The position numbers and the translations under genes were made by a program. A stretch of 64,000 nt of DNA. Origin: Sphingomonas sp. Its GTDB lineage: Bacteria > Pseudomonadota > Alphaproteobacteria > Sphingomonadales > Sphingomonadaceae. Of this stretch, positions 1 to 64,000 are shown piece after piece. Under the pieces are notes generated by a model. It saw only the letters and a list, made by a program, of their open reading frames with translations, had not been told where the DNA came from and ran no database searches. Positions within the stretch are counted from its first letter, which is position 1, and every line of letters begins with the position of its first letter. Where the stretch lies: NCBI RefSeq assembly GCF_017304615.1, contig NZ_JAFKLZ010000002.1, forward strand, positions 558,001 to 622,000. The letters are read 5' to 3'.

Positions 1-1
1 T

Positions 2-376
2 CAGTTGGAAGTCGATGATCTGTTTCCGATGGCCGAGACCCTGCAACTGCTGCGCTTCGCCGAGTTGCAGGGGGCAGACCTCGTCCTAACGCCCGCCGCG
101 CGCCACTATGCACAGGCAGATGTCGATCAGCGCAAGGCGCTGTTCGCCCAGGCGCTCGTCGCGCATGTCCCTATTGCCCAGCATATCCGCCGGATCCTCG
201 ACGAGCGGATCAGCCACACCGCGCCGGCACGCCGCTTCCGCGATGAACTGGAAGATCATATGTCATCTGATTACGCTGAGGAGACCCTGCGGACGGTCAC
301 GCTCTGGGGGCGCTATGGGGAGATCTTCGCCTATGACGAGGGCAGCGACCAGTTCAGTCTCGAAGATCCCGAATGA
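2..376 (+). CDS. ABC transporter ATP-binding protein, C-terminal part (nitrate/sulfonate type), 5' truncated
   Basis: The reading frame is open at the left edge of the window, so only the last ~124 codons are present. The residues match the AAA-associated C-terminal domain found after the nucleotide-binding domain of nitrate/sulfonate/taurine-type ABC ATPases: a winged-helix-like stretch (ETLQLLRFAELQGADLVLTP) followed by the RFRDELEDHMSSDYAEETL segment. No Walker motifs lie in the visible part; they would be upstream. By family knowledge the protein energises an inner-membrane importer from the cytoplasm. The stop codon overlaps the start of the next small gene (ATGA), which suggests translational coupling. 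Substrate cannot be told from this fragment. Confidence 0.75.
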   Translation, partial: QLEVDDLFPMAETLQLLRFAELQGADLVLTPAARHYAQADVDQRKALFAQALVAHVPIAQHIRRILDERISHTAPARRFRDELEDHMSSDYAEETLRTVTLWGRYGEIFAYDEGSDQFSLEDPE

Positions 377-492
377 TCGTCGGTCTCTTCCTCTTTTTTG
401 CGGCCGGGGCCACATGGGTGCTGCTGGTCCTGCGACTGTTCAAGCGTTATCCCCATCGGCGCCGGCGCGGACGTCCGCCGCGGGACCGATAG
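373..492 (+). CDS. 39-residue single-span membrane protein
   Basis: A 39-codon frame starts with an ATG that overlaps the stop of the ABC ATPase gene (ATGA). It encodes one hydrophobic span of about 20 residues (MIVGLFLFFAAGATWVLLVL) followed by a strongly basic tail rich in Arg. The start overlap and the membrane-span-plus-positive-tail layout are what a real small inner-membrane protein would show. The family is not recognised and no function is proposed. It could still be chance, since GC-rich DNA easily gives Arg-rich tails. Confidence 0.4.
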   Translation: MIVGLFLFFAAGATWVLLVLRLFKRYPHRRRRGRPPRDR

Positions 493-613
493 GCGCAAGG
501 GCGTTCCTGGATCGACGGCACCAGTGGGGCTCGCCATCGAGAAGGAGCAGGGGGACCCATGACGGTCGTCCGGTAATGGCCCGACATCTCCTGATCATGA
601 TCACCGCGGCGGC

Positions 614-1678
614 CTAGGCTCGGGCGATTCCCACCGCGACCCTGGCCGCGAAGGCTTCGGTCGTGCCGGTGCCGCCGACATCCGGCGTGCGCGCCTCGAC
701 ATCCTCGAGAGCGATGTCGACCGCGTGCTCGATCTGCCTCGCCGCCTCGACCAGGCGTGGATCGCCGTCGCGTCGGCCGCGCCAGTCGAGCAGCATAGCA
801 GCCGACACGATGAGCGAGACCGGATTGGCGATGCCGCGCTCGGCGATGTCGGGCGCCGAGCCATGCTGCGCTTGGGCGACGCAGATCTCGTCACCGACGT
901 TGATCGCCCCGCCCAGGCCGATCCCACCGGCCAGTTCGGACGCCTCGTCCGACAGGATGTCGCCGAACATGTTGGTCGTCACGATCACGTCGAAGCGCGC
1001 GGCGTCGCGGACGAGCAGCGCCGCGGCCGCGTCGACTATGACCTCGTCGAGCGTCACCTCGGGAAAGTCCGCCGCGACCGCGCGAACTTCGCGGAGGAAC
1101 AGTCCGTCGCTCATCTTGAGCACGTTCGCCTTGTGCACCGCTGTCACGCGTTGTCGACGGGAGCGGGCGAGGTCGAACGCGGTTCGCGCAACCTTGCGGC
1201 ATGCACCGGCGGTGATCTTGCGCACTGACAGCGCGGTGTCGGGGTCGGGCATGAATTCGGGAATGCCGGCGTGCATGTTACGGTCGGCGTAGAATCCTTC
1301 GGTCGCCTCGCGCACGATAACCAGATCGAAGGGTCGGGCAATTCGGGCAAGGCCAGGGCGACTGCGGCAGGGCCGGATGTTCGAGTTCAGCGCGAAGCGC
1401 GTCCGCAGCGCCGCGGACGGGTTGATCCCGCCCCGTTCCGGCGCCGGATAGTCATAGTGCGACACGGGCCCGAGGATGACGCCGTCGACCTGAGGCACGC
1501 GCTCGAGCACGGCGTCGGGTAGGGTCGTGCCGTCTGTGGCCAGGCTAGCCAGTCCGATCTGCGCTATCTCGATTTCGAGACCCAGCGATAGCCGCGCGTC
1601 CGCCGCGCGCAGCACAGTCAGCGCCGCGCTGCTGATCTCGCGTCCGATACCGTCGCCGGGAAGGACGAGGATCCTCAT
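614..1678 (-). CDS. Isopropylmalate/isocitrate/tartrate dehydrogenase-family enzyme
   Basis: A 354-residue decarboxylating beta-hydroxyacid dehydrogenase. It opens with the family nucleotide/phosphate signature LPGDGIGREI. It has the substrate-binding Arg region (RTRFALNSNIRP), REATEGFY, the catalytic KANVLKMSDGLF, and the metal-binding NMFGDILSDEASELAGGIGL. These features are shared by LeuB, Icd, homoisocitrate and tartrate dehydrogenases, which act NAD(P)- and Mg/Mn-dependently in the cytoplasm. It is the last gene of a minus-strand run with a TonB receptor, an AbrB-type protein and a CitMHS citrate transporter. A catabolic role on an imported hydroxy-tricarboxylate is therefore more likely than leucine synthesis (inference). 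The exact substrate is unknown. The gap to the TonB receptor gene is 34 bases. Confidence 0.8.
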   Translation of the reverse strand: MRILVLPGDGIGREISSAALTVLRAADARLSLGLEIEIAQIGLASLATDGTTLPDAVLERVPQVDGVILGPVSHYDYPAPERGGINPSAALRTRFALNSNIRPCRSRPGLARIARPFDLVIVREATEGFYADRNMHAGIPEFMPDPDTALSVRKITAGACRKVARTAFDLARSRRQRVTAVHKANVLKMSDGLFLREVRAVAADFPEVTLDEVIVDAAAALLVRDAARFDVIVTTNMFGDILSDEASELAGGIGLGGAINVGDEICVAQAQHGSAPDIAERGIANPVSLIVSAAMLLDWRGRRDGDPRLVEAARQIEHAVDIALEDVEARTPDVGGTGTTEAFAARVAVGIARA

Positions 1679-1712
1679 CCCTTGTCTTCGCTCGACGACG
1701 GCGCCCGGCCGC

Positions 1713-4700
1713 TCAGAATTTCGCCTTCACCGTGGCGTAGAATGCCCGGCCGATGACGTCGTAGGTGGCCGCGTCGGTGGTCAGGGGGGAGGCGCTGATG
1801 AAGGGTGGTGCCTTGTCCGTCAGGTTGTTTACCCCGAAACCAAGCGTGAACCGCTTGTCGACGTTGAACTCGAAGTTGAAGTCGAGATAGTTGTAGGCCT
1901 TGATCCCGGGTGTGGTCGAGGCCGGATTGGCCACGAGGTCCGAATGGATCATGCTGGAGATGTGGCGCCACAGGAGCGTGGCCCTGAAGGCATCGCCCAG
2001 ATAGCTCAGGCTCGTGTTGATCTTCCACTTGGGGTGCGTGATCCCGCCGCCGACACCGCCATATCCCGCGCTGCCCGCGTAGTTGAGCGTCGGTGAGCCG
2101 AGCAGACCGGCGACCCGATATGTCTTGAGGTAGGATGCGGTGGAGCTCAGTTCGATCGATCCGGCTCCGGCGGCCATGCCCAAGTCATCCAGCCCGATCC
2201 GCCAGTTGAACTGAGTGTCGATCCCGGCGACGGTGTAGGACGCGAAGTTGAACAGGCCTTGCTGGCCGAGCGCTATCTGGCCGGTCAGCGGATCCCGGGC
2301 GATGCGCTGGCAGAAGGCGTTGCTCGCCGAGTAGCTTGGATTGCTGGCGCCATCCGAATTGAAGCAACGGGGCAGGATGTCGGACAGCAGCAGCGACCCG
2401 ATCGCGTTCTTGATGGTGATGTGGTAGTAGTCGACCGACAGGTTGATGCCGCTGAACAGGCTGCCCGCGAAGCGAGGAGTCAGGACCGCGCCGAACGAAT
2501 AGGTCCTCGCCTTCTCCGGTGTCAGGCTCGGGTTGCTGCCGTCCTGCCCGGGCACCGTCGAAATGCCGTAGGAATACGTCGGATAGAGGCTCGAGGGCAC
2601 GCCCTGCGCCAGGCAGAGCGCCTGGACCTGGGTGGCGTTCGACCCGGTGCGGTAGACGCTGCCGACCGCGCAGGGATCGCCGGCGTTCGGCCCGGTCCCG
2701 ATCGGCAGCTGCGCGACGGAGGTCGGTCCGAACAGGTTGCCCAGGCTCGGTGCGCGGATCGCCACCGAATAGCTGCCGCGGATCAGCAGCGGCTTGACCG
2801 GGCGCCAGGTCAGGTCGGCCTTGTAGGTGTGCTGGCTGCCGAAGAGGCTGTAGGACGAATAGCGGTAGCCTAGGTCAGCCGTGAGGTCCTGGAAGAACGG
2901 CGTGTCCTTCAGGATCGGGATGAGAAGCTCGGCATATGCCTCCTTGACCGTCTGCTTCCCCGATGCCGCGCTGACCAGTCCGTAGGCGATAGAGTCGTTG
3001 GTCCTGAGCGTGGAGTCGGGAATGTAGTCGAACGACGTCTCGCGGTAATCGGCACCGACCGCGAAGCTCAGGTCACCGCCGGGCAGCTTGAACAGCGGCC
3101 CCTCGATGGTGGCCTCGACCATCTTCTGCGACTGGTCGTTGGTGCTGTGGTTGGTGCGGCTGACATAGTCCAGGCATGCCGGGGTCAGCGGCGTGAGGCC
3201 GAGCGGGTTCCAGGCATAGCCTTTGCACGTCCCGCCGGCGCCGGTGTAGTTGGCCGTTCCGTTCAGGATCGTGGTTATCGCGGCGAGGCTTCCGTCCCCA
3301 TACATGTCGTTGATGTATTGCGACTTGCCATAGGTGCCGTAGACGTCCCACTTGAGGCCGGTTCCCGGAATCTTCCCATTCAGCCCGATGGTCGCCTGCC
3401 AGACGTTATACTTGAAGGGTTCGATCCGGTTGCCGAGCGTGCTCATCAGCTTGGTCACGATTATGTTGCCCGTCGGCCGTGGCGTGATCGAGTTGAGGAT
3501 CTGCTGCAGCGCCGCGTTCCCCGTGATGAACGGGTTGTTCTGGGGGACTAGGAGCGGGATCGACGGCTTGGTTGATCCAGGACTGGTCTGACTCAGCGCC
3601 TTGGAGTTCAGGAAGTTGAACTGCGCGTAGAAGGATATGTCTTCGCTCAGGTCGTATTCGACCTTGGCGAAGGCGTTGTAGCGCGTGAGCGGGACCTGGA
3701 CCGCGAAATACTGACCCAGCGCCACCTGCACCTGGCGGCAGTTGGGGCTGATGTTGAGCCCCAGCGTGCTACCGTCGAGGCCACGGTAGTTCTGGACGCA
3801 GTTGCTGCCGGCGAGATCTGTGAACACCGTGCCGTCGCGGTTCAGGCCGATGGCTCCCGGGTAGGCGCCGGTTCCGGCGATGGGCGTGGTGCCGGGATAC
3901 GTGGCCAGGACGGCGTTGACCGCTGCGATCGTCGGCGCGCCGCCGCCATAGTTGCCCGCGGCGATGATGCCCTCCGGCGGGCGGGCCAATTGCCGGATGT
4001 TGGCGAAGAACGGACGGTTCTTGCCCTCGACGGCTGAGCGGTCCGCGTATTCGAAAGCAAACAGGAAGCGCCCGCGGTCGTCGGCGAACTTGGCGCCGAA
4101 CGCCGCGCTGAGGCTCGTGGTCGCACCGTCGCCCTGGCCGGTGATGCCCTTCTTTCCGGACAGCTCGAGGCCGTTGAGATTGGTCCGCAGCTTGAAGTTG
4201 ACCACGCCGGCGACCGCGTCCGAGCCGTAGGTCGCAGACGCGCCACCTGTGATGATCTCGACCGATCCGATCAGCGAGGACGGTATGGTGTTGAGGTCGA
4301 TCGCGCCGTCGGGGCTCGACGGCATCAGCCGCCGCCCGTCGAGCAGCACTAGCGACCGGTTGGGGCCAAGCCCGCGCAGATCGCTATAAGACTGGCCGCC
4401 CGCGAACCCGATCGTGCCCTGCGCGTCGCCGACCTCGGCCGCGCCCTGTGCGCCGGAGAATTGCGGAAGTTGCCCGATCGCCTTGTCCAGCGAAGGCTGA
4501 CCGCTCGCGGCCAGGACGTCGCTATTGACGGTAGAGATCGGGCTGGAGGAGGTGGAGTCGCGGCGCGTGATGCGCGATCCGGTCACAACGATGTCCGCAC
4601 CCTTGGTTTCCTCCGTCGGCGCTTGGCTCTCGGACCCGGCGGTAACGGCATCGGGCTGGCTGGGCGGAGTGGTCTGGGCCTGGGCGGCGGTGGCTGTGCC

Positions 4701-4817
4701 TGCCAGCATCAGGGTCAGGAACCCCGTGGCCATCGCCAGTTGCGAACCGGTGCCAAGGACGCGGCGACGCTTGCCCCCAAGGCCTTGCTCGTGATCGGAT
4801 AGCCCCCGATAGCCCAT
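1713..4817 (-). CDS. TonB-dependent outer-membrane receptor
   Basis: A 1034-residue receptor. An N-terminal signal peptide ends near AAQAQ (about residue 48). It is followed by a Gln/Pro/Ser linker, a TonB-box-like ADIVVTGSRITRR segment near residue 73, a plug domain (LPQFSGAQGAA, LRGLGPNRSLVLLDGRR), and a long beta-barrel ending in the outer-membrane C-terminal signature with a final Phe. The start chosen has a good ribosome site (GGAGGGG, nine bases upstream). It lies between a citrate-type transporter and a hydroxyacid dehydrogenase. The likely role is TonB-energised uptake of an organic acid or its metal chelate across the outer membrane (inference). Receptors of this size and plug sequence are abundant in sphingomonads. 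Confidence 0.88.
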   Translation of the reverse strand: MGYRGLSDHEQGLGGKRRRVLGTGSQLAMATGFLTLMLAGTATAAQAQTTPPSQPDAVTAGSESQAPTEETKGADIVVTGSRITRRDSTSSSPISTVNSDVLAASGQPSLDKAIGQLPQFSGAQGAAEVGDAQGTIGFAGGQSYSDLRGLGPNRSLVLLDGRRLMPSSPDGAIDLNTIPSSLIGSVEIITGGASATYGSDAVAGVVNFKLRTNLNGLELSGKKGITGQGDGATTSLSAAFGAKFADDRGRFLFAFEYADRSAVEGKNRPFFANIRQLARPPEGIIAAGNYGGGAPTIAAVNAVLATYPGTTPIAGTGAYPGAIGLNRDGTVFTDLAGSNCVQNYRGLDGSTLGLNISPNCRQVQVALGQYFAVQVPLTRYNAFAKVEYDLSEDISFYAQFNFLNSKALSQTSPGSTKPSIPLLVPQNNPFITGNAALQQILNSITPRPTGNIIVTKLMSTLGNRIEPFKYNVWQATIGLNGKIPGTGLKWDVYGTYGKSQYINDMYGDGSLAAITTILNGTANYTGAGGTCKGYAWNPLGLTPLTPACLDYVSRTNHSTNDQSQKMVEATIEGPLFKLPGGDLSFAVGADYRETSFDYIPDSTLRTNDSIAYGLVSAASGKQTVKEAYAELLIPILKDTPFFQDLTADLGYRYSSYSLFGSQHTYKADLTWRPVKPLLIRGSYSVAIRAPSLGNLFGPTSVAQLPIGTGPNAGDPCAVGSVYRTGSNATQVQALCLAQGVPSSLYPTYSYGISTVPGQDGSNPSLTPEKARTYSFGAVLTPRFAGSLFSGINLSVDYYHITIKNAIGSLLLSDILPRCFNSDGASNPSYSASNAFCQRIARDPLTGQIALGQQGLFNFASYTVAGIDTQFNWRIGLDDLGMAAGAGSIELSSTASYLKTYRVAGLLGSPTLNYAGSAGYGGVGGGITHPKWKINTSLSYLGDAFRATLLWRHISSMIHSDLVANPASTTPGIKAYNYLDFNFEFNVDKRFTLGFGVNNLTDKAPPFISASPLTTDAATYDVIGRAFYATVKAKF

Positions 4818-4904
4818 TTCTGGTCCCCTCCATGCCTGTTTATTATTCGCCGATCCTGATGGCCGGCTTGGTCGTTACTAGTCGGCATTGCTGTCACGAA
4901 CCTG

Positions 4905-5960
4905 TCATGGTCCATCAGCATTTGCCCGGCGCGCGAGGTGGCGAGCGAGCGTCGGCCCGGCGATCATCACCATCAGGAAGCGGACCACCTGCAACGCCAT
5001 GACGAACGGCACGTCGGCCCCACTGGTCGAGGCGATGACTGCGACGGCATCCATGCCGCCCGGGCTCGTCGCCAGGTAGGCGGTGAGCGGGTCGATGTCG
5101 GCGAATCGGACGAGCAGCCCTGCCATCACGCCGCCGAACGCGAGGAGCAAGCCGGCGGCGAGCATCAACCGTGGCAGCGCCCGCGCCGAGGCCTCCAGCG
5201 TCTCGCGTGTGAACCCCAGCCCGATGCGCCAGCCGATCACGACATAGGCCGGCAATAGCAACAGCCGCGGTGGGCTGACCTGGGCAATACCGGCAAGGTT
5301 TAGCGCCGCGCCGATCGCCATCGCGCACAGCAAGGCGCCGGCGGGCAGCTTCAGGAGATGTCCCCCGGCGACTCCCGCACCCGCGATGGCGATCGTCAGC
5401 GGCAGCGCCGCTGGATCGACGGCGAGCGGCGAGACGTGGGTCAGCGGCACCGCGTGGCGACCGAACAGCAACGCGACGCACGACGCAAGCGCCGCGACCA
5501 TCACCACGCGCAGATAGACCATCACCGCGACCAGTCGCGCATCGGCGCCCCACGCCTGCGCCATGATTACCATCGCCGTCGCGCCGCCCGGCGTCGACCC
5601 CCAGATTGCGACCGTTCCGGGCACCACGCGCCACCGGGCGAGCAGATAGCCAAGCAACGCGCTGACGACGATCGTCGCCGTGGTCGTCGCGAGGAACAAC
5701 GGCCAGTCGCGCAGCAGGGTCGCGAAGATGCCTGGCGTGATGGCGTGCGCGATGAGGCACCCGATCAGCGCCTGCGCCGCCACCGACAGCCGCCCCGGCA
5801 TGCTCAGCTCGACCCCGGCGAACACAGCGGCGACGATCGCCGCCGCCATGGGCGCCAGCAGCCACGCGGCGGGGAGCCCGACCGCGTCCAGCAGCAGCGC
5901 GCCGGCGATCGACGTGGCGGTCAGTCCCAGCCATGCGCGCCAGTCGCGCACGGGCGTCAC
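4905..5960 (-). CDS. AbrB-family membrane protein (putative transporter)
   Basis: A 351-residue, very hydrophobic protein with roughly ten membrane spans. It has the duplicated AbrB-family pattern: both halves carry a glycine-rich STPGGATAMVIMAQ / TSPGGMDAVAVIAS motif. The start is the GTG that overlaps the stop of the upstream CitMHS gene (GTGA), giving VTPVRDW at the N terminus. The frame stays open far upstream, but that part is only the shadow of the CitMHS gene. The family is poorly characterised; some members are annotated as ammonia monooxygenase-like or putative transporters. Position between CitMHS and the TonB receptor suggests a part in organic-acid movement (inference). Confidence 0.75.
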   Translation of the reverse strand: MTPVRDWRAWLGLTATSIAGALLLDAVGLPAAWLLAPMAAAIVAAVFAGVELSMPGRLSVAAQALIGCLIAHAITPGIFATLLRDWPLFLATTTATIVVSALLGYLLARWRVVPGTVAIWGSTPGGATAMVIMAQAWGADARLVAVMVYLRVVMVAALASCVALLFGRHAVPLTHVSPLAVDPAALPLTIAIAGAGVAGGHLLKLPAGALLCAMAIGAALNLAGIAQVSPPRLLLLPAYVVIGWRIGLGFTRETLEASARALPRLMLAAGLLLAFGGVMAGLLVRFADIDPLTAYLATSPGGMDAVAVIASTSGADVPFVMALQVVRFLMVMIAGPTLARHLARRANADGP

Positions 5961-7279
5961 GTTGTCGAGTAGAAGGGGAAGACACCGAGCAGCAGCGACG
6001 CCAGGAAGAACACGACGAACGATCCGAACGCCCATTTGAGCGTGAAGCGCTGATGCTCGCCGAGTTCGATCCCGACGAAGCCGACGAGCAGATAGGTCGA
6101 CGCCACCAGCGGGCTGAGCAGGTGGATCTGCTGCCCCATCAAGGCGGCGCGGCCCATCTGCGCGGGGGTGATGCCATAATGCGCGCCGCTTTCCGAAAGG
6201 ATCGGCAGCATCCCGAAATAGAAGGCGTCGTTCGAGATGAAGAAGGTGAAGACCGCACTGAGCAGGGCGGTGATCGGCGCTAGGTAGGGTCCGAGCACCG
6301 GTGGGATGTTCGCCGTGACCGTCGCCGCCATCGCATCGACCATCTTGGTTCCCGACAGTATGCCGGTGAAGATGCCCGCCGCGAAGATTAGCCCGCCTAC
6401 CGCCAGCGCGTTGCCGGCGTGCGCAGAAAGCCGCTCGCGCTGCGCAGTGAGCGAGGGAAAGTTGATCGTCATCGCGACCGCGAACGCCAGCATGAACAGC
6501 ACGGCCAGCGGCAACAGGCCCATCACCAGGGCAACCATCAGGCCAGCGGTCAGCGCGAAGTTTACCCAGATCAGCCGCGGCCGGCGCGCCTCCACATGCG
6601 ATTCGTTGTCCTGCGTGAGTATCGTCGCGGCGCTGGCGTCCTCGTCGATGGCCTCGACCGGCAAAGTCGCCAGGCGCGCGCGCTCCTGCAGTCCGAAGCG
6701 ATAGGCGACGAACAGCACCCACAGGGCGGTCGCGACCATCGGCAGGATCAGCGGCACGAAGATCGTCCCTGCGTCGAGCTTGAGCACGCTGATCACGCGC
6801 GCGGTCGGCCCGCCCCAGGGCAGGATGTTCATCACCCCGCCGCTCATGATGACGATGCAGGCGAGCATCCGCACGTCCATCCTGAGATGGCGATACAACG
6901 GCAGCATGGCCGCGGTGGTAATCATGTATGTCGTCGCGCCATCGCCATCGAGCGACACCGCGAGCGCGAGGATCGCGGTGCCGACCAGGATGCGCACCGG
7001 GTCGCCGTGCACCAGCCGGACGATCAGCTTGATCAGCGGATCGAACAGCCCGACGTCGATCATCAGGCCGAAGTAGAGGATCGCGAACACCAGCATCACA
7101 CCAGTCGGGGCGAGCTCCTTGACCCCCTTCATCATCATATCGCCCAGACCGAGATGGAAGCCCGCGAGCAGGGCGAACACGGTGGGCACGAGGATCAGGG
7201 CGACCAGGGCGGACACGCGCTTGGTCATGATCAGCGCCATGAACGTCGCGACCATCGCGAAGGCGATCAGCGACAGCAT
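5957..7279 (-). CDS. CitMHS-family citrate:metal/proton symporter
   Basis: About 440 residues and a dozen membrane spans. CitM/CitH hallmarks are visible: IMTKRVSALVALILVP near the N terminus, SLDGDGATTYMITTAAMLPL, and MNILPWGGPTAR. Family members import citrate complexed with Mg, Ca or another divalent metal in symport with protons. The start at 7279 (MLSLIAFAMV) matches the usual family N terminus; an in-frame ATG nine codons upstream at 7306 is possible. It is first in the run CitMHS, AbrB, TonB receptor, dehydrogenase, with a GTGA overlap to the next gene. A TctDE-like two-component system nearby is a plausible regulator (inference). Confidence 0.85.
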   Translation of the reverse strand: MLSLIAFAMVATFMALIMTKRVSALVALILVPTVFALLAGFHLGLGDMMMKGVKELAPTGVMLVFAILYFGLMIDVGLFDPLIKLIVRLVHGDPVRILVGTAILALAVSLDGDGATTYMITTAAMLPLYRHLRMDVRMLACIVIMSGGVMNILPWGGPTARVISVLKLDAGTIFVPLILPMVATALWVLFVAYRFGLQERARLATLPVEAIDEDASAATILTQDNESHVEARRPRLIWVNFALTAGLMVALVMGLLPLAVLFMLAFAVAMTINFPSLTAQRERLSAHAGNALAVGGLIFAAGIFTGILSGTKMVDAMAATVTANIPPVLGPYLAPITALLSAVFTFFISNDAFYFGMLPILSESGAHYGITPAQMGRAALMGQQIHLLSPLVASTYLLVGFVGIELGEHQRFTLKWAFGSFVVFFLASLLLGVFPFYSTT

Positions 7280-7310
7280 GCCGACATTCCCGTCGAGCGG
7301 CGGCATGCGC

Positions 7311-8339
7311 CTAGCGTCCGGTGATCACGACGAGGCGGAACGTGCCGGGACGCGCGTCGGGCAGCACCTCCCCGCCCGGCCTGGCCTTCGGCCAGATCAG
7401 CTCGGCGGTGCTCGAGAAGACGCGACGCGTGGCCGGGTCGATCCCGACCGTCTTGGCATAGGTCGGCGTGCGCAGGCTGCGCTCGACCGCATAGGCGTTC
7501 GCGCCGTTCTGGCGGATGATCGTCATCGTTCCGTCCCGGTTGGCGACGAACAGCTTCGCCCGCCTCGGATCGTAGACGATGCCGTCGGGATCCTCGCCGA
7601 CCGGCACGTGGGCGACGACCCTCCCGCTATCGGCGTCGATCACGTATGCGCGCTTGTCGCCGCACGCGGTGAACAGCCGGCGGTGCGCGGCGTCGAATGC
7701 CAGCGGGGCCGCCCCTTCGCATCCGGCGAGCTTGAAGACGTGGACCACGGCCATCGTCCGACTGTCGATCGCGGCTATCGATCCGCTCTCGTCGAGCGCG
7801 ACCCACACCATGCCCTTGCCGTCGGCTTGCGAGAATTCCGGCTTGTCGCCCAGCGGGATGCTTGCGAGCACCTGGCCGCTGGCCGGGTCGATCACCGACG
7901 TGTCCCTGGTCGCGCCGTTGAACACGAATATCTTGCCCGAGGCCGGGTCGCGCAGGATGCTGTCGGGGTTCTTGCCGACCGCGATGTCCTTGATCCGCGC
8001 GCCGTTCGCCAGGTCGAACATGATCACCGCGTTGGCACCCCCGTCGCTGGCGAAGCCGTGACCGGATGCGCGGTCCACGGCGACGCCGTGCGCCTTCTTC
8101 AGTCCGGTCAGTGTCGCGAGCGGCTTCAGGGTGGCGAGATCGAGGATGTGCACTGACGCGGTGTGCGTAACGTATAGCCGTCCGCCGTCGCGATCGACGG
8201 TGATGTAGTCTCCCCGCCCGTCACCCGGCAGCGGCACCGCGCTCAGGCGATAGGACGGAGCCACGCGCGCGACCGCCGCTCCCGCCGCAACCGCCGCAAC
8301 CGCCGCCAAACAAGCCGCGGCGCCCAGACCCTTCAGCAT
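7311..8339 (-). CDS. YVTN/YncE-type beta-propeller periplasmic protein
   Basis: A 342-residue exported protein with repeated beta-propeller blades of the YVTN type. Motif variants such as GGRLYVTHTASVHILDLATL, FVFNGATRDTSVIDPASG and KLFVANRDGTMTII recur about every 45 residues. The ATG at 8339 is preferred because a GGGAGAGGG ribosome site precedes it and it is followed at once by an Ala-rich signal peptide (MLKGLGAAACLAAVAAVAAG). The frame is open 21 codons further upstream without such support. Propellers of this class serve as periplasmic binding or scaffold proteins; the ligand is unknown. It sits between the two-component genes and CitMHS, on the same strand. Confidence 0.75.
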   Translation of the reverse strand: MLKGLGAAACLAAVAAVAAGAAVARVAPSYRLSAVPLPGDGRGDYITVDRDGGRLYVTHTASVHILDLATLKPLATLTGLKKAHGVAVDRASGHGFASDGGANAVIMFDLANGARIKDIAVGKNPDSILRDPASGKIFVFNGATRDTSVIDPASGQVLASIPLGDKPEFSQADGKGMVWVALDESGSIAAIDSRTMAVVHVFKLAGCEGAAPLAFDAAHRRLFTACGDKRAYVIDADSGRVVAHVPVGEDPDGIVYDPRRAKLFVANRDGTMTIIRQNGANAYAVERSLRTPTYAKTVGIDPATRRVFSSTAELIWPKARPGGEVLPDARPGTFRLVVITGR

Positions 8340-8406
8340 CACCCTCTCCCGTCCTCGAATCCGGCGCACGCCGATCCGCTGCTGATCCTTGTGCCGCCTC
8401 AACCTG

Positions 8407-9834
8407 TCACGACGCTGTCGCAGGCGACCCGGTGGCGATGTCGAAGGTCACGACGGCGCGCAGGCCTCTGCCAGACAGCGCCGTCTCGAGCGCTATGTCG
8501 GCGCCGATCGCGCGCGCCAGCGCCTCCGCGATTGAGAGGCCCAGGCCGGTGCCGCGCGCAGGGTCCCGGTGCCCGCGCGCGAACCGGTGGAAGACCGTGC
8601 CGCGCTGCTCGGGCGGGATGCCGGGACCGTCGTCCTCCACAACCACGCTAAGTCGGTCGCCTTCGCGCTCAATCGCGACGCGAACGCTCCCGCCCCGCAC
8701 GTTGTGCTTGATCGCGTTGTCGATGAGGTTGCCTACCAGTTCGACCGCAAACATGTCGTTGGTCACGACGGCCGGCGCGCCGGGCATGCGCTCCACCGCG
8801 AAGTCGATGCCGGCGCGGACAGCGGACAAGGCGTATTCGGACGCGGCTGCAGTGGCGATCTCGTTCGCGTCGACCGCCAGCAGTTCGACTCGGGACTGGT
8901 CCGCCCCGTCCGCGCGCGCCAATGCGAGCAGCTGGACGATCAGATGCTGCAAACGGTCGGTCGCCAGGTCGATGTCCTCTATCGACTCGCGCGCGACGTC
9001 GCTTCCCGGCTTTGCCCCTCGGAGTAAAGCGATGTGCGTGCGAAGGATCGTCAGCGGCGTGCGCATCTGGTGCGAAGCGTCGGCGGTGAAGCGGCGTATG
9101 CCCGCTACCGCAGCCTCGAGCCGCGCGAGCATCGCGTTGAACGCTCCGACAAGTTCCCGCAGCTCGCCCGGCACCTGATGGAGCGCCAACGGGGTGAGGT
9201 CGGCCGCCGAGCGGCGATCCATCTCCGCGCGAACCCGGTGCAAGGGACGCAGGCCCCAGCGGATCGCCAGCGGCAGCAGGGCGAGCGTGGCGCCGATCAG
9301 CACGAGCTCGAGAAGGACGAGCCCGGCAAGGAGACGGTTTGCGATCCGCTGGCGCGCGTCGAGTGTCTCGGCGACCTCGACGATCACCAGCCCATCGACC
9401 TGCGGAAGCCGGCGAGCCTCCGCCACGACGCGCACCGGGCGACCCGCGTAGACGGCGTCGCCGAACGCCACGTTCGTGTCGCCCAGATCGGTTGGCGCGA
9501 TGTTGGGTAGGTCCGCATAGCCCGTCAGGTTACGGCCCCGGTGCCGCACGCTGTAGTAGACATTGTCGCGTGCGGCGTCCTCGAGCATGCCGAACACCGC
9601 TGGTGACAGGTTGAGCCCGACATTGCCGTCCTCCACCGTCAGCGAGTCGACGATCGCCCGCGACGCGGCGCTCAGGATGCGGTCGTTGACCGCCTGGACA
9701 GACTGGTTGATCACCCATGCGCCGCCGAACCCGAGGATCAGCGCCAGCAGCATCACCGGGATCACCATGCCGCGCAGCATGCGCGAAGCGAGCGAGTGCG
9801 CTTGACCGCTTCCTGGCGCCACGTCCGACGTCAT
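8407..9834 (-). CDS. TctE-like sensor histidine kinase
   Basis: A 475-residue membrane kinase. It begins with a membrane span (about residues 18-40) and a periplasmic two-component-sensor N-terminal domain of the TctE type. A second span and a HAMP-like linker (LLPLAIRWGLRPLHRV) follow. The dimerisation/phosphoacceptor helix reads FTADASHQMRTPLTILRTHI with the active His. The ATPase lid and boxes are N (ELVGNLIDNAIKHN), G1 (VVEDDGPGIP) and G2 (GTGLGLSIAEALA). The start was chosen at 9834 because its ATG overlaps the stop of the response-regulator gene (ATGA). TctDE systems sense tricarboxylates, which fits the CitMHS neighbour. Confidence 0.88.
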   Translation of the reverse strand: MTSDVAPGSGQAHSLASRMLRGMVIPVMLLALILGFGGAWVINQSVQAVNDRILSAASRAIVDSLTVEDGNVGLNLSPAVFGMLEDAARDNVYYSVRHRGRNLTGYADLPNIAPTDLGDTNVAFGDAVYAGRPVRVVAEARRLPQVDGLVIVEVAETLDARQRIANRLLAGLVLLELVLIGATLALLPLAIRWGLRPLHRVRAEMDRRSAADLTPLALHQVPGELRELVGAFNAMLARLEAAVAGIRRFTADASHQMRTPLTILRTHIALLRGAKPGSDVARESIEDIDLATDRLQHLIVQLLALARADGADQSRVELLAVDANEIATAAASEYALSAVRAGIDFAVERMPGAPAVVTNDMFAVELVGNLIDNAIKHNVRGGSVRVAIEREGDRLSVVVEDDGPGIPPEQRGTVFHRFARGHRDPARGTGLGLSIAEALARAIGADIALETALSGRGLRAVVTFDIATGSPATAS

Positions 9835-10499
9835 TGGGCATCCAGCACGTAGCCCAGCCCGCGGATCGTGCGGATTCGTGGCCCGTCGGGCTCGAGCTTG
9901 CGCCGGAGCCGGGCCACGTAGACCTCGATCGCGTTGGGCGCGACCGCCTCGTCGTAGCCGAACACTTCCGCCGACAGGCGATCCTTGTCGACGACCTTGC
10001 CGACGCGCGCCGCGAGCCGTTCGAGCACGGCCCACTCGCGGCGTCGCAGGTCGATCGCGCGGCCGTCGATCGCCACCGTGGCGCGCGCCGTGTCGATTGT
10101 CAGCCGCCCGATCGTCTGCACCGGGTCGGCCTCCCCGCTCGCCCGGCGCAACAAGGCGCGGATCCGCGCCTCCAGCTCGCTCGGCTCGAACGGCTTGAGC
10201 ATGTAGTCGTCGGCGCCCGAGTCGAGCCCGGCCAATCGATCCTCCAGGGCGTCGCGCGCGGTGAGGATCAGCACCGGCACCTTGTTGCCAGCAGCGCGGA
10301 TCTTTCGGAGGACCTCGAGCCCCGACATCTCGGGCAGGCCCAGGTCGAGCGTGATGAGCGCATAGGGCTCGTCCGACGCCATCTGCCAGGCGGCCTCGCC
10401 GTCGCTTGCGATATCCGTGGCGTAGCCCGAGGCGCGCAGCGTCGCCGAGAGCCCACGTGCGAGCGAGGGGTCGTCCTCCACCAGTAGGATCCTCGCCAC
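9831..10499 (-). CDS. TctD-like OmpR-family response regulator
   Basis: A 222-residue regulator. The receiver domain begins ARILLVEDDPSLARGL, with the phosphoacceptor Asp in ITLDLGLPEMSGLEVL and the conserved Lys in ADDYMLKPFEPSELEARI. A winged-helix OmpR/PhoB DNA-binding domain follows, ending VYVARLRRKLEPDGPRIRTIRGLGYVLD. The start is taken as the GTG at 10499; another GTG two codons upstream (10505) is equally possible. The frame is open much further upstream, but that stretch lacks any domain and is antisense to the divergent solute-binding-protein gene. It is coupled to the sensor kinase by an ATGA overlap. Confidence 0.88.
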   Translation of the reverse strand: MARILLVEDDPSLARGLSATLRASGYATDIASDGEAAWQMASDEPYALITLDLGLPEMSGLEVLRKIRAAGNKVPVLILTARDALEDRLAGLDSGADDYMLKPFEPSELEARIRALLRRASGEADPVQTIGRLTIDTARATVAIDGRAIDLRRREWAVLERLAARVGKVVDKDRLSAEVFGYDEAVAPNAIEVYVARLRRKLEPDGPRIRTIRGLGYVLDAQ

Positions 10500-10563
10500 C
10501 GTCACCCCCAGTCGTTGACTCGTGTCGGCTATAAAGCGACTTTCCTGGCTAAACGGAAGCTCG

Positions 10564-11673
10564 ATGGCCCGGGGAGGGAACAGCAAGGTGACGGGGAGGA
10601 TGCCGAGACCGGTCCTGTTGCTGTTCGCGATCACCGGCTTGGCCGTGCTCGGTGCGCTCGTCTGGTGGATCGTGACGCTGGCGACGCGCGAGGATCTCCC
10701 CACTGCGGCCAAACGCGAGGGCGTCCTCGAAATCTGGTCGACGACCGACAGCGACCGGGTCAGGGAACTGCTCGCCGACTTCCGCAGGCTCCATCCTGGC
10801 ATCGAGGTCGTCTATTCGGACCTGCACGGGAGCGACATGCAGTCCGCCTTCCTGCGTGCGGCCAAGGAGAAGAACGGCACCGCCGATCTGTTGTGGAGCT
10901 CGGCCATGGACCTGCAGGTCAAGCTGCTCAACGATGGCTATGCGATGACCTACCGCTCACCCGAGGCGCCCAACCTGCCCGACTGGGCGAAGTGGAAGGA
11001 CCAGGCCTGGGGGATCACCGCTGAGCCGATCGTCATCGTCTACAACAAGAAGCTGGTGGCCGAGGACCAGGTTCCGCGCAGCCATGTCGCGCTGCGCAAG
11101 TGGCTCGAGGCGACGGGTCCGAATGATCGCCGCGAGGTCGCGACGTATGATCCCGTGCGCTCCGCGGTGGGCTATCTCTATCTGTCCCAGGACGAGCAGG
11201 CGTCGAACGACATCTGGCGCCTGGTGCGGGCGATGGCGCGCAACAACGTCCGGCTATACACGTCGGCGGAGGAGGTCCTGCGCGATGTGTCGGCCGGAAG
11301 GGTGGCGATCGGCTACAACATCGTCGGATCCTATGCCCTCGACGAGATGTCCAAGAACCCCAACATAGGCGTCGTCCTGCCGCAGGATTACACGCTCGTC
11401 ATGTCGCGGATCGCGATGATCCCAAGCCGTGCGCGCCACCCCGCCGCGGCGAAGCTGTTCCTCGACTTCCTGCTGTCGCGTCAGGGACAGAGGCGGTTGG
11501 CCGAGCGACGCATCACGCCTGCGCGCGGCGACATCGACCTTCCGCCACCACTTGGCACCTACACCACGCCGCTGCGCGCGATCCGCGTCGGGCCCGCCTT
11601 GCTGGTGTCGAACGACCAGCTCACCCGCCAGCACTTCCTGGCGCTGTGGGCCAAGGCGATCGCGCCGCAGTAG
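10564..11673 (+). CDS. Extracellular solute-binding protein (family 1 / iron-type ABC binding protein)
   Basis: About 369 residues. An N-terminal membrane/secretion segment (PVLLLFAITGLAVLGALVWWIV) is followed by a type II periplasmic-binding fold: ILEIWSTTD-like first strand (here VLEIWSTTDSDRVRELLADF), ADLLWSSAMDLQVKLLNDG, WGITAEPIVIVYNKKL, VAIGYNIVGSYA, and a C-terminal ALLVSNDQLTRQHFLALW. It is transcribed divergently from the TctDE-like genes, so it may be their target (inference). No ABC permease or ATPase is adjacent, so it may act as a sensor accessory rather than in a classical importer. Start uncertain: GTG 10522, ATG 10564 and ATG 10600 are all in frame; 10564 has the best-spaced purine-rich site. 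Confidence 0.78.
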   Translation: MARGGNSKVTGRMPRPVLLLFAITGLAVLGALVWWIVTLATREDLPTAAKREGVLEIWSTTDSDRVRELLADFRRLHPGIEVVYSDLHGSDMQSAFLRAAKEKNGTADLLWSSAMDLQVKLLNDGYAMTYRSPEAPNLPDWAKWKDQAWGITAEPIVIVYNKKLVAEDQVPRSHVALRKWLEATGPNDRREVATYDPVRSAVGYLYLSQDEQASNDIWRLVRAMARNNVRLYTSAEEVLRDVSAGRVAIGYNIVGSYALDEMSKNPNIGVVLPQDYTLVMSRIAMIPSRARHPAAAKLFLDFLLSRQGQRRLAERRITPARGDIDLPPPLGTYTTPLRAIRVGPALLVSNDQLTRQHFLALWAKAIAPQ

Positions 11674-11780
11674 AATGGGCGGCGCCGGGCGGGTTGGGAC
11701 TTTTCAACGTCGCGGCCACCTCTACCCAACCCGCGCTGTCGTAGGGTTCTCAATGAGCACCCCCGCTCAGGAGATGACAC

Positions 11781-12098
11781 ATGAACACGTTGAAGATCGC
11801 CGCCCTTGCATTGCTGACGTCCGGCCTCGCCACCGGCGCACTTGCCATGCCGGCGGGCAAGCTGAAGGGCGGCCAGTATATGGGCCAGGCGAAGGTCACG
11901 TTGGCCCAGGCGCGGGCGACCGCGCTCAAGGCACGCGGCGGCACCATCACCGATCAGGAGCTCGAAAGGGAGAAGGGCGGAAGCGGACTGCGCTACTCGT
12001 TCGACGTCAAGTCGGCCGGCAGGACCTACGAGGTCGGCGTCGACGCGAAGACCGGGGCGGTGCTGGAGAATGCCGCTGAAGGCAAGAACCCCGACTGA
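11781..12098 (+). CDS. PepSY-domain periplasmic protein
   Basis: A 105-residue exported protein. A signal peptide (MNTLKIAALALLTSGLATGALA) is followed by one PepSY domain: KVTLAQARATALKA, an extended charged strand (GTITDQELERE), LRYSFDVKSAGRTYEVGVDAKTG and a VLENAAEG ending. PepSY proteins are small periplasmic modules thought to modulate proteases or sensor domains. It follows the solute-binding-protein gene by 107 bases on the same strand and is closed by a strong hairpin terminator. It is close to a TctDE-type system, but any partner is inference. Confidence 0.8.
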   Translation: MNTLKIAALALLTSGLATGALAMPAGKLKGGQYMGQAKVTLAQARATALKARGGTITDQELEREKGGSGLRYSFDVKSAGRTYEVGVDAKTGAVLENAAEGKNPD

Positions 12099-12104
12099 TC
12101 GTCG

Positions 12105-12140
12105 CGGCGCGGGTCAGGGGAGGCCCGCGCCGTGCATTTT
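12105..12140 (+). terminator. Rho-independent terminator after the PepSY gene
   Basis: A perfect 9-bp G/C stem (12105-12113 pairs with 12124-12132; CGGCGCGGG with CCCGCGCCG) has a 10-base loop. It is followed by TGCATTTT at 12133-12140. It begins seven bases after the PepSY stop codon. This ends plus-strand transcription before the minus-strand FTR1 gene. The rest of the 12141-12241 gap shows nothing further. Confidence 0.75.
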
Positions 12141-12241
12141 CGTGGACGCTGAAATGTATGGAGGCTCTGCCGGAACCTGCGCAGATGCCACGAGAAGTCG
12201 AGTGGAGGCCGTGCGGTAGCGCGAACCTCGCTGCATGGCGT

Positions 12242-14179
12242 TCAACGGAACGGTCCCGACGCGCGGCGCCGGTTGAGTAGAAATCCAGCCGCCACCGCCA
12301 GGATCATGGCCAGCTGGGCGGAGACCGACTGCCAGGTGGGGAACAGGCCGAGCATGGTGACGCGCGGTGCGCCGGCGAGCGGTGCGATGTCGATGATCCC
12401 CGCTTCCTGGAGCGCGGCCACGCCCTTCCCCGCCAGCACGACGGTCAGCGCGGCCATTAGCCAGGCGCTGTAGGAGAAGAACTTGGCGATCGGCAGATCG
12501 CGGCTGTAGCTCAGCATCGCCCACGCGATCAGGCCCAGCAGAGCGACGGCCGACCCGGCACCGGCCAGCAGCATCCCGCCATTCCCCTGCGTCCAGAGCG
12601 CAGCGTAGAACAGGATCGTCTCGAAGACCTCGCGGTAGACGACGACGAACGCCAGCCCGAACAGGAACCAGGCGGACTGCCGCGACAGGGCGCGCGACAT
12701 CCGCTCGCGGATGTAGCGCTGCCACTGGTCTGCCTGCGCCTTGCCGTGCATCCAGATGCCGACGGAGAGCAGGACCACGGCCGCGAACAGCGATCCGAAT
12801 CCCTCGGTCAGCTCGCGGCTCGCGCCGCTGATCCCGATGGCGTAGGTCGCGGCGGCCCAGGTGAGGGCGCCGGCCAGCAGGGCGCCGATCCAGCCGCCGT
12901 GGACGTATGGCAGGACCTCGGCGCGGTCCGCCTTGCGCAGGAACGCGATCATCGCGACGACGATCAGCAGCGCCTCGAGGCCCTCGCGCAGCAGGATCGT
13001 GAACGCGCCGATGAACGTGGAGGCGCTGCTCGCGGCATCGGGCGACAGCGCGGTTTCGGCATCGTCGAAAAGCCCGTCCAGGACCTGCACGCGCGTCGCG
13101 ATCTCGTCGACAGGCCGGCCGTCCTGGAGCGCCGCGCGGAACTCCTCCATCGCCCCCTCGATATGACCCATCAGCGTCGCGTCTCGCGCGGTGAGCGTCG
13201 GCTCGACCGGCTCGAACCCGTCGAGATAGGCGGACAGCGCGAGTTCGCGCGCCGTCCGCCGGTCGCCGGCTCGGTAGGCCGCAAGGCTCTGCGCGAGCTT
13301 GGTTCGGGCGACGGTGAGTGAACCGGCCGCGGACTGCATTACGGCGCCCGGATGCCGGCGGAGATAGGCCATCACCGCGTCGGCCTTGGCCTGCCCGATC
13401 TCGACGGCGAGCGCCTGCGGCGTCAGTCCCGCAAGCGTGGCGAGGTCGGGGATACGTCGGCGGAGGGAAGCGTCGTTCTTCCAGAACCGCTCGCCCTCGG
13501 CGGCCATGGCGTCCGTGAAGGCGAAGCGTCCGGCGTAGAAGGCCAGCGCCCAGCGGTCGTCCGACGGCAGCGACTCGAAGCTCTGCATGGCCGTGCCGTC
13601 GATGCCCTGGTCGATCACCTGATAGAGCGCGAAGGCGCTGCGCTGCCGCGCCCGTGCGATGTCGGCGAACGCGATGGGGGGCGTTGCGAGCTTGGCGGCG
13701 TCGGGACCGCGTCCATCGCCGTTCATGCCGTGGCAGCTCGTGCAGTTCTGAGCGAACAGGGCCGCGCCCCGCGCCAGGTTGGGCGCGCGGCCTGGCGCGA
13801 GCGGGATCGGATAGGCCTTCAGCAGGTCGGCCGCCAGACCGTGGGCGAGCCGTGCGACCTCATCGGGCGCCCCCTTCGCGGCGATGAGCGATCGGAGCCG
13901 CGCCGCACCGGCAACGAGCGCCGCCTTGGCCGGCGAGGCCGGCAGCCTGGTCAACCGTTCAGTGATGGAGGCGGCGAATTCGGTCATCTCGGCATATTCG
14001 GTCGGACTCTTGACCTGGCCCCGGTCGACCGCGCCTGCATAGTCGACCGCCACGTAGTCGAGCAGGCGCCAGGCCGTCGGCACGTCAGCAGCCTGCGCGA
14101 TCGCGGCGCCACAGCCGAGAACGCAGAGCATGGCGGCCAGCATGGCCACAAGGCGCCGCAACGCGTGCTGCCCAGGCAT
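12242..14179 (-). CDS. FTR1-family metal permease with N-terminal cytochrome c domain (PbrT-like)
   Basis: About 645 residues. A signal peptide (LVAMLAAMLCVLGCGAAIAQA) is followed by a periplasmic region containing a c-type haem motif (CTSCHG) with a downstream Met ligand candidate (GTAMQSF). A C-terminal FTR1 permease domain of about seven spans carries both family RExxE motifs (REGLE and REVFE). Cytochrome c/FTR1 fusions include the lead-uptake protein PbrT; others transport iron. The promoter directly upstream contains a MerR-type operator next to a PbrR-like regulator gene, which favours the PbrT reading. The predicted -10 lies only about eight bases from the in-frame ATG at 14218, so the ATG at 14179 was chosen; leaderless translation from 14218 is possible. 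Confidence 0.82.
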   Translation of the reverse strand: MPGQHALRRLVAMLAAMLCVLGCGAAIAQAADVPTAWRLLDYVAVDYAGAVDRGQVKSPTEYAEMTEFAASITERLTRLPASPAKAALVAGAARLRSLIAAKGAPDEVARLAHGLAADLLKAYPIPLAPGRAPNLARGAALFAQNCTSCHGMNGDGRGPDAAKLATPPIAFADIARARQRSAFALYQVIDQGIDGTAMQSFESLPSDDRWALAFYAGRFAFTDAMAAEGERFWKNDASLRRRIPDLATLAGLTPQALAVEIGQAKADAVMAYLRRHPGAVMQSAAGSLTVARTKLAQSLAAYRAGDRRTARELALSAYLDGFEPVEPTLTARDATLMGHIEGAMEEFRAALQDGRPVDEIATRVQVLDGLFDDAETALSPDAASSASTFIGAFTILLREGLEALLIVVAMIAFLRKADRAEVLPYVHGGWIGALLAGALTWAAATYAIGISGASRELTEGFGSLFAAVVLLSVGIWMHGKAQADQWQRYIRERMSRALSRQSAWFLFGLAFVVVYREVFETILFYAALWTQGNGGMLLAGAGSAVALLGLIAWAMLSYSRDLPIAKFFSYSAWLMAALTVVLAGKGVAALQEAGIIDIAPLAGAPRVTMLGLFPTWQSVSAQLAMILAVAAGFLLNRRRASGPFR

Positions 14180-14224
14180 CGTCGGGAAACGGGGTCGGGG
14201 ATGGTCGGATGTCGGCATCCGCGT

Positions 14225-14255
14225 CTGATAAAGGCTCTAGCCGCTAGAGGGTCAA
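14225..14255 (-). promoter_or_regulatory. MerR-type promoter/operator of the FTR1 (pbrT-like) gene
   Basis: Read on the minus strand: a -35 TTGACC (14255-14250), then an inverted repeat CTCTAG-CGG-CTAGAG (14249-14235), then a -10 region TTTATC/TATCAG (14232-14225). The spacing is 17-19 bases depending on the -10 chosen. A dyad placed inside an over-long spacer is the hallmark of promoters activated by MerR-family metal sensors. The arms resemble the CTATAG/CTAGAG dyad of the pbr operon. It lies between the MerR-family gene and the permease it presumably controls. Confidence 0.75.
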
Positions 14256-14277
14256 GCAGTTTTGCGAGTTATTTGCA

Positions 14278-14718
14278 TTAGCGATCCACGCCCCTCATTC
14301 CGCCGCACGGGTCAGGATCCGGGCCGAGCGAGCCGATGATGCGGCACTCGGATATCGTCCCGTGGACGCATTGCACGATGAGCCTATCCAGCTCCGCGCG
14401 CAGCGTGGTCAGATCGGCGAGCTTGCGGTCGATGTCCGCGAGATGCTCGCGCGCGATCAGGTCGACGGCCTCGCAAGGCTCGTCCCGCTGGTCGGACAGC
14501 CCGACCAGCGCCTTTACCAGGTCGAGGGAGAAGCCGAGCGAACGCGCGCGGCGTATGAAGGCGAGCCGGGCGAGGTGGTCGGGCAAATAGGTCCGGTAGT
14601 TCGCCGCCGTCCGCCCGGGCGCGGCCAGCAGGCCGATCGACTCGTAGTAGCGGATCGTCTCGACCCTGGTGCCAGTGGCTGCTGCGAGCTTGCCGATGCT
14701 CAGTGATGCGGAGGCCAT
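14278..14718 (-). CDS. MerR-family metal-responsive regulator (PbrR/CadR-like)
   Basis: A 146-residue regulator. The N-terminal winged helix-turn-helix reads LSIGKLAAATGTRVETIRYYESIGLL with the RTYLPDHLARLAFIRRARSLGFSLD wing, followed by the long dimerisation helix. Cys82, Cys117 and Cys125 sit at the metal-site positions of the family (first Cys at the start of the dimer helix, then a C-x7-C loop), with an extra Cys138 in the tail. This pattern fits Pb/Cd/Zn-type sensors. It is immediately upstream of the FTR1 permease on the same strand with the operator between them, the pbrR-pbrT layout. Metal specificity is inferred, not proven. Confidence 0.8.
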   Translation of the reverse strand: MASASLSIGKLAAATGTRVETIRYYESIGLLAAPGRTAANYRTYLPDHLARLAFIRRARSLGFSLDLVKALVGLSDQRDEPCEAVDLIAREHLADIDRKLADLTTLRAELDRLIVQCVHGTISECRIIGSLGPDPDPCGGMRGVDR

Positions 14719-14797
14719 TCTTTCGTCCGATCGTGAGAAGTGTCGGGCGGGTCACGGCGTGCCACGCGGCACGAGTTCCCGTGCCCGATCGCCCAAT

Positions 14798-16150
14798 TCA
14801 ATGCGGATGCCCGTCGTGGCCGGCGGGCTCGGTCATCGCGAAGGGCAGCGCCTCCGCTCGGCCGCCCTCAGCCAGTTCCAGCACTGCCTTGAACTCGTGC
14901 GGCTCCTGCGGAGCGACCGTGCTCTCGAACACGTTTCGCTGGTCGGTTGGGACGAGATGGAGCGTCTCGCATTCGCCACCAAGGCGGTCGATGACGACCT
15001 CTGCGACCATGTCGCCCTGCGCCCGGGTGAACGTCGCCCGCATCCGCTCACCGTCCGGCGTGTCCACGATTTCCAGAACCCCCTGGGCCAGATCTCCACT
15101 GAACCGGAACGGGTCGGGCGCGTGGTGGTGGCCCGAGTCGCCAGCCGGTTGCGCCGTGGGCACGGGCAGGTCCGAGGGGTCGAACGTGACGTTCGCGCTG
15201 CGGAGCGCTGGGATGTGCCCGAGCAGTTCGGCCTTCAGCCTGCGCGAGATCGCGACGCCTTCCGCCATCGGCGCCGCCTCGTCGACCACGATGGCGACGT
15301 CCGCATGGAGCCGGTGCCCCATCCAGCGAGCGCGCGCGTCAAGCACCCTGACGATGCCCGGCACGTGCTCGGCGGCATGGCGGATCTCCTCGGTGACGCC
15401 CGGTTCCACGCCATCGAGCGTGCGGGTGATGACCGCGCGTGCCGACTGCCAGACGATGCCCAGGATCGCGATGGTGATGAGCAGCCCGATGATCGGATCG
15501 GCGAGCGGATAGCCGAACCAGACGCCGACCGCGCCCAGCACGACCGCGAGGGAAGTCAGCCCATCGGTGCGGGCGTGGTATCCGTCGGCGATCAGCGCCG
15601 CACTGTTCATCTGCCGCCCGACGCGGATGCGGAACACCGCGACGATCTCGTTGCCGGCGAAGCCGATCACGCCGGCGGCGGCCAGCCATCCGAGATGCGT
15701 GACGGCCTGCGGATGGATCAGGCGGCTGATCGCCTGATAGCCCGCGACTACCGCGCTGAAGAGGATGATCAAAACGATGAGGATGCCGGCGAGATCCTCC
15801 ACCCGGCCGAGGCCGTATGTGAACGTCTTGGACGGCTTGCGGCGGGCGAGGACGAACGCGAACCACAGCGGAATTGCCGTGGTCGCGTCCCCGACGTTGT
15901 GGATCATATCCGCCAGCAGCGCGACCGAACCCGACAGGATCACCACGACGAACTGCAGCGCCGCGGTGATGGCGAGGATGAAGAATGACCACTTGATCGA
16001 CCAGATGCCGCGGTCGGTGGTGGTGAGCGACGGATCGATGACGCCGTGAGTGTGGCCATGCCCGCCACCGCTGCCATGATCATGGCCGTGCCCGGCATGG
16101 CCGATCGACGCCTGGCCCCCGAAGCCCAGCCATTCGCGGATGCTCGTCAT
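14798..16150 (-). CDS. dmeF: DmeF-like cation diffusion facilitator
   Basis: A 450-residue CDF transporter. A His-rich N terminus (GHAGHGHDHG, GHGHTHG) precedes six membrane spans. The spans carry the CDF metal-site motifs ADMIHNVGDATT (span 2) and ADGYHARTDGLTS (span 5). A cytoplasmic domain and a His-rich extension (GHHHAPDP, GHDGHPH) complete it. CDF proteins export divalent cations by proton exchange; DmeF types handle Co and Ni. It follows the RcnR/CsoR-type repressor gene by ten bases, the dmeRF arrangement known from rhizobia. The start has a clear GAGGA ribosome site. The C-terminal region is longer than in minimal CDFs. Confidence 0.87.
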   Translation of the reverse strand: MTSIREWLGFGGQASIGHAGHGHDHGSGGGHGHTHGVIDPSLTTTDRGIWSIKWSFFILAITAALQFVVVILSGSVALLADMIHNVGDATTAIPLWFAFVLARRKPSKTFTYGLGRVEDLAGILIVLIILFSAVVAGYQAISRLIHPQAVTHLGWLAAAGVIGFAGNEIVAVFRIRVGRQMNSAALIADGYHARTDGLTSLAVVLGAVGVWFGYPLADPIIGLLITIAILGIVWQSARAVITRTLDGVEPGVTEEIRHAAEHVPGIVRVLDARARWMGHRLHADVAIVVDEAAPMAEGVAISRRLKAELLGHIPALRSANVTFDPSDLPVPTAQPAGDSGHHHAPDPFRFSGDLAQGVLEIVDTPDGERMRATFTRAQGDMVAEVVIDRLGGECETLHLVPTDQRNVFESTVAPQEPHEFKAVLELAEGGRAEALPFAMTEPAGHDGHPH

Positions 16151-16160
16151 GCGGTGTTCC

Positions 16161-16427
16161 TCAAAGATACTTAGTGAGCGATTTGAACTCGCGCAGCGCC
16201 TGTTCCGGGCTGATGCCGCCGTCGGCGACCGCGTCGGCGATGCAGTGCTCCATGTGGTCGTGGATGAGCGCGCGCTTGACGGTGCGCACGGTGCTCTCGA
16301 CCGCCTGAAGTTGCTGCGCGAGGTCGAGGCAGGATCGGCCGTCGGTAAGCATGGTTAGAATGGATGCGAGGTGCCCTTGCGCTTGGGTCAGTCCGCGCCG
16401 GACCTCGGGATCGGAAGCATGTGACAT
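16161..16427 (-). CDS. dmeR: DmeR-like RcnR/CsoR-family metal-sensing repressor
   Basis: An 88-residue all-helical repressor of the metal-sensitive (DUF156) family: RGLTQAQGHLASILTMLTDG, Cys33 in RSCLDL, then HDHMEHC with His58 and Cys62. His3 is also present. Spacing C33-H58-C62 equals the C-H-C triad of CsoR, and His3 gives an H-C-H-C fingerprint compatible with nickel/cobalt sensing. It is first in a two-gene operon with the DmeF exporter. Its own promoter overlaps a G/C-tract palindrome typical of this family's operators, so autoregulation is likely (inference). Confidence 0.85.
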   Translation of the reverse strand: MSHASDPEVRRGLTQAQGHLASILTMLTDGRSCLDLAQQLQAVESTVRTVKRALIHDHMEHCIADAVADGGISPEQALREFKSLTKYL

Positions 16428-16431
16428 GCTG

Positions 16432-16461
16432 CCCCCTACCCCCTAGGGGGGAGGGGGTCAA
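16432..16461 (-). promoter_or_regulatory. DmeR operator (G/C-tract palindrome) and promoter
   Basis: Centred on CCCCCTAGGGGG (16439-16450), flanked by a second CCCCCTA on one side and AGGGGG on the other. Together 16432-16457 is a 26-base near-perfect palindrome with one mismatch. RcnR/CsoR-type repressors recognise G/C tracts of this kind flanked by A/T. A -35-like TTGACC lies at 16461-16456 on the minus strand, so the operator fills the spacer and the -10 position, where bound repressor would block transcription of dmeRF. The start codon is at 16427. Confidence 0.78.
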
Positions 16462-16525
16462 CCGGTCGGTGAGGACGAGCAGTCATGGACGAACACTTCA
16501 CTTTCGACGTAGTCAGCGCCTAATC

Positions 16526-18031
16526 ATGGAAATCCCACGCCTCCTCTCTCCGGACCTGACACCCATCCTGGAGACCGTTCTCGACGCGGTGGTGGTGATG
16601 AGCGAGGCTGGCCTTGTCCTGGCCTGGAATGCCGTCGCCGAGGCGACGTTCGGGTGGACCGCGGAAGACACCGTGGGCAGACCCTTGGCGGAAAGCCTGA
16701 TCCCGGAACGTTATCGCGAAGCCCATGACGAAGGGCTGCGTCGCCTGGTCGCAGGTGGAGAGGCCCGCGTGCTGAACCGCCGGATTGAGATCTTCGCGCT
16801 ATGCAAGGATGGGAGGGAAGTCCCCATCGAGCTCTCGATCACGACCACGGCCGGCGACCATGGACGATGCTTCGTTGGCTTCCTGCGCGACATCACCGAG
16901 CGACGTGAAACCGAGGAGCGGCTCCGCAATCAGGCGTTGGAGGCACGCCTCACCTTCGAGATCACGCAGATGGCCGCCGAGTCCGACTCGTTCGAGGTTG
17001 CCTTGGAAAGCGCCCTGTCCGCGATCTGCGAGATCACCGGCTGGCCTGTAGGCCATGCTCTGGTTGTCTCGGCGGGCGACAGCCGCCTTCTCGTATCAAC
17101 CCCGATATGGGTGGAGACTAGAGAGGGGGCCGCGTCTGACCTCAAGCGGGCGACCGCGGAAACCCAGTTCTTCTCCGGGGTCGGGCTGCCGGGAAAGATA
17201 CTCGCAGATGGCGAGCCCTTGTGGGTATCGGACATGGACCACGCATCCGACTTGCCGCGCAAGGGCACGGGCTTCCGCGGAGCGTTTGGTTTCCCTCTCA
17301 AGAACGAGGGGACCGTGATCGCGGTCCTGGAATTCTTCACCGAATCGCCGATTTCCCCCGACTCCGCCCTGCTCCTGACCGTGAGGACGCTGGGCGAGCA
17401 GGTCGGCCGGGTCTTCGAGCGCAAGCGAACGCAGGACCGGCAGCAGCTTCTGATGAACGAGCTGAACCACCGCGTGAAGAACATCCTGGCGGTGGTGCAG
17501 GCGGTCGCGCACCGGTCCCTGGCGGGGGCGGCCGATCCGCAACAGGGGTATGAAGCGTTCATGAGCCGGTTGATGGCACTGTCGGGCGCGCAGGACCTGC
17601 TCGTCGCGCAGGATTGGTCGGGGGCGTCGCTGCGGGAGATCGTGGACATGGCGATGACCGGATGCGGCTCCGACGACCGACGGGTCACGGTGTCCGGACC
17701 CGACATCGAGGTGCCGGCGTCGAGCGCCGTCTCGATTTCCCTGGCGGTCCATGAACTCTGCACGAACGCGTTCAAATACGGTGCCCTTTCCGTCGACGGT
17801 GGCCACGTGCGGATCACCTGGGGTCGCGAGGACGAACACAAGGATGGCGCGTTCTTCTTCGAATGGCGCGAGAGCGGCGGACCACCGGTGTTGCCGCCTA
17901 CCCGCAAGGGGTTCGGCTCCAGCCTGATCCAGCGCGGGATCGCCCGGGAACTCGGCGGCAGGGCGGAGATAGACTACGCGCCGGAAGGGCTTGTCTGTCG
18001 CTTCACGACCAGCGGTCAAGCAACGAACTGA
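16526..18031 (+). CDS. PAS/GAF sensor histidine kinase of the HWE/HisKA_2 type
   Basis: A 501-residue soluble kinase. A PAS domain spans about residues 13-130 (LDAVVVMSEAGLVLAWN, FVGFLRDITERR). A GAF domain follows at about 145-300 (FEITQMAAESDSFEVALESA, GFPLKNEGTVIAVLEFF). The HisKA_2/HWE phosphoacceptor segment reads MNELNHRVKNILAVVQAVAH, and an ATPase domain contains LAVHELCTNAFKYGALS and GFGSSLIQRGI. No membrane span is seen, so the input is cytoplasmic, possibly light, redox or a small ligand. No response regulator is adjacent. In alphaproteobacteria such kinases often feed the general stress response. It is divergent from dmeR and the shared upstream region holds the DmeR operator. Confidence 0.83.
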   Translation: MEIPRLLSPDLTPILETVLDAVVVMSEAGLVLAWNAVAEATFGWTAEDTVGRPLAESLIPERYREAHDEGLRRLVAGGEARVLNRRIEIFALCKDGREVPIELSITTTAGDHGRCFVGFLRDITERRETEERLRNQALEARLTFEITQMAAESDSFEVALESALSAICEITGWPVGHALVVSAGDSRLLVSTPIWVETREGAASDLKRATAETQFFSGVGLPGKILADGEPLWVSDMDHASDLPRKGTGFRGAFGFPLKNEGTVIAVLEFFTESPISPDSALLLTVRTLGEQVGRVFERKRTQDRQQLLMNELNHRVKNILAVVQAVAHRSLAGAADPQQGYEAFMSRLMALSGAQDLLVAQDWSGASLREIVDMAMTGCGSDDRRVTVSGPDIEVPASSAVSISLAVHELCTNAFKYGALSVDGGHVRITWGREDEHKDGAFFFEWRESGGPPVLPPTRKGFGSSLIQRGIARELGGRAEIDYAPEGLVCRFTTSGQATN

Positions 18032-18171
18032 CCAGGTGCGGGCCCAGCTGGCCGGCTGAATGCTCCGGTGGGCAATCGCGCCGTATGGCATTGCACGTTC
18101 ACCACTTCCCAATCGCGTGCTAACATGTGCCGCGCCATCAGCGCCAGTGACGATTACCGACCGAGATCGCA

Positions 18172-18861
18172 GTGACCAACGCCGACGAGGACGACCCGCC
18201 ACCAGACTGCACCTCGACCCCGAGCGAGCGCGCCCGCGGGATCCGCAAGAACCTGCTGCTTTCCGCCAGCATTGAAAGACAGGGTCTTTCGACCCCCGCT
18301 CGAATCCGAAATCTGTCGGAAGGCGGCGCCATGCTCGATGCTGCGGTCCTCCCTAATGTCGGCGACTCGTTCGTCCTGCGACGGTTGCAGATGGAGATCG
18401 CCGCCACCGTCGTCTGGCGCAGGGCTGGGCGTTGTGGGGTGAAGTTCGAAGGCGCCGCTTCGGTCGAGGATTGGGTCGCGGGCGGGCGACTTCCTGAACA
18501 CGGCCAGGAGCGGAGCCAAGCCCGCGTCGATGCGATCCAGGCCGCCGTTCGCCGCGGCGACCCTCCCGTGTCCGACGACACGCCGGAAACCCAAACCGCG
18601 CTAGCGGCCGCCGAACTCGAAACCCGTCTCGCTGAGGAAATCGCCTACGCTCGACGTATCCTGGACCACGTCGGCGACGAGCTCTCCGATGACGCGATCG
18701 TCCTCCAGCGCCACGCGCAGGCCCTTCAGAATCTAGACATCGCCTGCCAGATCCTCGCTCATGTCGGCGCGATCCTCGCCGCCGCCGACCGGTCGGCAGC
18801 AGTCGAGGCCGTGACGATGGAGGAGCTGCGGACTCGGTTGCTTCGGAAATCGATCTTCTGA
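18172..18861 (+). CDS. PilZ-domain protein
   Basis: A 229-residue cytoplasmic protein starting with GTG. An N-terminal PilZ fold is visible: ARGIRKNLLLSASIERQG, ARIRNLSEGGAMLDAA and AATVVWRRAGRCGVKFEG. The canonical c-di-GMP motif RxxxR...(D/N)xSxxG is present mainly through its second half (NLSEGG). The C-terminal ~100 residues are a charged, Ala-rich helical region (LETRLAEEIAYARRILDHVG) of unknown function. It follows the kinase gene by 140 bases on the same strand and could be co-expressed. The 137 bases after it, up to the convergent DUF305 gene, show nothing I can name. Confidence 0.75.
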   Translation: MTNADEDDPPPDCTSTPSERARGIRKNLLLSASIERQGLSTPARIRNLSEGGAMLDAAVLPNVGDSFVLRRLQMEIAATVVWRRAGRCGVKFEGAASVEDWVAGGRLPEHGQERSQARVDAIQAAVRRGDPPVSDDTPETQTALAAAELETRLAEEIAYARRILDHVGDELSDDAIVLQRHAQALQNLDIACQILAHVGAILAAADRSAAVEAVTMEELRTRLLRKSIF

Positions 18862-18998
18862 TGTCTAGCAGGCCGGTGAGCGGTCACATCGACCACAACC
18901 GGTAAGGATCCGATTCAGAACAGGCCCGCACTGAGCTTTCGAGCGGTTTCGTTGAGCTCCGCTGTCATCCCGACGCACCCGGCCGCGATGGATCCGGG

Positions 18999-19376
18999 CT
19001 ATTGCGGGCGCTTGCTGTGCGAGCGAAGCCAGGCGTCCAACTCGCCGACCTCGCGGGTCTGCTCGGCGATCACTTTGGTCGCCATCGCCCGGATCTTGGC
19101 ATCCTTTGTGTCCCTGAGCACGATACGGGACATTGCGATGGCGCCCCGGTGGTGCTCGACCATTTTGCGGACCCAGGTCTCGGTGGCATCGGCGCCGATC
19201 GCCGACATCATCTTCTTGTGCATGTCCATCTCGGCTGGCGGATAGGGATTCGCCGGCGTCGGCTTCATCATGGACGTGTCTATACCGCCCATGCTCTGCA
19301 TGCCGCTCGACTGGGCGAGCGCCGGGGTGGCGAGTAGGGCGGCCACGGCTAGGCTGGCGATCTTGAAAGTCTTCAC
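18999..19376 (-). CDS. Periplasmic DUF305 protein, copper operon
   Basis: A 125-residue exported protein. The GTG start at 19376 is preferred because an AGGAG site lies seven bases upstream and the signal peptide (VKTFKIASLAVAALLATPALAQ) then begins correctly. The mature part is a Met/His-rich DUF305 four-helix domain: MDMHKKMMSAIG, the signature MVEHHRGAIAMSRIVL, and KVIAEQTREVGELDAWL. DUF305 proteins are common in copper and silver operons and probably bind metal through Met and His in the periplasm. It is the last gene of the copA-copB-cytochrome-DUF305-DUF305 run. Confidence 0.82.
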   Translation of the reverse strand: MKTFKIASLAVAALLATPALAQSSGMQSMGGIDTSMMKPTPANPYPPAEMDMHKKMMSAIGADATETWVRKMVEHHRGAIAMSRIVLRDTKDAKIRAMATKVIAEQTREVGELDAWLRSHSKRPQ

Positions 19377-19455
19377 ATGTGATCTCCTGTTACACCCGCC
19401 CAACTGGGCAACGCAGCCAGGGTGCTCACCCCTCGCATGTTTCTCGATGCCCGAG

Positions 19456-19914
19456 TCACAAGCGCCGGAGGATCGCCTTCATCTCATCGATCTCGCCTCG
19501 CTGCGACTTGATGATCCCGTCGCACAGACGTTTGACCTCGGGGTCGTGGAGCTTCGCCTGCTGGCACATCAGGATGGCGCCGGAATGGTGCGGGATCATC
19601 GAGCGCAGGAAGGCCGTGTCGCCGATCGTGGTCTGGGTGCGAATGAGTGCGAACGCTCCGAAGAACACAACCACCGAAACCGCGACGATCGCTGCGCTCG
19701 CCCGCTTGGACGGAAACATGCTCTTCATCGCGATGACCATCATGGTCATAGGCGCTGCCATCATCAGCGTCATGTAGACCATGTTGAGGTTGTTGTAGAA
19801 GCTGCCGAGCCCATCGATCATGACGAACATAACCAGATACATTATCACGCCGCTGGCCGCGGTCTGCACCGCCAGGCTGACGTAGCCGTTCTTCATGCCC
19901 TTCATGTCTTCCAT
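19456..19914 (-). CDS. Membrane-anchored DUF305 protein, copper operon
   Basis: A 152-residue protein with three membrane spans at the N-terminal half (about residues 13-35, 44-62, 72-92). A C-terminal DUF305 domain contains the signature MIPHHSGAILMCQQA and the ending IKSQRGEIDEMKAIL. A GGGAGA ribosome site supports the start. It differs from its neighbour at 18999 in being anchored rather than free. Likely role: metal binding or handling at the outer face of the inner membrane (inference). Confidence 0.8.
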   Translation of the reverse strand: MEDMKGMKNGYVSLAVQTAASGVIMYLVMFVMIDGLGSFYNNLNMVYMTLMMAAPMTMMVIAMKSMFPSKRASAAIVAVSVVVFFGAFALIRTQTTIGDTAFLRSMIPHHSGAILMCQQAKLHDPEVKRLCDGIIKSQRGEIDEMKAILRRL

Positions 19915-19944
19915 GTTGCTTCTCCCGTTGGCCGCCCCCGCGCC

Positions 19945-20520
19945 TCACTTCATGTTCGGCATATCCTTCATCATCTCGTCGTGGTCGGCCGGCGCGGTCG
20001 CGACGAGCCGCTTGTATTCCTCGGGCGTCATGCCGGGCAGCTTGCGGACGAACGCGACCATGTCCCAGATCAGCGGGTCCGGATGCGTCTTCCCCCAGGC
20101 CGGCATGGCGCTCAGCTTGACGCCGTGCTTGATCACCCAGAACTGCTGGCCGGCGGTCAGGTCCTGGATTTCGGACAGGAGGGGCGCCTGCGGGTAGAGG
20201 CCCTTGCTCATCTCGGAGGCCTCGACGCCCGGGCCGAGGTGGCAGCCGGAGCACATCTCGTTGTAGAGGCCCGCCCCGACCGCCACCCGCTGAGGAGAGG
20301 TCAGGTCGGCGGGGGGCTGGATGCCCCGTGCGCGCACGGCGATCGACCGATCGCGCAAACTTTCCAGCAGCGCATAGACCGGTCGCGTATGGGGATCGTC
20401 GGCGGCGATGTTGTAGAAGCCGAAATAGAGGAACGCCGCCGTCGCGATGACCAGCATGACGACGCTCGCGCCGAGGAACCTGAGGCTCGGCAGATGGTGC
20501 CTCCAGTTGATCCGCGTCAT
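19945..20520 (-). CDS. Membrane-anchored c-type cytochrome of the copper operon
   Basis: A 191-residue protein with one N-terminal membrane anchor (about residues 17-38) and one haem-binding motif CSGCH near residue 89. A Met ligand candidate is in KLSAMPAWGKTHP, followed by the usual cytochrome c C-terminal helix (DPLIWDMVAFVRKLPG). A Met/Asp/His tail (DHDEMMKDMPNMK) may bind copper. Cytochromes beside copA/copB may pass electrons during Cu(I) oxidation (inference). It has a strong GGGGAG ribosome site. Confidence 0.8.
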   Translation of the reverse strand: MTRINWRHHLPSLRFLGASVVMLVIATAAFLYFGFYNIAADDPHTRPVYALLESLRDRSIAVRARGIQPPADLTSPQRVAVGAGLYNEMCSGCHLGPGVEASEMSKGLYPQAPLLSEIQDLTAGQQFWVIKHGVKLSAMPAWGKTHPDPLIWDMVAFVRKLPGMTPEEYKRLVATAPADHDEMMKDMPNMK

Positions 20521-20555
20521 TTTCGTTCTCCCCTTCTCTTGTCAGCCGCTGTTCT

Positions 20556-21749
20556 TCAGAACCAGAGCCGCACGCCGGCGACGAGGCTCGTCGACGTCGG
20601 CTTCATCCCGTCCGCGCGGGCATAGTCGGCCGTGCGGCCCGTCTTCGCCTGATAGGAGACGCCGACATAGGGCGCGAACTGGCGCGTGACCTCGTAGCGC
20701 AGCCGCAGACCCAACTCGGCGTCGGTCAGTCCCGCGCCGAGGCGCTGGGCCGGCATGTCCTGCGCCGACAGGTTGAGTTCGACGCGCGGTTGGAGGACGA
20801 GGCGCTGCGTGAGGCGTTGGTCGTAATATCCCTCGAGCCTGCCCAGCACCTCGCCTTGCGGCGAGATGAAGGCCGCGCCCGATACCTCGAACATGTAGGG
20901 TGCGAGGCCCTCGAATCCGATGGTCGCGTAGGTGCGGTTCGGAGTGGGCTGGAAGTCGTGTCGGACGCCCGCCTGCAGGTTGAAGTAGGGTCCGATCGCG
21001 CGGCTGTAGAGCGCCTGCACCTCCGCGCCGTCGACGCCCTCGCGGAAGTTGCCCTCGCCCTCGGTCTTGATGGTCAGGCGGTTGATGTCGCCGCCGAACC
21101 AGCCCTCGCCATCCCAGCGGTATCCGTCACGACCGTTGCGGACCTGGTATTCGGCGAGGTTGAACATGATCTGGCCAAATGACTGTCCACCCGATTCGCG
21201 CATCATGTTGGCCCGCGCTCGCGATATGTCGGTCGCCGGGAAGAAGCGGTCGGCATAGTGGTCGCCCGGCGGTGACGGCGGTGGCGCGTCGCCGGCAGGA
21301 AGGGCCGTGCCGGTCATCTCCATCCCAGCCATTGCGCCGGGCATCTTCATGCCGGGCATCGGTCCAGGCGACGACCCGTTGCCAGACATGTCCATGCCCG
21401 GCATCGCGTTCGTTCCGCCCGCCTTGCCGGCGCCCATGTCCATCCCGGGCATCGCGCCGGAAGGCTTCTCCCCCTTGGCGGGTGGCGCCATGTCCATGCC
21501 TTGCATCGCGTCGGCCTTGGGATGCGCGGGCTTGCCGGCCGGCTTCTTCGCCGGCCTTCTCGGCTGCGCCTTCGCAGCCGGCTTGCGGGCTTGCTGCTTG
21601 CGCGCGGCGGGCTTCTTGGTCGCTGGCTTCGTCGCGGGCTTCGGCATCTTCATGCCGGGCATGCTCATGCCGCCCATGCTCTGCGCGAGAGCGGGCGCCG
21701 CCAGACCGAGCGCGGCGCCGGTCGCCAGCGCCACCAGAAGCCGGCTCAT
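20556..21749 (-). CDS. copB: CopB copper-resistance outer-membrane protein
   Basis: A 397-residue exported protein. The signal peptide (MSRLLVALATGAALGLAAPALAQ) is followed by a low-complexity Lys/Ala/Pro segment and repeated GMDM/GMKM Met-rich motifs (about residues 24-150). A CopB beta-barrel then begins at DHYADRFFPATDISRARANM and ends in Phe. PcoB/CopB proteins sit in the outer membrane and bind or move copper. The start overlaps the copA stop (ATGA), so the two are translationally coupled. The Met-rich linker is unusually long. Confidence 0.87.
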   Translation of the reverse strand: MSRLLVALATGAALGLAAPALAQSMGGMSMPGMKMPKPATKPATKKPAARKQQARKPAAKAQPRRPAKKPAGKPAHPKADAMQGMDMAPPAKGEKPSGAMPGMDMGAGKAGGTNAMPGMDMSGNGSSPGPMPGMKMPGAMAGMEMTGTALPAGDAPPPSPPGDHYADRFFPATDISRARANMMRESGGQSFGQIMFNLAEYQVRNGRDGYRWDGEGWFGGDINRLTIKTEGEGNFREGVDGAEVQALYSRAIGPYFNLQAGVRHDFQPTPNRTYATIGFEGLAPYMFEVSGAAFISPQGEVLGRLEGYYDQRLTQRLVLQPRVELNLSAQDMPAQRLGAGLTDAELGLRLRYEVTRQFAPYVGVSYQAKTGRTADYARADGMKPTSTSLVAGVRLWF

Positions 21750-23731
21750 GCCGCCTCTCCCTTCGGCCGCACGCTGATCGTCCGCATCATCCCTGCCATC
21801 ATGTGGTAGAGCAGATGGCAGTGGAACGCCCAGTCGCCGACCGCATCGGCGGTAAAGTCCCAGGTCACCTTGCCGCCCGGCTGGACGACCACGGTGTGCT
21901 TGCGCGGAGCGTGGTCGCCGTGGCCTGTGACCAGTTCGAAGAAGTGGCCATGGATGTGGATCGGGTGCCCCATCATCGTGTCGTTGATGAGATTGATGCG
22001 GACGCGCTCGCCTAGCGTGAATGGAAACGGCTCCATCGTGTCCGACATCTTCACGCCGTCGAACGCCCACATGAAGCGCTCCATGTTGCCGGTGAGATGG
22101 ATGTCTAGGCTGCGCGACGGTGCCCGCACGTCGGGGTTTCGCTCCAGCGCCATCAGATCTTTGTAGACGAGCACGCGGTGGCCGACGTCCTCCAGGCCTT
22201 GGCCAGGCTCGCCCGTGCGATCCTTCGGCATTGGCGAGATGGTCTGCACGCCCGGTCCCTTCCTGACATCTGGCGCATAGGAGAAGTCGCGCATCTTCAT
22301 TGCGCCCATGTCCATTTCGGCCATGCCGCCCGATCCGCCTGCCATGCCCGTCATCGCCCCGTCTTTCGACATGCCGGGCATCGCTGGCATGGTCGAAAGC
22401 GCGCCGCCGAGCTTGCCCGAGCGGTTCTGCTCGGCGGTCGGATCGACGCCGCGCGCCTGCGGCATCGCCATGCCTGGCTCCATCGCCATTGCGCCGTCCA
22501 TTTGGCCGCCGGACATGTCCATGCCGGGCATGGCGCCCTTCGACATGTCCATGCCCGCCATGCCGCTCGGCTTGTCGCCGCCGGTGCCGGACATGTTCGA
22601 CATGTCCATGCCCATGTCCTTCATCGTGGCGATCGGGCGCGGGCGCAGCGGCGGCACCGCGGCCGCCATTCCGGCGCGAGGCGCGAGCGTGGCGCGCGCC
22701 ATGCCCGAGCGGTCCACGGCTTCACCGACCAGGGTAAACGCCTTGTCCTCGGCCGGCGTGACGATCGCGTCGTAGGTCTCGGCGACTCCGATCTGGAACT
22801 CGTCGACCTCGACCGGCATCACGTTCTGCCCGTCGGCCTGGACGATGGTCAGGCGCAGTCCGGGGATGCGCACGTTGAAGGTGGTCATCGACGACGCGTT
22901 GATGAAGCGCAGGCGCACCCGATCGCCGGGGGTGAACAGGGCCGTCCAGTTGTCGAACGGTCCGTGACCGTTGACGAGGTAGGTGTAGGCGGCCCCGGTC
23001 GCATCGGAGATGTCGGTCGGGTCCATCCGCATCTTGCCCCAGTCGATGCGATCCTTGAGCGGCTGGTCACGACCCGCGAGCAGTCCTGCGAGCGTCTGGC
23101 GCTGGCGGTTGAAGTGGCCGGGATCGACCTTCATCCGCCGGAAGATCGACTCGGGCGACAGCTGGCTGTGGTCCGACAGCACGATCACGTGCTCGCGGTC
23201 GAACTTGACCGGATCGGCGGCAGCGGGATCGATGACGATCGGTCCGTAGAGGCCGAGCTGCTCCTGCCCTCCGGAATGGCTATGATACCAATAGGTGCCA
23301 TTCTGCCGGATCGGGAACTCGTAGGTGAACGTCGAGCGCGGCTTGATGCCGGGGAACGAGACTCCCGGCACACCGTCGAACTGGGTCGGCACGAGAAGCC
23401 CATGCCAGTGGATCGAGCTGTCCTCGTCCAGGTCGTTGATCACCTTCAGTCGCACGTTCTGCCCCTCGCGGAGCCGGATTAGCGGCGCGGGCACGGTGCC
23501 GTTGATGCCGACAGCGTTCGACGGCCGGCCATCGATCATCATCGTCTGCCGCGCGATCCTGAGCGTGATGTCGTCGCCCGATACGGTCGGCAGGTCGGAC
23601 GGGACTCCGGCCGAGACGCTCTGCGCCCAGGCGGGCATCCAGGCGGCGAGCGCGAGGCTGCCCACGCCGTATCCTGCGCCCCGTAGCAACGCGCGTCGGT
23701 CGATCATCTCGTTCATCTTGGCCCCTGGCAT
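21746..23731 (-). CDS. copA: CopA multicopper oxidase (copper resistance)
   Basis: A 661-residue oxidase exported by the Tat route (DRRALLRGAGYGVGSLALAA). Type 1/2/3 copper-site motifs are complete: SSIHWHGLLVP, WYHSHSGGQEQLGLYG, HPIHIHGHFF, and WAFHCHLLYHMMAGMM. A long Met-rich insert with GMDMS-type repeats lies before the last cupredoxin domain, typical of PcoA/CopA. The enzyme oxidises Cu(I) in the periplasm. The start at 23731 has an AGGAAG site. The upstream region holds a CueR-type box (23811-23832), so copper induction through the cueR gene at 52.1 kb is likely. First gene of a five-gene operon. Confidence 0.9.
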   Translation of the reverse strand: MPGAKMNEMIDRRALLRGAGYGVGSLALAAWMPAWAQSVSAGVPSDLPTVSGDDITLRIARQTMMIDGRPSNAVGINGTVPAPLIRLREGQNVRLKVINDLDEDSSIHWHGLLVPTQFDGVPGVSFPGIKPRSTFTYEFPIRQNGTYWYHSHSGGQEQLGLYGPIVIDPAAADPVKFDREHVIVLSDHSQLSPESIFRRMKVDPGHFNRQRQTLAGLLAGRDQPLKDRIDWGKMRMDPTDISDATGAAYTYLVNGHGPFDNWTALFTPGDRVRLRFINASSMTTFNVRIPGLRLTIVQADGQNVMPVEVDEFQIGVAETYDAIVTPAEDKAFTLVGEAVDRSGMARATLAPRAGMAAAVPPLRPRPIATMKDMGMDMSNMSGTGGDKPSGMAGMDMSKGAMPGMDMSGGQMDGAMAMEPGMAMPQARGVDPTAEQNRSGKLGGALSTMPAMPGMSKDGAMTGMAGGSGGMAEMDMGAMKMRDFSYAPDVRKGPGVQTISPMPKDRTGEPGQGLEDVGHRVLVYKDLMALERNPDVRAPSRSLDIHLTGNMERFMWAFDGVKMSDTMEPFPFTLGERVRINLINDTMMGHPIHIHGHFFELVTGHGDHAPRKHTVVVQPGGKVTWDFTADAVGDWAFHCHLLYHMMAGMMRTISVRPKGEAA

Positions 23732-23810
23732 GGAACAGCTTCCTTTCAATCGACTACGCGGCGCCCAGGGCGACCCCTCAAGAAATCTCTTGCTCGGATT
23801 GGGTCTGCGC

Positions 23811-23832
23811 CTTGACACAATGGCAGGGTCAA
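23811..23832 (-). promoter_or_regulatory. CueR-type box upstream of copA
   Basis: On the minus strand a -35 TTGACC (23832-23827) overlaps an imperfect dyad, ACCCTGCCATTGTGTCAAGG (23829 down). The layout is that of copper-inducible MerR/CueR promoters, and the first half shares ACCCTG-CAT with the box before the P-type ATPase gene at 29952. A 19-base spacer would put the -10 at CAGACC, which is weak. The site is 80-100 bases before the copA start. The rest of 23732-23915 shows nothing else. Confidence 0.6.
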
Positions 23833-23915
23833 GTCGGCGGGATGCTGCCCTGGGGCGCGGGGATATCGCCGCGATGATCGGAGCGACCGAGTGATCGCGG
23901 TAGCATCGCGCGGAG

Positions 23916-24482
23916 CTAGCGCCCGATCCGCTCGGCGAGCTTGATGCGGGCGCGCCGCAGGCGCGTCTCGACCGCCTTCTCGGTGATGGAGAGCACCGCG
24001 GCGGTCTCGGCCTGGCTCATGCCCTCGACCGTGTGCAGCACCAGCGGCTCGCGCAGCGAAGCGGGAAGCTCGGCGATCTCCCGCCGCAGGCGTTCCAGCT
24101 CCTGCCGGTCGGCGGCGACGACGTCGTGTCCCGGGCCGGCAGCGGGCACCGCCTCGGCGGCCTCGTCGATCGGGCGGGCGAAGGTGAGGAAGCGCCTGAC
24201 CGCCCGCCGCCGCCCCCAGTCGCGGCACTTGTTGATCGCGATTGTTGCCAGCCAGGCGCGCATCGGCCGTCCGGCGTCGTAGCGGCGCAGCGCCTGGTGC
24301 GCGGACACGAAGGTCTCCTGCGTGAGGTCGAGCGCCTCGTCGGCGTCGGCCACGTTCCCGACGATCAGGCGGTAGACGTGGCTGCGGTGGCGGCGCAGGA
24401 TCTCGGAAAAGGCGGCATCGCCTCCCGCCACGGCGAGCGTGGCGAGCTCCCCGTCGGGGAGCGAGCCGTAGTCGGGCCTCAC
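23916..24482 (-). CDS. CnrH-like ECF sigma factor
   Basis: A 188-residue ECF sigma factor. Region 2 is visible as DADEALDLTQETFVSAHQAL and MRAWLATIAINKCRDWGRRR. Region 4 reads LREPLVLHTVEGMSQAETAA then VLSITEKAVETRLRRARIKL. The GTG start overlaps the stop of the CnrX-like sensor gene (GTGA); the long open frame upstream is shadow. It is the third gene of a cnrY-X-H ordered module. Family members direct RNA polymerase to metal-efflux promoters once the anti-sigma pair releases them. The gene directly downstream is copA, 184 bases on. Confidence 0.85.
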   Translation of the reverse strand: MRPDYGSLPDGELATLAVAGGDAAFSEILRRHRSHVYRLIVGNVADADEALDLTQETFVSAHQALRRYDAGRPMRAWLATIAINKCRDWGRRRAVRRFLTFARPIDEAAEAVPAAGPGHDVVAADRQELERLRREIAELPASLREPLVLHTVEGMSQAETAAVLSITEKAVETRLRRARIKLAERIGR

Positions 24483-24919
24483 TGAGCGTCGGCGGTGAGC
24501 GACTTGACCACTGCGCGGTCGAACGCGGCCGCTTGGTCCGGCCGCAGGATGCCGCGCATCGCGAAGATGTGGGCGAGCGTCTCCTTCTGCAGCTCGCCCA
24601 TCGCTCCGTGCGATGCGTCGACCGCGGCCGTCACGCGCGGGCCGATGCCGTGCTCGGCCTCGATGGCGTCGGCCAGTCGGGCGTTGTCGGACCTGAGCTC
24701 GAGCTCCAGCGCGCGGCGCCGCAGGGCGAACCGCTGTTCCAATGCCTCGATCTGCGCCTTCTGGCGATCGTCCAGGTTGAGCTGGTGGTGCAGGACGTCG
24801 TGCAGTTCCGACCCCTGCCGGTGGTCCGTGGCGATCAACGTGCGGCCGACCCACACGCCGGCGACGGCCGCGATGAAGGCTATGACCGCGACCAACGCGG
24901 CGAGCTTGGCCGTCCTCAC
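24479..24919 (-). CDS. CnrX-like periplasmic nickel/cobalt sensor
   Basis: A 146-residue protein: N-terminal membrane anchor (about residues 5-26), then a helical periplasmic domain with RSDNARLADAIEAEHG. Potential metal ligands are His40, His44, Glu61, His117 and Met121. Each is exactly two positions before the Ni/Co ligands His42, His46, Glu63, His119 and Met123 reported for CnrX of Cupriavidus metallidurans. The HIFAM segment keeps the H-x3-M pair. The GTG start overlaps the upstream anti-sigma gene and the stop overlaps the sigma gene, so the three are coupled. This is strong evidence for a Ni/Co rather than copper sensor. Confidence 0.82.
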   Translation of the reverse strand: MRTAKLAALVAVIAFIAAVAGVWVGRTLIATDHRQGSELHDVLHHQLNLDDRQKAQIEALEQRFALRRRALELELRSDNARLADAIEAEHGIGPRVTAAVDASHGAMGELQKETLAHIFAMRGILRPDQAAAFDRAVVKSLTADAQ

Positions 24920-25191
24920 CGGTCGGCTGCGAGCAGGGTTGAGGGGGCGAGTGGCGCGGACAGGCCGAAGGGGGCGAGCGGGGCGGCGGACGCGGGCGGC
25001 GCGCCGGGGCCGGCCGCCATCGCACCCAGCGCTACCGCGCCGACGCCTGCGAACGCCGCCATCCTGATCCCCGTGCGTGTCTCGCGTCGCGAGCGCACCC
25101 CGGCCATCACTGCATCCTCGATGCCTTCCAGCCCGGGGTGGTCGGTCGCCGATAGCCGGCGCAACGCCATGTCGATGTCGGTCTGCATCAT
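24916..25191 (-). CDS. CnrY-like small membrane anti-sigma protein
   Basis: A 91-residue protein. A charged cytoplasmic N terminus (MMQTDIDMALRRLSATDHPG) precedes one membrane span (about residues 43-62). A short Pro/Ala-rich periplasmic tail follows. Size, layout and position as first gene before an X-like sensor and an ECF sigma factor match CnrY, which holds the sigma factor at the membrane. Sequence identity is not obvious, so the call rests mainly on architecture and context. It has a GGAG ribosome site and overlaps the sensor gene by GTGA. Confidence 0.68.
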   Translation of the reverse strand: MMQTDIDMALRRLSATDHPGLEGIEDAVMAGVRSRRETRTGIRMAAFAGVGAVALGAMAAGPGAPPASAAPLAPFGLSAPLAPSTLLAADR

Positions 25192-25379
25192 CGTGTGCTC
25201 CAGTTCCTTCGAATGGCGATACGCACCTGAGCGCGCACACCCTCGGATTATCCTACTTCCTGCACTTCCATGCCGAGGCCGGTTCCAGCCTCAGGCCGGA
25301 CTAACATGGATCGAGGGGAGATGCCTCGGGCCGCGTATCCATCGTGCCGGCGATTGGCCGGTTCACGGAGAATGGATCG

Positions 25380-25751
25380 ATGCGTTTCGGCCTTGTTGCG
25401 GCGACCGCCGCCCTTTTCGCGGCGGCGCCTGCCGTCGCCCACCCCAAGCTGCTTTCCGCCACCCCGGCTCCGAACTCGGTCGTCGCTTCGCCGGTCCGGC
25501 TGCAGCTGACCTTTTCCGAAACCCTCGTCTCCAACTTCTCCGGAGTGGAGCTGGTGATGACCGACATGCCGGGCATGAAGATGTCGTCGCCGATGCGGAT
25601 GACCGTGTCGACCGCCCTCGCTCCCGACGGCAAGTCCGTGGTCGTGACCCTGGCGAAAGCGTTGGCACGCGGCGGATACAAGCTCGACTGGCACGTCGTG
25701 TCCACCGACACGCACCGCGTGCAGGGCAGCTACGCCTTCAAGGTGAAGTGA
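25380..25751 (+). CDS. copC: CopC periplasmic copper-binding protein
   Basis: A 123-residue protein. The signal peptide (MRFGLVAATAALFAAAPAVA) ends just before His-1 of the mature form (HPKLLSATP), a copper ligand in CopC/PcoC. The cupredoxin-like fold follows: SPVRLQLTFSETLV, a Met-rich stretch MTDMPGMKMSSPMRM, and DWHVVSTDTHRVQGSYAFKV with the conserved C-terminal His residues. It carries copper in the periplasm and hands it to CopD. The start at 25380 is chosen for the signal peptide; the frame is open 12 codons further up. Divergent from the cnrYXH-like genes. Confidence 0.88.
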   Translation: MRFGLVAATAALFAAAPAVAHPKLLSATPAPNSVVASPVRLQLTFSETLVSNFSGVELVMTDMPGMKMSSPMRMTVSTALAPDGKSVVVTLAKALARGGYKLDWHVVSTDTHRVQGSYAFKVK

Positions 25752-26671
25752 GCTTGGCCACGCTCGACGTCGTCGTCCGGTTCGCGCTCTATCTGGATCT
25801 GGCGCTGGCGTTCGGCATGGCCTTCTTCGCGCTCTGCGCGCCGCAGGTTCGCGACTCGCTCCCGCTTCCGCGCCTGCTCGCATCCGCCGGACTCACCGGG
25901 ATAGTTCTTTCGATCCTGGGTCTGGCGGTCCTCTCCGCATCGATGGCGGGCGTCCCCCTCGCCCAAGTCGATGCGGAGAGCGTATCCATGGTCCTGACCG
26001 GCATGTCGCTCGGCACGGCCTGGATGGTCCGGATCGGGGGCCTGGCGCTAGTCGTCGCCGCGGCCCGCCTGGTCCCGCGACGACCAACTACCGCGCTGTG
26101 GGCCGCCAGCTTCGGCGGCGCGGTCGCGGTCGGTGGTCTCCCCTGGGCGGGTCACGGCGCGATGGGCAAAGGCGCGATTGGCTGGCTGCACCTCGCCGCC
26201 GACATCGCGCACCTTCTGGCGGCCGGGATCTGGGTCGGCGCCCTCGCATTCCTCCTGCTGCTCGTCGCCCGGCCGTCGGCCCGCACCGATCCGGCGCATT
26301 TGTGGGCGACCCACCGCGCGCTCGACGGGTTCTCGCTCGTCGGGACGGTGGTGGTGGCCGTCATCGTGGTCACCGGCGTGGTGAACGCGTGGCTGCTCGT
26401 CGGCGCAGCCAACATTTTCTCGCTGCCGGGCACGCTCTACGGCCAGCTCCTCATCGCCAAGCTGCTGCTCTTCGCGGTGATGCTCGGCTTCGCGGCGGTC
26501 AACCGCTACCGCCTGACCCCAGCCTTCGCCGCGCGGATCGATGCGCGGGACCATCGTGGTGCCGTCGTCGCGCTCAGGGTCAGCGTCGCGTTGGAGACCG
26601 GATGCGCGGCGCTCGTGCTCGCGCTGGTCGCGTGGCTGGGGACGCTTCAGCCGACCGTGTCTGCGATGTGA
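25748..26671 (+). CDS. copD: CopD inner-membrane copper protein
   Basis: A 307-residue membrane protein with about eight spans. The copper-resistance D family is recognised by WAGHGAMGKGAIGWLHLAAD, IAHLLAAGIWVGALAFLLLL and VVTGVVNAWLLVG, with His residues in spans that could pass copper. The GTG start overlaps the copC stop (GTGA), so the pair is coupled. CopC/CopD together are linked to copper uptake into the cytoplasm or supply to cuproenzymes. The frame is open far upstream across the cnr and copC genes, which is shadow only. Confidence 0.87.
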   Translation: MSLATLDVVVRFALYLDLALAFGMAFFALCAPQVRDSLPLPRLLASAGLTGIVLSILGLAVLSASMAGVPLAQVDAESVSMVLTGMSLGTAWMVRIGGLALVVAAARLVPRRPTTALWAASFGGAVAVGGLPWAGHGAMGKGAIGWLHLAADIAHLLAAGIWVGALAFLLLLVARPSARTDPAHLWATHRALDGFSLVGTVVVAVIVVTGVVNAWLLVGAANIFSLPGTLYGQLLIAKLLLFAVMLGFAAVNRYRLTPAFAARIDARDHRGAVVALRVSVALETGCAALVLALVAWLGTLQPTVSAM

Positions 26672-26723
26672 CGCGCGTGGGGGGAGCGAGCGTATTCACG
26701 GCCCGTCGCTGCGTGACACCCTG

Positions 26724-26993
26724 ATGGACGGGTCGCTGCTCCTCGACGAGACGGGCAGGATGCTCGTGGTCGCGGGGCTGATCTGCGCGGTCCTGCTCGT
26801 TCCGATGATGATCGTCGGCCTCATCGTCGGCATGATCCAGGCCGCGACATCGGTAAGCGAGCAGTCGCTGAGCTTCGTCCCGAAGCTGCTCGCCCTGGTG
26901 CTGTGCCTCGTGGTGTTCGGGGCGGCGGTGGTCGAACTGCTCACCTCGTTCACCGCCGAGCTGTTCGGCGTCATCGGACGCATCGGGCGGTAG
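26724..26993 (+). CDS. fliQ: Orphan FliQ-family flagellar export protein
   Basis: An 89-residue protein with two membrane spans. The central block GLIVGMIQAATSVSEQSLSF followed by VPKLLALVLCLVVFG matches the FliQ/SctS signature, in which QAAT, the E-LSF run and the PK pair are conserved. FliQ is a subunit of the flagellar/type III export gate with FliP and FliR. Here no fliP, fliR or flhB is adjacent: copD is 52 bases upstream and an unrelated minus-strand gene follows. Length and motifs are intact, so it does not look like a decayed fragment. The isolation is odd and may mark a rearrangement. Confidence 0.85.
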   Translation: MDGSLLLDETGRMLVVAGLICAVLLVPMMIVGLIVGMIQAATSVSEQSLSFVPKLLALVLCLVVFGAAVVELLTSFTAELFGVIGRIGR

Positions 26994-27047
26994 CGGCGCG
27001 GCACCTCGGCCAAGGGTGCGGTCGAGGCGAGCCGTGGCCCCGGCGAT

Positions 27048-27821
27048 CTATTCCAGTGGGATCGTGAACGACGGCGCATCGTATAGCGTCGATCTGGCCG
27101 CAGGCACGGTCAGGCCCTCCGCCCGCAACTTGCCGATGACGGTGGCCGCTTCCTGGTGCGACATGCGAGGATCGACCTCGATCGATTTGAGCACCGAATT
27201 CGGGTCGAAGCCGTATCGGAATACCGTGCCGTCGGCCTGCTTCGGCTCGACGTCGCAATAGAGCAGGCGGATCTCGTCCTCGTGCGCGAACGCCTCGCGC
27301 TTAACGCAGAGCAGTTCGGCGAAGCGGTCGTTCGTGCCGCCAAGCGCGAGATCGGTGAAGGTGAGCGAGGACATGTGGGCGGCGATGGCCTGCTGGTCGT
27401 GATACTCCACCCTGCCGGCGAATGCCTGCAAGCTCGGAGCCAGGCGGGCCGAGACGGCAAGGCCGTCGAGAAGATCGCCGAGCCGCGCGGTCGCCTTGAT
27501 GCCCGTGTGCGTCGCACTGTAAATTCGCCACATGGCGTCGCTGTCGGCGGTCCCGGTCCAGCATTGCCCATACCAGTCGGCCGCGAGCGGCTCTAGCGTG
27601 CCGAGCTCGCCGTCGGGCGTGCGAACGAGCGTGTGGGCGAGCAGGAAATTCTCGAACGGATCGTCCCACAGGCCCGGGCTGACCAGCCCGTTCTCGCGGC
27701 TGCGGAGCAGATCGACGAAGCGGTCGAACGAGAACGTGCGATGGACGAGGATGTCCAGGTCGCCGGGCTCGAGGTTGATCAGCGTCGCGCCGCTCGGCGT
27801 GGTGGTTGCCTGGGATGTCAT
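27048..27821 (-). CDS. DUF2971-type protein
   Basis: A 257-residue cytoplasmic protein with DUF2971 features: a short strand HRTFSFDRFVDLLRSRENGL, WDDPFENFLLAH, a YGQCWTGTADSDAMWRIYSA core, and EIRLLYCDVEPKQADGTVFR toward the C terminus. The biochemical function of the family is not established; it is frequent in mobile and defence-rich regions. Its start overlaps the stop of the nuclease-like gene upstream (ATGA), so the pair is one transcriptional and probably functional unit. It is the first gene beyond the metal cluster. Confidence 0.65.
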   Translation of the reverse strand: MTSQATTTPSGATLINLEPGDLDILVHRTFSFDRFVDLLRSRENGLVSPGLWDDPFENFLLAHTLVRTPDGELGTLEPLAADWYGQCWTGTADSDAMWRIYSATHTGIKATARLGDLLDGLAVSARLAPSLQAFAGRVEYHDQQAIAAHMSSLTFTDLALGGTNDRFAELLCVKREAFAHEDEIRLLYCDVEPKQADGTVFRYGFDPNSVLKSIEVDPRMSHQEAATVIGKLRAEGLTVPAARSTLYDAPSFTIPLE

Positions 27822-29128
27822 GCGAGGCTCCTCGATATGGACTTGATTGCCTTCAGCCCGCTGCCGAAGCGCGCGATCGCCTCGCGGTGACGCTCGAGCT
27901 CGCCGTAGGGAAGGTAGGAGAAGTCGAGGTCGGCGATCCGGCTGAACGCGGGACGGCGCAGTTGCGCGCGGACGTCCGCCTCGCGCGCGTCCGGCGCGAC
28001 CAGGAACAGCCCCGCGGCCTTGTGCAGGTCGCCGCCGGACAGAGCGAGGTCGAGCATGCGAACGATCCCCGAGTATATCGAGGTGGAGTGCTCGACCTCG
28101 AACGCGGCGGTGACGTGGCCGGCTCCCTTCTCGAGCCAGAGCACGTCGATGAGGCGGATCGAGTCCGCGCCGCTGGCGGTCGCGATTGCGTCAGGCAGGC
28201 GATCGAGGCAGCCCTCGCCGAGTGGCATCCCGGCATGCAGCCGCCCCCGATCGTTCGCGGCGATCCAGACGTCATGTCCGAGCGCGATGCCGAGGTCGCG
28301 CAGCCATGCCTGCACCTCGGCGTGGGTGCGATCGCCCTCCTGCTGCGCCGCGGCGGCCTTGCCGAGCGTCTGGGCCTCGGCGCGTGCGCGCTCGAGCCGC
28401 GACGTCCAGTCTGCCGCCGACTCCAGATCGTCGTCGAGCGGCGGTGCCGGATAGCGGCCGGAGCCGATGTCGAACAGCAGGCCGCCGATAGCGCCGAGGT
28501 CGTTGGACAGAAGGTCGCGACACTGGTCGTTGAGATCGAGGACGCCGGTGCGCATCGCGAGGAACTGGTCCCAGCTGCCGAGCTTCACCTTGGCGCCGGT
28601 CAGCGCGTTGTAGCCGTTGACGATCGCGGTGTTGAACGGCGGCACCAGCGTCGGGTGCAGGAAGTAGAGCAGGTTGGCGACCGCCGGACCGAGCCCCTTG
28701 ATCTTCAGTCGGTCGATCGCGTGGATGTGGTCGATGATCTCCTCGGCGGTGTCGCAGCACGAGCAGTTGTCGAGCAGGCGACCGAACGCGCGCTGGTTCT
28801 CGGGACTCTCGTAGATGTCCGGGATGCGCAGCTTCGGCTTCCACAGAAAGGCGTGGTCCGCGCCCTTGAAGATCTGGCGCTGCTCGGCGACCGAGTGGAC
28901 GACTGTCTCCAGCGACGACCCGCGATACGTGACGCCGAACGTGCCGCCGCCGATCTCGCCCACGACCTGCTGCAGGCCGCGCCGGATCGAGCGGAAGTTC
29001 TTCAGGCGCTCATCCCAAAGGAACCAGGAGCGGTATGTGGCGCCGGGGTCGTCGCGCCAGCGCTGGATCATTTCCCGAATGCGGGGAACCCGGCCGTTTC
29101 CGGCGATCTGCAGGGCGGTAGTGGCCAT
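27818..29128 (-). CDS. Predicted restriction-type nuclease with helix-hairpin-helix domain
   Basis: A 436-residue protein. The middle contains a helix-hairpin-helix-like DNA-binding stretch (IKGLGPAVANLLYFLHP). The C-terminal part contains AAFEVEHSTSIYSGIVRMLD, in which a beta strand with an E-x-E pair and a following helix resembles the core of PD-(D/E)xK restriction-type nucleases. The family is not named with certainty. Coupling to a DUF2971 gene and position among defence-like genes suggest a role against foreign DNA (inference). No cognate DNA methylase of restriction type lies next to it; the methyltransferase at 29204 looks like a small-molecule enzyme. Confidence 0.5.
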   Translation of the reverse strand: MATTALQIAGNGRVPRIREMIQRWRDDPGATYRSWFLWDERLKNFRSIRRGLQQVVGEIGGGTFGVTYRGSSLETVVHSVAEQRQIFKGADHAFLWKPKLRIPDIYESPENQRAFGRLLDNCSCCDTAEEIIDHIHAIDRLKIKGLGPAVANLLYFLHPTLVPPFNTAIVNGYNALTGAKVKLGSWDQFLAMRTGVLDLNDQCRDLLSNDLGAIGGLLFDIGSGRYPAPPLDDDLESAADWTSRLERARAEAQTLGKAAAAQQEGDRTHAEVQAWLRDLGIALGHDVWIAANDRGRLHAGMPLGEGCLDRLPDAIATASGADSIRLIDVLWLEKGAGHVTAAFEVEHSTSIYSGIVRMLDLALSGGDLHKAAGLFLVAPDAREADVRAQLRRPAFSRIADLDFSYLPYGELERHREAIARFGSGLKAIKSISRSLA

Positions 29129-29203
29129 CTTTCCTCCGTCTGGTGGTCGGAACTAGCGTGTCCGGCGCGCCGTTTCGAGCGCGATCGCGCCGGCGGACCG
29201 GCT

Positions 29204-29878
29204 TCAGCCGGCCTTGTTGGCGGTGAAGACGCTAATCGATCCCGACGGCGTGGTGATGACCATCGATTCGGTAACGTCGGTGAAGCCCGCCCCGGCGATC
29301 AGGCCGGGCAGCGCGCCGTCGGCGTTCGGCTGCGTGTCGCGCCGGCCGTCGATCCGCTGGACGGTCATTCGGAACAGCGCGCGCATCAGCGGCGAGCGCT
29401 GCTCGGAATAGTCGGCGAGCACTAGCTGCCCGCCGGGGCGTAGAACCGCGAGCATGGCCGCAAGACCACTCGCCTTGCCCTCGAGTCCAACTTGGTGGAG
29501 GACCAGCGTGCAAGTGACGAGGTCCAGCGTGCCCGCACGTCCATCGCGCGCGGCGTCAGAGGCGAAGCCACTCCGCCATGCGATCGAATGGTGGCCATCC
29601 TTCGCCTTGCGTTGTGCTATCTCGAGCGCATCCGGGTCGGGATCGAGGCCAGTGATGACCGCCCCTGGCAGCCGCCAGGCCAAGGCGACGGCGAGCGTCC
29701 CGGTGCCGCAACCCACGTCCAGCACGGTTGTCGGTTCCGCGTCGGCGACCGCATCGACGACTGCCCGGCGCCATCGCTGTTCGCGGGTGAATACGCGCAG
29801 TGCGGCGTCATAGAGAACGGTCGGCCCCCGCCCTAGCGCGGGAGTGAATCCACGCGTCGTCTGATCTGTTTTCGGCAC
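29204..29878 (-). CDS. Class I SAM-dependent methyltransferase
   Basis: A 224-residue methyltransferase with the Rossmann motif I TTVLDVGCGTGTLAVALAWR, motif II acidic end ITGLDPDPDALEIA, and motif IV-like LDLVTCTLVLHQVG, then RPGGQLVLADY. The substrate is not evident. The GTG start has an AGGAGG site that is itself part of a hairpin. It is divergent from the copper ATPase gene and shares its upstream region, so copper-linked expression is possible but unproven. Confidence 0.75.
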   Translation of the reverse strand: MPKTDQTTRGFTPALGRGPTVLYDAALRVFTREQRWRRAVVDAVADAEPTTVLDVGCGTGTLAVALAWRLPGAVITGLDPDPDALEIAQRKAKDGHHSIAWRSGFASDAARDGRAGTLDLVTCTLVLHQVGLEGKASGLAAMLAVLRPGGQLVLADYSEQRSPLMRALFRMTVQRIDGRRDTQPNADGALPGLIAGAGFTDVTESMVITTPSGSISVFTANKAG

Positions 29879-29881
29879 CGG

Positions 29882-29900
29882 CCCCTCCTGTCGGGAGGGG
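29882..29900 (-). promoter_or_regulatory. Hairpin enclosing the ribosome site of the methyltransferase gene
   Basis: On the minus strand CCCCTCC pairs perfectly with GGAGGGG across a five-base loop (29900-29894 with 29888-29882). The right arm contains the AGGAGG ribosome site that serves the GTG start at 29878. Such sequestration could lower or condition translation. Whether it is regulatory or a chance of G-rich ribosome sites cannot be told from sequence. Confidence 0.4.
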
Positions 29901-29951
29901 ATACGCGCCGCGATGCGTAAACCCTCATGGGCGGCAGCGCGGAAAAAGCTC

Positions 29952-29982
29952 TTGACCCTGACATGATGTCAAACACCATCTA
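29952..29982 (+). promoter_or_regulatory. CueR-type promoter of the copper ATPase gene
   Basis: -35 TTGACC (29952-29957), a 19-base spacer and -10 CATCTA (29977-29982). Inside the spacer lies the perfect dyad TGACAT-G-ATGTCA (29959-29971). Spacer length and dyad position are diagnostic of MerR/CueR-activated promoters. The same 13-base dyad, in opposite reading, recurs at 52607-52619 beside cueR. A GGAGG ribosome site and the ATG at 30001 follow. Confidence 0.82.
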
Positions 29983-30000
29983 GGGTGCCGGAGGACCGAC

Positions 30001-32361
30001 ATGCACGATCACGGACACGCCTCAAAGGACATGGGGCAAGGCTGCTGCGGTGGGCATCATCTGACCGATGGCGGAAAAACGGTCAAGGATCCGGTCTGCG
30101 GCATGGACGTCGATCCGGCGGCGACGGCGCATCACGCCGAGCACGCCGGCGTCGAGCACCACTTCTGCTCCGCCGGCTGCCGCGCGAAGTTCGTCGCCGA
30201 CCCCGCGCGGTATCTCGACGATGCGCCGCGTGTCGCGCCACAGGCGTCGCCCGGCGCTATGTGGACGTGCCCGATGCACCCCGAGATCCGCCGGAACGGC
30301 CCGGGCACCTGCCCGATCTGCGGCATGGCGCTCGAGCCGGAGGAGCCGTCGCTCGACGACGCGCCCAACCCCGAGCTGGTCGACTTCACCCGCCGCGTCT
30401 GGGTGGCGGGCGCGCTGACCCTGCCGCTGCTGGCGGTGTCGATGGTCGCGGAGGCGCTTGGCTTGGCGCTGGTGCCGGCCGCGTGGAACCCCTGGGTCCA
30501 GCTGCTGCTCGCTGCACCGGTCGTGCTGTGGGCGGGCCTTCCCTTCTTCCAGCGCGGCTGGACGTCGATCGTCACGTGGCGTCTCAACATGTTCACGCTG
30601 GTGTCGATCGGCGTCGGCGCGGCGTTCGCCTACAGCGTCGTCGCCACGGTTGCGCCGCGAGTTTTCCCCGACACCTTCCGCATGCACGGCATGGTGCCGG
30701 TCTACTACGAGGCCGCCGCCGTGGTGGTGACGCTGGTGCTGCTCGGCCAGGTGCTCGAGCTGCGCGCCCGCGCCGCGACGGGCCGCGCCATCCGGGCGCT
30801 GCTCGACCTTGCGCCCAAGACGGCGATCAGGATCGACGCGGACGGCACCGAGCAGGAGGTATCGCTAGGGGACGTCGCGGCGGGCGATCGGCTGAGGGTC
30901 CGTCCGGGCGAGGCGGTGCCGGTGGACGGGATCGTCGTCGAGGGGCGCTCGTCGGTCGACGAGGCGATGTTGACCGGCGAGCCCGCGCCGGTCCTGAAGG
31001 CCGCCGGCGCCGAGGTCACCGGCGGCACCGTCAACGGCACGGGATCGCTGACGATCGAGGCACGGGCGGTTGGCGCGGACACCGTTCTGGCGCGCATCGT
31101 CAAGATGGTCGCGCAGGCGCAGCGCAGCCGCGCGCCGATCCAGGCGGTGGCGGACCGCGTGTCCGGCTGGTTCGTGCCGCTCGTCGTCCTGATCGCCGTC
31201 GTGACGTTCATAGTCTGGAACCTCGTCGGTCCGGAACCGCGCTTCGGCCACGCCCTGCTGAACGCGATCGCCGTGCTGATCATCGCCTGTCCGTGCGCGC
31301 TCGGTCTCGCGACGCCGATGTCGATCATGGTCGGCACGGGACGCGGCGCGCACGCCGGCGTGCTCGTGAAGGACGCCGAGGCGCTGCAGCTGCTCGAGCG
31401 CGTCGACACGCTGGTCATCGACAAGACGGGCACACTGACCGAGGGCCGTCCGAGGCTCGTCGACGTTGAGGTCACATCGGGCTTCTTCCCGGCGGACGTC
31501 CTTTCGGCGGCGGCCGCCGTCGAGGCGCGGTCGGAGCATCCGCTCGCGCGCGCCATCGTCGACGCGGCGCGCGACCAGGGCATCGAGACGGCCGAGGCCA
31601 TCGACTTCGAATCCCAGACCGGACTTGGCGTCAGTGGCGTGGTGGGCGGCCGGACGGTGGCGGTCGGCAATGCCGAACAGATGGAGCGCGTCGGCGCGGA
31701 CGCCGCCCCGCTCGCCTTCGCGGCCGAGCGCCATCGTGGCACCGGCGCGGGCGTCATGTTCGTGGCGATCGGTGGTAGGCTGGCGGGTCTGCTGGTCGTG
31801 ACCGATCCGGTCAAGGAGTCCGCCGGCCCCGCGATAGCGGCGCTTCGAGAGGAGGGTCTGCGGATCGTGATGCTGACGGGCGATGCCGAGGCCACCGCGA
31901 GGGCGGTCGCCAGCACGATCGGGGGCATCGACGAGGTCCACGCGGGACTCCGACCCGAGGACAAGGCGCGCATCGTCGCCGAGCTGCGCGCGAAGGGTGC
32001 CGTGGTCGCCATGGCGGGTGACGGCATCAACGACGCCCCCGCGCTCGCCGCCGCCGATGTCGGCGTCGCGATGGGCACCGGGACCGACGTCGCGATCGAG
32101 AGCGCGGGCGTGACGCTCACCAAGGGCGATCTCGCGGCGATGGTGCGCGCGCGGCGTCTGGCCAAGGCGACGATGCGCAACATCCGCCAGAACCTGTTCT
32201 TCTCGTTCCTGTTCAACGGGATCGGCGTGCCGGTCGCCGCGGGCGTCCTGTATCCGGTCGCCGGCATCCTGTTGTCGCCGATGATCGCCGGCGCCGCGAT
32301 GGCGCTGTCGAGCTTCACCGTGGTGACGAACGCGCTGCGGCTGAACGCGGCGAGGCTCTGA
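30001..32361 (+). CDS. Copper-exporting P1B-type ATPase with YHS and metal-binding N-terminal domains
   Basis: A 786-residue pump. A His/Cys-rich N terminus precedes a YHS domain (DPVCGMDV ... [19 protein letters not shown], residues 30-75). A zinc-ribbon-like metal domain follows ([20 protein letters not shown], near 86-115), with eight membrane spans after it. The ion-path motif is [11 protein letters not shown], the phosphorylated Asp is in DKTGTLTEG, the nucleotide site has SEHPLARAI, and the hinge has [10 protein letters not shown]. There is no CxxC HMA domain; the YHS/CPMHP pair replaces it. It exports Cu(I)/Ag(I) from the cytoplasm. The upstream CueR-type promoter supports copper induction. 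Confidence 0.9.
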
Positions 32362-32431
32362 AGGGCGGTCCAGCCTGCGGCCTTGGCCATGGCGCCCGCC
32401 GCGTCCATATCCGGCGGCATTGGAGGAAGTC

Positions 32432-33043
32432 ATGGCCTACACGATCCTGGCGCAGGGGCCGGGCTACACGGTTGCGCAGGACGACGAGGCGCACTCCTCG
32501 ATACCCTATGCCGCCGTCGACCGGGAGAACGGCGACCGCAACCACGGCTTCGTCGATCTCGCCGACCGGCCCGAGCTAGCGGCGGACATTCCCGAGGCGG
32601 GACGTTCGGCGGGGCTGCGCACGCTTCTGGAGACGGTGAACGGGGTCGGGTCGCCGCTGATGACGCTCGGCTGCGAGTGTGGGGTCTTTCTGCGGGAACC
32701 CGAGTCCGAACAAGCGCCGGACCGCTACATCGGATCCTATGTCGCGATCGCCTTCCGCGTGGCCGGAATGAACACCGCCGCGCGCATCTACGAGCTCGCG
32801 CGCGCCGTGTTGGGCCGGACCGCCGGCAGCGAAGCGCACCACTACACCTTCGAGATCACGATCACGCCGCTGCGCGCCTTGTTCGGGCATGCGGGGTGCT
32901 TCGAGATGCACACCAACGCGCTGGGATATGGCCGCGACGACGCGCAGGCGTGGGCGGCGTTCGACGCGGCGTGCCTGGCGCTGTCGACCGCTGTCGAGGG
33001 CGTGCTCGCGCTGCCGCGGGATGACGTGATTTTCCAAGCCTAG
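32432..33043 (+). CDS. Hypothetical protein after the copper ATPase
   Basis: A 203-residue soluble protein not assigned to a family. It has a clear GGAGGAAG ribosome site. No signal peptide or membrane span is visible. A TLGCECGVFL segment with two Cys near residue 76 and a mixed alpha/beta C-terminal half (FEITITPLRALFGHAGCFEM) are the only marked features. It follows the ATPase by 70 bases on the same strand and could be co-transcribed. It may equally start the unrelated cassette that follows. Confidence 0.65.
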   Translation: MAYTILAQGPGYTVAQDDEAHSSIPYAAVDRENGDRNHGFVDLADRPELAADIPEAGRSAGLRTLLETVNGVGSPLMTLGCECGVFLREPESEQAPDRYIGSYVAIAFRVAGMNTAARIYELARAVLGRTAGSEAHHYTFEITITPLRALFGHAGCFEMHTNALGYGRDDAQAWAAFDAACLALSTAVEGVLALPRDDVIFQA

Positions 33044-33139
33044 CCTTGGGCGGCGGCTCGACCAGATCGAACCATCCTGGACCGGCCCCCTTGACTCGCG
33101 GCGGCGATCCGCGACGATCCGAGCATCGGGGGGATTTTC

Positions 33140-33718
33140 ATGACTAAGGTCATATACCTGACCGGCGCGCCGGCGTCGGGGAAGAGTTCGACCACGAGGA
33201 TGCTGGCCGAGCGCGTGCCCGGGCTGCAGGTCTGGGAATATGGCGCGCGTCTGACCGAGCACGTGCGGACGCGGGTCGATGGGGTCGCCAGCCAGGACGA
33301 GTTGCGGACGCGTTCGTCAGGCATCGTCACGCCAGCGGACGTGGACGAGGTCGACGACGCCCTGATCGCATTCGTCGGTGAGCATCGGGAGCGCAGCAAC
33401 GTCCTGATCGACAGCCATGCGGTCACCAAGGAGGAATACGGATACCGGATCACGCCCTTCTCGCTGGCGCGCTTCGCCCAGCTCGCGCCCGATGAGATCT
33501 GGGTTCTCTACGCCAGCCCGGAGGAAACGCGGCGGCGCATCGAGGCCGACGGAGGCGGGCGACCGATGGTGACGGTGGAGGAGGCCAGGACGCACACCTT
33601 GCTCCAGTCGTCGGTGGCCGCGACCTACGGCATGTCCCTAGGCCGGCCCGTCTATCTCTTCGACACGGCGGCGGAACGTGGCGCGCTGGTCGATCGCCTG
33701 GCGGCGAGGTTCGCATGA
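33140..33718 (+). CDS. P-loop nucleotide kinase-like protein
   Basis: A 192-residue protein beginning with a Walker A motif (YLTGAPASGKSSTTRMLAER). LIDSHAVTKEEYG at mid-protein could be Walker B-like, and WVLYASPEETRRRIEAD resembles the lid region of adenylate/shikimate-type kinases. It would phosphorylate a nucleotide or small molecule in the cytoplasm; the substrate is unknown. Its stop overlaps the next start (ATGA). The BpsA-like gene and a third unknown gene follow in the same coupled unit, which looks like a three-gene cassette. Confidence 0.7.
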   Translation: MTKVIYLTGAPASGKSSTTRMLAERVPGLQVWEYGARLTEHVRTRVDGVASQDELRTRSSGIVTPADVDEVDDALIAFVGEHRERSNVLIDSHAVTKEEYGYRITPFSLARFAQLAPDEIWVLYASPEETRRRIEADGGGRPMVTVEEARTHTLLQSSVAATYGMSLGRPVYLFDTAAERGALVDRLAARFA

Positions 33719-34635
33719 CCGGGGTGCTGGGATGGATCGGCGGGATCGTCCGCGGTGGTGCCCAGCCGCCGGAGCAGGTGGCGCGCCCCGCGCCGCAGGA
33801 GCGGAGGCGCGTCGATCTGCGCAAGGCCATCAACGCGGTGTCGGACGTCGTGCAGAACCGGCCCCGGCCGCTGCGCGTGTTCGACCAGATCCACATGAAG
33901 ACCGGCGACATGGTGCTGCAGAGCGAGATGATCGCCGACTGGGCCGACGGGAAGCGCCTGGCCTTCATCGGCGACGGCGACGCGATCAGCGTGTGCGTCG
34001 CCTACCTGCGCGCGCGCGACGTGCTGAACTTCGGACCGTCGCACATTACCGTGTTCGACTTCGACGAGCGGACTGTCGAGGCGGTGATGAACTTCGCCGA
34101 CCGTGAGCGCATCGCGAACCTCGACGCCCGGCTCTACAACGTGCTCGACGCTATGGAGCCGGGCGAGCTGTTCGACTGCTTCTACACCAATCCCCCTTGG
34201 GGTGCCTCGAACAACGGTGAGAGCGTGAACGTGTTCGTCGAGCGCGGGATGGAGGCGACCGGTCACGTCGGCGAGGGCGTCGTCGTGATCGCCGACGACG
34301 ACGAGCTTCCTTGGCCGAAGCACGTGCTGGCCAGCGTCCAGCGGTTCGCCGCCCTGGAGGGCTTCTACGTGTCGAAGATGCAGCGCAAGCTGCACGAATA
34401 CCATCTGGACGACGCGCCGGAGCTCAAGTCCTGCAATCTCTATCTCGCCGCGGTTCCCGGCAACCTGACGCGGCCGACGAGCGAGGCGATCAGCGATCCG
34501 CGCCGACTCGAGAACTTCTACGGGCTGTCGCAGGAGCCGCGCGTCCGCTACGTTCGGGCTCGCCGTCGTCTCGACTACGGGGTGGCGCACGAGGACGAAT
34601 ACGAGCTGGAACTGTTGGAGAGCGACCGTGAATGA
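33715..34635 (+). CDS. BpsA-like (branched-chain polyamine synthase family) methyltransferase-fold protein
   Basis: A 306-residue protein with the catalytic-domain pattern of N4-bis(aminopropyl)spermidine synthase family proteins. The Rossmann-like strand is FIGDGDAISVCVAYL, the acidic strand DFDERTVEAVMNFA, and the FYTNPPWGASNNGES loop keeps the NPPW signature also found in DNA amino-methyltransferases. KLHEYHLDDAPELKSCNLYL follows. Archaeal and thermophile homologues make branched polyamines. In a mesophilic bacterium, between a P-loop kinase and an unknown gene, the job may be different. Coupled to both neighbours (ATGA upstream, 8-base overlap downstream). Confidence 0.65.
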   Translation: MTGVLGWIGGIVRGGAQPPEQVARPAPQERRRVDLRKAINAVSDVVQNRPRPLRVFDQIHMKTGDMVLQSEMIADWADGKRLAFIGDGDAISVCVAYLRARDVLNFGPSHITVFDFDERTVEAVMNFADRERIANLDARLYNVLDAMEPGELFDCFYTNPPWGASNNGESVNVFVERGMEATGHVGEGVVVIADDDELPWPKHVLASVQRFAALEGFYVSKMQRKLHEYHLDDAPELKSCNLYLAAVPGNLTRPTSEAISDPRRLENFYGLSQEPRVRYVRARRRLDYGVAHEDEYELELLESDRE

Positions 34636-35209
34636 CATCGTTGTGCCTGGTGCGGGGCTGCTCTTCATGAAGATCGGGACGCACGCGCGAGAGGATCTCG
34701 CCGCGATCATCGCGCGCAAGACCGAGGAGATCCGGCAGACCGGGTTCGGCATGTGGGGCTATGGCGGCAACACGTGCCATCCCTCCTCGATGGTCCAGCC
34801 CTTTGCCAAGTCCTTCGCCTCGCGCGACCGCACCATCCATCTGTGCATGGAGCAGATGGAGTCGAACCATTTCGCCGAGCCACTGTGCGCGGCCGAATAT
34901 TCGCCCGACGGCGTGACATGGAAGGAAATACCGGAGACAATCCAGGTCAGGGGCTCGCGCTACGCGCTGGTCATAGACCGGTTGCACGAGGAGCGCTTCA
35001 TGCTGCCGCTCGATCAGACACGGGTGCCGGTCGGGCCGAGCACCGGCCGGCTGGGCAGCCGTTACATCAAGGGCCGGGTCGACAAGGCTTGCCTCGAGGT
35101 GCTCGACGCTCCCGAGCTGACCAATGACGCGGATCCGCGCGAGATCGAGATCAACCTGGTCGCCACGCTCCAGGCGCCCTACGCGGTGTTTCTTCGCGGC
35201 CAGCGCTGA
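34628..35209 (+). CDS. Third gene of the kinase/BpsA-like cassette, unknown function
   Basis: A 193-residue soluble protein with a GTG start that overlaps the BpsA-like gene by eight bases. Conserved-looking blocks include GAGLLFMKIGTHAREDLAAI, GFGMWGYGGNTCHP, and AAEYSPDGVTWKEIP. No catalytic motif is recognised. Strict overlap with its neighbours implies that the three products work together. The gene ends 48 bases from the convergent MerA-like gene. Confidence 0.6.
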   Translation: MNDIVVPGAGLLFMKIGTHAREDLAAIIARKTEEIRQTGFGMWGYGGNTCHPSSMVQPFAKSFASRDRTIHLCMEQMESNHFAEPLCAAEYSPDGVTWKEIPETIQVRGSRYALVIDRLHEERFMLPLDQTRVPVGPSTGRLGSRYIKGRVDKACLEVLDAPELTNDADPREIEINLVATLQAPYAVFLRGQR

Positions 35210-35257
35210 TCGGTCCGACCGCGTTCCCGCGTCGGCGGCAAGCCGGCCCCGACGGCT

Positions 35258-36613
35258 TCACAGCATCGAGCCGAGATCCGATCCGATCGTGGGATATGCC
35301 GACACCATCTTCTTGAGGTCGCCGGCCATCAGCCCGAGCCGGATGGCGAGGCCGAAGTGGTTGACGATCTCGGCGTAGCCCGGCCCGAGAAGGTGCGCAC
35401 CGAGGATCTCGTCCGTTCGCGCATCCACGATAATCTTCGTGTGGCCGCACGTCTCACCGACACGGAAGTTGGAGAACCACTCGCTCGTGTCGTTGGAGAT
35501 GACGCGGACCTCGTGGCCGGCGGCGCGCGCTTCCGCTTCCATCATGCCGACCCGCGCCAGCTCGGGGATCGTGAAAACGACGCTCGGGACGCCTCGGTAG
35601 TCGGGCTCGGCGTGATCGCCTTTTAACATGTTCGATGCCGCGACCTTGCCTTCGAACACCGCGACGGGAGTGAGGGCCGCACCAGGCGTGTCTGCCGCGT
35701 CGCCCGCGGCGTAGACGGCCGGGTTCGAGACGCTTCGGAGATGCGCATCCACGAGGATTCCCTCATCCGTCCGCTCGATAGCGGCGGCGGCGAGATCGAG
35801 GCGGTCGATCGCTGGAATCCGGCCGGCACCATGCACGACGAGGTCGACGGTGAGCTCCTCGATCAGCCCGTTCGACTTCGCGCGAACCCGGAGCCCGCCC
35901 TCCAGGCGCTCGATCGACTCGAGCGCGGTGTAGAGGCGGACCTCGACGCCCAGACGGCGGCCGTGCGCGACGAGACGGTCGACGAGGTCGGGGTCGAACC
36001 CCTTCAGTGGCCGGCCACCGTGTTCGACGACGCAGACGCGGCTGCCCGCCCTGGCCGCGATGTGGGCGAATTCGAACGAGATGTAGCCGCCGCCGACGAA
36101 CAGGATGCGGGGTGGAAGGTCGTCGAGTTCCATGAACGCCGCGTTGTCGATTACGTGCTCGGCGCCCAGCATCGCAAGGGGACGTGGCTCCGCGCCGGTC
36201 GCGATCAGCACGTTGCGGCCCTGAAGCCGCGTGTGACCGCCGATCTCGACCGTGTTCTCGTTCAGGAAGCGTGCCTGGCCGTGGAAGGTCGCGACGCCCT
36301 TGCTCTCGAGGCCGTCCTCGATTCGGTCCGGCATCCGGTCGGTGAAGCTGCGCTTGAACGCGACCAGTTCGGGCCAGTTGATCCTGAGGCCGCCGTCCTC
36401 GATGCCCTTGCCGCGCATCAGCTGCGCGTCGTTGATGATCTCGGCGCCGCGGCGGAGCAGCTTCTTGGGGTCGCAGCCCCGTAGCGCGCACGTCCCGCCG
36501 TAGGGGAGTTCGTCGACGACCGCGACCGACCAGCCCGCCGCCGCGCATTTCTCGGCCGCGCTCACCGCCGCCATGCCGACGCCGAGCACGACGAGGTCGA
36601 ACGACCGGATCAC
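35258..36613 (-). CDS. MerA-like FAD-dependent disulfide oxidoreductase
   Basis: A 451-residue pyridine nucleotide-disulfide oxidoreductase. FAD-binding GVGMAAVSAAEKCAAAGWSV, redox pair in GGTCALRGCDPKK (Cys-x4-Cys), NAD(P)H fold RILFVGGGYISFEFAHIAAR, second FAD motif NPAVYAAGDAADTPG, and the dimer interface domain ending SAYPTIGSDLGSML. It lies in an operon with merT, merP and a GDCCVxC protein, so mercury(II) reduction is the natural guess. It lacks both the N-terminal HMA domain and the C-terminal Cys pair of canonical MerA, so substrate delivery must differ or the substrate is not Hg(II). The GTG start overlaps the upstream stop. Confidence 0.75.
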   Translation of the reverse strand: MIRSFDLVVLGVGMAAVSAAEKCAAAGWSVAVVDELPYGGTCALRGCDPKKLLRRGAEIINDAQLMRGKGIEDGGLRINWPELVAFKRSFTDRMPDRIEDGLESKGVATFHGQARFLNENTVEIGGHTRLQGRNVLIATGAEPRPLAMLGAEHVIDNAAFMELDDLPPRILFVGGGYISFEFAHIAARAGSRVCVVEHGGRPLKGFDPDLVDRLVAHGRRLGVEVRLYTALESIERLEGGLRVRAKSNGLIEELTVDLVVHGAGRIPAIDRLDLAAAAIERTDEGILVDAHLRSVSNPAVYAAGDAADTPGAALTPVAVFEGKVAASNMLKGDHAEPDYRGVPSVVFTIPELARVGMMEAEARAAGHEVRVISNDTSEWFSNFRVGETCGHTKIIVDARTDEILGAHLLGPGYAEIVNHFGLAIRLGLMAGDLKKMVSAYPTIGSDLGSML

Positions 36614-36843
36614 GGTGAAGCATCGACCTGACAGCACGCGGCCGTCCCCGTGGCACGGGACTCTTGAATGGGGGGGCAGGGAACCGTTCCGAACGAGCAG
36701 AACACGCAGCAGTCGCCCGTGTTCGGACGGAGCACCACCGCGCAGCCCCTGCAGTCGTAGAAGAACTGGCAGGCGTTGGTCGGCATCGTTTCGGTCTCGA
36801 CGTGCCCGCAATTCGGGCACGTTAGAGTGGATTGCAGTTCCAT
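36610..36843 (-). CDS. GDCCVxC-domain small Cys-rich protein
   Basis: A 77-residue protein with a zinc-ribbon start (TCPNCGH), a central FFYDCRGC pair and the naming motif GDCCVFCSFG, then CCQVDASP at the end: ten Cys in all. The start at 36843 has a GGGA site; the frame is open 14 codons more. Such proteins recur in mer operons and are thought to bind heavy metal. Here it sits between merP and the MerA-like gene, with a GTGA overlap to the latter, and could hand Hg(II) to that enzyme, which lacks its own metal-binding Cys (inference). Confidence 0.78.
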   Translation of the reverse strand: MELQSTLTCPNCGHVETETMPTNACQFFYDCRGCAVVLRPNTGDCCVFCSFGTVPCPPIQESRATGTAACCQVDASP

Positions 36844-36881
36844 GATCGTCCCTTCGTCTCCCTGCCAAGGTGGTCGGGTGG

Positions 36882-37202
36882 TCAACCGCCGCGCAGCTGA
36901 GCCGGATAGCCGACGTCGGTCGAAGCGGCGGCGATCTTCGCGGGCGTCGCAACCGAGGCGTCGTAGGTGACCGTCGCAGTCTTCGCATCGAAGTCGATCT
37001 TGACCAGCTTGACGCCCGCGACGCGGCTCATCGCGGTCTTCACGGTGATGGGGCAGGTCGGGCAGGTCATGTTCTTGATCGCGAACGTCCTCGTTTGCTC
37101 GCTCGCCGGTGCGGCGACCGCGACTCTGGCCGGGGCGGCGATGGCGGCGAATCCGGCAGCGCCGGCGAATCCGGCAAGGGCGATGGTCAGGTGGCGTTTC
37201 AT
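36882..37202 (-). CDS. merP: MerP-like periplasmic mercury-binding protein
   Basis: A 106-residue protein: a long Ala-rich signal peptide (to about residue 34), then an HMA fold with the metal site NMTCPTCPITVKTAM (CxxC), VKIDFDAKTATVTYDAS and the DVGYPAQL ending usual for MerP. It captures Hg(II) in the periplasm and passes it to MerT. It follows merT by ten bases. Confidence 0.87.
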   Translation of the reverse strand: MKRHLTIALAGFAGAAGFAAIAAPARVAVAAPASEQTRTFAIKNMTCPTCPITVKTAMSRVAGVKLVKIDFDAKTATVTYDASVATPAKIAAASTDVGYPAQLRGG

Positions 37203-37212
37203 GTTGTCTCTC

Positions 37213-37611
37213 CTAGTAGAACAGTGGTGCCCACCACTGCAGCGTCATGGCGAGCACGACGATGATTGTCGCCACCCACAATGCCGTCTTGGTGATGAGC
37301 GAGGATTCGGGGCGGGCGCAGTAGCTGCCATCGACACAGTCGGGCTTCCGGCGAAGATAGACGTGCCAGAATCCGCCTGCGAGGAAGGCCAGCGTCACGA
37401 CGACGAAATAGGGCTTGTAGGGTTCAAGCGCGGTTAGGCTGCCGATCCACGCGCCGGACATGCCGAGCGTGACGAGAATGAGCGGGACGATGCAGCATGA
37501 GGACGCCAGCACGGCACCGATGACGCCGCCCGCGGCGAACCAGTGGCTGCGGTTCTTTACGTCGCGCGGCGCCTTCGAACGCCCGTTTTCCACTTCTGCT
37601 CCTGTCATCAC
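37213..37611 (-). CDS. merT: MerT mercuric transport protein
   Basis: A 132-residue inner-membrane protein with three spans. The first carries the vicinal Cys pair (LASSCCIVPLILVTLG), followed by GAWIGSLTALEPYKPYF. The cytoplasmic loop holds a second Cys pair (CVDGSYC), and the protein ends QWWAPLFY. It moves Hg(II) inward for reduction. Start is uncertain: an AGGAG site would also suit the GTG at 37593, giving a shorter N terminus closer to the family norm. First gene of the minus-strand mer operon. Confidence 0.87.
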   Translation of the reverse strand: MMTGAEVENGRSKAPRDVKNRSHWFAAGGVIGAVLASSCCIVPLILVTLGMSGAWIGSLTALEPYKPYFVVVTLAFLAGGFWHVYLRRKPDCVDGSYCARPESSLITKTALWVATIIVVLAMTLQWWAPLFY

Positions 37612-37639
37612 GCCTTGCTCTCGATTCCGGCCTGTGCTC

Positions 37640-37670
37640 CATGTAAGGTCTGTAGTGGCTACAGGTTCAA
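37640..37670 (-). promoter_or_regulatory. Mer promoter/operator
   Basis: On the minus strand -35 TTGAAC (37670-37665), 19-base spacer, -10 TACATG (37645-37640). The spacer contains the perfect dyad CTGTAG-CCA-CTACAG (37664-37650). It drives merT and lies 14 bases before the start of the divergent merR gene, so one operator can serve both. The long spacer with central dyad is the classical MerR-family activation architecture. Confidence 0.82.
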
Positions 37671-37683
37671 GGGGTTATTTGCG

Positions 37684-38103
37684 ATGTCATTCGCCGCAGC
37701 CGATCACCCCCTCAAGCGGGGCGCCCTGGCTCGGCGATTCGGGTGCAACATCGAGACGATCCGATACTATGAGAACATCGCGTTGCTGGCTGCGCCGGAA
37801 CGCACCTCGGGCGGGCACCGGGTCTATTCGCAAGGGGACCAGGCGCGTCTGGGGTTCATCCTGCGGGCGCGGGAACTGGGCTTCTCCGTCGACGAGCTCC
37901 GCAGCCTGCTCAGTCTGTCCGATTCGCGCGTATACACGTGCGGCGAGGTGCTGGCCGTCACCGAGCGCCATCTCGACGACATAGGCAGGAAGATATCGGA
38001 TCTGCGGCGGCTTCAGCGCACGCTCGCCGACATGTCGGCCCGGTGCGCCGGCGGCGACGTGCCGGAATGCCCGATCATGGATGCGCTCGTCGCGGCCGTG
38101 TGA
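37684..38103 (+). CDS. merR: MerR-family regulator of the mer operon
   Basis: A 139-residue regulator: GALARRFGCNIETIRYYENI helix-turn-helix, HRVYSQGDQARLGFILRARE wing, dimer helix, and metal-site Cys86, Cys121 and Cys129. The C-x7-C loop is one residue shorter than the C-x8-C of classical Hg-MerR and equals that of Cd/Pb-type sensors, so specificity is not certain. It is divergent from merT across the dyad promoter, which supports control of the mer genes. Confidence 0.85.
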   Translation: MSFAAADHPLKRGALARRFGCNIETIRYYENIALLAAPERTSGGHRVYSQGDQARLGFILRARELGFSVDELRSLLSLSDSRVYTCGEVLAVTERHLDDIGRKISDLRRLQRTLADMSARCAGGDVPECPIMDALVAAV

Positions 38104-38231
38104 CGGACGCTCGCGCCTGCCGCTCCGTTCCGGCGCGTCGGTTCTGGATCAGTCGAAGCGGCGGGCCTTCGGGATTGACTGGCGACCGAGCCGCTCCGTT
38201 GACGCAATTCGGGTCCGATCGGCCACGTCGA

Positions 38232-38897
38232 TTAGGCGTGCGCCGATCGCAGGTCGTCGCCCGCCAACAGCACGCCGGGTGCCGATCGGTTGAGGTGGCT
38301 AGTGTAGCTGGCCAGTCCGGCCAGCACGTCGGCATCCCCTGGCGGGTTGGGTGAGGAGCAGGCGAAGCAGCTGGTAATCGCGCGGTCCACGTTCGGCTCG
38401 GCGCAGATGCGCGGTTGGACGGCGGCCGTTCCGTTTACCGCGACGACATGCGCGATCAGCTGCTCAAGGCAGGCGACACGCGAGCCTGCCTGAGCCGCGG
38501 CGACGATGGCCATTGCCGCGATGGCGCGCTTGTCACCGGTGACAAGCAGGCTGCACGCGCGGTTCGCGAGCATCGCCAGCAGTTGGCTCTCGCCCCCGTC
38601 AAGCTCGAGGTCGCGGCGGATGGCCTCGGCCTCCAGGTCGGCGGCGGCGGCCATCTCGGCATCGTCGGGCTCGACCAGCGTCATCGCCGTCAGCATGCGC
38701 TCGAACGCTGCGGTCGCGCGTGCGGGATCGGCGATGTTCGAAGCACGGGCGAGCCTGCTGCGGACGACGAAGCGCCCGACGCCTAGCATCGCTGGCGGGA
38801 TCTCGTCGACGGTCGTCACCGCTAGCGTCTCGTCGGCAAGCGCATAGGACGCGGTCTTCAGAATGACGTCGTTGTCCAGCAGGACGCGCTCAGACAT
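38232..38897 (-). CDS. PIN-domain-like protein (putative toxin of the IrrE pair)
   Basis: A 221-residue protein beginning VLLDNDVILKTASYALAD, with a first acidic pair at the PIN position. DGGESQLLAMLANRACSLLV then TGDKRAIAAMAI match the central Glu and the distal TGD of PIN-type RNases. The C-terminal ~60 residues are not part of the domain. Its start overlaps the stop of the IrrE-like peptidase gene by eight bases. A PIN nuclease coupled to a regulatory peptidase suggests a toxin-antitoxin or stress-triggered RNase unit (inference). Confidence 0.62.
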   Translation of the reverse strand: MSERVLLDNDVILKTASYALADETLAVTTVDEIPPAMLGVGRFVVRSRLARASNIADPARATAAFERMLTAMTLVEPDDAEMAAAADLEAEAIRRDLELDGGESQLLAMLANRACSLLVTGDKRAIAAMAIVAAAQAGSRVACLEQLIAHVVAVNGTAAVQPRICAEPNVDRAITSCFACSSPNPPGDADVLAGLASYTSHLNRSAPGVLLAGDDLRSAHA

Positions 38898-39882
38898 TGT
38901 CGCCGATCATGACGTTTCGGAGATAGTGGGCGGCTTCGTCCCCCAGCAGGTCCCAATCCAGTTCACCGTCGGCGATCCCGTTCACCTCCCGCCAGGCTGG
39001 TTTGCGCTCGCCGTAGATGAAACCGAGCGCGGACATCGCGACCGGCCACAGGCTGCGGCCATGCGCAAGGCACAGTGCCAGCGTGCCCGGCTCGACCCCG
39101 TATTCGCCCGTCGCTCGCAGCACCGCCGCGGCGAGCGTGGGGGCGTTGAAGTGGTCGATGTTGGTCTGGATGTCGGGTTCGGGCGAGCCGGTCAGCAACG
39201 TCAGCGCGAACCTGTCCGCCTCGTCCTCCTGCTCGTCGCCGTCGCGCGCGAGGGCTGGGTCCTCCAGGTCGATCAGTGCCGGCGCGTCGGCGAGATGGTT
39301 GAGCATGACGTGGCCCAGTTCGTGCGCCAGCGTGAACGCCACCGGTGCCGGGTAGGCGGCGTCGCGTCCGAGCAGGATCGCGAACCGCCCGTCGATGCCC
39401 ACGACCATGGCGTGCATCGACTTCGCCTCGAGTGGGAAGACGCGCAGGTGGATGACCGGGATGCGCAGGGCCCAGCAGGTGCCGAGCAGCGACCCGAGAT
39501 CGACGAACGGCGACCCGGCCATGATGGCGTCGCGAAGCGCTTCCGCCGCGATCGGGTCGATCGGCCCGGATGGCGTGGCGCGCAGCAGCAGCCGACCGAC
39601 CGACATCCCGAACGACGTCAGCGCGGCCTTCTGGGCGTCGTCGTGAGTGGACAGGTGCTTGAAGCGCGCCTCGTCGTTCCAGACGAACTCGACGCGTTCG
39701 CCAAGGAGTGGCTTGGGCTCGAGGCCGAGCCGGCGCGCGAGCGCGAACCGCAGTTCGGCGCGGCCCGATGGAGTCTCGCCAGCCTCCTCGCTCCACCACG
39801 AAGGCCACGCCGCGCGGATCGCGGCGCGGCTGAATCCGGCCTTCCTCAGCCGTTCGATCAGGTTTTCATCGTCGCCCGCCAC
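38890..39882 (-). CDS. ImmA/IrrE-family metallopeptidase
   Basis: A 330-residue protein. The zinc-peptidase motif HELGHVMLNH lies mid-protein after APVAFTLA, followed by DEQEDEADRFALTLL, whose Glu is the likely third ligand. The N terminus (ERLRKAGFSRAAIRAAWPSW) is helical and could bind DNA, though a classical Xre domain is not clear. Peptidases of this family cleave repressors to relieve inhibition. It starts with GTG after a GGGGGGA site and is coupled to the PIN-like gene. Confidence 0.78.
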   Translation of the reverse strand: MAGDDENLIERLRKAGFSRAAIRAAWPSWWSEEAGETPSGRAELRFALARRLGLEPKPLLGERVEFVWNDEARFKHLSTHDDAQKAALTSFGMSVGRLLLRATPSGPIDPIAAEALRDAIMAGSPFVDLGSLLGTCWALRIPVIHLRVFPLEAKSMHAMVVGIDGRFAILLGRDAAYPAPVAFTLAHELGHVMLNHLADAPALIDLEDPALARDGDEQEDEADRFALTLLTGSPEPDIQTNIDHFNAPTLAAAVLRATGEYGVEPGTLALCLAHGRSLWPVAMSALGFIYGERKPAWREVNGIADGELDWDLLGDEAAHYLRNVMIGDNV

Positions 39883-39947
39883 CGTCCCCCCTGCAGCGTT
39901 TACGCGTTCCGGCTAGCACACCGCGAGTCCATCGCGAAGGACGCGTC

Positions 39948-40712
39948 TCAGATCAGCCTGCCCGGCGCGGCGGTCTCTGTCGCAGGCGCCCCGCGGATCT
40001 GGGAGACGAGGTCGCACCAGCTGTCGAGGGGCTGGCGCGAAATGTCGGCGAGGATGGCCAGCCGGCCGGCATCTAGTTCGACGGGATCGGACAGGCGGAC
40101 CCAGTAGCTGTCGGCTAGCCAAGCGGTGAGGTTCGCCTCGTAGTCCGAACGGTCGTGGTCGAACTGCACGCGTCGCAGGAGTGCGGTCACCTGCGAGAAG
40201 CCGACAGGCGCCCCAGTGCCGCCAGCGTTCCGGAACGCCGCCGGGTCGAACGCGTCGCCGCGCCTGATGGTGAGGGGTTTGTCCGACCTGCACATGAGCG
40301 CGTGGTGGATGCGCTTGGCGCCACCCGCGCTGTCGCCGCGGCTCGTGACCAGAGCATGTGGCGGCAGCGACCGCTCGACACCCTGCGCGTCTACGTAGCG
40401 GCGCCAGATGACGGTGCGCGACGGCGAGACGTCGATGGCCTTCGGCCGCGTCTTCATCACCGAGAAAACCGCGCGGACCGGTATGCCCGCCCGCGCCAGC
40501 ACGTTCGTCACTTGGGCGGGCGCATTGCCCACGCCCCAGAGGAACGAGCCGCCGCCCGCCTGGCGCTCGCGCTCCTTGCGTTCCACGATCGCATCGAGCC
40601 CCTGGCCGGCCTCGGCCTGCATCCGCGACCAGCAGACGTATTCCTCACGATGGGGCGTCTCGGCTTGGGGCCGGACCGCAGCGCTCGGTGCGGCTTCCAT
40701 CGTCAGGGTCAT
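39948..40712 (-). CDS. Hypothetical protein divergent from the short-Argonaute operon
   Basis: A 254-residue soluble protein, family not recognised. Its N-terminal half reads EEYVCWSRMQAEAGQGLDAI, then RKERERQAGGGSFLWGVGNA; the middle has WRRYVDAQGVERSLPPHALV and the end WCDLVSQIRGAP. The start at 40712 has a GAGG site; the frame is open 60 codons further without support. It is divergently transcribed from the SPARDA-like genes across a 334-base region. It may be an accessory of that system or an independent gene. Confidence 0.55.
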   Translation of the reverse strand: MTLTMEAAPSAAVRPQAETPHREEYVCWSRMQAEAGQGLDAIVERKERERQAGGGSFLWGVGNAPAQVTNVLARAGIPVRAVFSVMKTRPKAIDVSPSRTVIWRRYVDAQGVERSLPPHALVTSRGDSAGGAKRIHHALMCRSDKPLTIRRGDAFDPAAFRNAGGTGAPVGFSQVTALLRRVQFDHDRSDYEANLTAWLADSYWVRLSDPVELDAGRLAILADISRQPLDSWCDLVSQIRGAPATETAAPGRLI

Positions 40713-41046
40713 CGTCCAATCCTCATGATGGTCCCTGTCGCATTCCGGCGCGCGCTGCTCAACGACCGTGATGCCCTCCGGGAAATTAGCGGTGGAAGGA
40801 GCTGTGGACCACGTTGTGGACGAACCTTCGGGCAGCTTTCCCGGTTGCACCTTTCGACTGGCAATCGATTCATCTCGACGCGATTCCATCAATCGTTCTC
40901 GCTATGTTCCTACGATGCGCGACGGGCTTGCACAAGGATCGCGTTGGTCTTGGCCACGAAAGCAGAATCTTGTGGAGATGGACCCCGCCCCTCATTCCCA
41001 GGAACAGGTGTTTCCGCTATGATCGTCATCTGTTCGAGGAGGCGTG
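40713..41046 (+). other. 334-base divergent intergenic region before the short-Argonaute operon
   Basis: The only stretch over 300 bases without a credible gene. It has less GC bias than its surroundings. It contains a direct repeat TGTGGAC at 40803-40809 and 40815-40821 (start-to-start 12 bases, just over one helical turn). It also has runs of A/T around TTCATC and TGTTCGAGGAGG, the latter being the ribosome site for 41047. It probably holds divergent promoters for the flanking genes. No transposon end, tRNA or CRISPR repeat was seen in it. Confidence 0.5.
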
Positions 41047-42441
41047 ATGAAGAAGGTCACGGATAATCAGCTGAATGGCGAGCTTGGCGAGACCAACGTC
41101 AAGGCACGTGTGCACCAGCTCGGGCATGTGTTCGAGGGTCGTGGGCGGCTCGAGACCGGCGTCGACGGCACAATCGAGTTCCGCAACCCCGTGAACAGGA
41201 CGATGACGGGTAAGATGGTCGCCGTCCAGGTGAAGACCACCGCCGAAGGCGTCTATGCCACCGAGACTCCGGCCGGATTCGAGTATCTGCTGAAGCCCGC
41301 GGACCTTTCGTATTGGCGGAACACCAACCTTCCCGTGGTGATCGTGCTGCACCGGCTTTCCGACAACACCTTCTTCTGGAAGAGCGTCACGGACGGGATC
41401 GCGGGTGACGAGCGGCGTCTCGTCTTCGACAAGGCGACGGACCGGCTGGACGAGGCGGCGATGGACCGCATCGCGATGCTAGCGGTCGAGCGCGGCCGGC
41501 TCGGCTCCTTCGTGCCCCCGATGCGCACGGGCGAGCCGGCGCACCTCAACCTGATGCGGGTGGTTCTTCCCGACGAGCTGTTCGTCGCCGACTCGCCGTT
41601 CGCCAGCGGTCGGGACGCGGTGCCCACGCTGATCCAGGCCGAAGGGCAGCACTTCGACTGGGTGATCCGGGGCCGCAGGTTCGTGTCGTTCCGCGATCCG
41701 CGCGGTGGGCCGCTCGAGGCCATCGTCGATCCCGACACGGTCGAGGCGATCGACACTGAACTCGTCGCGATGAGCGACGACCCCGACGACGAGCTGGTCA
41801 TGATCGAGTTGCTGCGTCGGACAATGCAGGAGGAGTTCTCGGCCGACCTCGCCTACGACAAGGCGGGCCGCGTGTTCTACTTCCGGGTGGCCGACCGGTA
41901 TCAGACGCGCCAATACCGCTACCGTTCGCTCCGCGAGATGACTGCGGCGATGGTCGTCCAGGTCTACATGAACAAGAAGCGGCCCGAACAGGTTCACAGC
42001 GTGCGGCACCAGGCCTTCTCGCCGCGCTTCGAGCGGATCGGCGACGACTGGTTCCTGTCGATCTCGCCGACCTATTTCTTCACTGAGGACGGCTTCAGGC
42101 CGCACCGCTTCGCGCCCGATCTCGTCGCCGGCAAGAAGCGGTTCGACCGCAACGGCACCGTTCGCGGCCAGTTCTTCATGTATCGCTTCCTGCTGTCTCG
42201 CGAGAGCATTCCCGACGACGCGCCTGTCGACATGTTCTTCACGCCCGCGGAGGTGCCCGATGTAGACGTCGGGGAGGGGCCGCAGCCGGTCCTCCGCTTC
42301 GAGTCGCTCGAGCCTGTGTCCATGGAGGTCTCGGTGCCCGAGGACGCCTGGGTGAAGGTCGACCCCAACGCCGCCCGCATGAAGGCCGAGCCGGAACCGA
42401 CCGAGCCGCCCGCACAGCACAGCCTGAGGATGACTGCATGA
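41047..42441 (+). CDS. SPARDA effector: DUF4365 nuclease fused to APAZ domain
   Basis: A 464-residue protein. Residues 8-150 form a DUF4365 (PD-(D/E)xK-like) nuclease domain: NGELGETNVKARVHQLGHVF, GVDGTIEF with Asp40, and VAVQVKT with Gln61 and Lys63 as the likely D...QxK active site. The remaining ~300 residues, directly before a MID-PIWI gene, occupy the place of the APAZ domain that binds short Argonautes. DUF4365-APAZ plus short Argonaute is the SPARDA (DREN-APAZ) architecture: guide-directed recognition of invading DNA triggers indiscriminate nuclease activity and cell suicide. ATG at 41047 has an AGGAGG site. The stop overlaps the Argonaute start (ATGA). The APAZ call rests on position and length. 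Confidence 0.82.
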   Translation: MKKVTDNQLNGELGETNVKARVHQLGHVFEGRGRLETGVDGTIEFRNPVNRTMTGKMVAVQVKTTAEGVYATETPAGFEYLLKPADLSYWRNTNLPVVIVLHRLSDNTFFWKSVTDGIAGDERRLVFDKATDRLDEAAMDRIAMLAVERGRLGSFVPPMRTGEPAHLNLMRVVLPDELFVADSPFASGRDAVPTLIQAEGQHFDWVIRGRRFVSFRDPRGGPLEAIVDPDTVEAIDTELVAMSDDPDDELVMIELLRRTMQEEFSADLAYDKAGRVFYFRVADRYQTRQYRYRSLREMTAAMVVQVYMNKKRPEQVHSVRHQAFSPRFERIGDDWFLSISPTYFFTEDGFRPHRFAPDLVAGKKRFDRNGTVRGQFFMYRFLLSRESIPDDAPVDMFFTPAEVPDVDVGEGPQPVLRFESLEPVSMEVSVPEDAWVKVDPNAARMKAEPEPTEPPAQHSLRMTA

Positions 42442-43892
42442 GGTTCGACACGCACTGCCTCGCCGAACCGGATCTCGAATTCGGCGACGGCGGACGCCAC
42501 CTCGACCCCCGCTACGGGTTGATGGCGCACGGGCCGCTGCAGCCGAAGCCCGGCGACCAGATCCGCATCGGCGTGATCGGCACGACCGAGACCGTCGACG
42601 GGTTCGCTGGCTACATGGATCGGGCGATGACCGGCATCGAGGGCGACAACCAGCACCTCGGCAACCTCCATCCCGGCTTTCCGGGGATGGGGAACAGCAA
42701 CCCGTTCCGATGCAGGTTCGACGTCCCGCAGGATGCCTGCAAGCCGATCCTCGCCCGCGACGTGAAGGAGATCGTCGGTATCCGGAAGCATGACGAGGCG
42801 GTGCGCGCCGCGGTCGACCTGCTGATCGACCAGGCGCGGTCGCTGCTAGAGGGTTCGTCCCGTCCCGAGGTCATCGTGGTCGCCTTGCCCAAGCCGCTGA
42901 TCGAGAAGGTGGTCAACGCGACGTCGTTCGCCGCGGACGACGCGGACGACGCGGATGACGACGAGGCCGGACCGGTCGAGCTCAATTTCCGCGACCTGTT
43001 CAAGGCCCGTGCGCTCGCCCTCAACGTCCCGACGCAGATCGCCTGGCCGTCGGTGTGGGACGACACCTTCAAGCTGTCGCACAAGATGAAGAACACCGAC
43101 CGGCGGGTGCAGGACCCCGCGACCCGTGCCTGGAACATCCTGAACGCGATCTTCTACAAGGCGGGTAAGGCGCCGTGGCGTCTGCCGAAGCCTGACGACG
43201 GATACGCCACCAGCTATCTCGGGATCGGCTTCTATCGCGATCTCGACGGGCATCGCCTGTGGACGAGCACGGCGCAGATGTTCGACGAACGTGGCAAGGG
43301 TCTGATCCTGCGGGGCGCCCGAGCCCGCACCGATCGACCTGGCAAGCACCCTTATCTCGCGCGCGAGGACGCGTTCGAGCTGGTGAAGCGCTCGCTCGAG
43401 CAATACCACCGCACGCATCTGCAGATGCCAGCCCGGCTGGTCATCATGAAGACGAGCCGCTTCGATAAGGGCGAGGCCGAGGGGTTCGCGGCAGCGATCG
43501 AGGAGATGAGGGTCGCGATGACCGACATGGTATGGGTGTCGGAAGGCGGTCACACGATGCTGCTGCGCGAGGGCGATTATCCGCCGCTGCGCGGCAGCTT
43601 CGTCGAGCTTGGCAGGACGGGGGTGCTCTACACCCGCGGCAGCGTCCCGTATTACGGCACCTATCCCGGTGCCCGCGTTCCACGGCCGCTGCACCTGAGG
43701 CCGCACGAGTGCGAGACGCCGCTGGCTAGCCTCGCTGCCGAGTTCCTCGCCCTCACCAAGATGAACTGGAACAGCACCCAGTTCGACCAGGGGCTGCCGA
43801 TCCCGATCCGGGCGGCGCGCGAGGTCGGGAAGGTGCTCAGGCATGTGAGTTATGGTGATCGCGATCAGTCCGATTATCGCTATTACATGTGA
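42438..43892 (+). CDS. Short prokaryotic Argonaute (MID-PIWI), SPARDA system
   Basis: A 484-residue protein lacking N and PAZ domains, the usual size for a short Argonaute. MID-type features: IRIGVIGTTETVDGFAGYMD, VIVVALPKPLIEKV, ALALNVPTQIAWPSVW. PIWI features: YATSYLGIGFYRDLDG, YHRTHLQMPARLVIMKTSRF, TGVLYTRGSVPYYGTYPG, and a C-terminal KMNWNSTQFDQGLPIPIRAA helix/strand. The first PIWI catalytic Asp (normally in a GID motif) is Gly here (YLGIGF), so slicing is not expected; recognition alone would activate the partner nuclease. Acidic insert AADDADDADDDEAGP near residue 170. Coupled to the effector gene by ATGA. Confidence 0.88.
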   Translation: MRFDTHCLAEPDLEFGDGGRHLDPRYGLMAHGPLQPKPGDQIRIGVIGTTETVDGFAGYMDRAMTGIEGDNQHLGNLHPGFPGMGNSNPFRCRFDVPQDACKPILARDVKEIVGIRKHDEAVRAAVDLLIDQARSLLEGSSRPEVIVVALPKPLIEKVVNATSFAADDADDADDDEAGPVELNFRDLFKARALALNVPTQIAWPSVWDDTFKLSHKMKNTDRRVQDPATRAWNILNAIFYKAGKAPWRLPKPDDGYATSYLGIGFYRDLDGHRLWTSTAQMFDERGKGLILRGARARTDRPGKHPYLAREDAFELVKRSLEQYHRTHLQMPARLVIMKTSRFDKGEAEGFAAAIEEMRVAMTDMVWVSEGGHTMLLREGDYPPLRGSFVELGRTGVLYTRGSVPYYGTYPGARVPRPLHLRPHECETPLASLAAEFLALTKMNWNSTQFDQGLPIPIRAAREVGKVLRHVSYGDRDQSDYRYYM

Positions 43893-43939
43893 TGGCCGCG
43901 GGATCGTGCCCGATATACATCGACAGTGAGCGTCCGGCC

Positions 43940-43969
43940 GTATCGCAGCCCGGCGGCGGGCTGCGATAC
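43940..43969 (+). terminator. Perfect 13-bp hairpin after the short-Argonaute gene
   Basis: GTATCGCAGCCCG (43940-43952) pairs without mismatch with CGGGCTGCGATAC (43957-43969) across a GCGG tetraloop, 48 bases after the Argonaute stop. There is no T-run directly after it, so it may be a factor-assisted terminator, an RNA-stabilising end or a protein-binding dyad. The remaining bases up to the next gene at 44144 show no other clear element. Confidence 0.55.
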
Positions 43970-44143
43970 ATCCGATCTGGCACTTAATACGCGCGCCGTG
44001 GGCCTTGCCGTGACATCGCCTGAGTCTATCGTCGCCATCATGTCATGCCCTAGCTGCGGAGCGTCTAGGACTATCGATGCGCGCTTCATCCCGAAGGCGT
44101 TCGTGACCGAGGTCATCTGCGCCCCGATTCGACCCGACCGAAC

Positions 44144-44860
44144 ATGATGACTGGTGAGGCCGAGGGGCTGACTGGATGGCGCAGCGCCGACGCTAGACCG
44201 GCGCGGGTGGCATTGATCTCGACACTCGAGGCGAATGGCTACGTGTTCCTGCCGCGACACGCAGGGGATGACGACGTCACGTCGGTGGCCGCCGCCCTTG
44301 GCGAGCCGATCGCACCTTGGGGCGGGACGGTCGTGCAGCGGCTTGTGCCGCGCGAGGCGTCGACGCCCAACACCTATAGTGGCCTGTTTGGTCTGGGCCG
44401 CTTCCCCTTCCACACCGATCTCGCGCATTGGCGACTTCCACCGCGATATCTCGTGCTCCGCTGCGTGAAGGGTTACGCCGATGTCCCGACCCTGCTGCTT
44501 GACGGGCGCTCTATCATCGACGCGGTGTCCCTCGACATCCTACGCCGCTCTGTCGTCCGGCCGCGCCGGCCCCGTTCGGGGGAGATGCGCTTGCTGCGGT
44601 TATGGCAGCCTGTGACCGGCGATTGCGACCTCCTTCGCTGGGACGAGGTGTTCCTGAAGCCGGCGAGCCGGATCGGCGCTTTCGCGTTCGGGAAGGTTGG
44701 CGAGGAGCTGGAATCGGCGATGCCGATGGAAGTGGCGATGGTCGACGCCGGCGACACGCTGGTCATCGACAACTGGCGGATGCTGCATTCGCGTCCCCCG
44801 GTGGCCGCGGGTCGCGAGGACCGGTGCCTGGATCGGGTCTACCTTGGGAGGTTGCATTGA
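44144..44860 (+). CDS. TauD/TfdA-like Fe(II)/2-oxoglutarate-type oxygenase
   Basis: A 238-residue protein with a double-stranded beta-helix oxygenase pattern. The iron-binding H-x-D is His90/Asp92 in RFPFHTDLAHW, the distal His is His215 in VIDNWRMLHSRPPV, and CLDRVYLGRL holds a candidate 2-oxoglutarate Arg (Arg231). APWGGTVVQRLVPREA and NTYSGLFGLG precede the iron site, as in TauD-like enzymes. The substrate is unknown. Its stop overlaps the next gene's TTG start, making it first of a three-gene unit with HEPN-like and PIN-like proteins. An oxygenase is an unusual partner for such nucleases. Confidence 0.7.
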   Translation: MMTGEAEGLTGWRSADARPARVALISTLEANGYVFLPRHAGDDDVTSVAAALGEPIAPWGGTVVQRLVPREASTPNTYSGLFGLGRFPFHTDLAHWRLPPRYLVLRCVKGYADVPTLLLDGRSIIDAVSLDILRRSVVRPRRPRSGEMRLLRLWQPVTGDCDLLRWDEVFLKPASRIGAFAFGKVGEELESAMPMEVAMVDAGDTLVIDNWRMLHSRPPVAAGREDRCLDRVYLGRLH

Positions 44861-45813
44861 AGCAGACGGTTGAGCCGAGCGCCCTTGCGGCCACGTGGGA
44901 CCCCCAGGCGCTCTACGACAAGGCCGAGCGCTACATTCAGCAGGTGCATGGCCTCGACAGCGACGAATGGGATCATGCGCTATGGTCGAGCTTGGCGCTT
45001 GAGCTGCTGGCGCGCGCGGCGCTCGCAAACATCCACCCCGCATTGCTCGCCGAGCCGGACAAGGCCGGGTCGAATCTCGTCAGCGCATTGGGCTTCGAAC
45101 CGATCGAGAAGAAGTTCTCGCCCCGGTCCATCGCCGTTGCCGAGGTCTTCCGGCGCCTGGCGGCCATGCTGCCCGACTTCTCCGCGGAGCACGAGGGATT
45201 TGGACTCCAGTTCACCGGTCGCCGGAACGCCGAGCTGCACTCCGGCGAGACGGCGTTCGACGGCTGGAAGGGCTCGTCCTGGCAGCCGCGGTTCTATCAG
45301 ACGTGTGCTGCGCTGCTCTCGTCGATGGGCCTTACGCTCGAGGAGTTCGTCGGCGCCGACGAGGCGAAGGTGGCGGAGTCGTTGATGGCTGCCGCCGCGG
45401 ACGAGAGCGCCAAAGCGGTGAAGGGCGACGTCGAGGCGCACAGCAAGGTCTGGCAGGCCAAGGGGGCCGACGAACGCGCCCTGCTGCTCGCGCAGGCCGA
45501 GCTGTGGGCCACCCGCCAGTCGGGCCATCGGGTCCAGTGTCCGGCCTGCGGATCGCCGGCGTTGGTGGTCGGCGCCCCGGTGTCGGCACCGGTGCGCAAG
45601 CTCAACGACGACGAGATCGTCGAGAGGCAGGAATACCTGCCGGGCCATTTCGAGTGCATCGCTTGCGGCTTGAAGATCGGTGGCTTGTCGCGGCTCGCCG
45701 TGGTCGGCCTGGCGGACCGTTACACCAGCACCCAGGTGTATGACGCCGCGGAATATTACACCCAGTCGCAGGACGAGTGGGACGGTTACGAGGAGGACAA
45801 CAACGAGCGATGA
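44857..45813 (+). CDS. HEPN-like protein with C-terminal zinc ribbon
   Basis: A 318-residue protein with a TTG start that overlaps the oxygenase stop and has a GGAGG site. The N-terminal ~150 residues are all-helical. They contain R123-x4-H128 in TGRRNAELHSGE, the catalytic-type motif of HEPN RNases. The C-terminal part carries a two-part zinc ribbon (CPACG and CIACG, about 40 residues apart). An acidic tail EWDGYEEDNNER closes it. The HEPN assignment is by motif and helical context only. Coupled to the following PIN-like gene by ATGA. Confidence 0.55.
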   Translation: MKQTVEPSALAATWDPQALYDKAERYIQQVHGLDSDEWDHALWSSLALELLARAALANIHPALLAEPDKAGSNLVSALGFEPIEKKFSPRSIAVAEVFRRLAAMLPDFSAEHEGFGLQFTGRRNAELHSGETAFDGWKGSSWQPRFYQTCAALLSSMGLTLEEFVGADEAKVAESLMAAAADESAKAVKGDVEAHSKVWQAKGADERALLLAQAELWATRQSGHRVQCPACGSPALVVGAPVSAPVRKLNDDEIVERQEYLPGHFECIACGLKIGGLSRLAVVGLADRYTSTQVYDAAEYYTQSQDEWDGYEEDNNER

Positions 45814-46964
45814 GCCTGATCCGCCCCCGCGTCGTCGCACCCGACACGTCGCACTGGGCGAACTGGATCGACGCCGCATTGGGTTCCGATCCGGCGAAGC
45901 GATACGCGGCGCGACACTTCCATGAGCGGCTGCTGGACGCGGGGAAGGTGCCCTTCCTGTCGTGGCACCATCTCGAGGAACTGCTGTGCGTCGACAGCAC
46001 GGCGAATGCGCGAGCACGCGTGACATACCTCCAGGCCGTTCCGATGATCGCATGGATGCGCTTACCGGATGAGCGTGACGGGATCGGCGCGATCACCGAC
46101 ATAATCGCGGCCGAGGCGATCGCGTCCGATGCCGGATGCGCCGATGTCGTGGCGGTCCGCGACCATGTGCGGTCGATGATGATGCGCACCGGCCCCGCGG
46201 TCGAGGCGGTGGGCAGCGAAGGCTGGGTATGGGGCGTGGCGCGGCCGGTGATGCTGCAGCGGCGGCCGCACCTGGGCATGGTGACGGCGTTGAGTGGCAT
46301 GCGCACGATGGACGAGAGCCAGACCGTCGGCGAACTCGCCAGGAAGAGCCGCCGGCCGCCGGAGGAGTGGCGGGCCGCGATGGCCGGGATCCACGCGAAG
46401 GCGGTGCGCGAGGCGGTGGAGGCCGATCCCAGGCGCAGCGTCGAGGAGGCGCGGGCGATGGCCGACGACTTCATGGCGCGGGTGCTCGAACTGGCGCCGG
46501 CCGACGACATGCCGGTGCGCGACATGATCGTCGCGACCTACGCCGGACAGGGCGTCGATGCCGACGAGGTGCGCGACGAATGCACGATCGCCGAGCTTTC
46601 CCGACTCGGCACGTTCCGGTCTCACCTGCGCGTCGTCGCCGAGAAGACCAATCTCCCGTTCGAGCGGTTGAAGCGGGTGCGCATGGAGGCGCTGCCGAGC
46701 TGGCGGATCGGGCAGGCGCTGCGCAGGCACGGCCAGAAGCGGGCGCTGCGCCTTGGCAGCGACATGCACGACGAGCACCTGGCGGTGCTCGCCGCCTACA
46801 CGGACGAACTCTATGTCGATAAGCGAACCCATGAGGACTTTCGTCGCGTGATCCAGAAGGAGCCCGAGCTCGCCCGGCTGTTCGGCCGGGTCGCCAAGGC
46901 AAGCCGTTACGACGACCTGGTGGCTGGACGGCCGCCTCTTGAGGACCCTTTTCGCGTCGCCTAG
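45810..46964 (+). CDS. PIN-like nuclease protein
   Basis: A 384-residue protein. It begins with an acidic strand VVAPDTSHWANWIDAALG, the first PIN-type Asp. It has FLSWHHLEELLCVDS with a Glu pair. It ends with the distal acidic cluster LGSDMHDEHLAVLAAYTDEL then YVDKRTHEDFRRV, resembling the closing motif of PIN-like and related RNases. The middle helical region is long for a PIN toxin, so it may be a fusion. Last gene of the oxygenase/HEPN-like/PIN-like unit. Its end overlaps the convergent gene by four bases. Confidence 0.6.
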   Translation: MSLIRPRVVAPDTSHWANWIDAALGSDPAKRYAARHFHERLLDAGKVPFLSWHHLEELLCVDSTANARARVTYLQAVPMIAWMRLPDERDGIGAITDIIAAEAIASDAGCADVVAVRDHVRSMMMRTGPAVEAVGSEGWVWGVARPVMLQRRPHLGMVTALSGMRTMDESQTVGELARKSRRPPEEWRAAMAGIHAKAVREAVEADPRRSVEEARAMADDFMARVLELAPADDMPVRDMIVATYAGQGVDADEVRDECTIAELSRLGTFRSHLRVVAEKTNLPFERLKRVRMEALPSWRIGQALRRHGQKRALRLGSDMHDEHLAVLAAYTDELYVDKRTHEDFRRVIQKEPELARLFGRVAKASRYDDLVAGRPPLEDPFRVA

Positions 46965-47638
46965 CCGCTCGACGCCGAGCGACGCCCGCGAAGGGCGCGA
47001 CGAGGATGGCCGGTCGCCTCTCTTACGTGGTCAAGCAACCGTCGCGACGTCATGCGCGCGATCGCCGCCATCGTGGTCTCGTCAGCGTTCGGATTCGTTG
47101 AAGCCGGGTCGCGCCACTTAGAGTATGGCGACATCGCGGTCGCCAGGCGGTCGATCTGCTCGTCCGTTGCTCCAAGTCCCGTGGCATTCGCCAGGCGAAG
47201 CGCCTTGCCGACGTCGAGCCCGATGTTCCCGCGGCACCACTCGTCATCGAAACCCACATCGAGCAGATGCGAGCTGAGCGCGAGCTGGAACACGATCCCG
47301 GCGCGATACAGCCGGTCGCTCGGTCGCATGCTGACCGCCGGGTCCAGGCCGAGGAAGAAGCCTTCGGCGTTGTGGTAGCGGAACCGGCTGAGCGCGCGCT
47401 GTTCTCGGTTTCGCGCCAACCTGGGGATACCATCGCCATTGGCCGTTGCTTGGCCGACAAGGCTGCCAGCGGCGGGAGCCGCGATCGCCGCCACGGCAGG
47501 CGCCGATGCCAAGCCGACCAATATCGACCTGCGGGTCAGCGCGGTCGGACGACCGCACGGGTCGGTGGGATGTTCCGTGTCGCAGGTCGGCGCGTGGTTG
47601 TGTGAAGCGACCGACCGGGTCGTTGGAGCATGCTTCAT
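46961..47638 (-). CDS. Hypothetical protein with possible twin-arginine export signal
   Basis: A 225-residue protein, no family recognised. The start at 47638 has an AGGA site. A polar N-terminal stretch of about 40 residues precedes TRRSILVGLASAPAVAAIAA, which resembles a Tat signal with an unusually long n-region. The mature part is helical (ALSRFRYHNAEGFFLGLDPA, DRLYRAGIVFQLALSSHLLD). Export is a prediction only; the segment may instead be a membrane anchor. Its end is convergent with the PIN-like gene. Confidence 0.55.
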   Translation of the reverse strand: MKHAPTTRSVASHNHAPTCDTEHPTDPCGRPTALTRRSILVGLASAPAVAAIAAPAAGSLVGQATANGDGIPRLARNREQRALSRFRYHNAEGFFLGLDPAVSMRPSDRLYRAGIVFQLALSSHLLDVGFDDEWCRGNIGLDVGKALRLANATGLGATDEQIDRLATAMSPYSKWRDPASTNPNADETTMAAIARMTSRRLLDHVREATGHPRRALRGRRSASSG

Positions 47639-47742
47639 GATTGGTCCTTTCACGCTTGCCGCGGCGAGAAGAGGCACATCCCTTTCGGCCCCGCTATTCC
47701 CAGAAAGGGGGATATGCGCTGGCCTTAGGATGTGCAGGTGGC

Positions 47743-47774
47743 GGCGCGGTCACCGTCGAGCGACCGCGCCTTTT
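47743..47774 (+). terminator. Hairpin terminator between two minus-strand genes
   Basis: GGCGCGGTC (47743-47751) pairs perfectly with GACCGCGCC (47762-47770) over a 10-base loop and is followed by TTTT on the plus strand. For the minus-strand gene ending at 47778 the same stem follows its stop codon but without a T-run. It may therefore act mainly against plus-strand read-through or as a two-way terminator. The rest of the 139-base gap (47639-47777) contains the ribosome site of the next gene and nothing else notable. Confidence 0.55.
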
Positions 47775-47777
47775 GCC

Positions 47778-48404
47778 TCACGCCACGGTGGATGGCTGCC
47801 GGCGTCCGGCCTTCGCCTCTGCCTTGGCGCGACGCCGCCGCTCGGCGCGGTTTCCGGCGGGGCGGGGTTCCGCGAGACGGTCGAGCGCCTTGCCGAGCGC
47901 TATCGCGCCGTCGGCGTAGCCGAGCCGGGCGAGCGCATCGACGGCATGGATGTTGTCGTCGGAATAGAGCCATTCGTAGAAGCGGTCGCGCGCGTCCGCC
48001 GATTTGAAGCGGTGCACGTATAGGGGCTGATAGAACAGTCCCTGCGGACCATGCATGGATTCCGAGATCGCGATCTCGTGTTCATCGTCCATGCGGGTCA
48101 CCATCGTGCCGATGCACTCGGCCGGGGGCTCAATCTCCATGCGCTCGCGCATGTGCGCGTAGAATGCGGGTCGGCCCAGGCTCTCGGCTAGCTGCCCCCA
48201 TTCCCGCCAGCGGTCGCGGCGGATCGCCACCCAGCGCAGCAGCGCGTCCATCGAGCGCGCGTCGCCGGCCTCGCGGTGCCAGAGCGGTTCCACGGGTCCG
48301 TCGGTCTCGAGCATCGCCTGACTGGCGAGCACGATGCGCAGCGGGTTCCGGTGGTCGATCAAGATGCGATACTGTTCGTCGTTGTCGATGCGGTCCTGAA
48401 GCAT
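47778..48404 (-). CDS. Hypothetical cytoplasmic protein
   Basis: A 208-residue soluble protein of unknown family. It is Arg/Glu-rich with segments LLRWVAIRRDRWREWGQLAE and FYQPLYVHRFKSADARDRFY. A basic, probably unstructured tail (NRAERRRRAKAEAKAGRRQP) could contact nucleic acid. A GAGGAACAGGA ribosome region precedes the ATG. A 193-base gap separates it from the 774-residue gene upstream, so it may be independent. No function proposed. Confidence 0.6.
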   Translation of the reverse strand: MLQDRIDNDEQYRILIDHRNPLRIVLASQAMLETDGPVEPLWHREAGDARSMDALLRWVAIRRDRWREWGQLAESLGRPAFYAHMRERMEIEPPAECIGTMVTRMDDEHEIAISESMHGPQGLFYQPLYVHRFKSADARDRFYEWLYSDDNIHAVDALARLGYADGAIALGKALDRLAEPRPAGNRAERRRRAKAEAKAGRRQPSTVA

Positions 48405-48597
48405 TTTCCTGTTCCTCGATGGTCATGTCTGGCCATCGACGTTCAGAAGCCTTTTTTCCTCCTGTTGCCGCTGGCAACCACTGCAATCCAATATCCCTGG
48501 AACCGGCGCGCCCGTCGGTTGGTCGCGCGATGGTGCGCGCGAAGCAATGCCGCCGGCGAGGCCGCGCTGGGGGTGAGATCCCCGCGCGACCGCTCCA

Positions 48598-50922
48598 TCA
48601 TGCCTCTTCTGGCGCCGCCGTGTCGGCTTCGCGCTCGATCGGCCCGAGGCGTAGTTCAAGCACTGGTCCGTCGCCCCATTCCAGCACCTGGCGGAAGCCG
48701 ACGACGAGACTGCCGACGGTCGGCTCGTCACCATCGTCCGGTTGGTAGGCCAAGCTGACACGACCGCCGGTGACGGGTGCGTAGCCGATGCGCCGCAGGT
48801 GCCGCGCCGAGGTCAGCCACGCGGTGCCGCGCGGGATGTCCGCCGCGAACACCTCGACACCCTCGATCGTCACGACATGGCGCCCGCGCTCGCGAGGCGT
48901 CCGCTGGTAGGAGACCGAGAACCCCGCGAGCGGGTCGTCGCGCCCGAAGCGCAGCCGTCCGAGCCGGTCGATCGAGTCCTGGTGCGCGACGATGAGGACC
49001 GGCCTGCCGCCGACGCGGCGCACGAGGTCAGTCATCGCGCGCCAGAACGCCGGATCGTCGAGTTCGCCGTCCGCCTCGACCAATTCCTTCGGCATCCTTG
49101 CGAACACGGCGAACGCGTAGCCGCCCGCGGCCTCGCGCGCGTGCTTGGCGATGAATTCGGTCCAGTTGGAGCTCGCCTGCTCCATCTCCGGACGGACCAG
49201 CCTACCCTTCCCGATCCCGTTGAACAGCGTTCGCCGCTCGTCGCCCTGCCCCTCGTCGGCGAGGAAAACGCCCACCTCGTCGAACACCGGCACCATCGCG
49301 GGTTCTGCGAGCACGTCGGCCTCGATGGCCGTCCGCAGCTCCTCCATCGCGGGCGCGTCGATCTCCTTGGCCAGCAGCCGTTCGCGGCGGCGGCGGGCGA
49401 TCGCCGTGGTGGCGTCGTCCATCACGCGCACGAGGTTCGCGGTGGCGGCGGCCGGGTCGGCGTCCGGCGCCAACGCCAGGACGGCGCGCGACAGACCCGG
49501 CGGTTGGGTGGTGAGGATGTGCCGGTAGCGGTCGAACTCCATCAACATGTCGCGCAGCGACCGGTCGCCGAGCGGTGGCAGGGCCTCGTCCGCCGCGATT
49601 GCGTCCAGGTCGTCGGCGACACCCCCCGAGCCCTCGGCGGGCGCGAGCGCGGCGATCAGCGCCATGTCGCCCATGACCAACTGCTCGCGGTCGTGCATCG
49701 TGGTCGGCGTGTAGACGCGGCCCGGCACGACGGCGCCCTCGCGCATGTTGTCCATGCTTGAGACCAGCCTGTCTAGCCAGTGTCCGTGGGTGCCGTCCTG
49801 ATAGCGTTCGCCGACGAGCTGGAGACGGATCAACCCCTCCACGACCGTCTTGAAGTCGAGGCCGCCAGCGTTCGGCTCTGTTGGATCCGAGCCCGCGCCG
49901 CCGACCAGCTCGCGCGCCGTGACGGCGGCCAGGTCGCCGACGGCGCCGCCGCCGATCGACCAGACCAGCATCAGCGAGGCGGTGACGAGCAGCACGTCCT
50001 GCCGCGCCCCGTCGACGATCTCGGCGAAGATGCCGCCGGGCGCGGGTTGCGGCAGGAACGGGTGGTCCATCCTCGCCGATCGGCCGGCCGCCGCGGCCCA
50101 GCCGCCGTCGAGCAGTTCGGGCATCAGAAGCCAGGGGAAGCGGTCGAGGCCGTCGCGCTGCACGTCGAGCAGCGCCGATCCCGGCCAGCGGACGAGCGCC
50201 TCGCGGAACAGGCGGGCGCCGGTCTTGTCCCCGTTCCACACGGCGACCGCGAGGCAGTAAGCCGTGTTGGCGAGGTGCTGGCGCAGGAAGGGCCAGGCCG
50301 AGACGTAGCGCGACCACACCTCCTCGTCCGGCGTGTCGGCCTCGACCTGCCACCCGTAGACGGGCGAAGCGGTGTTGAGGTTCGCCTCCCACCCTCCGAT
50401 CATACCCGGCATCACCTTGGCGAGGGCGCGCGCGTCCGAACCGCTGAGGCCGACGCGTTCGCCCACGGCGTTGGCGTCGCCCTCTAGGATCGACCGGCGG
50501 GTCACCCACGCCTCGATCGCGTGCATCAGTATCGGCTGCAGGTCCAGGATGCCCTCGGCGACCGATCTGGACAGGCGGACGCCCGGTTCGGCATCGAGCA
50601 GGCGATAGGGCACGTAGGCGAGCGCATCGAGGAATCGCTGCTCGTCCGGGATCCTTTCGGCCGCGCGGTCGAACAGACGGCGGTATTGGCGGATCCAGTC
50701 GATGTGGGGGGCGTGCCACGCCGCCCCGCTCACCTCGGCGTAGCTGAAGGGTCGCCCCTCCTCCGTCTCGGTCGCGTGCAGACCGAGGAGGAAGCGGTGG
50801 TAGCGGACGAGCTCGTCGAGCGCGCCCTCGAAGGCGACAGGCGCGCGGCGATCGATCTGGGCGATGGCGCGGTCCGCCAGCTCCTCCATGATCTGCTCGG
50901 GGGTCGGCAGGTCATCCCTCAT
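48598..50922 (-). CDS. Large (774 aa) protein of unknown function, partner of a membrane protein
   Basis: A 774-residue soluble protein with no recognised domain. The N-terminal two thirds are helical. The C-terminal third looks alpha/beta (GGRPVLIVAHQDSIDRLGRL, HVVTIEGVEVFAADIPRGTA, VSLAYQPDDGDEPTVGSLVV). A fairly hydrophobic stretch QDVLLVTASLMLVWSIGG may be a buried helix or a single span. Its ATG overlaps the stop of the membrane-protein gene upstream by 11 bases, so the two form one unit. Presence in a cassette-rich region suggests an accessory or defence function (inference). Confidence 0.6.
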   Translation of the reverse strand: MRDDLPTPEQIMEELADRAIAQIDRRAPVAFEGALDELVRYHRFLLGLHATETEEGRPFSYAEVSGAAWHAPHIDWIRQYRRLFDRAAERIPDEQRFLDALAYVPYRLLDAEPGVRLSRSVAEGILDLQPILMHAIEAWVTRRSILEGDANAVGERVGLSGSDARALAKVMPGMIGGWEANLNTASPVYGWQVEADTPDEEVWSRYVSAWPFLRQHLANTAYCLAVAVWNGDKTGARLFREALVRWPGSALLDVQRDGLDRFPWLLMPELLDGGWAAAAGRSARMDHPFLPQPAPGGIFAEIVDGARQDVLLVTASLMLVWSIGGGAVGDLAAVTARELVGGAGSDPTEPNAGGLDFKTVVEGLIRLQLVGERYQDGTHGHWLDRLVSSMDNMREGAVVPGRVYTPTTMHDREQLVMGDMALIAALAPAEGSGGVADDLDAIAADEALPPLGDRSLRDMLMEFDRYRHILTTQPPGLSRAVLALAPDADPAAATANLVRVMDDATTAIARRRRERLLAKEIDAPAMEELRTAIEADVLAEPAMVPVFDEVGVFLADEGQGDERRTLFNGIGKGRLVRPEMEQASSNWTEFIAKHAREAAGGYAFAVFARMPKELVEADGELDDPAFWRAMTDLVRRVGGRPVLIVAHQDSIDRLGRLRFGRDDPLAGFSVSYQRTPRERGRHVVTIEGVEVFAADIPRGTAWLTSARHLRRIGYAPVTGGRVSLAYQPDDGDEPTVGSLVVGFRQVLEWGDGPVLELRLGPIEREADTAAPEEA

Positions 50923-51997
50923 CGCGGCGCTCCTCGAAACGGAACGCGCGGCTGAGCGCCCATCGCTCGAACGCGGTCAGCGGCACGCCGCCGTTACGCC
51001 GGCACCACGCGACCCGTCCCCGCATGGAGCGGTCGAGCGCGGGGGTGAACCAGATCCGCGGACCGGAGCGCGCTGCGCCCGCAGCCGGTGCCGGTTCGGC
51101 CGAGCAGCGCTTCGCCCATCTGGCCAGCACCCACCGCACGACGCCCATGTGCACGTCGACAAGCATCGTGTTGGGCGCGAACTCGCGCTCGATCTCTATC
51201 TCGCTGCCGGTGCCGAAGGAGTAGCCGAAGAAGGCGCCCGGCGTTCCCGGCTCGACCCGGCCGCCCGCCGCGCCGTAGACCTGCTGGCGGAGGCGGTCGG
51301 TGAGCTGCCGCGGCACGACCACGTTCGCGGTGTATCGCTCCCGCAGGCGTTCACGGGCCGAACGCTGCACGAACCGGAACGTCACCGAGACGAAGTGAGC
51401 GACGGCCCACAGGTTGACGACGAACCATGCGGTGTGCGCCGACACCAGCGCGAGCTTGAAGACCGGCGAGGCCGAACCGCCGCCCAGCCGGTGGAGGGCG
51501 GTCTGCAGCGGCCAGAGGAACTGGATGGACAGGACGGCCGCCAGCGCGATCCCGCTTGCCGTGATCCCGAAGAACATCGATTCGTGATAATACACCTTCA
51601 CGTCGGTGGTCGCGTCGTCGCGCTGGGCGATCAGCGTGACGAGCGCCAACGCCAGCGAGATCACGCCAAGCAGGCCGATCTGCGCGCCGAGCAGGTAGCT
51701 CGGCACGGTCTTGAGCACGTCGACGACCTGGGCCGCCCGTGCCGCCGACATCGCCGCGGTGCCGGGGGCGACGATCCGCGACCACGCCTCGACATTCAGC
51801 ACGGCGAGGTCGACGATCAGGTAGCGGGCGAGGAAGATGCTGAACGGCGCGCCCATGAGGCTGCGCAGCAGGCGGTGGCCGGCGGCATAGCGCGCGCGGC
51901 GCGCGACAGGGTTGCCGGCGAGCTGCCGGCGGACCTCGTGCGCCACGAACCTGTTCACGCTGTCGGTCGGGCCGCCCGGGCCCCAGCCGATCCCCAT
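50912..51997 (-). CDS. Multi-span membrane protein paired with the 774-residue protein
   Basis: A 361-residue protein with about four membrane spans (for example ISLALALVTLIAQ, ITASGIALAAVLSIQFLWPL, FKLALVSAHTAWFVVNLWAV). Long soluble loops and a basic C-terminal domain (MRGRVAWCRRNGGVPLTAFE) complete it. The start at 51997 is the first Met after the cueR shadow ends. The frame is open up to 52615 but only antisense to cueR. No family recognised. It is coupled to the following 774-residue gene by an 11-base overlap and is divergent from cueR. Confidence 0.6.
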   Translation of the reverse strand: MGIGWGPGGPTDSVNRFVAHEVRRQLAGNPVARRARYAAGHRLLRSLMGAPFSIFLARYLIVDLAVLNVEAWSRIVAPGTAAMSAARAAQVVDVLKTVPSYLLGAQIGLLGVISLALALVTLIAQRDDATTDVKVYYHESMFFGITASGIALAAVLSIQFLWPLQTALHRLGGGSASPVFKLALVSAHTAWFVVNLWAVAHFVSVTFRFVQRSARERLRERYTANVVVPRQLTDRLRQQVYGAAGGRVEPGTPGAFFGYSFGTGSEIEIEREFAPNTMLVDVHMGVVRWVLARWAKRCSAEPAPAAGAARSGPRIWFTPALDRSMRGRVAWCRRNGGVPLTAFERWALSRAFRFEERRDEG

Positions 51998-52105
51998 CCT
52001 AAGGCACGCCCCCAATTCGTCCCGGTTGCATCGTCGCGGGCCATGCCGCGCCATCCCGGGTTTTCTGCTTCTCGTTCGAACGGCGCCATCATACAAGTGG
52101 AGGTG

Positions 52106-52495
52106 ATGAACATCGGCCAGGCATCGAAGGCGAGCGGGGTCTCGCAGCGGATGATCCGCCACTACGAGAAGCTGGCCCTGATTCCGGCACCGCCGCGTCG
52201 CGACAGCGGCTACCGCGACTATTCGGATTCGGATGTGCACCGGCTGCGCTTCATCGCCAACGCGCGCGATCTTGGTTTCCCGATCACCGAGATCGCCGAC
52301 CTGCTGTCGCTGTGGCACGACCGCGACCGGGCGAGCGCCGACGTGAAGGCGATCGCGCTCGCCCGGGCGGCGGATCTCGGGCGCAAGGCGGTGGCCTTGG
52401 AGCGCATGCGCGCCGCGCTCGTCGACCTGGCCGGCAGATGTCACGGCGACGGGCGGCCCGATTGCCCGATCATCGATGAGTTGGCGGAGGAATAG
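52106..52495 (+). CDS. cueR: CueR copper-responsive MerR-family activator
   Basis: A 129-residue regulator: MNIGQASKASGVSQRMIRHY helix-turn-helix, DSDVHRLRFIANARDLGFPI wing, dimer helix, and a metal loop with Cys112 and Cys120 (CHGDGRPDCPII), the same two positions as the Cu(I) ligands of E. coli CueR. It senses cytoplasmic Cu(I)/Ag(I) and activates export genes. CueR-type boxes occur at 23811, 29952 and 52603 in this window. Its copper targets lie 22-28 kb away, separated by unrelated cassettes. Confidence 0.88.
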   Translation: MNIGQASKASGVSQRMIRHYEKLALIPAPPRRDSGYRDYSDSDVHRLRFIANARDLGFPITEIADLLSLWHDRDRASADVKAIALARAADLGRKAVALERMRAALVDLAGRCHGDGRPDCPIIDELAEE

Positions 52496-52602
52496 CCCGC
52501 AAACGCGGACCGGCGTGAAGTCGCTATCTGCCCCCGACTTCCTTCTCGAAACTGCTGGTCCGGACCCTGAAGTCCCGCCGTTCTCGATCCGTTCTTGACA
52601 TA

Positions 52603-52623
52603 ACCTTGACATCATGTCAGGGT
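52603..52623 (+). promoter_or_regulatory. CueR-type box downstream of cueR
   Basis: ACCTTGACATCATGTCAGGGT is a near-perfect 21-base dyad with the core TGACAT-C-ATGTCA at 52607-52619. The same core in opposite reading lies in the copper ATPase promoter at 29959. -35 and -10 elements are less clear than there (possible -35 ATAACC, or an upstream TTGACA at 52596; -10 around TTTAGC/TAGCTT). The next gene on this strand starts at 52702 and has no obvious copper role. The rest of 52496-52701 shows no transposon end. Confidence 0.65.
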
Positions 52624-52701
52624 TTAGCTTGCGCAGGACGATCCTGTGCGGCGGCGCTGTTGCGCGCCGGCGATCGAAGGGACCTGACGAAAGGGAAGAC
52701 G

Positions 52702-53325
52702 ATGCAAGAGAATGCCACCGGGGAGGCCCAAGGCCTGCCGCAGCTCATGGACATGCTGACCAACGTGGTCGTGACGCTGGACGCCGTCGGGGCGGATTCC
52801 TACTCCGACGTCTTCCTCTACGTCGCGGGCTGCCGCGACGGCCGGCCGATGGGGGAGCTGTCGCTCGAGCGCGGCGACATGTGGATCTCGACCCACGCCG
52901 ACCACCGACCGACGACGCCCGGCTACATCCGCGCCAATGACGTCGCCGACCGCCGGGCGCTGCTGCTCGCCGACCTCGTCTACCTGATGTGGCACTGGCG
53001 CTGGGACAGCGCCGAGGCGGCCAGGGTGGTCGGCGTCGGCGAGCAGATCCTCGACCGGTGGATCGCCCACGCGGCCGAGAACGGCGGCGACGCCATCCCG
53101 CCCGTCGTGGCGCAGCGCGCGCGCCGCCTCATCGTCGTGGAGCAGCTGCGCCTGATCGTGGGGGTTGAGGACGCGCTCGCGGCGGCCTGGGTGCACGACA
53201 CCCGTGCGGCCTTCGGCGGACGCTCGATCCGCGACCTGCTCGTCGACGACGGCGAGGTCGGGTTCCGCCGGGTCCTGCTGCTGCTCCTCAACCAGGTCGC
53301 CGCGACCAGCCACACGGTTCACTGA
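52702..53325 (+). CDS. Xre/MbcA/ParS-like antitoxin-type protein
   Basis: A 207-residue protein with an AAAGGGAAG ribosome site. The C-terminal ~100 residues fit the helix-turn-helix plus toxin-binding pattern of the Xre/MbcA/ParS family: DSAEAARVVGVGEQILDRWI, then VEDALAAAWVHDTRAAFGGR and SIRDLLVDDGEVGFRRVLLL. The N-terminal ~90 residues (SYSDVFLYVAGCRDGRPMGE) are extra. Family members are usually antitoxins of RES-domain toxins, but no RES gene is adjacent; a DnaQ-like exonuclease follows. A CueR-type box precedes it. Confidence 0.55.
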   Translation: MQENATGEAQGLPQLMDMLTNVVVTLDAVGADSYSDVFLYVAGCRDGRPMGELSLERGDMWISTHADHRPTTPGYIRANDVADRRALLLADLVYLMWHWRWDSAEAARVVGVGEQILDRWIAHAAENGGDAIPPVVAQRARRLIVVEQLRLIVGVEDALAAAWVHDTRAAFGGRSIRDLLVDDGEVGFRRVLLLLLNQVAATSHTVH

Positions 53326-53335
53326 GTTCAGCGCG

Positions 53336-54238
53336 GTGGACGGTTCCGACGAGCTCGACGTTGAGCGCGCCAAGCGGCTGTTGCTGGCCGATGGCCGCTT
53401 CAGGGTGCTGGAGCGTGTCGCGCTGCCCGATCGGCGCGTGTCGCTCGGCCCGACGGCGGGATCGCGGATCGGCATCTGTCTCGACACCGAGACGACCGGT
53501 CTCGATCCGTCCGCCGACACGATCGTCGAGCTCGCGCTGCGGCGCTTCAGATACACATCCGCTGGCGAGATCGTCGCGCTCGACGCGCCGTTCGCATGGC
53601 TGGAGGATCCGGGCCAGCCACTGGATCCGGTCGTGTCACGCCTCACCGGGCTTTCCGACGCCGACCTCGCCGGTTGCACCATCGACGACGGCGCGGCGGT
53701 CGAGCTGATGCTGTCCGCCTCGCTCGTCGTGGCGCACAATAGTCGGTTCGACAGGCCGTTCGTCGAGAAACGTCTGCCTGCCGCGGCCGGCCTGCGCTGG
53801 TCGTGCAGCATGGAGGAAGTCGACTGGGCCGCCGCGGGATACGAGGGTCGCGCGTTGCGCTGGTTATTGGATCAGGCGGGCTGGTTCTACGACGCGCACC
53901 GGGCGGGTGACGATGTCGATGCGCTGATCGAGTTGCTCCGTCACCGGCTGGGCGATGGCGCGACGGTGCTGTCGCACGTCATCGCCGGGGCCGAGCGTGG
54001 CGGCTGGCTCGTCCGGGCGCACGGCGCGCACTACGACCGCAAGGACGCCCTTCGCAGTCGGGGATATTTCTGGAACGGCGCTTCCGGCGAGTGGATGCGC
54101 GAGGTCGTGGACGAGCTGCTCGACGACGAGCGCGAGTGGCTGCGGCTGCAGGTGTATTCGCCGGACCATCGGCCCCGCGCGCCGGGTCCGGTCATCGACC
54201 GGATCGACGCCGGCAGCCGATACCGCCGTCTTCAATGA
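53336..54238 (+). CDS. DnaQ-like (DEDD) 3'-5' exonuclease
   Basis: A 300-residue protein with the exonuclease motifs of the DnaQ/epsilon type: Exo I CLDTETTGLDPSADTIVELA (D-x-E), Exo II SLVVAHNSRFDRPFVEKRLP, and Exo III DAHRAGDDVDALIELLRH (H-x4-D). An extra C-terminal domain of ~100 residues (GHYDRKDALRSRGYFWN-like; here AHYDRKDALRSRGYFWNGAS) resembles the tail of some exonuclease-fusion proteins. A GTG start at 53336 is chosen; it follows the previous stop by 10 bases. It could act in repair or defence. It ends 15 bases from the convergent gene. Confidence 0.8.
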   Translation: MDGSDELDVERAKRLLLADGRFRVLERVALPDRRVSLGPTAGSRIGICLDTETTGLDPSADTIVELALRRFRYTSAGEIVALDAPFAWLEDPGQPLDPVVSRLTGLSDADLAGCTIDDGAAVELMLSASLVVAHNSRFDRPFVEKRLPAAAGLRWSCSMEEVDWAAAGYEGRALRWLLDQAGWFYDAHRAGDDVDALIELLRHRLGDGATVLSHVIAGAERGGWLVRAHGAHYDRKDALRSRGYFWNGASGEWMREVVDELLDDEREWLRLQVYSPDHRPRAPGPVIDRIDAGSRYRRLQ

Positions 54239-54253
54239 CGCTGCGGACTGACC

Positions 54254-55096
54254 TCACCGCCATGGCGATGCGGCGAGATCCGATCGGTCGTGCTCGGGTA
54301 GGATCGCCGCGAACCTGCCCGGCAGGCGGGCCAGCGAGCACTCGGGCACGTCGATGATGGCCCGCGTGTAGTTCCGCCCCGTCCATGCCTTACGTATGGC
54401 GTATTCGGGTCTGGCGAGCAGCGGGTGGGCTATGAGCGACGAAACCTGCCTTCCGCTCAGCGCGACCGAAAGCGTGGCGGCGATCCGGTGGCCGCGCGCC
54501 ACGATCTCGTGCCGGGTCGACAGGAACGTGTCGTCGCCGCCCTCGCGGTAGATGACACCACCGCCCAGGTCGATGGTGGCGCGCAGCAGGTCGCCGATCG
54601 GCGGGCGCTCGACGCTGAGCGACGCGACCCTCTTGGGGCGACCGGTCGGCGGGTCCTTGATGTGGATGTCTATCGGCAGCGCGTTACTGTTCGTCGGTGC
54701 CCAGCGCGCGCGGTCGAGCATGTCCTCCGCCGGCATACCTGCCATCGCCAGCGCATCGCGGAGCACCCGCGAGCAGCGCCATGCCCAGGCGGGCGGGTCC
54801 CACTGGACGCGGCCGTCGATCGCTATAAGGCATTCACGGATCTCGGCGCCGCGGCCCACCCGCAGGGCATCGGCGAATTCCTGCAGGCGCCTGGCGCGAC
54901 GCTTGGGCCCGAAGGCATCGGGGACGATGATACGCCGCTGGTCGACGTCGATCAGGTATCCTTGATGGATCGCGCATCCCGAGATCATCGGCGGCAGCCT
55001 CGTTATGCCGGCGCCGGCGATCGCCGCCGCCACCTCTCCGCGCCTGTGCGGAGGGAGCAGGTCGAGTAGCCATTCGACTTCGGGATGTTGCGGCAT
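54254..55096 (-). CDS. Hypothetical protein downstream of the DDE-fold gene
   Basis: A 280-residue soluble protein, no family recognised. It begins MPQHPEVEWLLDLLPPHRRG and contains IRECLIAIDGRVQWDPPAWA, SNALPIDIHIKDPPTGRPKR and a beta-rich C-terminal half. It follows the DDE-fold gene by 48 bases on the same strand and is probably co-transcribed. The context suggests an accessory of the Tn7-like element (inference). No catalytic motif can be pointed to. Confidence 0.55.
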   Translation of the reverse strand: MPQHPEVEWLLDLLPPHRRGEVAAAIAGAGITRLPPMISGCAIHQGYLIDVDQRRIIVPDAFGPKRRARRLQEFADALRVGRGAEIRECLIAIDGRVQWDPPAWAWRCSRVLRDALAMAGMPAEDMLDRARWAPTNSNALPIDIHIKDPPTGRPKRVASLSVERPPIGDLLRATIDLGGGVIYREGGDDTFLSTRHEIVARGHRIAATLSVALSGRQVSSLIAHPLLARPEYAIRKAWTGRNYTRAIIDVPECSLARLPGRFAAILPEHDRSDLAASPWR

Positions 55097-55144
55097 CCGT
55101 AGACGCTAGTCGTGATCGCCGAATATCGCGTTAATGCGGCGCGG

Positions 55145-56356
55145 TCAGTTGCCGCTCTGGTGCTGGCCCTCGGCCATTTCCTCGACTTCGTCGACGAGGT
55201 CGAAGTGTAGGGGGCAGCCGCCGGCATCGCCCAGACGTTCGGTCAGCACCGTGGCGATGTTGGTGACGATCACGGTCCGCGCCTGCTCGAGGGTTAGCAC
55301 CGGGTGTGTCGCCGGATCGAAGCCGGCCGTGGAGCCATCCTCTTCGTGCCCGGCACGCGCGAGCAGGCGCAGCCTGCCGAGGCGCGGCCCGACGAGCCGC
55401 GCAGTGGGGGCGCCGAAGGGCAACTCGGGCGACCGGCGTCCCGACACCACGATGCCCGACGACTTGAACCGCCTGAATAGCCGTGTCCAGTCGGCCGAAT
55501 AGCTGGATCCGAAAACGATCCGCGGCCGGACCGGCACACCGGAGAGGTTCGCCGACCGCAGCGTCGCGTCGGCGATGGCAGCGACTATCATTTCCGCATT
55601 CGGCGGTGCCAGTGCGACGGCGTGGCCGATCGGCGCGCCGGTGAACAGGTCGATCGCCAGAGTAAGGGTGGGACGCGTGGGGTTGGGCCCGTCCTCCGCG
55701 AATATATCGACCAGGCAATGGTCGAAGATGATGACCTCGCCGAAGCCGCGGGCCACCTCGTTCGCCTCGCGGCGGAGCAGCTCGCCGTCGCCGGCCTCCT
55801 CCTTGGCTATGGCCTGCAGCACGAAGCGCCGCAGCGTTTCGCGCGCCGGCGGCTTGGTCTTGTCGCCCCAGCCGCGGGCCACCGCGTCGACGATGACGTT
55901 CGGGGTCCGGTCGCGGGTCGAGCCGAGCGCGCTTCCGATCCTGGTCTCGATCTCCGCGGCGCGTTCGGCCTTGACCGAGGGCCGCTTCGGCACGACCGGT
56001 TCGCTGTAGGGCGCCAGCGGGACGGGCGATGCCGTCCGCTCCCACAGCTTGCACAGGCCGTAGAACCGCGAGCGGCCGATGCCCAGTTCGGCCGCGCAAT
56101 CATCGGCCTTTGCCGCGGAACGGCTCTCGAGCGCGAGGTAGCGCTTAATGACGTCCATCCGCTTCAGCGCCGCGGCGCGCTTTTCCAGCGTCAGCTCGAG
56201 CCAGCGCGGATCGCCCCGCCAGTCCTCGCCGTCGGTCGTCATGAACGCCCCTGCATCATCGCGGGCGACGATAGGCGATCGTTCGTGTGGCAGCAAGAAG
56301 CGCCTCAATGCACGCTGCCACGAAGGAACGTGGTCGGAATGGGATTGACAAGGCAT
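55145..56356 (-). CDS. TnsB/Mu-type DDE-fold protein lacking a catalytic Asp
   Basis: A 403-residue protein. Helix-turn-helix-like segments at about residues 66-105 (MDVIKRYLALESRSAAKADD, AAELGIGRSRFYGLCKLWER) precede an RNase H-like fold with EVIIFDHCLVDIFAED (Asp212), then RPTLTLAIDLFTGAPIGHAV. In active relatives the next strand carries a D-N-G or D-R-G Asp; here it reads RPRIVFGSSYSADW (residues 279-290), so that Asp is missing. Glu311 might remain. It is much shorter than the adjacent TnsB (748 aa). The ATG at 56356 has a GAGG site. Divergent from the winged-helix/tnsABC side. Probably a DNA-binding, non-cleaving relative (inference). Confidence 0.65.
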   Translation of the reverse strand: MPCQSHSDHVPSWQRALRRFLLPHERSPIVARDDAGAFMTTDGEDWRGDPRWLELTLEKRAAALKRMDVIKRYLALESRSAAKADDCAAELGIGRSRFYGLCKLWERTASPVPLAPYSEPVVPKRPSVKAERAAEIETRIGSALGSTRDRTPNVIVDAVARGWGDKTKPPARETLRRFVLQAIAKEEAGDGELLRREANEVARGFGEVIIFDHCLVDIFAEDGPNPTRPTLTLAIDLFTGAPIGHAVALAPPNAEMIVAAIADATLRSANLSGVPVRPRIVFGSSYSADWTRLFRRFKSSGIVVSGRRSPELPFGAPTARLVGPRLGRLRLLARAGHEEDGSTAGFDPATHPVLTLEQARTVIVTNIATVLTERLGDAGGCPLHFDLVDEVEEMAEGQHQSGN

Positions 56357-56416
56357 GACTTTTCCTCTCTTGTTACTGTCACGTTCGCTTGCAACGAGTC
56401 CAGGAGTATAATTGGA

Positions 56417-56812
56417 ATGATGGTCAGGGAGCGGGTGGCGACCCGGCGGAGGGACGCGAAACCGACGATGGACGGATCGAGGCCGGTCGAAGTCAGAAGG
56501 ATCGGCCGACCGCTGTCGTTCGAGCTCGCACGCACGGCGATGTCGGCGGCGGCGGCCAGGCCGGGATCGGACGTGCTCGACCCGCTGGCGGCACACGCCA
56601 TAATGAGCGCCGTTGACTCCGTCGCCGCCGTCGTCGTCCTCGCGCTCGTTTCATGTTCCGAGGGGCCGGTGACGTTCGGTGCGGTCGTGGCGTCGCTCGG
56701 TTCCCGCGTCGCGGCGCGGTTCGCGGTGCTCGCGCTCCTCGGGCGCGGGGCGGTCCGCGTCGCGACGCCCGGCTACCTGACCGACGCTTCGCTCATCGAG
56801 GCCCGCCGGTAG
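56417..56812 (+). CDS. Small winged-helix-like protein before tnsA
   Basis: A 131-residue protein. The basic N terminus (RERVATRRRDAKPTMDG) may contact DNA. The C-terminal 55 residues, GPVTFGAVVASLGSRVAARF then GYLTDASLIE, align by eye with the end of the next protein (GPALSFGYLVSALGSRCAVE ... FSDDSMIH) and with the winged-helix C terminus of TnsA-type proteins. An AGGAG site lies 10 bases before the ATG. It is 60 bases from the divergent DDE-fold gene and 23 bases from the next gene. Confidence 0.5.
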   Translation: MMVRERVATRRRDAKPTMDGSRPVEVRRIGRPLSFELARTAMSAAAARPGSDVLDPLAAHAIMSAVDSVAAVVVLALVSCSEGPVTFGAVVASLGSRVAARFAVLALLGRGAVRVATPGYLTDASLIEARR

Positions 56813-56835
56813 CCGCGGCGCTTGGGAGACGACGG

Positions 56836-57594
56836 ATGGCGTTGAGATTCGACGGGTGCACTTTCCTCGGCGGCCGGTTCGGCGAGCGGGTCGAGAGGGT
56901 GCTCGCGCACGCGATCGGCACCGAGTTCCTCCCCCCGATGCGGGCATGCTCCAAGCGGGCGCATGACCGGGCGCTCAGGGAGCTCCGCGAAGCAGGACTG
57001 CCGTATGTGTCCTATGACGCAGTGCGCCGGCGAATGGCAGCGATCCAGCGGTGGTTCGACCGGCACCGTGAGGTGCGCTGGACGTTCAACCGACAGGTTC
57101 CCATCGACCTGATCGTGGTGGACGCGAACGGCTCGCCGCTCGGCAGGCCGCTGATCACGCTCTCGGGTTCAGTTCGGGTTGAGGGGGATCAGGGCTGGCT
57201 CGACGCGAGGGCCGAGGTCAGCTTCCCGTGCGCCGCATCGACGACGCCGATGGGCGTATGGCGCGCGACGGAGGCGAAGCGGGTCCGTGCCCGCGGCAGG
57301 GATGCGGCGCCGGTGCGGCAGGTTGTCGCCGCCCGTTCCGAAACGGGCCGCCCTGCCTTCCGCCGGCGGGCCCGGCTCGCGCAGCTACTGGATGACGCGC
57401 AATCCGTGCTGGGAATCTTCAACAGGCGCGGCCCCGCCCTGTCGTTCGGATACCTGGTGTCCGCGCTCGGCTCGCGGTGTGCGGTCGAGGCGGCGGTCCG
57501 TCACCTCATCCGCGAAGGCAAGCTCTGGTCGCCCGAGGAGCACGAGTTCAGCGACGACAGCATGATCCACCTGGCGTCCGACGATGTCTTCTGA
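56836..57594 (+). CDS. Chimeric TnsB-fragment/winged-helix protein
   Basis: A 252-residue protein. Residues 80-110 (RQVPIDLIVVDANGSPLGRP LITLS, written here in two blocks) match the start of the RNase H fold of the TnsB encoded nearby (QQVEIDH ... VVDDASGVLLGRPWIT). That includes the first catalytic Asp (Asp91), but the rest of the catalytic core is absent. The N-terminal part is helix-turn-helix-like. The C-terminal ~55 residues are the same winged-helix-like module as in the previous gene. It looks like a truncated transposase joined to a TnsA-type C-terminal domain. Its stop overlaps the tnsA start by 11 bases. Confidence 0.5.
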   Translation: MALRFDGCTFLGGRFGERVERVLAHAIGTEFLPPMRACSKRAHDRALRELREAGLPYVSYDAVRRRMAAIQRWFDRHREVRWTFNRQVPIDLIVVDANGSPLGRPLITLSGSVRVEGDQGWLDARAEVSFPCAASTTPMGVWRATEAKRVRARGRDAAPVRQVVAARSETGRPAFRRRARLAQLLDDAQSVLGIFNRRGPALSFGYLVSALGSRCAVEAAVRHLIREGKLWSPEEHEFSDDSMIHLASDDVF

Positions 57595-58270
57595 ACTCGC
57601 CTTCGTCATGCCCGACGACAGCTGTCTGGACGAGCTGGCCTACGGCGTCCGCTACGATCCCGTCCGCGATCCGCGCACGCGCCGCAACGCCAGGTCCATC
57701 ACCGGTGAGCTTATCTCGGTCCGGGATTCGGTGTGCCATGTCTTCGAAAGCCTGGGGGAGATGCGGACGGCCATCATTCTCGACGTGAGCCACGACGTCG
57801 CCGGCTTCAGGACGCAGCCCGAGCGGATGCATCTCGACGACGGCGGGACCTATACGCCCGACGTGCAGATCTGGTGGAGGGATGGCCGCGTCACCTACCG
57901 CGAGGTCAAGCCCGACGAGAAGCTGATCGAAAAGCCCGACCTCGACGGCAGGGTCGATCCCATCCGGCGGGCCTGCGCCGAGCGCAGTGCGGACTTCGAG
58001 ATCGTGACGGACCGCTGGTATAGCGACCCCGTCCGTCTCAGGAACGCCAACCTCCTGCGCCACGCGTTCCGCCGTTCCCGCGCGGATGACCTCGCCGCCG
58101 TAGCGGACCTGCTGAGCCGCCGCGGCGCCTTGCCGCTATCGGAGGTGCCGCGCGAATCAGGCCTCGGACCGGCGGGGCACTATGCCGCGCTCGCCCTTGC
58201 GGCGGCGCGGCGGTGCCATGTCGATCTCGGTATGGCGATCGGCTTCGACACCATGATGCGGCTGGCATAG
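57584..58270 (+). CDS. tnsA: TnsA-like transposon endonuclease
   Basis: A 228-residue protein with a restriction-type core: TYTPDVQIWWRDGRVTYREV then KPDEKLIEKP, giving Asp93, Glu107 and Lys109 as the D...E-x-K site. TRTTLDV-like strand here is RTAIILDVSHDVAGF. The C-terminal winged helix (LADLLSRRGALPLSEVPRES ... MAIGFDTMMRLA) is the part that in Tn7 contacts TnsC. TnsA cuts the 5' ends of the transposon while TnsB cuts the 3' ends, allowing cut-and-paste movement. Three bases separate it from tnsB. Confidence 0.85.
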   Translation: MSSELAFVMPDDSCLDELAYGVRYDPVRDPRTRRNARSITGELISVRDSVCHVFESLGEMRTAIILDVSHDVAGFRTQPERMHLDDGGTYTPDVQIWWRDGRVTYREVKPDEKLIEKPDLDGRVDPIRRACAERSADFEIVTDRWYSDPVRLRNANLLRHAFRRSRADDLAAVADLLSRRGALPLSEVPRESGLGPAGHYAALALAAARRCHVDLGMAIGFDTMMRLA

Positions 58271-58273
58271 GCC

Positions 58274-60520
58274 ATGAGCAGCGCGCCGCTCCGGTTCGGC
58301 CTGAACCACACCATCGTCATCACCGATGTCCATGGCGGCAAGCGCTGGTGGACGGTCCGCGAGCGCCGTCGCGACGGATACCTCCTCGAGCCGAACGACG
58401 AGCCGGGCGAGCGCCGTTTCCATGGCGCCGACGACATCCTCGAGGTCTATCTCGCCGGGCGGCTCGAGTATAAGCCCTTCGACGCCGCGCACTTCGACGA
58501 GGCGCGGCGCCAGCGCATGAGGATGGCGTGGGACGCGCAATCCCCCGACCGCCAGCGTCGCGCGCTGCGGCGCGAGGTGATCGTCAAGGCCTGCCTGAAG
58601 GCCATCCGCGCGCGCGAACCCGTGGGCACCGTGCTCCTCGACGTGCCGGGTGCCGTGCTCGACGAGCACCGGGAGAAGTGGGCCGAGGAGGACCGGCAGG
58701 CCGCCCGTGCGACTTTCGATGCGCGGCGGGCCGCGGGCCTTCCGATCGAGCCCGGCGCCGGCCCGCAGGAGCCGCAGGCGATGACGGCGCCGTGCGCGCG
58801 GACGACATCCGAATGGATCGCCCGCTATCTCGAGATGGGCCAGAGTGTGCTCGCGCTCGTCTCCTACGATGATCGCAAGGGCTATCGCGGCTCCCATCTC
58901 ACTCCCGAGGTCGAGGCCGTCATGGGCGAGTTCATTGCGCGCGCGCTCGAGAAGGGTCCGATCCGAAACCTCGCGGCCTATCACCGGCTGCTGGAGCGCG
59001 AGCTGCAACGCGTCGGGCAGCCGGTGCCCAGCCGGGTGACCTTCGCCAAGAAGGTCCGCGCCGCGGCCGACCGCAGGCAGACCCTCAAGTCGCAGCAGGG
59101 CCAGCGGGCCGCTGACGAGGCGTGCCGGATCAACGAATACGTGCCAGACCCCGACTGGCTGCTGCAGCAGGTCGAGATCGACCACACGCTCGCCAACCTC
59201 AACGTCGTCGACGACGCCAGCGGCGTCCTGCTCGGCCGTCCCTGGATCACGATGATCATGGATCGGCTAACCCGGTGCATCCTGGGCTGCCACGTCTCCT
59301 TCCTACCACCGTCGTGGGCGACGCTGTCGCGGTGCATCGCGCACGCGCTGTGGCCCAAGGACATGACCGCCTATCCGGGACTGGAATGGTCCCAGCACGG
59401 CAAGTGGGACTGGGCCTACACCGACCGCGGCATGGACTTCATCAGCCATCCCGCCCGGCGCTCGGCGCAGCTTCTCCACTTCGAGATCGCGAACCTTCCG
59501 GGCTTCAGCCCGTGGCTCAAGGGCCGGATCGAATCTTTGTTCAAGCGCTTCGCTCTCCAGGCCTACGATTACCGGGATGGCCTCATCTCGTGGGACCTGA
59601 AGGAGTATGACGGCCGGAAGAACGCCAGCGTAGGCTACGCCGAGTTCCGTCGCGACATCGTGACGTGGATCGCCCGCGACTATCACCCCAACGGGCATTC
59701 CGGCCTCGACGGGCAGATGGCGCCGAACGACTTCTGGCAGTCGCAGGTCGATCTGAACTTCGGCGTCACGCCGGTCGATTCCACCGGCGGCCTGCGTCGC
59801 CTGCTCGGCGTGAGCGTGCGCCGCCGCGTCTCGCACATGGGCATCCGCGTGCACGGCCTGAACTACAACGGACCGGGATTGGGAGCCATCCGCGATCGCC
59901 ACGGATCCGACGTCGACTGGTATGAGGTGCGTTACGATCCATACGACCTCGCGGGCGTGGACCTGCTGGACCACGTCACCGGGGAATGGCTCACGCTGTG
60001 GTGCACCCGGCCGGACATCGCGAACGGCACGACCGCGTGGCAGCATACCTTCCATGCCCAGCTTGCCGGCGAGATGGCGCGCGGGGGCGTGGTGACGGAG
60101 GACGGCCTCGAGCGCGCCCGCGCCGCCGCCCAGGCCGATCGGGATCTCATCATCGGGCGGGGCAGGCAGGGCCGCACCAAGACTGCACAGGTCAAGCTCG
60201 CGCGCTACTTGGAGCAGGGCGCGTTCCTGACGCCGATCCGCCTTTTCCCCGCTCCCCTGCAGCCCTACCTTCCCGTCGTCACCGGCGGCACCGACAGCGG
60301 TGGCCTCATCACGTTCTCGCAGCCTGCACCGCTGCTCCTTCCTGGTTTGGCGACGCCCGTCCCGGCGCTAGTCGACGGGTCCGGCAATCCGCTCGGCGGC
60401 GGCGCTCCGCGCCTCATGCACCAGTCTGCCCCTGCGCTCATCACCACTCCCGCCCAGAAGGCCGCGGCGGACGTCCAGGCGAGGCTCGCCGCGCGGCGGG
60501 CGGAAAGGGTCGGATCGTGA
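58274..60520 (+). CDS. tnsB: TnsB-like DDE transposase
   Basis: A 748-residue transposase of the Tn7/Mu/Tn5053 type. The N-terminal ~290 residues contain several helical DNA-binding modules. The RNase H core has Asp303 (QQVEIDHT), Asp384 (AYTDRGMDF) and Glu420 (KGRIESLF), a DD(35)E triad. A Mu-type beta-barrel domain follows (MGIRVHGLNYNGPGLGAIRD, DVDWYEVRYDPYDLAGVDLL). The C-terminal tail should bind TnsC. All catalytic residues are intact. The stop overlaps the tnsC GTG start. Confidence 0.9.
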   Translation: MSSAPLRFGLNHTIVITDVHGGKRWWTVRERRRDGYLLEPNDEPGERRFHGADDILEVYLAGRLEYKPFDAAHFDEARRQRMRMAWDAQSPDRQRRALRREVIVKACLKAIRAREPVGTVLLDVPGAVLDEHREKWAEEDRQAARATFDARRAAGLPIEPGAGPQEPQAMTAPCARTTSEWIARYLEMGQSVLALVSYDDRKGYRGSHLTPEVEAVMGEFIARALEKGPIRNLAAYHRLLERELQRVGQPVPSRVTFAKKVRAAADRRQTLKSQQGQRAADEACRINEYVPDPDWLLQQVEIDHTLANLNVVDDASGVLLGRPWITMIMDRLTRCILGCHVSFLPPSWATLSRCIAHALWPKDMTAYPGLEWSQHGKWDWAYTDRGMDFISHPARRSAQLLHFEIANLPGFSPWLKGRIESLFKRFALQAYDYRDGLISWDLKEYDGRKNASVGYAEFRRDIVTWIARDYHPNGHSGLDGQMAPNDFWQSQVDLNFGVTPVDSTGGLRRLLGVSVRRRVSHMGIRVHGLNYNGPGLGAIRDRHGSDVDWYEVRYDPYDLAGVDLLDHVTGEWLTLWCTRPDIANGTTAWQHTFHAQLAGEMARGGVVTEDGLERARAAAQADRDLIIGRGRQGRTKTAQVKLARYLEQGAFLTPIRLFPAPLQPYLPVVTGGTDSGGLITFSQPAPLLLPGLATPVPALVDGSGNPLGGGAPRLMHQSAPALITTPAQKAAADVQARLAARRAERVGS

Positions 60521-61668
60521 CGAAGGACGACATTAAGGCGCGCATCCTGCGGCTGGAGACGCTGGTCATTCGGCACCCGCAGTTCGTGGCCGCCCAGGAC
60601 GCGATCCTGGACCTCGAGCTGCGGCGGCCGGCGGCGCTGCCCGCCGGGCCGCATGCGGGCCCGCCCGCCGATACGGCGGAGGACGACGTGCCGTTCGATT
60701 TCTCCGAGGATGGTCTCGAGGACGCGCCTCCGGGCGGCGGCGCGCTCACCCAGTATTGCGTCATGATCGTCGGCCCTGCGGGCACCGGGAAGAGCCACGT
60801 CCTTACCAGCATCCAGGCTCTGCCGGAGATGCAGGTCGACACTTCGGGTCGCTACGGTGACCGTCGGCCGGTCGTCAGGCTGGACGTGCCGGACTTCGCC
60901 AATCCGAAGCAGACGGTGGTGGAGATTATGCGCGCCGTCGGCGCACCCGTGCCGAAGCGGCTCACCCGCAACGGCGTCGCGAGCCGGCTGCGGTATCAGT
61001 TCCAGCAGCTCGAGACGCGGCTGCTGATGCTGGACGAGGCGCATTCGTTCGTCGACGGGCAGGGGGAGGCCGGGCTCCGCGCCAACGGCAAGTTCCTCAA
61101 GTTCCTACTCAACAGTTGCGGCGTCCCGATCGCCATGGCGGGGGAGGAGTCGCTCGAGGAGCTGCGCACGTCGAAGGCGCTGAAGCGGCGCACCGACGCG
61201 CTGGTGGAACTGCGCCCCTACTCCTGGTCCGATCCCGACGAGCAGCTCGAGTTCCTCGACATCCTCGGCCAGCTCGAGGACGCCATGGGGTTCGGCACCG
61301 ACGCCGCGCTCAGCACCGACACGGAACTCGCGTGCCGGCTCTACTTCGCGTCGGAGGGCTCGGTGGGCCTGGTCACGAAGATCCTGTCGCAGGCCCTGAA
61401 GCTGGCGCTGAAGGCCGGTGCGGGCGCGATCGACAGGCAGGTCCTCTCGAAGGCGTTCCGGTTGGAGAACCCAGCGTCGGTCCTGGTCGCCGACGATCCG
61501 GACATCTTCGTCGCCCCCGTCGGCGGACGCGACGATCCGTTCCTCGTCGACGCCGCCAAGTTCAAGGCGATGTGGAAGGCGCGCTACTCTGCGCCTCCCG
61601 TCGACCGTTCACGCAAGACCGGCATCCGTCGGGCGCCCAAGCGCGACGCGCAGGGTCTGTCGCTGTGA
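60517..61668 (+). CDS. tnsC: TnsC/TniB-like AAA+ regulator of transposition
   Basis: A 383-residue AAA+ ATPase: Walker A IVGPAGTGKSH (residues 86-93), Walker B LLMLDEAH (169-176), sensor regions in LNSCGVPIAMAGEESLEELR and RRTDALVELRPYSW, and a lid domain with EGSVGLVTKILSQALKLALK. It forms ATP-dependent filaments on target DNA, linking the TniQ/TnsD target selector to the TnsAB transposase. GTG start overlaps the tnsB stop; its own stop overlaps the tniQ start. Confidence 0.9.
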   Translation: MTKDDIKARILRLETLVIRHPQFVAAQDAILDLELRRPAALPAGPHAGPPADTAEDDVPFDFSEDGLEDAPPGGGALTQYCVMIVGPAGTGKSHVLTSIQALPEMQVDTSGRYGDRRPVVRLDVPDFANPKQTVVEIMRAVGAPVPKRLTRNGVASRLRYQFQQLETRLLMLDEAHSFVDGQGEAGLRANGKFLKFLLNSCGVPIAMAGEESLEELRTSKALKRRTDALVELRPYSWSDPDEQLEFLDILGQLEDAMGFGTDAALSTDTELACRLYFASEGSVGLVTKILSQALKLALKAGAGAIDRQVLSKAFRLENPASVLVADDPDIFVAPVGGRDDPFLVDAAKFKAMWKARYSAPPVDRSRKTGIRRAPKRDAQGLSL

Positions 61669-63470
61669 GCGGAACGATCGCCCTCCGCGTGCCCTCCATT
61701 TCGACTGAACCGGCGCACGGACTGCTTGCCCGCACGGCCACGAGGCTCAGGCTCACCCCAGCGACCTTCGCGGCCGACCTCGGAATCGAAGTTTCGGCGC
61801 TCGCCCGGGGGGACGGGCTCGACCGGTTCGCGAGCGCCGTCGGCGTCGATGCAGCGACCCTATCGCGGTCCACCGCGAGCCGCGGGTCTAGGCCGGGCCA
61901 GCTGACGCTGATGGGCGAGACGCTGGGACGCGGTGATCTGTCGGTTTCGCCGCGGCGGCGCTGCCCGCGCTGCCTGGCGGAGGACCGGTCGGCAGCCCGT
62001 GCCACGGGTCTGTCCGAGCGATATGCCGCATGGCACCGGACTTGGTGGGACGCCTCCATGGTGCTGTCGTGCCCGACGCACCGCTCGCTCCTGACCAACA
62101 CCTGCCAATCGTGTGGCAAGCAGGTGGACTGGCGATCGCCGTCGATCGACATCTGCAGGTGCGGCGCGCCGCTCTGGCTGGACCATGGAGGGGAACTGCC
62201 CCGCTGCGACGGCGACGCGTATCTTCTCGCCCGCCTGGAGGGTGGATCCCGAGAGGCCGTCCCGCTGCTCGATGGGCTCACCCTCGGTCGAGCCGCGGCG
62301 GCAATGGGTCGGCTCGGTGAATGCGGGTTGGGCTTCGCCACATCCCGCCCGGACGTCGCCGGGGCCGATCTGGTCCGCCTGACCGCGGACGGCTTCCAAA
62401 CCGCGCGCACGTTCGAGACGGCGTTTCCCAGGATCCTGGACGATGTAGTCACGGGCGCAGGTGGCGATGCCGTGGGACTGATGGCCTCATACGGATGGAC
62501 CTACCGCAGCTGGCTGGCGCCGCCCGGCGGCGACCACAGCGGGGGGATCCTTCGCGATGCGCTCCTCCGCCACGCCGCGGGGCGCGGCATCATCGCGACC
62601 GACGAGCTGCAGGCATCCGAGAATGCGGTGACCCTCGGCGAGGCGTCGGAGATCCTCGGCATGGGACACGACCGCACCCGCCGCATCGCGGCCCGGGCGG
62701 GGCTCGTGCCGGCGGGCTCCCGTCGCGGCGTCAACTTCGCCATCGATCGGGATGCGGCTCGCGAACTTGCGCGCCGACTGGCGTCGCTCGTGGATGCACG
62801 GACGGCGGCCGCGCTGCTCGGCATCGGCCGAAGCCAGTTCCGCTCGCTCGTCGCCGCCGGGCTCGTCGCGCCCGACGAGGAGGCTGGGCGACTGGGATCC
62901 GGCGCGCTCTACGACGTCGAGCGGCTGGTTGCTTGGGTCGCGTCCCTCGCCGTGGGAGTCCCGGCCGTGTCGAGGACGCCGACGTCCTGCCTGCCGCTGC
63001 CCACCGCGTGTCGCAACTTCTCCCTCTCGCTCGTCGACGTCTGCCAGGCCATCTCGTCGGGGGTCCTGACGCCCGTTGGTCTCCGCGGCGAGAAGGGGCG
63101 CCTGACCTCGGTCGTCGTCTCATGCCGCGAGATGAAGGCCCTGCGCGATCCCGACCCGCTGACCGTTGGGGGTGTCGCGAGGAGGCTGGTCATCCATCCC
63201 GAGGCCGCATCGGCGCTGGTGCGCGCTGGCTTGGTGGGTCCGGTGGGCGCAGTCACTCCCCAGGGACTGCTGGACTTCACACGCGCAAACGCAACGCCGC
63301 GGGATCTGGCGGGTGAGTTCGGAACGTCCCCGCGGTCCGTCGTGGCCAGGCTGCGGGGCGCCGGGCTCGCCCCCACGTTGTTCCCTCCCGCCTTCCGCCA
63401 GCTGTTCTACGACCGCACGATCGCGAGGGGGGTGCTGCTGGCTGACTTGCCGGGTGCCGGCAGGTCGTGA
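61665..63470 (+). CDS. tniQ: TniQ/TnsD-family target-selection protein, first copy
   Basis: A 601-residue protein. The TniQ N-terminal start is recognisable (EPAHGLLARTATRLRLTPAT). A double zinc-binding region follows near residues 98-170: CPRCLAEDR, LSCPTHRSLLTNTCQSCGKQ, ICRCGAPLW. The C-terminal half has repeated helix-turn-helix-like units (LGEASEILGMGHDRTRRIAA, RTAAALLGIGRSQFRSLVAA, GGVARRLVIHPEAASALVRA) that would read the target site, as in TnsD. Size is like TnsD rather than the short CRISPR-linked TniQ. GTG start overlaps tnsC, and the stop overlaps the second tniQ. Confidence 0.87.
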   Translation: MSGTIALRVPSISTEPAHGLLARTATRLRLTPATFAADLGIEVSALARGDGLDRFASAVGVDAATLSRSTASRGSRPGQLTLMGETLGRGDLSVSPRRRCPRCLAEDRSAARATGLSERYAAWHRTWWDASMVLSCPTHRSLLTNTCQSCGKQVDWRSPSIDICRCGAPLWLDHGGELPRCDGDAYLLARLEGGSREAVPLLDGLTLGRAAAAMGRLGECGLGFATSRPDVAGADLVRLTADGFQTARTFETAFPRILDDVVTGAGGDAVGLMASYGWTYRSWLAPPGGDHSGGILRDALLRHAAGRGIIATDELQASENAVTLGEASEILGMGHDRTRRIAARAGLVPAGSRRGVNFAIDRDAARELARRLASLVDARTAAALLGIGRSQFRSLVAAGLVAPDEEAGRLGSGALYDVERLVAWVASLAVGVPAVSRTPTSCLPLPTACRNFSLSLVDVCQAISSGVLTPVGLRGEKGRLTSVVVSCREMKALRDPDPLTVGGVARRLVIHPEAASALVRAGLVGPVGAVTPQGLLDFTRANATPRDLAGEFGTSPRSVVARLRGAGLAPTLFPPAFRQLFYDRTIARGVLLADLPGAGRS

Positions 63471-64000
63471 CGACGGGTTCGACTGGCCGGTCGTTGGCCT
63501 CCGCCGCTCCCGATCGCGCCGCGCTGCGGATCAGGCACAAGCCTTTCGAAGGTGCGCGCGAACTGGCGCTCCGGTCCGCCGATCGTTTGGGATGCGCTAG
63601 CCTTCAGGAGTTCACGAAGTGGATGTCGCTGCCGGAAGTGGCAGTGTTCGACCCACCGTCGATAGCCCGTTTGGCGGCTTTCGCCGGAGCGGACCGGCAG
63701 GAATTGGAGCAGTGGTCACAGCGCCCGACGGACCGACATGGCATCGTTCAATACCGCGACACGACGATATCCATCGTTAAAGTCAGGTCGCGATGGCGCA
63801 GGTTCTGCCCGATGTGCCTTCAGGACGACCTTCGGCGCCTGGAGCCCGATGAACCGCGTTCCAACGGGCCGTATCATCGGTCGTGGTGGTCGATATCGAT
63901 CTTCTACGCATGCCCGGAACACCGGTGCGCCATGATCGAACGCTGTCCAGGATGCGGGGAGAGCATCGGTCGGGACAGCCTTCCGATGCATCGGCACGAC
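63467..64000 (+). CDS. Second TniQ-family protein, 3' truncated by window end
   Basis: A frame opens at the GTG overlapping the first tniQ stop (GTGA) and stays open to the end of the window, 178 codons so far. It shows the TniQ zinc-binding layout: RWRRFCPMCLQDDL, a WWSISIFYACPEHRCAMIER segment and CPGCGESIG. The N-terminal part FTKWMSLPEVAVFDPPSIAR resembles the TniQ helical domain. A second selector in one operon suggests two target pathways or a heteromeric selector (inference). The sequence continues beyond 64000. Confidence 0.8.
   Translation, partial: MTTGSTGRSLASAAPDRAALRIRHKPFEGARELALRSADRLGCASLQEFTKWMSLPEVAVFDPPSIARLAAFAGADRQELEQWSQRPTDRHGIVQYRDTTISIVKVRSRWRRFCPMCLQDDLRRLEPDEPRSNGPYHRSWWSISIFYACPEHRCAMIERCPGCGESIGRDSLPMHRHD

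Follow-up and report, generated by a model that had tools for sequence, protein, structure and literature searches.

A catalytically dead TnsB/TniA-like protein encoded divergently from tnsABC, a candidate control protein of Tn7-like elements in Sphingomonadaceae

The gene ddx, which lies next to the tns operon of a Tn7-like element of Sphingomonas sp., is predicted from its sequence to encode a catalytically dead relative of the transposases TnsB and TniA. Along with the tns promoter region and ddx2, a further and more degenerate copy, it travels as a unit between unrelated tnsABC-tniQ sets, which at the DNA level was observed in one pair of loci. We infer DNA binding and repression for ddx, and consider it probable that this protein, in most cases along with ddx2, controls the element as a DNA-binding protein derived from a TniA/TnsB-type transposase.

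The genes of the element found in the window (the whole stretch of DNA analyzed, 64,000 nucleotides) are listed in Table 1. TnsA, TnsB with an intact triad, TnsC and TniQ were all present in the surrounding operon, as in other Tn7-like elements. An earlier note on this DNA had placed ddx between the cassettes and tnsA; the open frame was indeed there, and its strand proved to be such that it diverges from tnsA. An alternative start is Met39, at about 56242. The gene orf54 occupies the position of ddx2 in other elements and is conserved in locus L022 (80%, dN/dS 0.26). A family search with orf54 gave no match better than E 0.08, and pairwise comparison of orf54 with ddx and TnsB was at chance level or weak.

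Table 1. Features of the Tn7-like element in the window
Feature	Position	Strand	Remarks
orf54	54254..55096	-	280 aa, directly downstream of ddx, same strand
ddx	55145..56356	-	403 aa open frame, divergent from tnsA; predicted catalytically dead TnsB/TniA-like protein
ddx / tns operon divergent intergenic/promoter region	56300..56420	.	from alignment with L022; overlaps 5' end of ddx frame
wh1	56417..56812	+	131 aa, first gene of tns operon; related to winged-helix module of chim
chim	56836..57594	+	252 aa; C-terminal winged helix; 11 bp overlap with tnsA
tnsA	57584..58270	+	Pfam PF08722, E 5e-7
tnsB	58274..60520	+	DDE intact (D303, D384, E420)
tnsC	60517..61668	+	TniB/AAA
tniQ 1	61665..63470	+	PF06527, E 9e-13
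tniQ 2	63467..64000	+	runs past the window to about C8:623347

The assignment of ddx to an RNase H-like fold, also made in the earlier note, was borne out by profile matches to TnsB and TniA, which extend across the N-terminal DNA-binding domains (two HTH) and the RNase H core. In hhalign comparisons the ddx family matched TniA-type transposases (99.4%, 1.4e-21) and TnsB (97.6%, E 4.7e-12; 98.6%, 1e-14 in global mode), and control comparisons with TnsA, TnsC and TniQ stayed at or below 0.6% (ddx) and 4% (ddx2). The ddx profile also matched TnsB of ShCAST (7svw) at 3e-9, with similarity to ShTnsB covering the N-terminal domains and the first half of RNase H and being lost thereafter, and the window protein matched PHROG 310, annotated as 'transposase', at 3e-12. 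Since the AlphaFold model of ddx was poor (mean pLDDT 43.7), its fold rests on profiles. The C-terminus of TnsB was looked for in ddx and not found; Mu-transpos_C (PF09299) was detected in TnsB of the window and not in ddx or eight further ddx/ddx2 proteins.

An intact D-D-E triad was absent from ddx. The first Asp (D212) is retained in the window protein, and the second Asp and the Glu are gone; the loss of the second Asp, as had been claimed, is real, with IVFGSS at this position. Among 30 aligned ddx members, the first column was Asp in 29 and the second in only two, with an Asp two columns later in 17. Residue 311, paired with the catalytic Glu in one alignment, was Glu in 9/30 and Gln in the 80% identical ortholog, and a global ddx/TnsB alignment paired the catalytic Glu with a residue neighboring 311 instead. 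The corresponding counts in a comparison set of 32 TnsB proteins with a long uninterrupted frame were 32/32, 31/32 and 32/32. The ortholog of ddx in L022 (80% identical) gave dN/dS of 0.28 with an upper limit of 0.36.

The first two genes of the tns operon, wh1 and chim, had likewise been described as built from transposition parts. The C-terminal winged helix of chim was modeled with pLDDT of 84–91 and matched a Z-alpha domain in Foldseek (probability 1.00, target TM 0.81, E-value only 0.065). The claim that wh1 is essentially this module agrees with pairwise comparison (z 3.5–5.9, BLASTP E 4e-5 to 3e-3 for the four window/ortholog combinations). As to the first core strands, said to come from TnsB, there is moderate support that the N-terminal half of chim resembles the part of TniA-type transposases that comprises the second HTH and the first strands of the core: the TniA profile matched window chim in two collinear segments (HTH and first strands) at E 9.7e-5 in a search of 5928 frames, the best of 300 shuffled controls being 0.96. 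The same profile gave only 0.41 with the chim ortholog; the TnsB profile gave 0.63 with chim, the pairwise z of 1.4 for chim against TnsB was reached by 30/300 shuffles, and hhalign gave 47%. Both wh1 and chim appear to be under purifying selection (dN/dS 0.41, CI 0.26–0.61, and 0.46, CI 0.33–0.60, respectively). The three genes, as the earlier note had argued, seem to be in use and not decaying. Comparisons of wh1 and chim with TnsA were at chance level or weak.

Short frames upstream of tnsA were also seen elsewhere. With a TnsB N-terminal profile, those at L079 (9e-14) and L068 (2e-8) were significant and that at L063 was borderline (0.003), chance-like matches beginning at 0.007 (5928 frames). 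At L086 (1e-19) and L088 (2e-12) a TnsB N-terminal fragment was found farther off on the opposite strand, and look-alikes of these short frames were noted by eye at L072, L080, L085, L086, L088, L089 and L091.

The earlier note had named a lack of co-occurrence with tnsABC in other genomes as a refutation. For ddx the outcome was strongly in favor of the note; wh1 and chim were recognized in no genome other than those of the window and S. corticis. Among 396 genomes of the order, Pfam PF08722 detected TnsA in 18 and was too insensitive for this subfamily, and our own TnsA alignment detected it in 40; ddx was recognized at 28 of 44 TnsA loci. The gene was divergent from the tns operon at all 32 loci with both ddx and tnsA (31 in the main set and L114 (= L012), added later), and of the 33 loci with a ddx-type gene that were examined, 32 had it divergent from tnsA. 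In the main set, ddx2 was present at 28/31 loci, convergent at 25 of them and absent from the window locus, L022 and L023, and an own tniQ was found at 30/31, the remaining locus (L068) being cut by a contig end. Copies of ddx2 vary: in an alignment of 25 sequences, two (L079 and L082) keep little of the core, L088 has one ddx and three ddx2, L114 has two of each, and at L013 (L115) ddx2 was located on a 5-kb contig. Outside the order, matches were open frames of at least 515 aa in a class sample (289 genomes) and at least 543 aa in a phylum sample (309 genomes), both of which overlap the order sample (e.g. G000, G010, G204 and G205). Eight plasmid records matched, all with less than 60% identity and 49–54% coverage, and of 17 stretches of viral contigs that fitted the pattern none was confirmed as a relative.

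Exchange of ddx and ddx2 between tns operons was clearest at L065 and L067, where ddx and ddx2 are 80.6% and 73.6% identical, respectively, compared with 16% for tnsA, 19% for tnsB, 23% for tnsC and 21% for tniQ. DNA homology of these loci covers both ddx2 and ddx as well as the intergenic region, ending where the tns operon starts, and protein and promoter DNA were thus exchanged jointly and apart from the machinery. A 73-bp block before the tns operon, measured in this pair only, has 4 mismatches, and 66% and 64% of synonymous sites are changed in ddx and ddx2, respectively. Within the block ATGCCAAYGC occurs twice, 44 bp apart; approximately 480 bp to the left of ddx2 are likewise 85–93% identical. 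In this pair dN/dS was 0.08 for ddx (upper limit 0.11) and 0.12 for ddx2 (upper limit 0.18). Further cases, seen at the protein level only and counted as three independent ones, were L066 versus L063 and L068, L073/L074 and L069/L071. The reverse was observed for L063/L064 and L076/L083, in which long DNA homology starts at or within tnsA, and less cleanly for L066/L073 (ddx 31%, with a median of 19% over all pairs). Distances of ddx and ddx2 were correlated (r 0.80), as were those of tnsB and tnsC (r 0.89); for ddx and tnsB, r was 0.14.

In the intergenic region of the window, a putative promoter towards the tns operon (TTGACA-like -35, TGTTAC-like -10) could be recognized by eye. An end site of the ATTGGTTTC type (up to 2 mismatches) was not found in the window ddx-wh1 region, and its S. 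corticis counterpart had only one, inside wh1; thus, there was no sign that ddx and TnsB share sites. At 28 loci, the ddx-tnsA intergenic regions and the 350 bp behind tniQ were searched for end-type motifs with no consistent result, and a clear end array was seen only in the genome of the window and in S. corticis. The right end of the former is at about C8:623471 (inverted TGT, TTGGTTTC-type repeats). By eye, the S. corticis copy (G076) has inverted TGT-type ends near 70.7 kb and 101.9 kb (TGT at the right end, TGC at the left), repeated sites and a 5-bp target duplication, CCGTC flanking both sides. No forward match to a left end of the window element was found within 92 kb with up to 6 mismatches, and a genome-wide search allowing 3 mismatches returned the right end and two 3-mismatch matches only, on C1 and farther right on C8, which we took as chance. 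The window copy may therefore have lost its left end, or this end may have diverged.

We propose that ddx would bind operator sites in the ddx-tns intergenic DNA and repress the divergent promoters, probably including its own, which would silence transposition in an established host. Since the operator moves with the protein, cross-repression would not occur between elements carrying different modules, and the module would behave as an immunity region does in temperate phages. The products of wh1 and chim would be a local second layer of small DNA-binding modulators. It is possible, and we suggest this only tentatively, that an exchangeable immunity region, composed of two paired dead DDE transposases and their operator DNA, is present in Tn7-like elements of Sphingomonadaceae, and that its replacement changes the immunity group and allows escape from repression by resident relatives. 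It should be noted that the first Asp is near-invariant in ddx, which a plain repressor would not need; this counts against repression, as do the loci that lack ddx2 and the 16/44 TnsA loci without a recognized ddx.

Other roles may be considered. It is unlikely, in our view, that ddx and ddx2 compete at transposon ends and not at a promoter, either as dominant-negative inhibitors or as immunity or exclusion factors against other elements. Such a role would suit end-binding-type domains without catalysis and the frequent presence of two or, at L088 and L114, more copies, and as ddx resembles the TniA type more than the neighboring TnsB, the target could be a foreign element. However, the promoter region moves with ddx and ddx2 and was protected in the one measurable pair, and the 28 intergenic regions yielded no consistent end-type motif, although ends were sought only behind tniQ. 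Still less likely is that ddx and ddx2 are non-catalytic transpososome subunits in place of structural TnsB protomers. Two of four ShTnsB protomers are structural, with active sites not properly positioned (PMC9527255), and ddx has kept homology to the TnsB N-terminal domains and core as well as a constant linkage to tnsA; yet independent exchange disfavors a tight TnsB partner, as pairs 74–81% identical stand beside TnsB proteins sharing 19%, ddx distances barely track those of TnsB, and Mu-transpos_C was not found in the ddx/ddx2 proteins searched. Moreover, at L024 the ddx-type gene diverges from an integrase-type operon with an integrase-like larger gene, as would be expected of a regulator more than of a partner of TnsB.

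Of the roles raised in the earlier note (end-binding regulator, immunity factor or target adaptor), our data favor regulation or immunity. A target-site adaptor that works with TniQ has a precedent in TnsF, an inactivated recombinase of a Tn7-like element (PMC10293859), but ddx forms a separate, divergent transcription unit, and tniQ is present at nearly all loci and exchanged independently; we regard such an adaptor as very improbable. We give hardly any credence to the view that ddx, ddx2, wh1 and chim are decaying relics. The catalytic residues are gone and ddx2 is variable, but the layout is constant across loci and the dN/dS upper limits were 0.36, 0.11 and 0.18 for ddx and ddx2 pairs, 0.61 for wh1 and 0.60 for chim.

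In the open-licence literature we found little about the control of Tn7-like elements beyond the well-studied models; those CAST regulators that we found described were of MerR and Xre types. A dead-transposase pair that recurs and is exchanged separately offers a testable answer for one group of these elements. If ddx is a control protein, it is another example of a transposase recruited for regulation and could serve as a compact DNA-binding off-switch in Tn7-type systems, and swapping of immunity groups, if true, would be the transposon counterpart of lambdoid heteroimmunity. Surveys of Tn7-like elements based on TnsB homology could miscount ddx and ddx2 as transposases.

In the open-licence literature we did not find a dead TnsB-like gene described in divergent orientation to tnsABC, in agreement with the earlier claim that these proteins are not described for Tn7. 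The phage Mu repressor has a DNA-binding domain in common with MuA, the IS50 inhibitor protein is a transposase-related or truncated regulator, and in lambdoid immunity regions repressor and operator are exchanged as a block. Compared with these, ddx of Tn7-like elements is a whole dead DDE protein that usually has a second dead copy beside it. Like TnsB (ShCAST 7svw/8aa5, E. coli 7pik) and TniA-type transposases, it has N-terminal helical DNA-binding domains, an RNase H-like core and the first Asp, but it lacks the other two catalytic residues and a Mu-transpos_C match, its gene is divergent and it is shorter (mostly 350–430 aa versus 550–750 aa). In ShTnsB, NTD1/2 are the end-recognition domains (PMC9527255). 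Like TnsF of Tn6022, ddx is a catalytically inactivated recombinase taken up by a Tn7-like element; however, TnsF derives from a tyrosine recombinase, shares an operon with tniQ and selects targets (PMC10293859), whereas the profile matches of ddx are DDE transposases and its gene is divergent and exchanged independently of tniQ. CvkR (MerR-type, PMC9938897) and RtaC/RtbC (Xre, PMC11406308) are element-encoded regulators of CAST, as proposed here for ddx, but they are not transposase-derived.

The nearest relative found for the window locus (G000:C8:558001-622000, source genome 3.34 Mb) was in Sphingomonas corticis 36D10-4-7 (L031, presumably one contig with L022 of G076). The genes orf54 through the first tniQ, eight in all, had identical order in the two genomes. 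Protein identity was 80% for both orf54 and ddx, 62% for wh1 and 53% for chim, 87% for TnsA, 92.5% for TnsB, 95% for TnsC and 86% for TniQ. The right-hand flank of the S. corticis copy was, by eye, unlike that of the window. The S. corticis element had inverted ends (TGTTCACGAAACCAATTGTC and TGCTCACGAAACCAATTGTC) and repeats of the TTGGTTTC type, and it was flanked on either side by the 5-bp sequence CCGTC; therefore, the gene set moves as one transposon. The Xre/MbcA/ParS-type gene lay at an equal distance from ddx in S. corticis, orf54 was kept with ddx there, and both genomes had two successive tniQ genes, which in the window were 25% identical to each other (tblastn).

Coordinates of the genes and loci discussed (window positions unless a locus or contig is named)
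Feature	Coordinates	Strand	Description
Xre/MbcA/ParS-type gene, RNase_T gene	52606-54238 (RNase_T 53165-54238)	+	weak C-terminal Xre/MbcA/ParS match, then exonuclease frame
orf54	54254-55096	-	280 aa, unknown family; after ddx, in the place of ddx2
ddx	55145-56356	-	divergent from the tns operon
wh1	56417-56812	+	tns operon, first gene
chim	56836-57594	+	tns operon, second gene
tnsA, tnsB, tnsC, tniQ		+	tns operon, in this order
second tniQ	63467 to C8:623347 (L021 1468-3348)	+	closes tns operon, extends beyond window end
L080, second element	G000:C1:751000-770500		Tn7-like; tnsABC, tniQ, ddx, ddx2
L023, element	1110-10738		Tn7-like, ddx-carrying
L024, ddx and operon	5993-11626		ddx-type gene divergent from two genes
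L067, tnsB	11585-13983	+	two overlapping frames
L070, tnsB	5461-7889	-	two overlapping frames
L088, ddx genes	1223-6723		one ddx, three tandem ddx2-type genes
L114, ddx genes	2472-7823		two ddx, two ddx2 in one element

In Pfam, ddx gave only a weak HTH match, and no match was detected in NCBIfam or PADLOC. However, its family profile matched ShCAST TnsB (7svw) at 3e-9; the match covered residues 52-260, corresponding to the N-terminal domains plus the first half of the core. Profile comparison (hhalign) gave 97.6% against TnsB of the same elements and 99.4% against TniA-type transposases (7 sequences), with controls at no more than 4%. As ddx is nearer to the TniA type than to the adjoining TnsB, a recent duplication of the neighboring tnsB is an unlikely origin. 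Of the catalytic residues, 29 of 30 aligned ddx members had the first Asp, 2 had the second at the aligned column and 9 had Glu at the Glu column, whereas 32 aligned TnsB proteins (28 from ddx loci and 4 others, stop-broken frames excluded) had 32, 31 and 32, respectively. Domain search of ddx did not detect the Mu-transpos_C region that TnsB has. What ddx retains is the counterpart of the ShTnsB domains that recognize transposon ends, and the parts not found are that of catalysis and the C-terminal domains (PMC9527255 for the roles of the ShTnsB domains). The AlphaFold model of ddx, built from a two-sequence alignment, was poor (pLDDT 43.7, with 64-79 for most of two HTH parts), and its top Foldseek matches were TnsB structures, not significant. 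The profile homology and the loss of the second Asp bear out the earlier note, which had read this gene as a dead DDE protein.

Between the window and S. corticis, dN/dS was 0.28 for ddx (95% CI 0.20-0.36), 0.26 for orf54 (0.18-0.38), 0.41 for wh1 (0.26-0.61) and 0.46 for chim (0.33-0.60); the machinery gave 0.15 (tnsA), 0.10 (tnsB), 0.10 (tnsC) and 0.22 (tniQ). With these values, none of ddx, orf54, wh1 and chim resembles a gene in decay, in agreement, for all but orf54, with the earlier suggestion that they are in use; wh1 and chim stand out as fast-evolving. The first 38 codons of ddx showed weaker bias (pN 0.20, pS 0.28), so translation may start at Met39.

A C-terminal module is common to wh1 and chim, and in the predicted structure of chim it is a winged helix. 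The N-terminal half of chim aligned collinearly with TnsB 171-353 at 47% probability (hhalign), and the TniA profile matched its HTH and first core strands with E 9.7e-5 among 5928 frames, against 0.96 for the best of 300 shuffles. The winged helix was modeled and the TniA match favors a transposase part, but the TnsB alignment is weak and the chim ortholog gave E 0.41 with the TniA profile. The transposase/winged-helix chimera proposed in the earlier note is therefore plausible and moderately supported. Among all annotated loci, wh1 and chim were recognized only in the window and L022. Short TnsB-N-terminal-like frames also lay upstream of tnsA in L079 and L068, a thin series that suggests recurrence of such fragments at this position.

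In 396 genomes of the order, 41 had a match at the survey threshold (E ≤1e-8). Neighborhoods were fetched for short-frame matches and some long-frame ones, and the long-frame matches opened were ordinary TniA/TnsB. A TnsA alignment search of the same genomes gave 45 places in 40 genomes; two were pieces of one gene, leaving 44 loci, and those not already covered were fetched as well. Of the 44, ddx was present in 28 and absent from 16 (among the latter, L094 had a gene resembling ddx2, encoded in the direction of tnsA, L091 was near a contig end and L092 had tnsA alone). By local profiles, 31 loci held ddx and tnsA, three of them (L022, L023, L085) from a separate relatives search outside the 396, and ddx was divergent in all. 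L114, recovered among weaker matches of that search, carried tnsB, tnsC, a pair of tnsA-like frames and two copies each of ddx and ddx2; one of its ddx genes was divergent from tnsA, giving 32/32. Overall, tnsA was present in 32 of 33 ddx loci, the co-occurrence that the earlier note had proposed to check. The exception, L024 (G070), had no tns genes within the 20 kb fetched; the larger product of its operon matched phage integrases (PHROG 1, 1.5e-9) and the smaller had no match. Samples of 289 genomes from the class and 309 from the phylum revealed no member of the short family beyond the order. In L080, the second element of this kind in the window's genome, ddx lacks the first Asp as well, and the cargo includes an exonuclease resembling, by eye, the window RNase_T gene.

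A second relative, ddx2, was found in 28 of the 31 loci and was missing from L022, L023 and the window. It converged with ddx in 25 and was in tandem in 3 (L086, L088, L089); on L115, a 5-kb contig, it stood alone. Its profile scored 99.9% against ddx and 99.4% against TniA. Only 10 of 25 aligned members (two gaps) had the first Asp, and thus ddx2 is more degenerate than ddx. The tnsB of the related elements L067 and L070, split after the catalytic part, looks like a natural two-piece TnsB. Downstream of tniQ in 26 loci, none of 46 predicted proteins was common to different loci at E 1e-10, suggesting that the elements are inserted at many different sites; on the ddx2 side, some metal-resistance-like cargo was shared (by eye). 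In L023, a tniQ/tnsD-type gene rather than tnsA adjoins the glmS 3' end (glmS by eye), the reverse of the order in Tn7.

Pairwise identities fell into two separate blocks. L065 and L067, from different genera (contigs of 390 kb and 2.6 Mb), shared 80.6% identity in ddx and 73.6% in ddx2, whereas TnsA (16%), TnsB (19%), TnsC (23%) and TniQ (21%) were at background (medians 20-25%). Similar splits were L073/L074, L069/L071 and, counted once, L066 versus both L063 and L068 (TnsA and TnsB being the only machinery proteins comparable with L068). The reverse occurred in L063/L064 (TnsA 77, TnsB 70, TnsC 58, TniQ 64%; ddx 24.5%), L076/L083 (TnsB 64%, ddx 23.5%) and, less cleanly, L066/L073 (TnsB 68%, ddx 31%); in L067/L070, tns genes were 54-74% identical and the ddx/ddx2 pair 39%. 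Distances correlated at 0.80 for ddx-ddx2, 0.89 for tnsB-tnsC and 0.85 for tnsB-tniQ, and at 0.14 for ddx-tnsB (p 0.025; a rough value, as distances are saturated).

At the DNA level, L065/L067 homology spanned 6934-10090 of L065 (tnsA-forward orientation), covering ~0.8 kb left of ddx2, then ddx2, ddx and the intergenic region, and ended at the tns operon start (annotated tnsA start 10069). In L063/L064 it began 15 bp inside tnsA. The L076/L083 homology also started within tnsA, and this pair had two short blocks left of ddx2; for L066/L073, the long block fell inside tnsA and two short stretches lay further to the left. No DNA match was obtained for L069/L071, and the single L073/L074 match lay inside ddx, so these two pairs did not place the boundary. 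Where it could be resolved, promoter DNA accompanied ddx/ddx2. The 73 bp directly before the L065/L067 tns operon differed at 4 positions, with 66% (ddx) and 64% (ddx2) of synonymous sites changed and 33-52% identity per 60 columns on either side. The block contains ATGCCAAYGC twice, 44 bp apart. However, ~480 bp left of ddx2, with open frames recurring in other loci, was also 85-93% identical, so high conservation is not confined to the block. The corresponding regions of the window and S. corticis were also conserved, at 81% identity over 193 columns, with promoter-like TTGACA/TGTTAC (by eye).

Because end-recognition-type domains are retained, the layout is divergent, and protein and promoter DNA are exchanged jointly, the simplest account is that ddx/ddx2 and this DNA form a candidate repressor-operator module, which we consider somewhat probable from sequence comparison. 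If the pair were instead a partner of TnsB, its free exchange against TnsB would be difficult to explain; a target selector also fits badly with free exchange against TniQ.

We found no description of a ddx/ddx2-type gene pair in the open-licence papers searched. Dead or truncated transposases acting as regulators are a known kind. Joint exchange of this kind is known from temperate phage immunity regions, which the ddx module resembles in that protein and promoter DNA are exchanged together. TnsF, according to PMC10293859, is an inactivated recombinase, also a known kind. For Tn7-like elements, however, an exchangeable pair of dead DDE proteins appears to be new.
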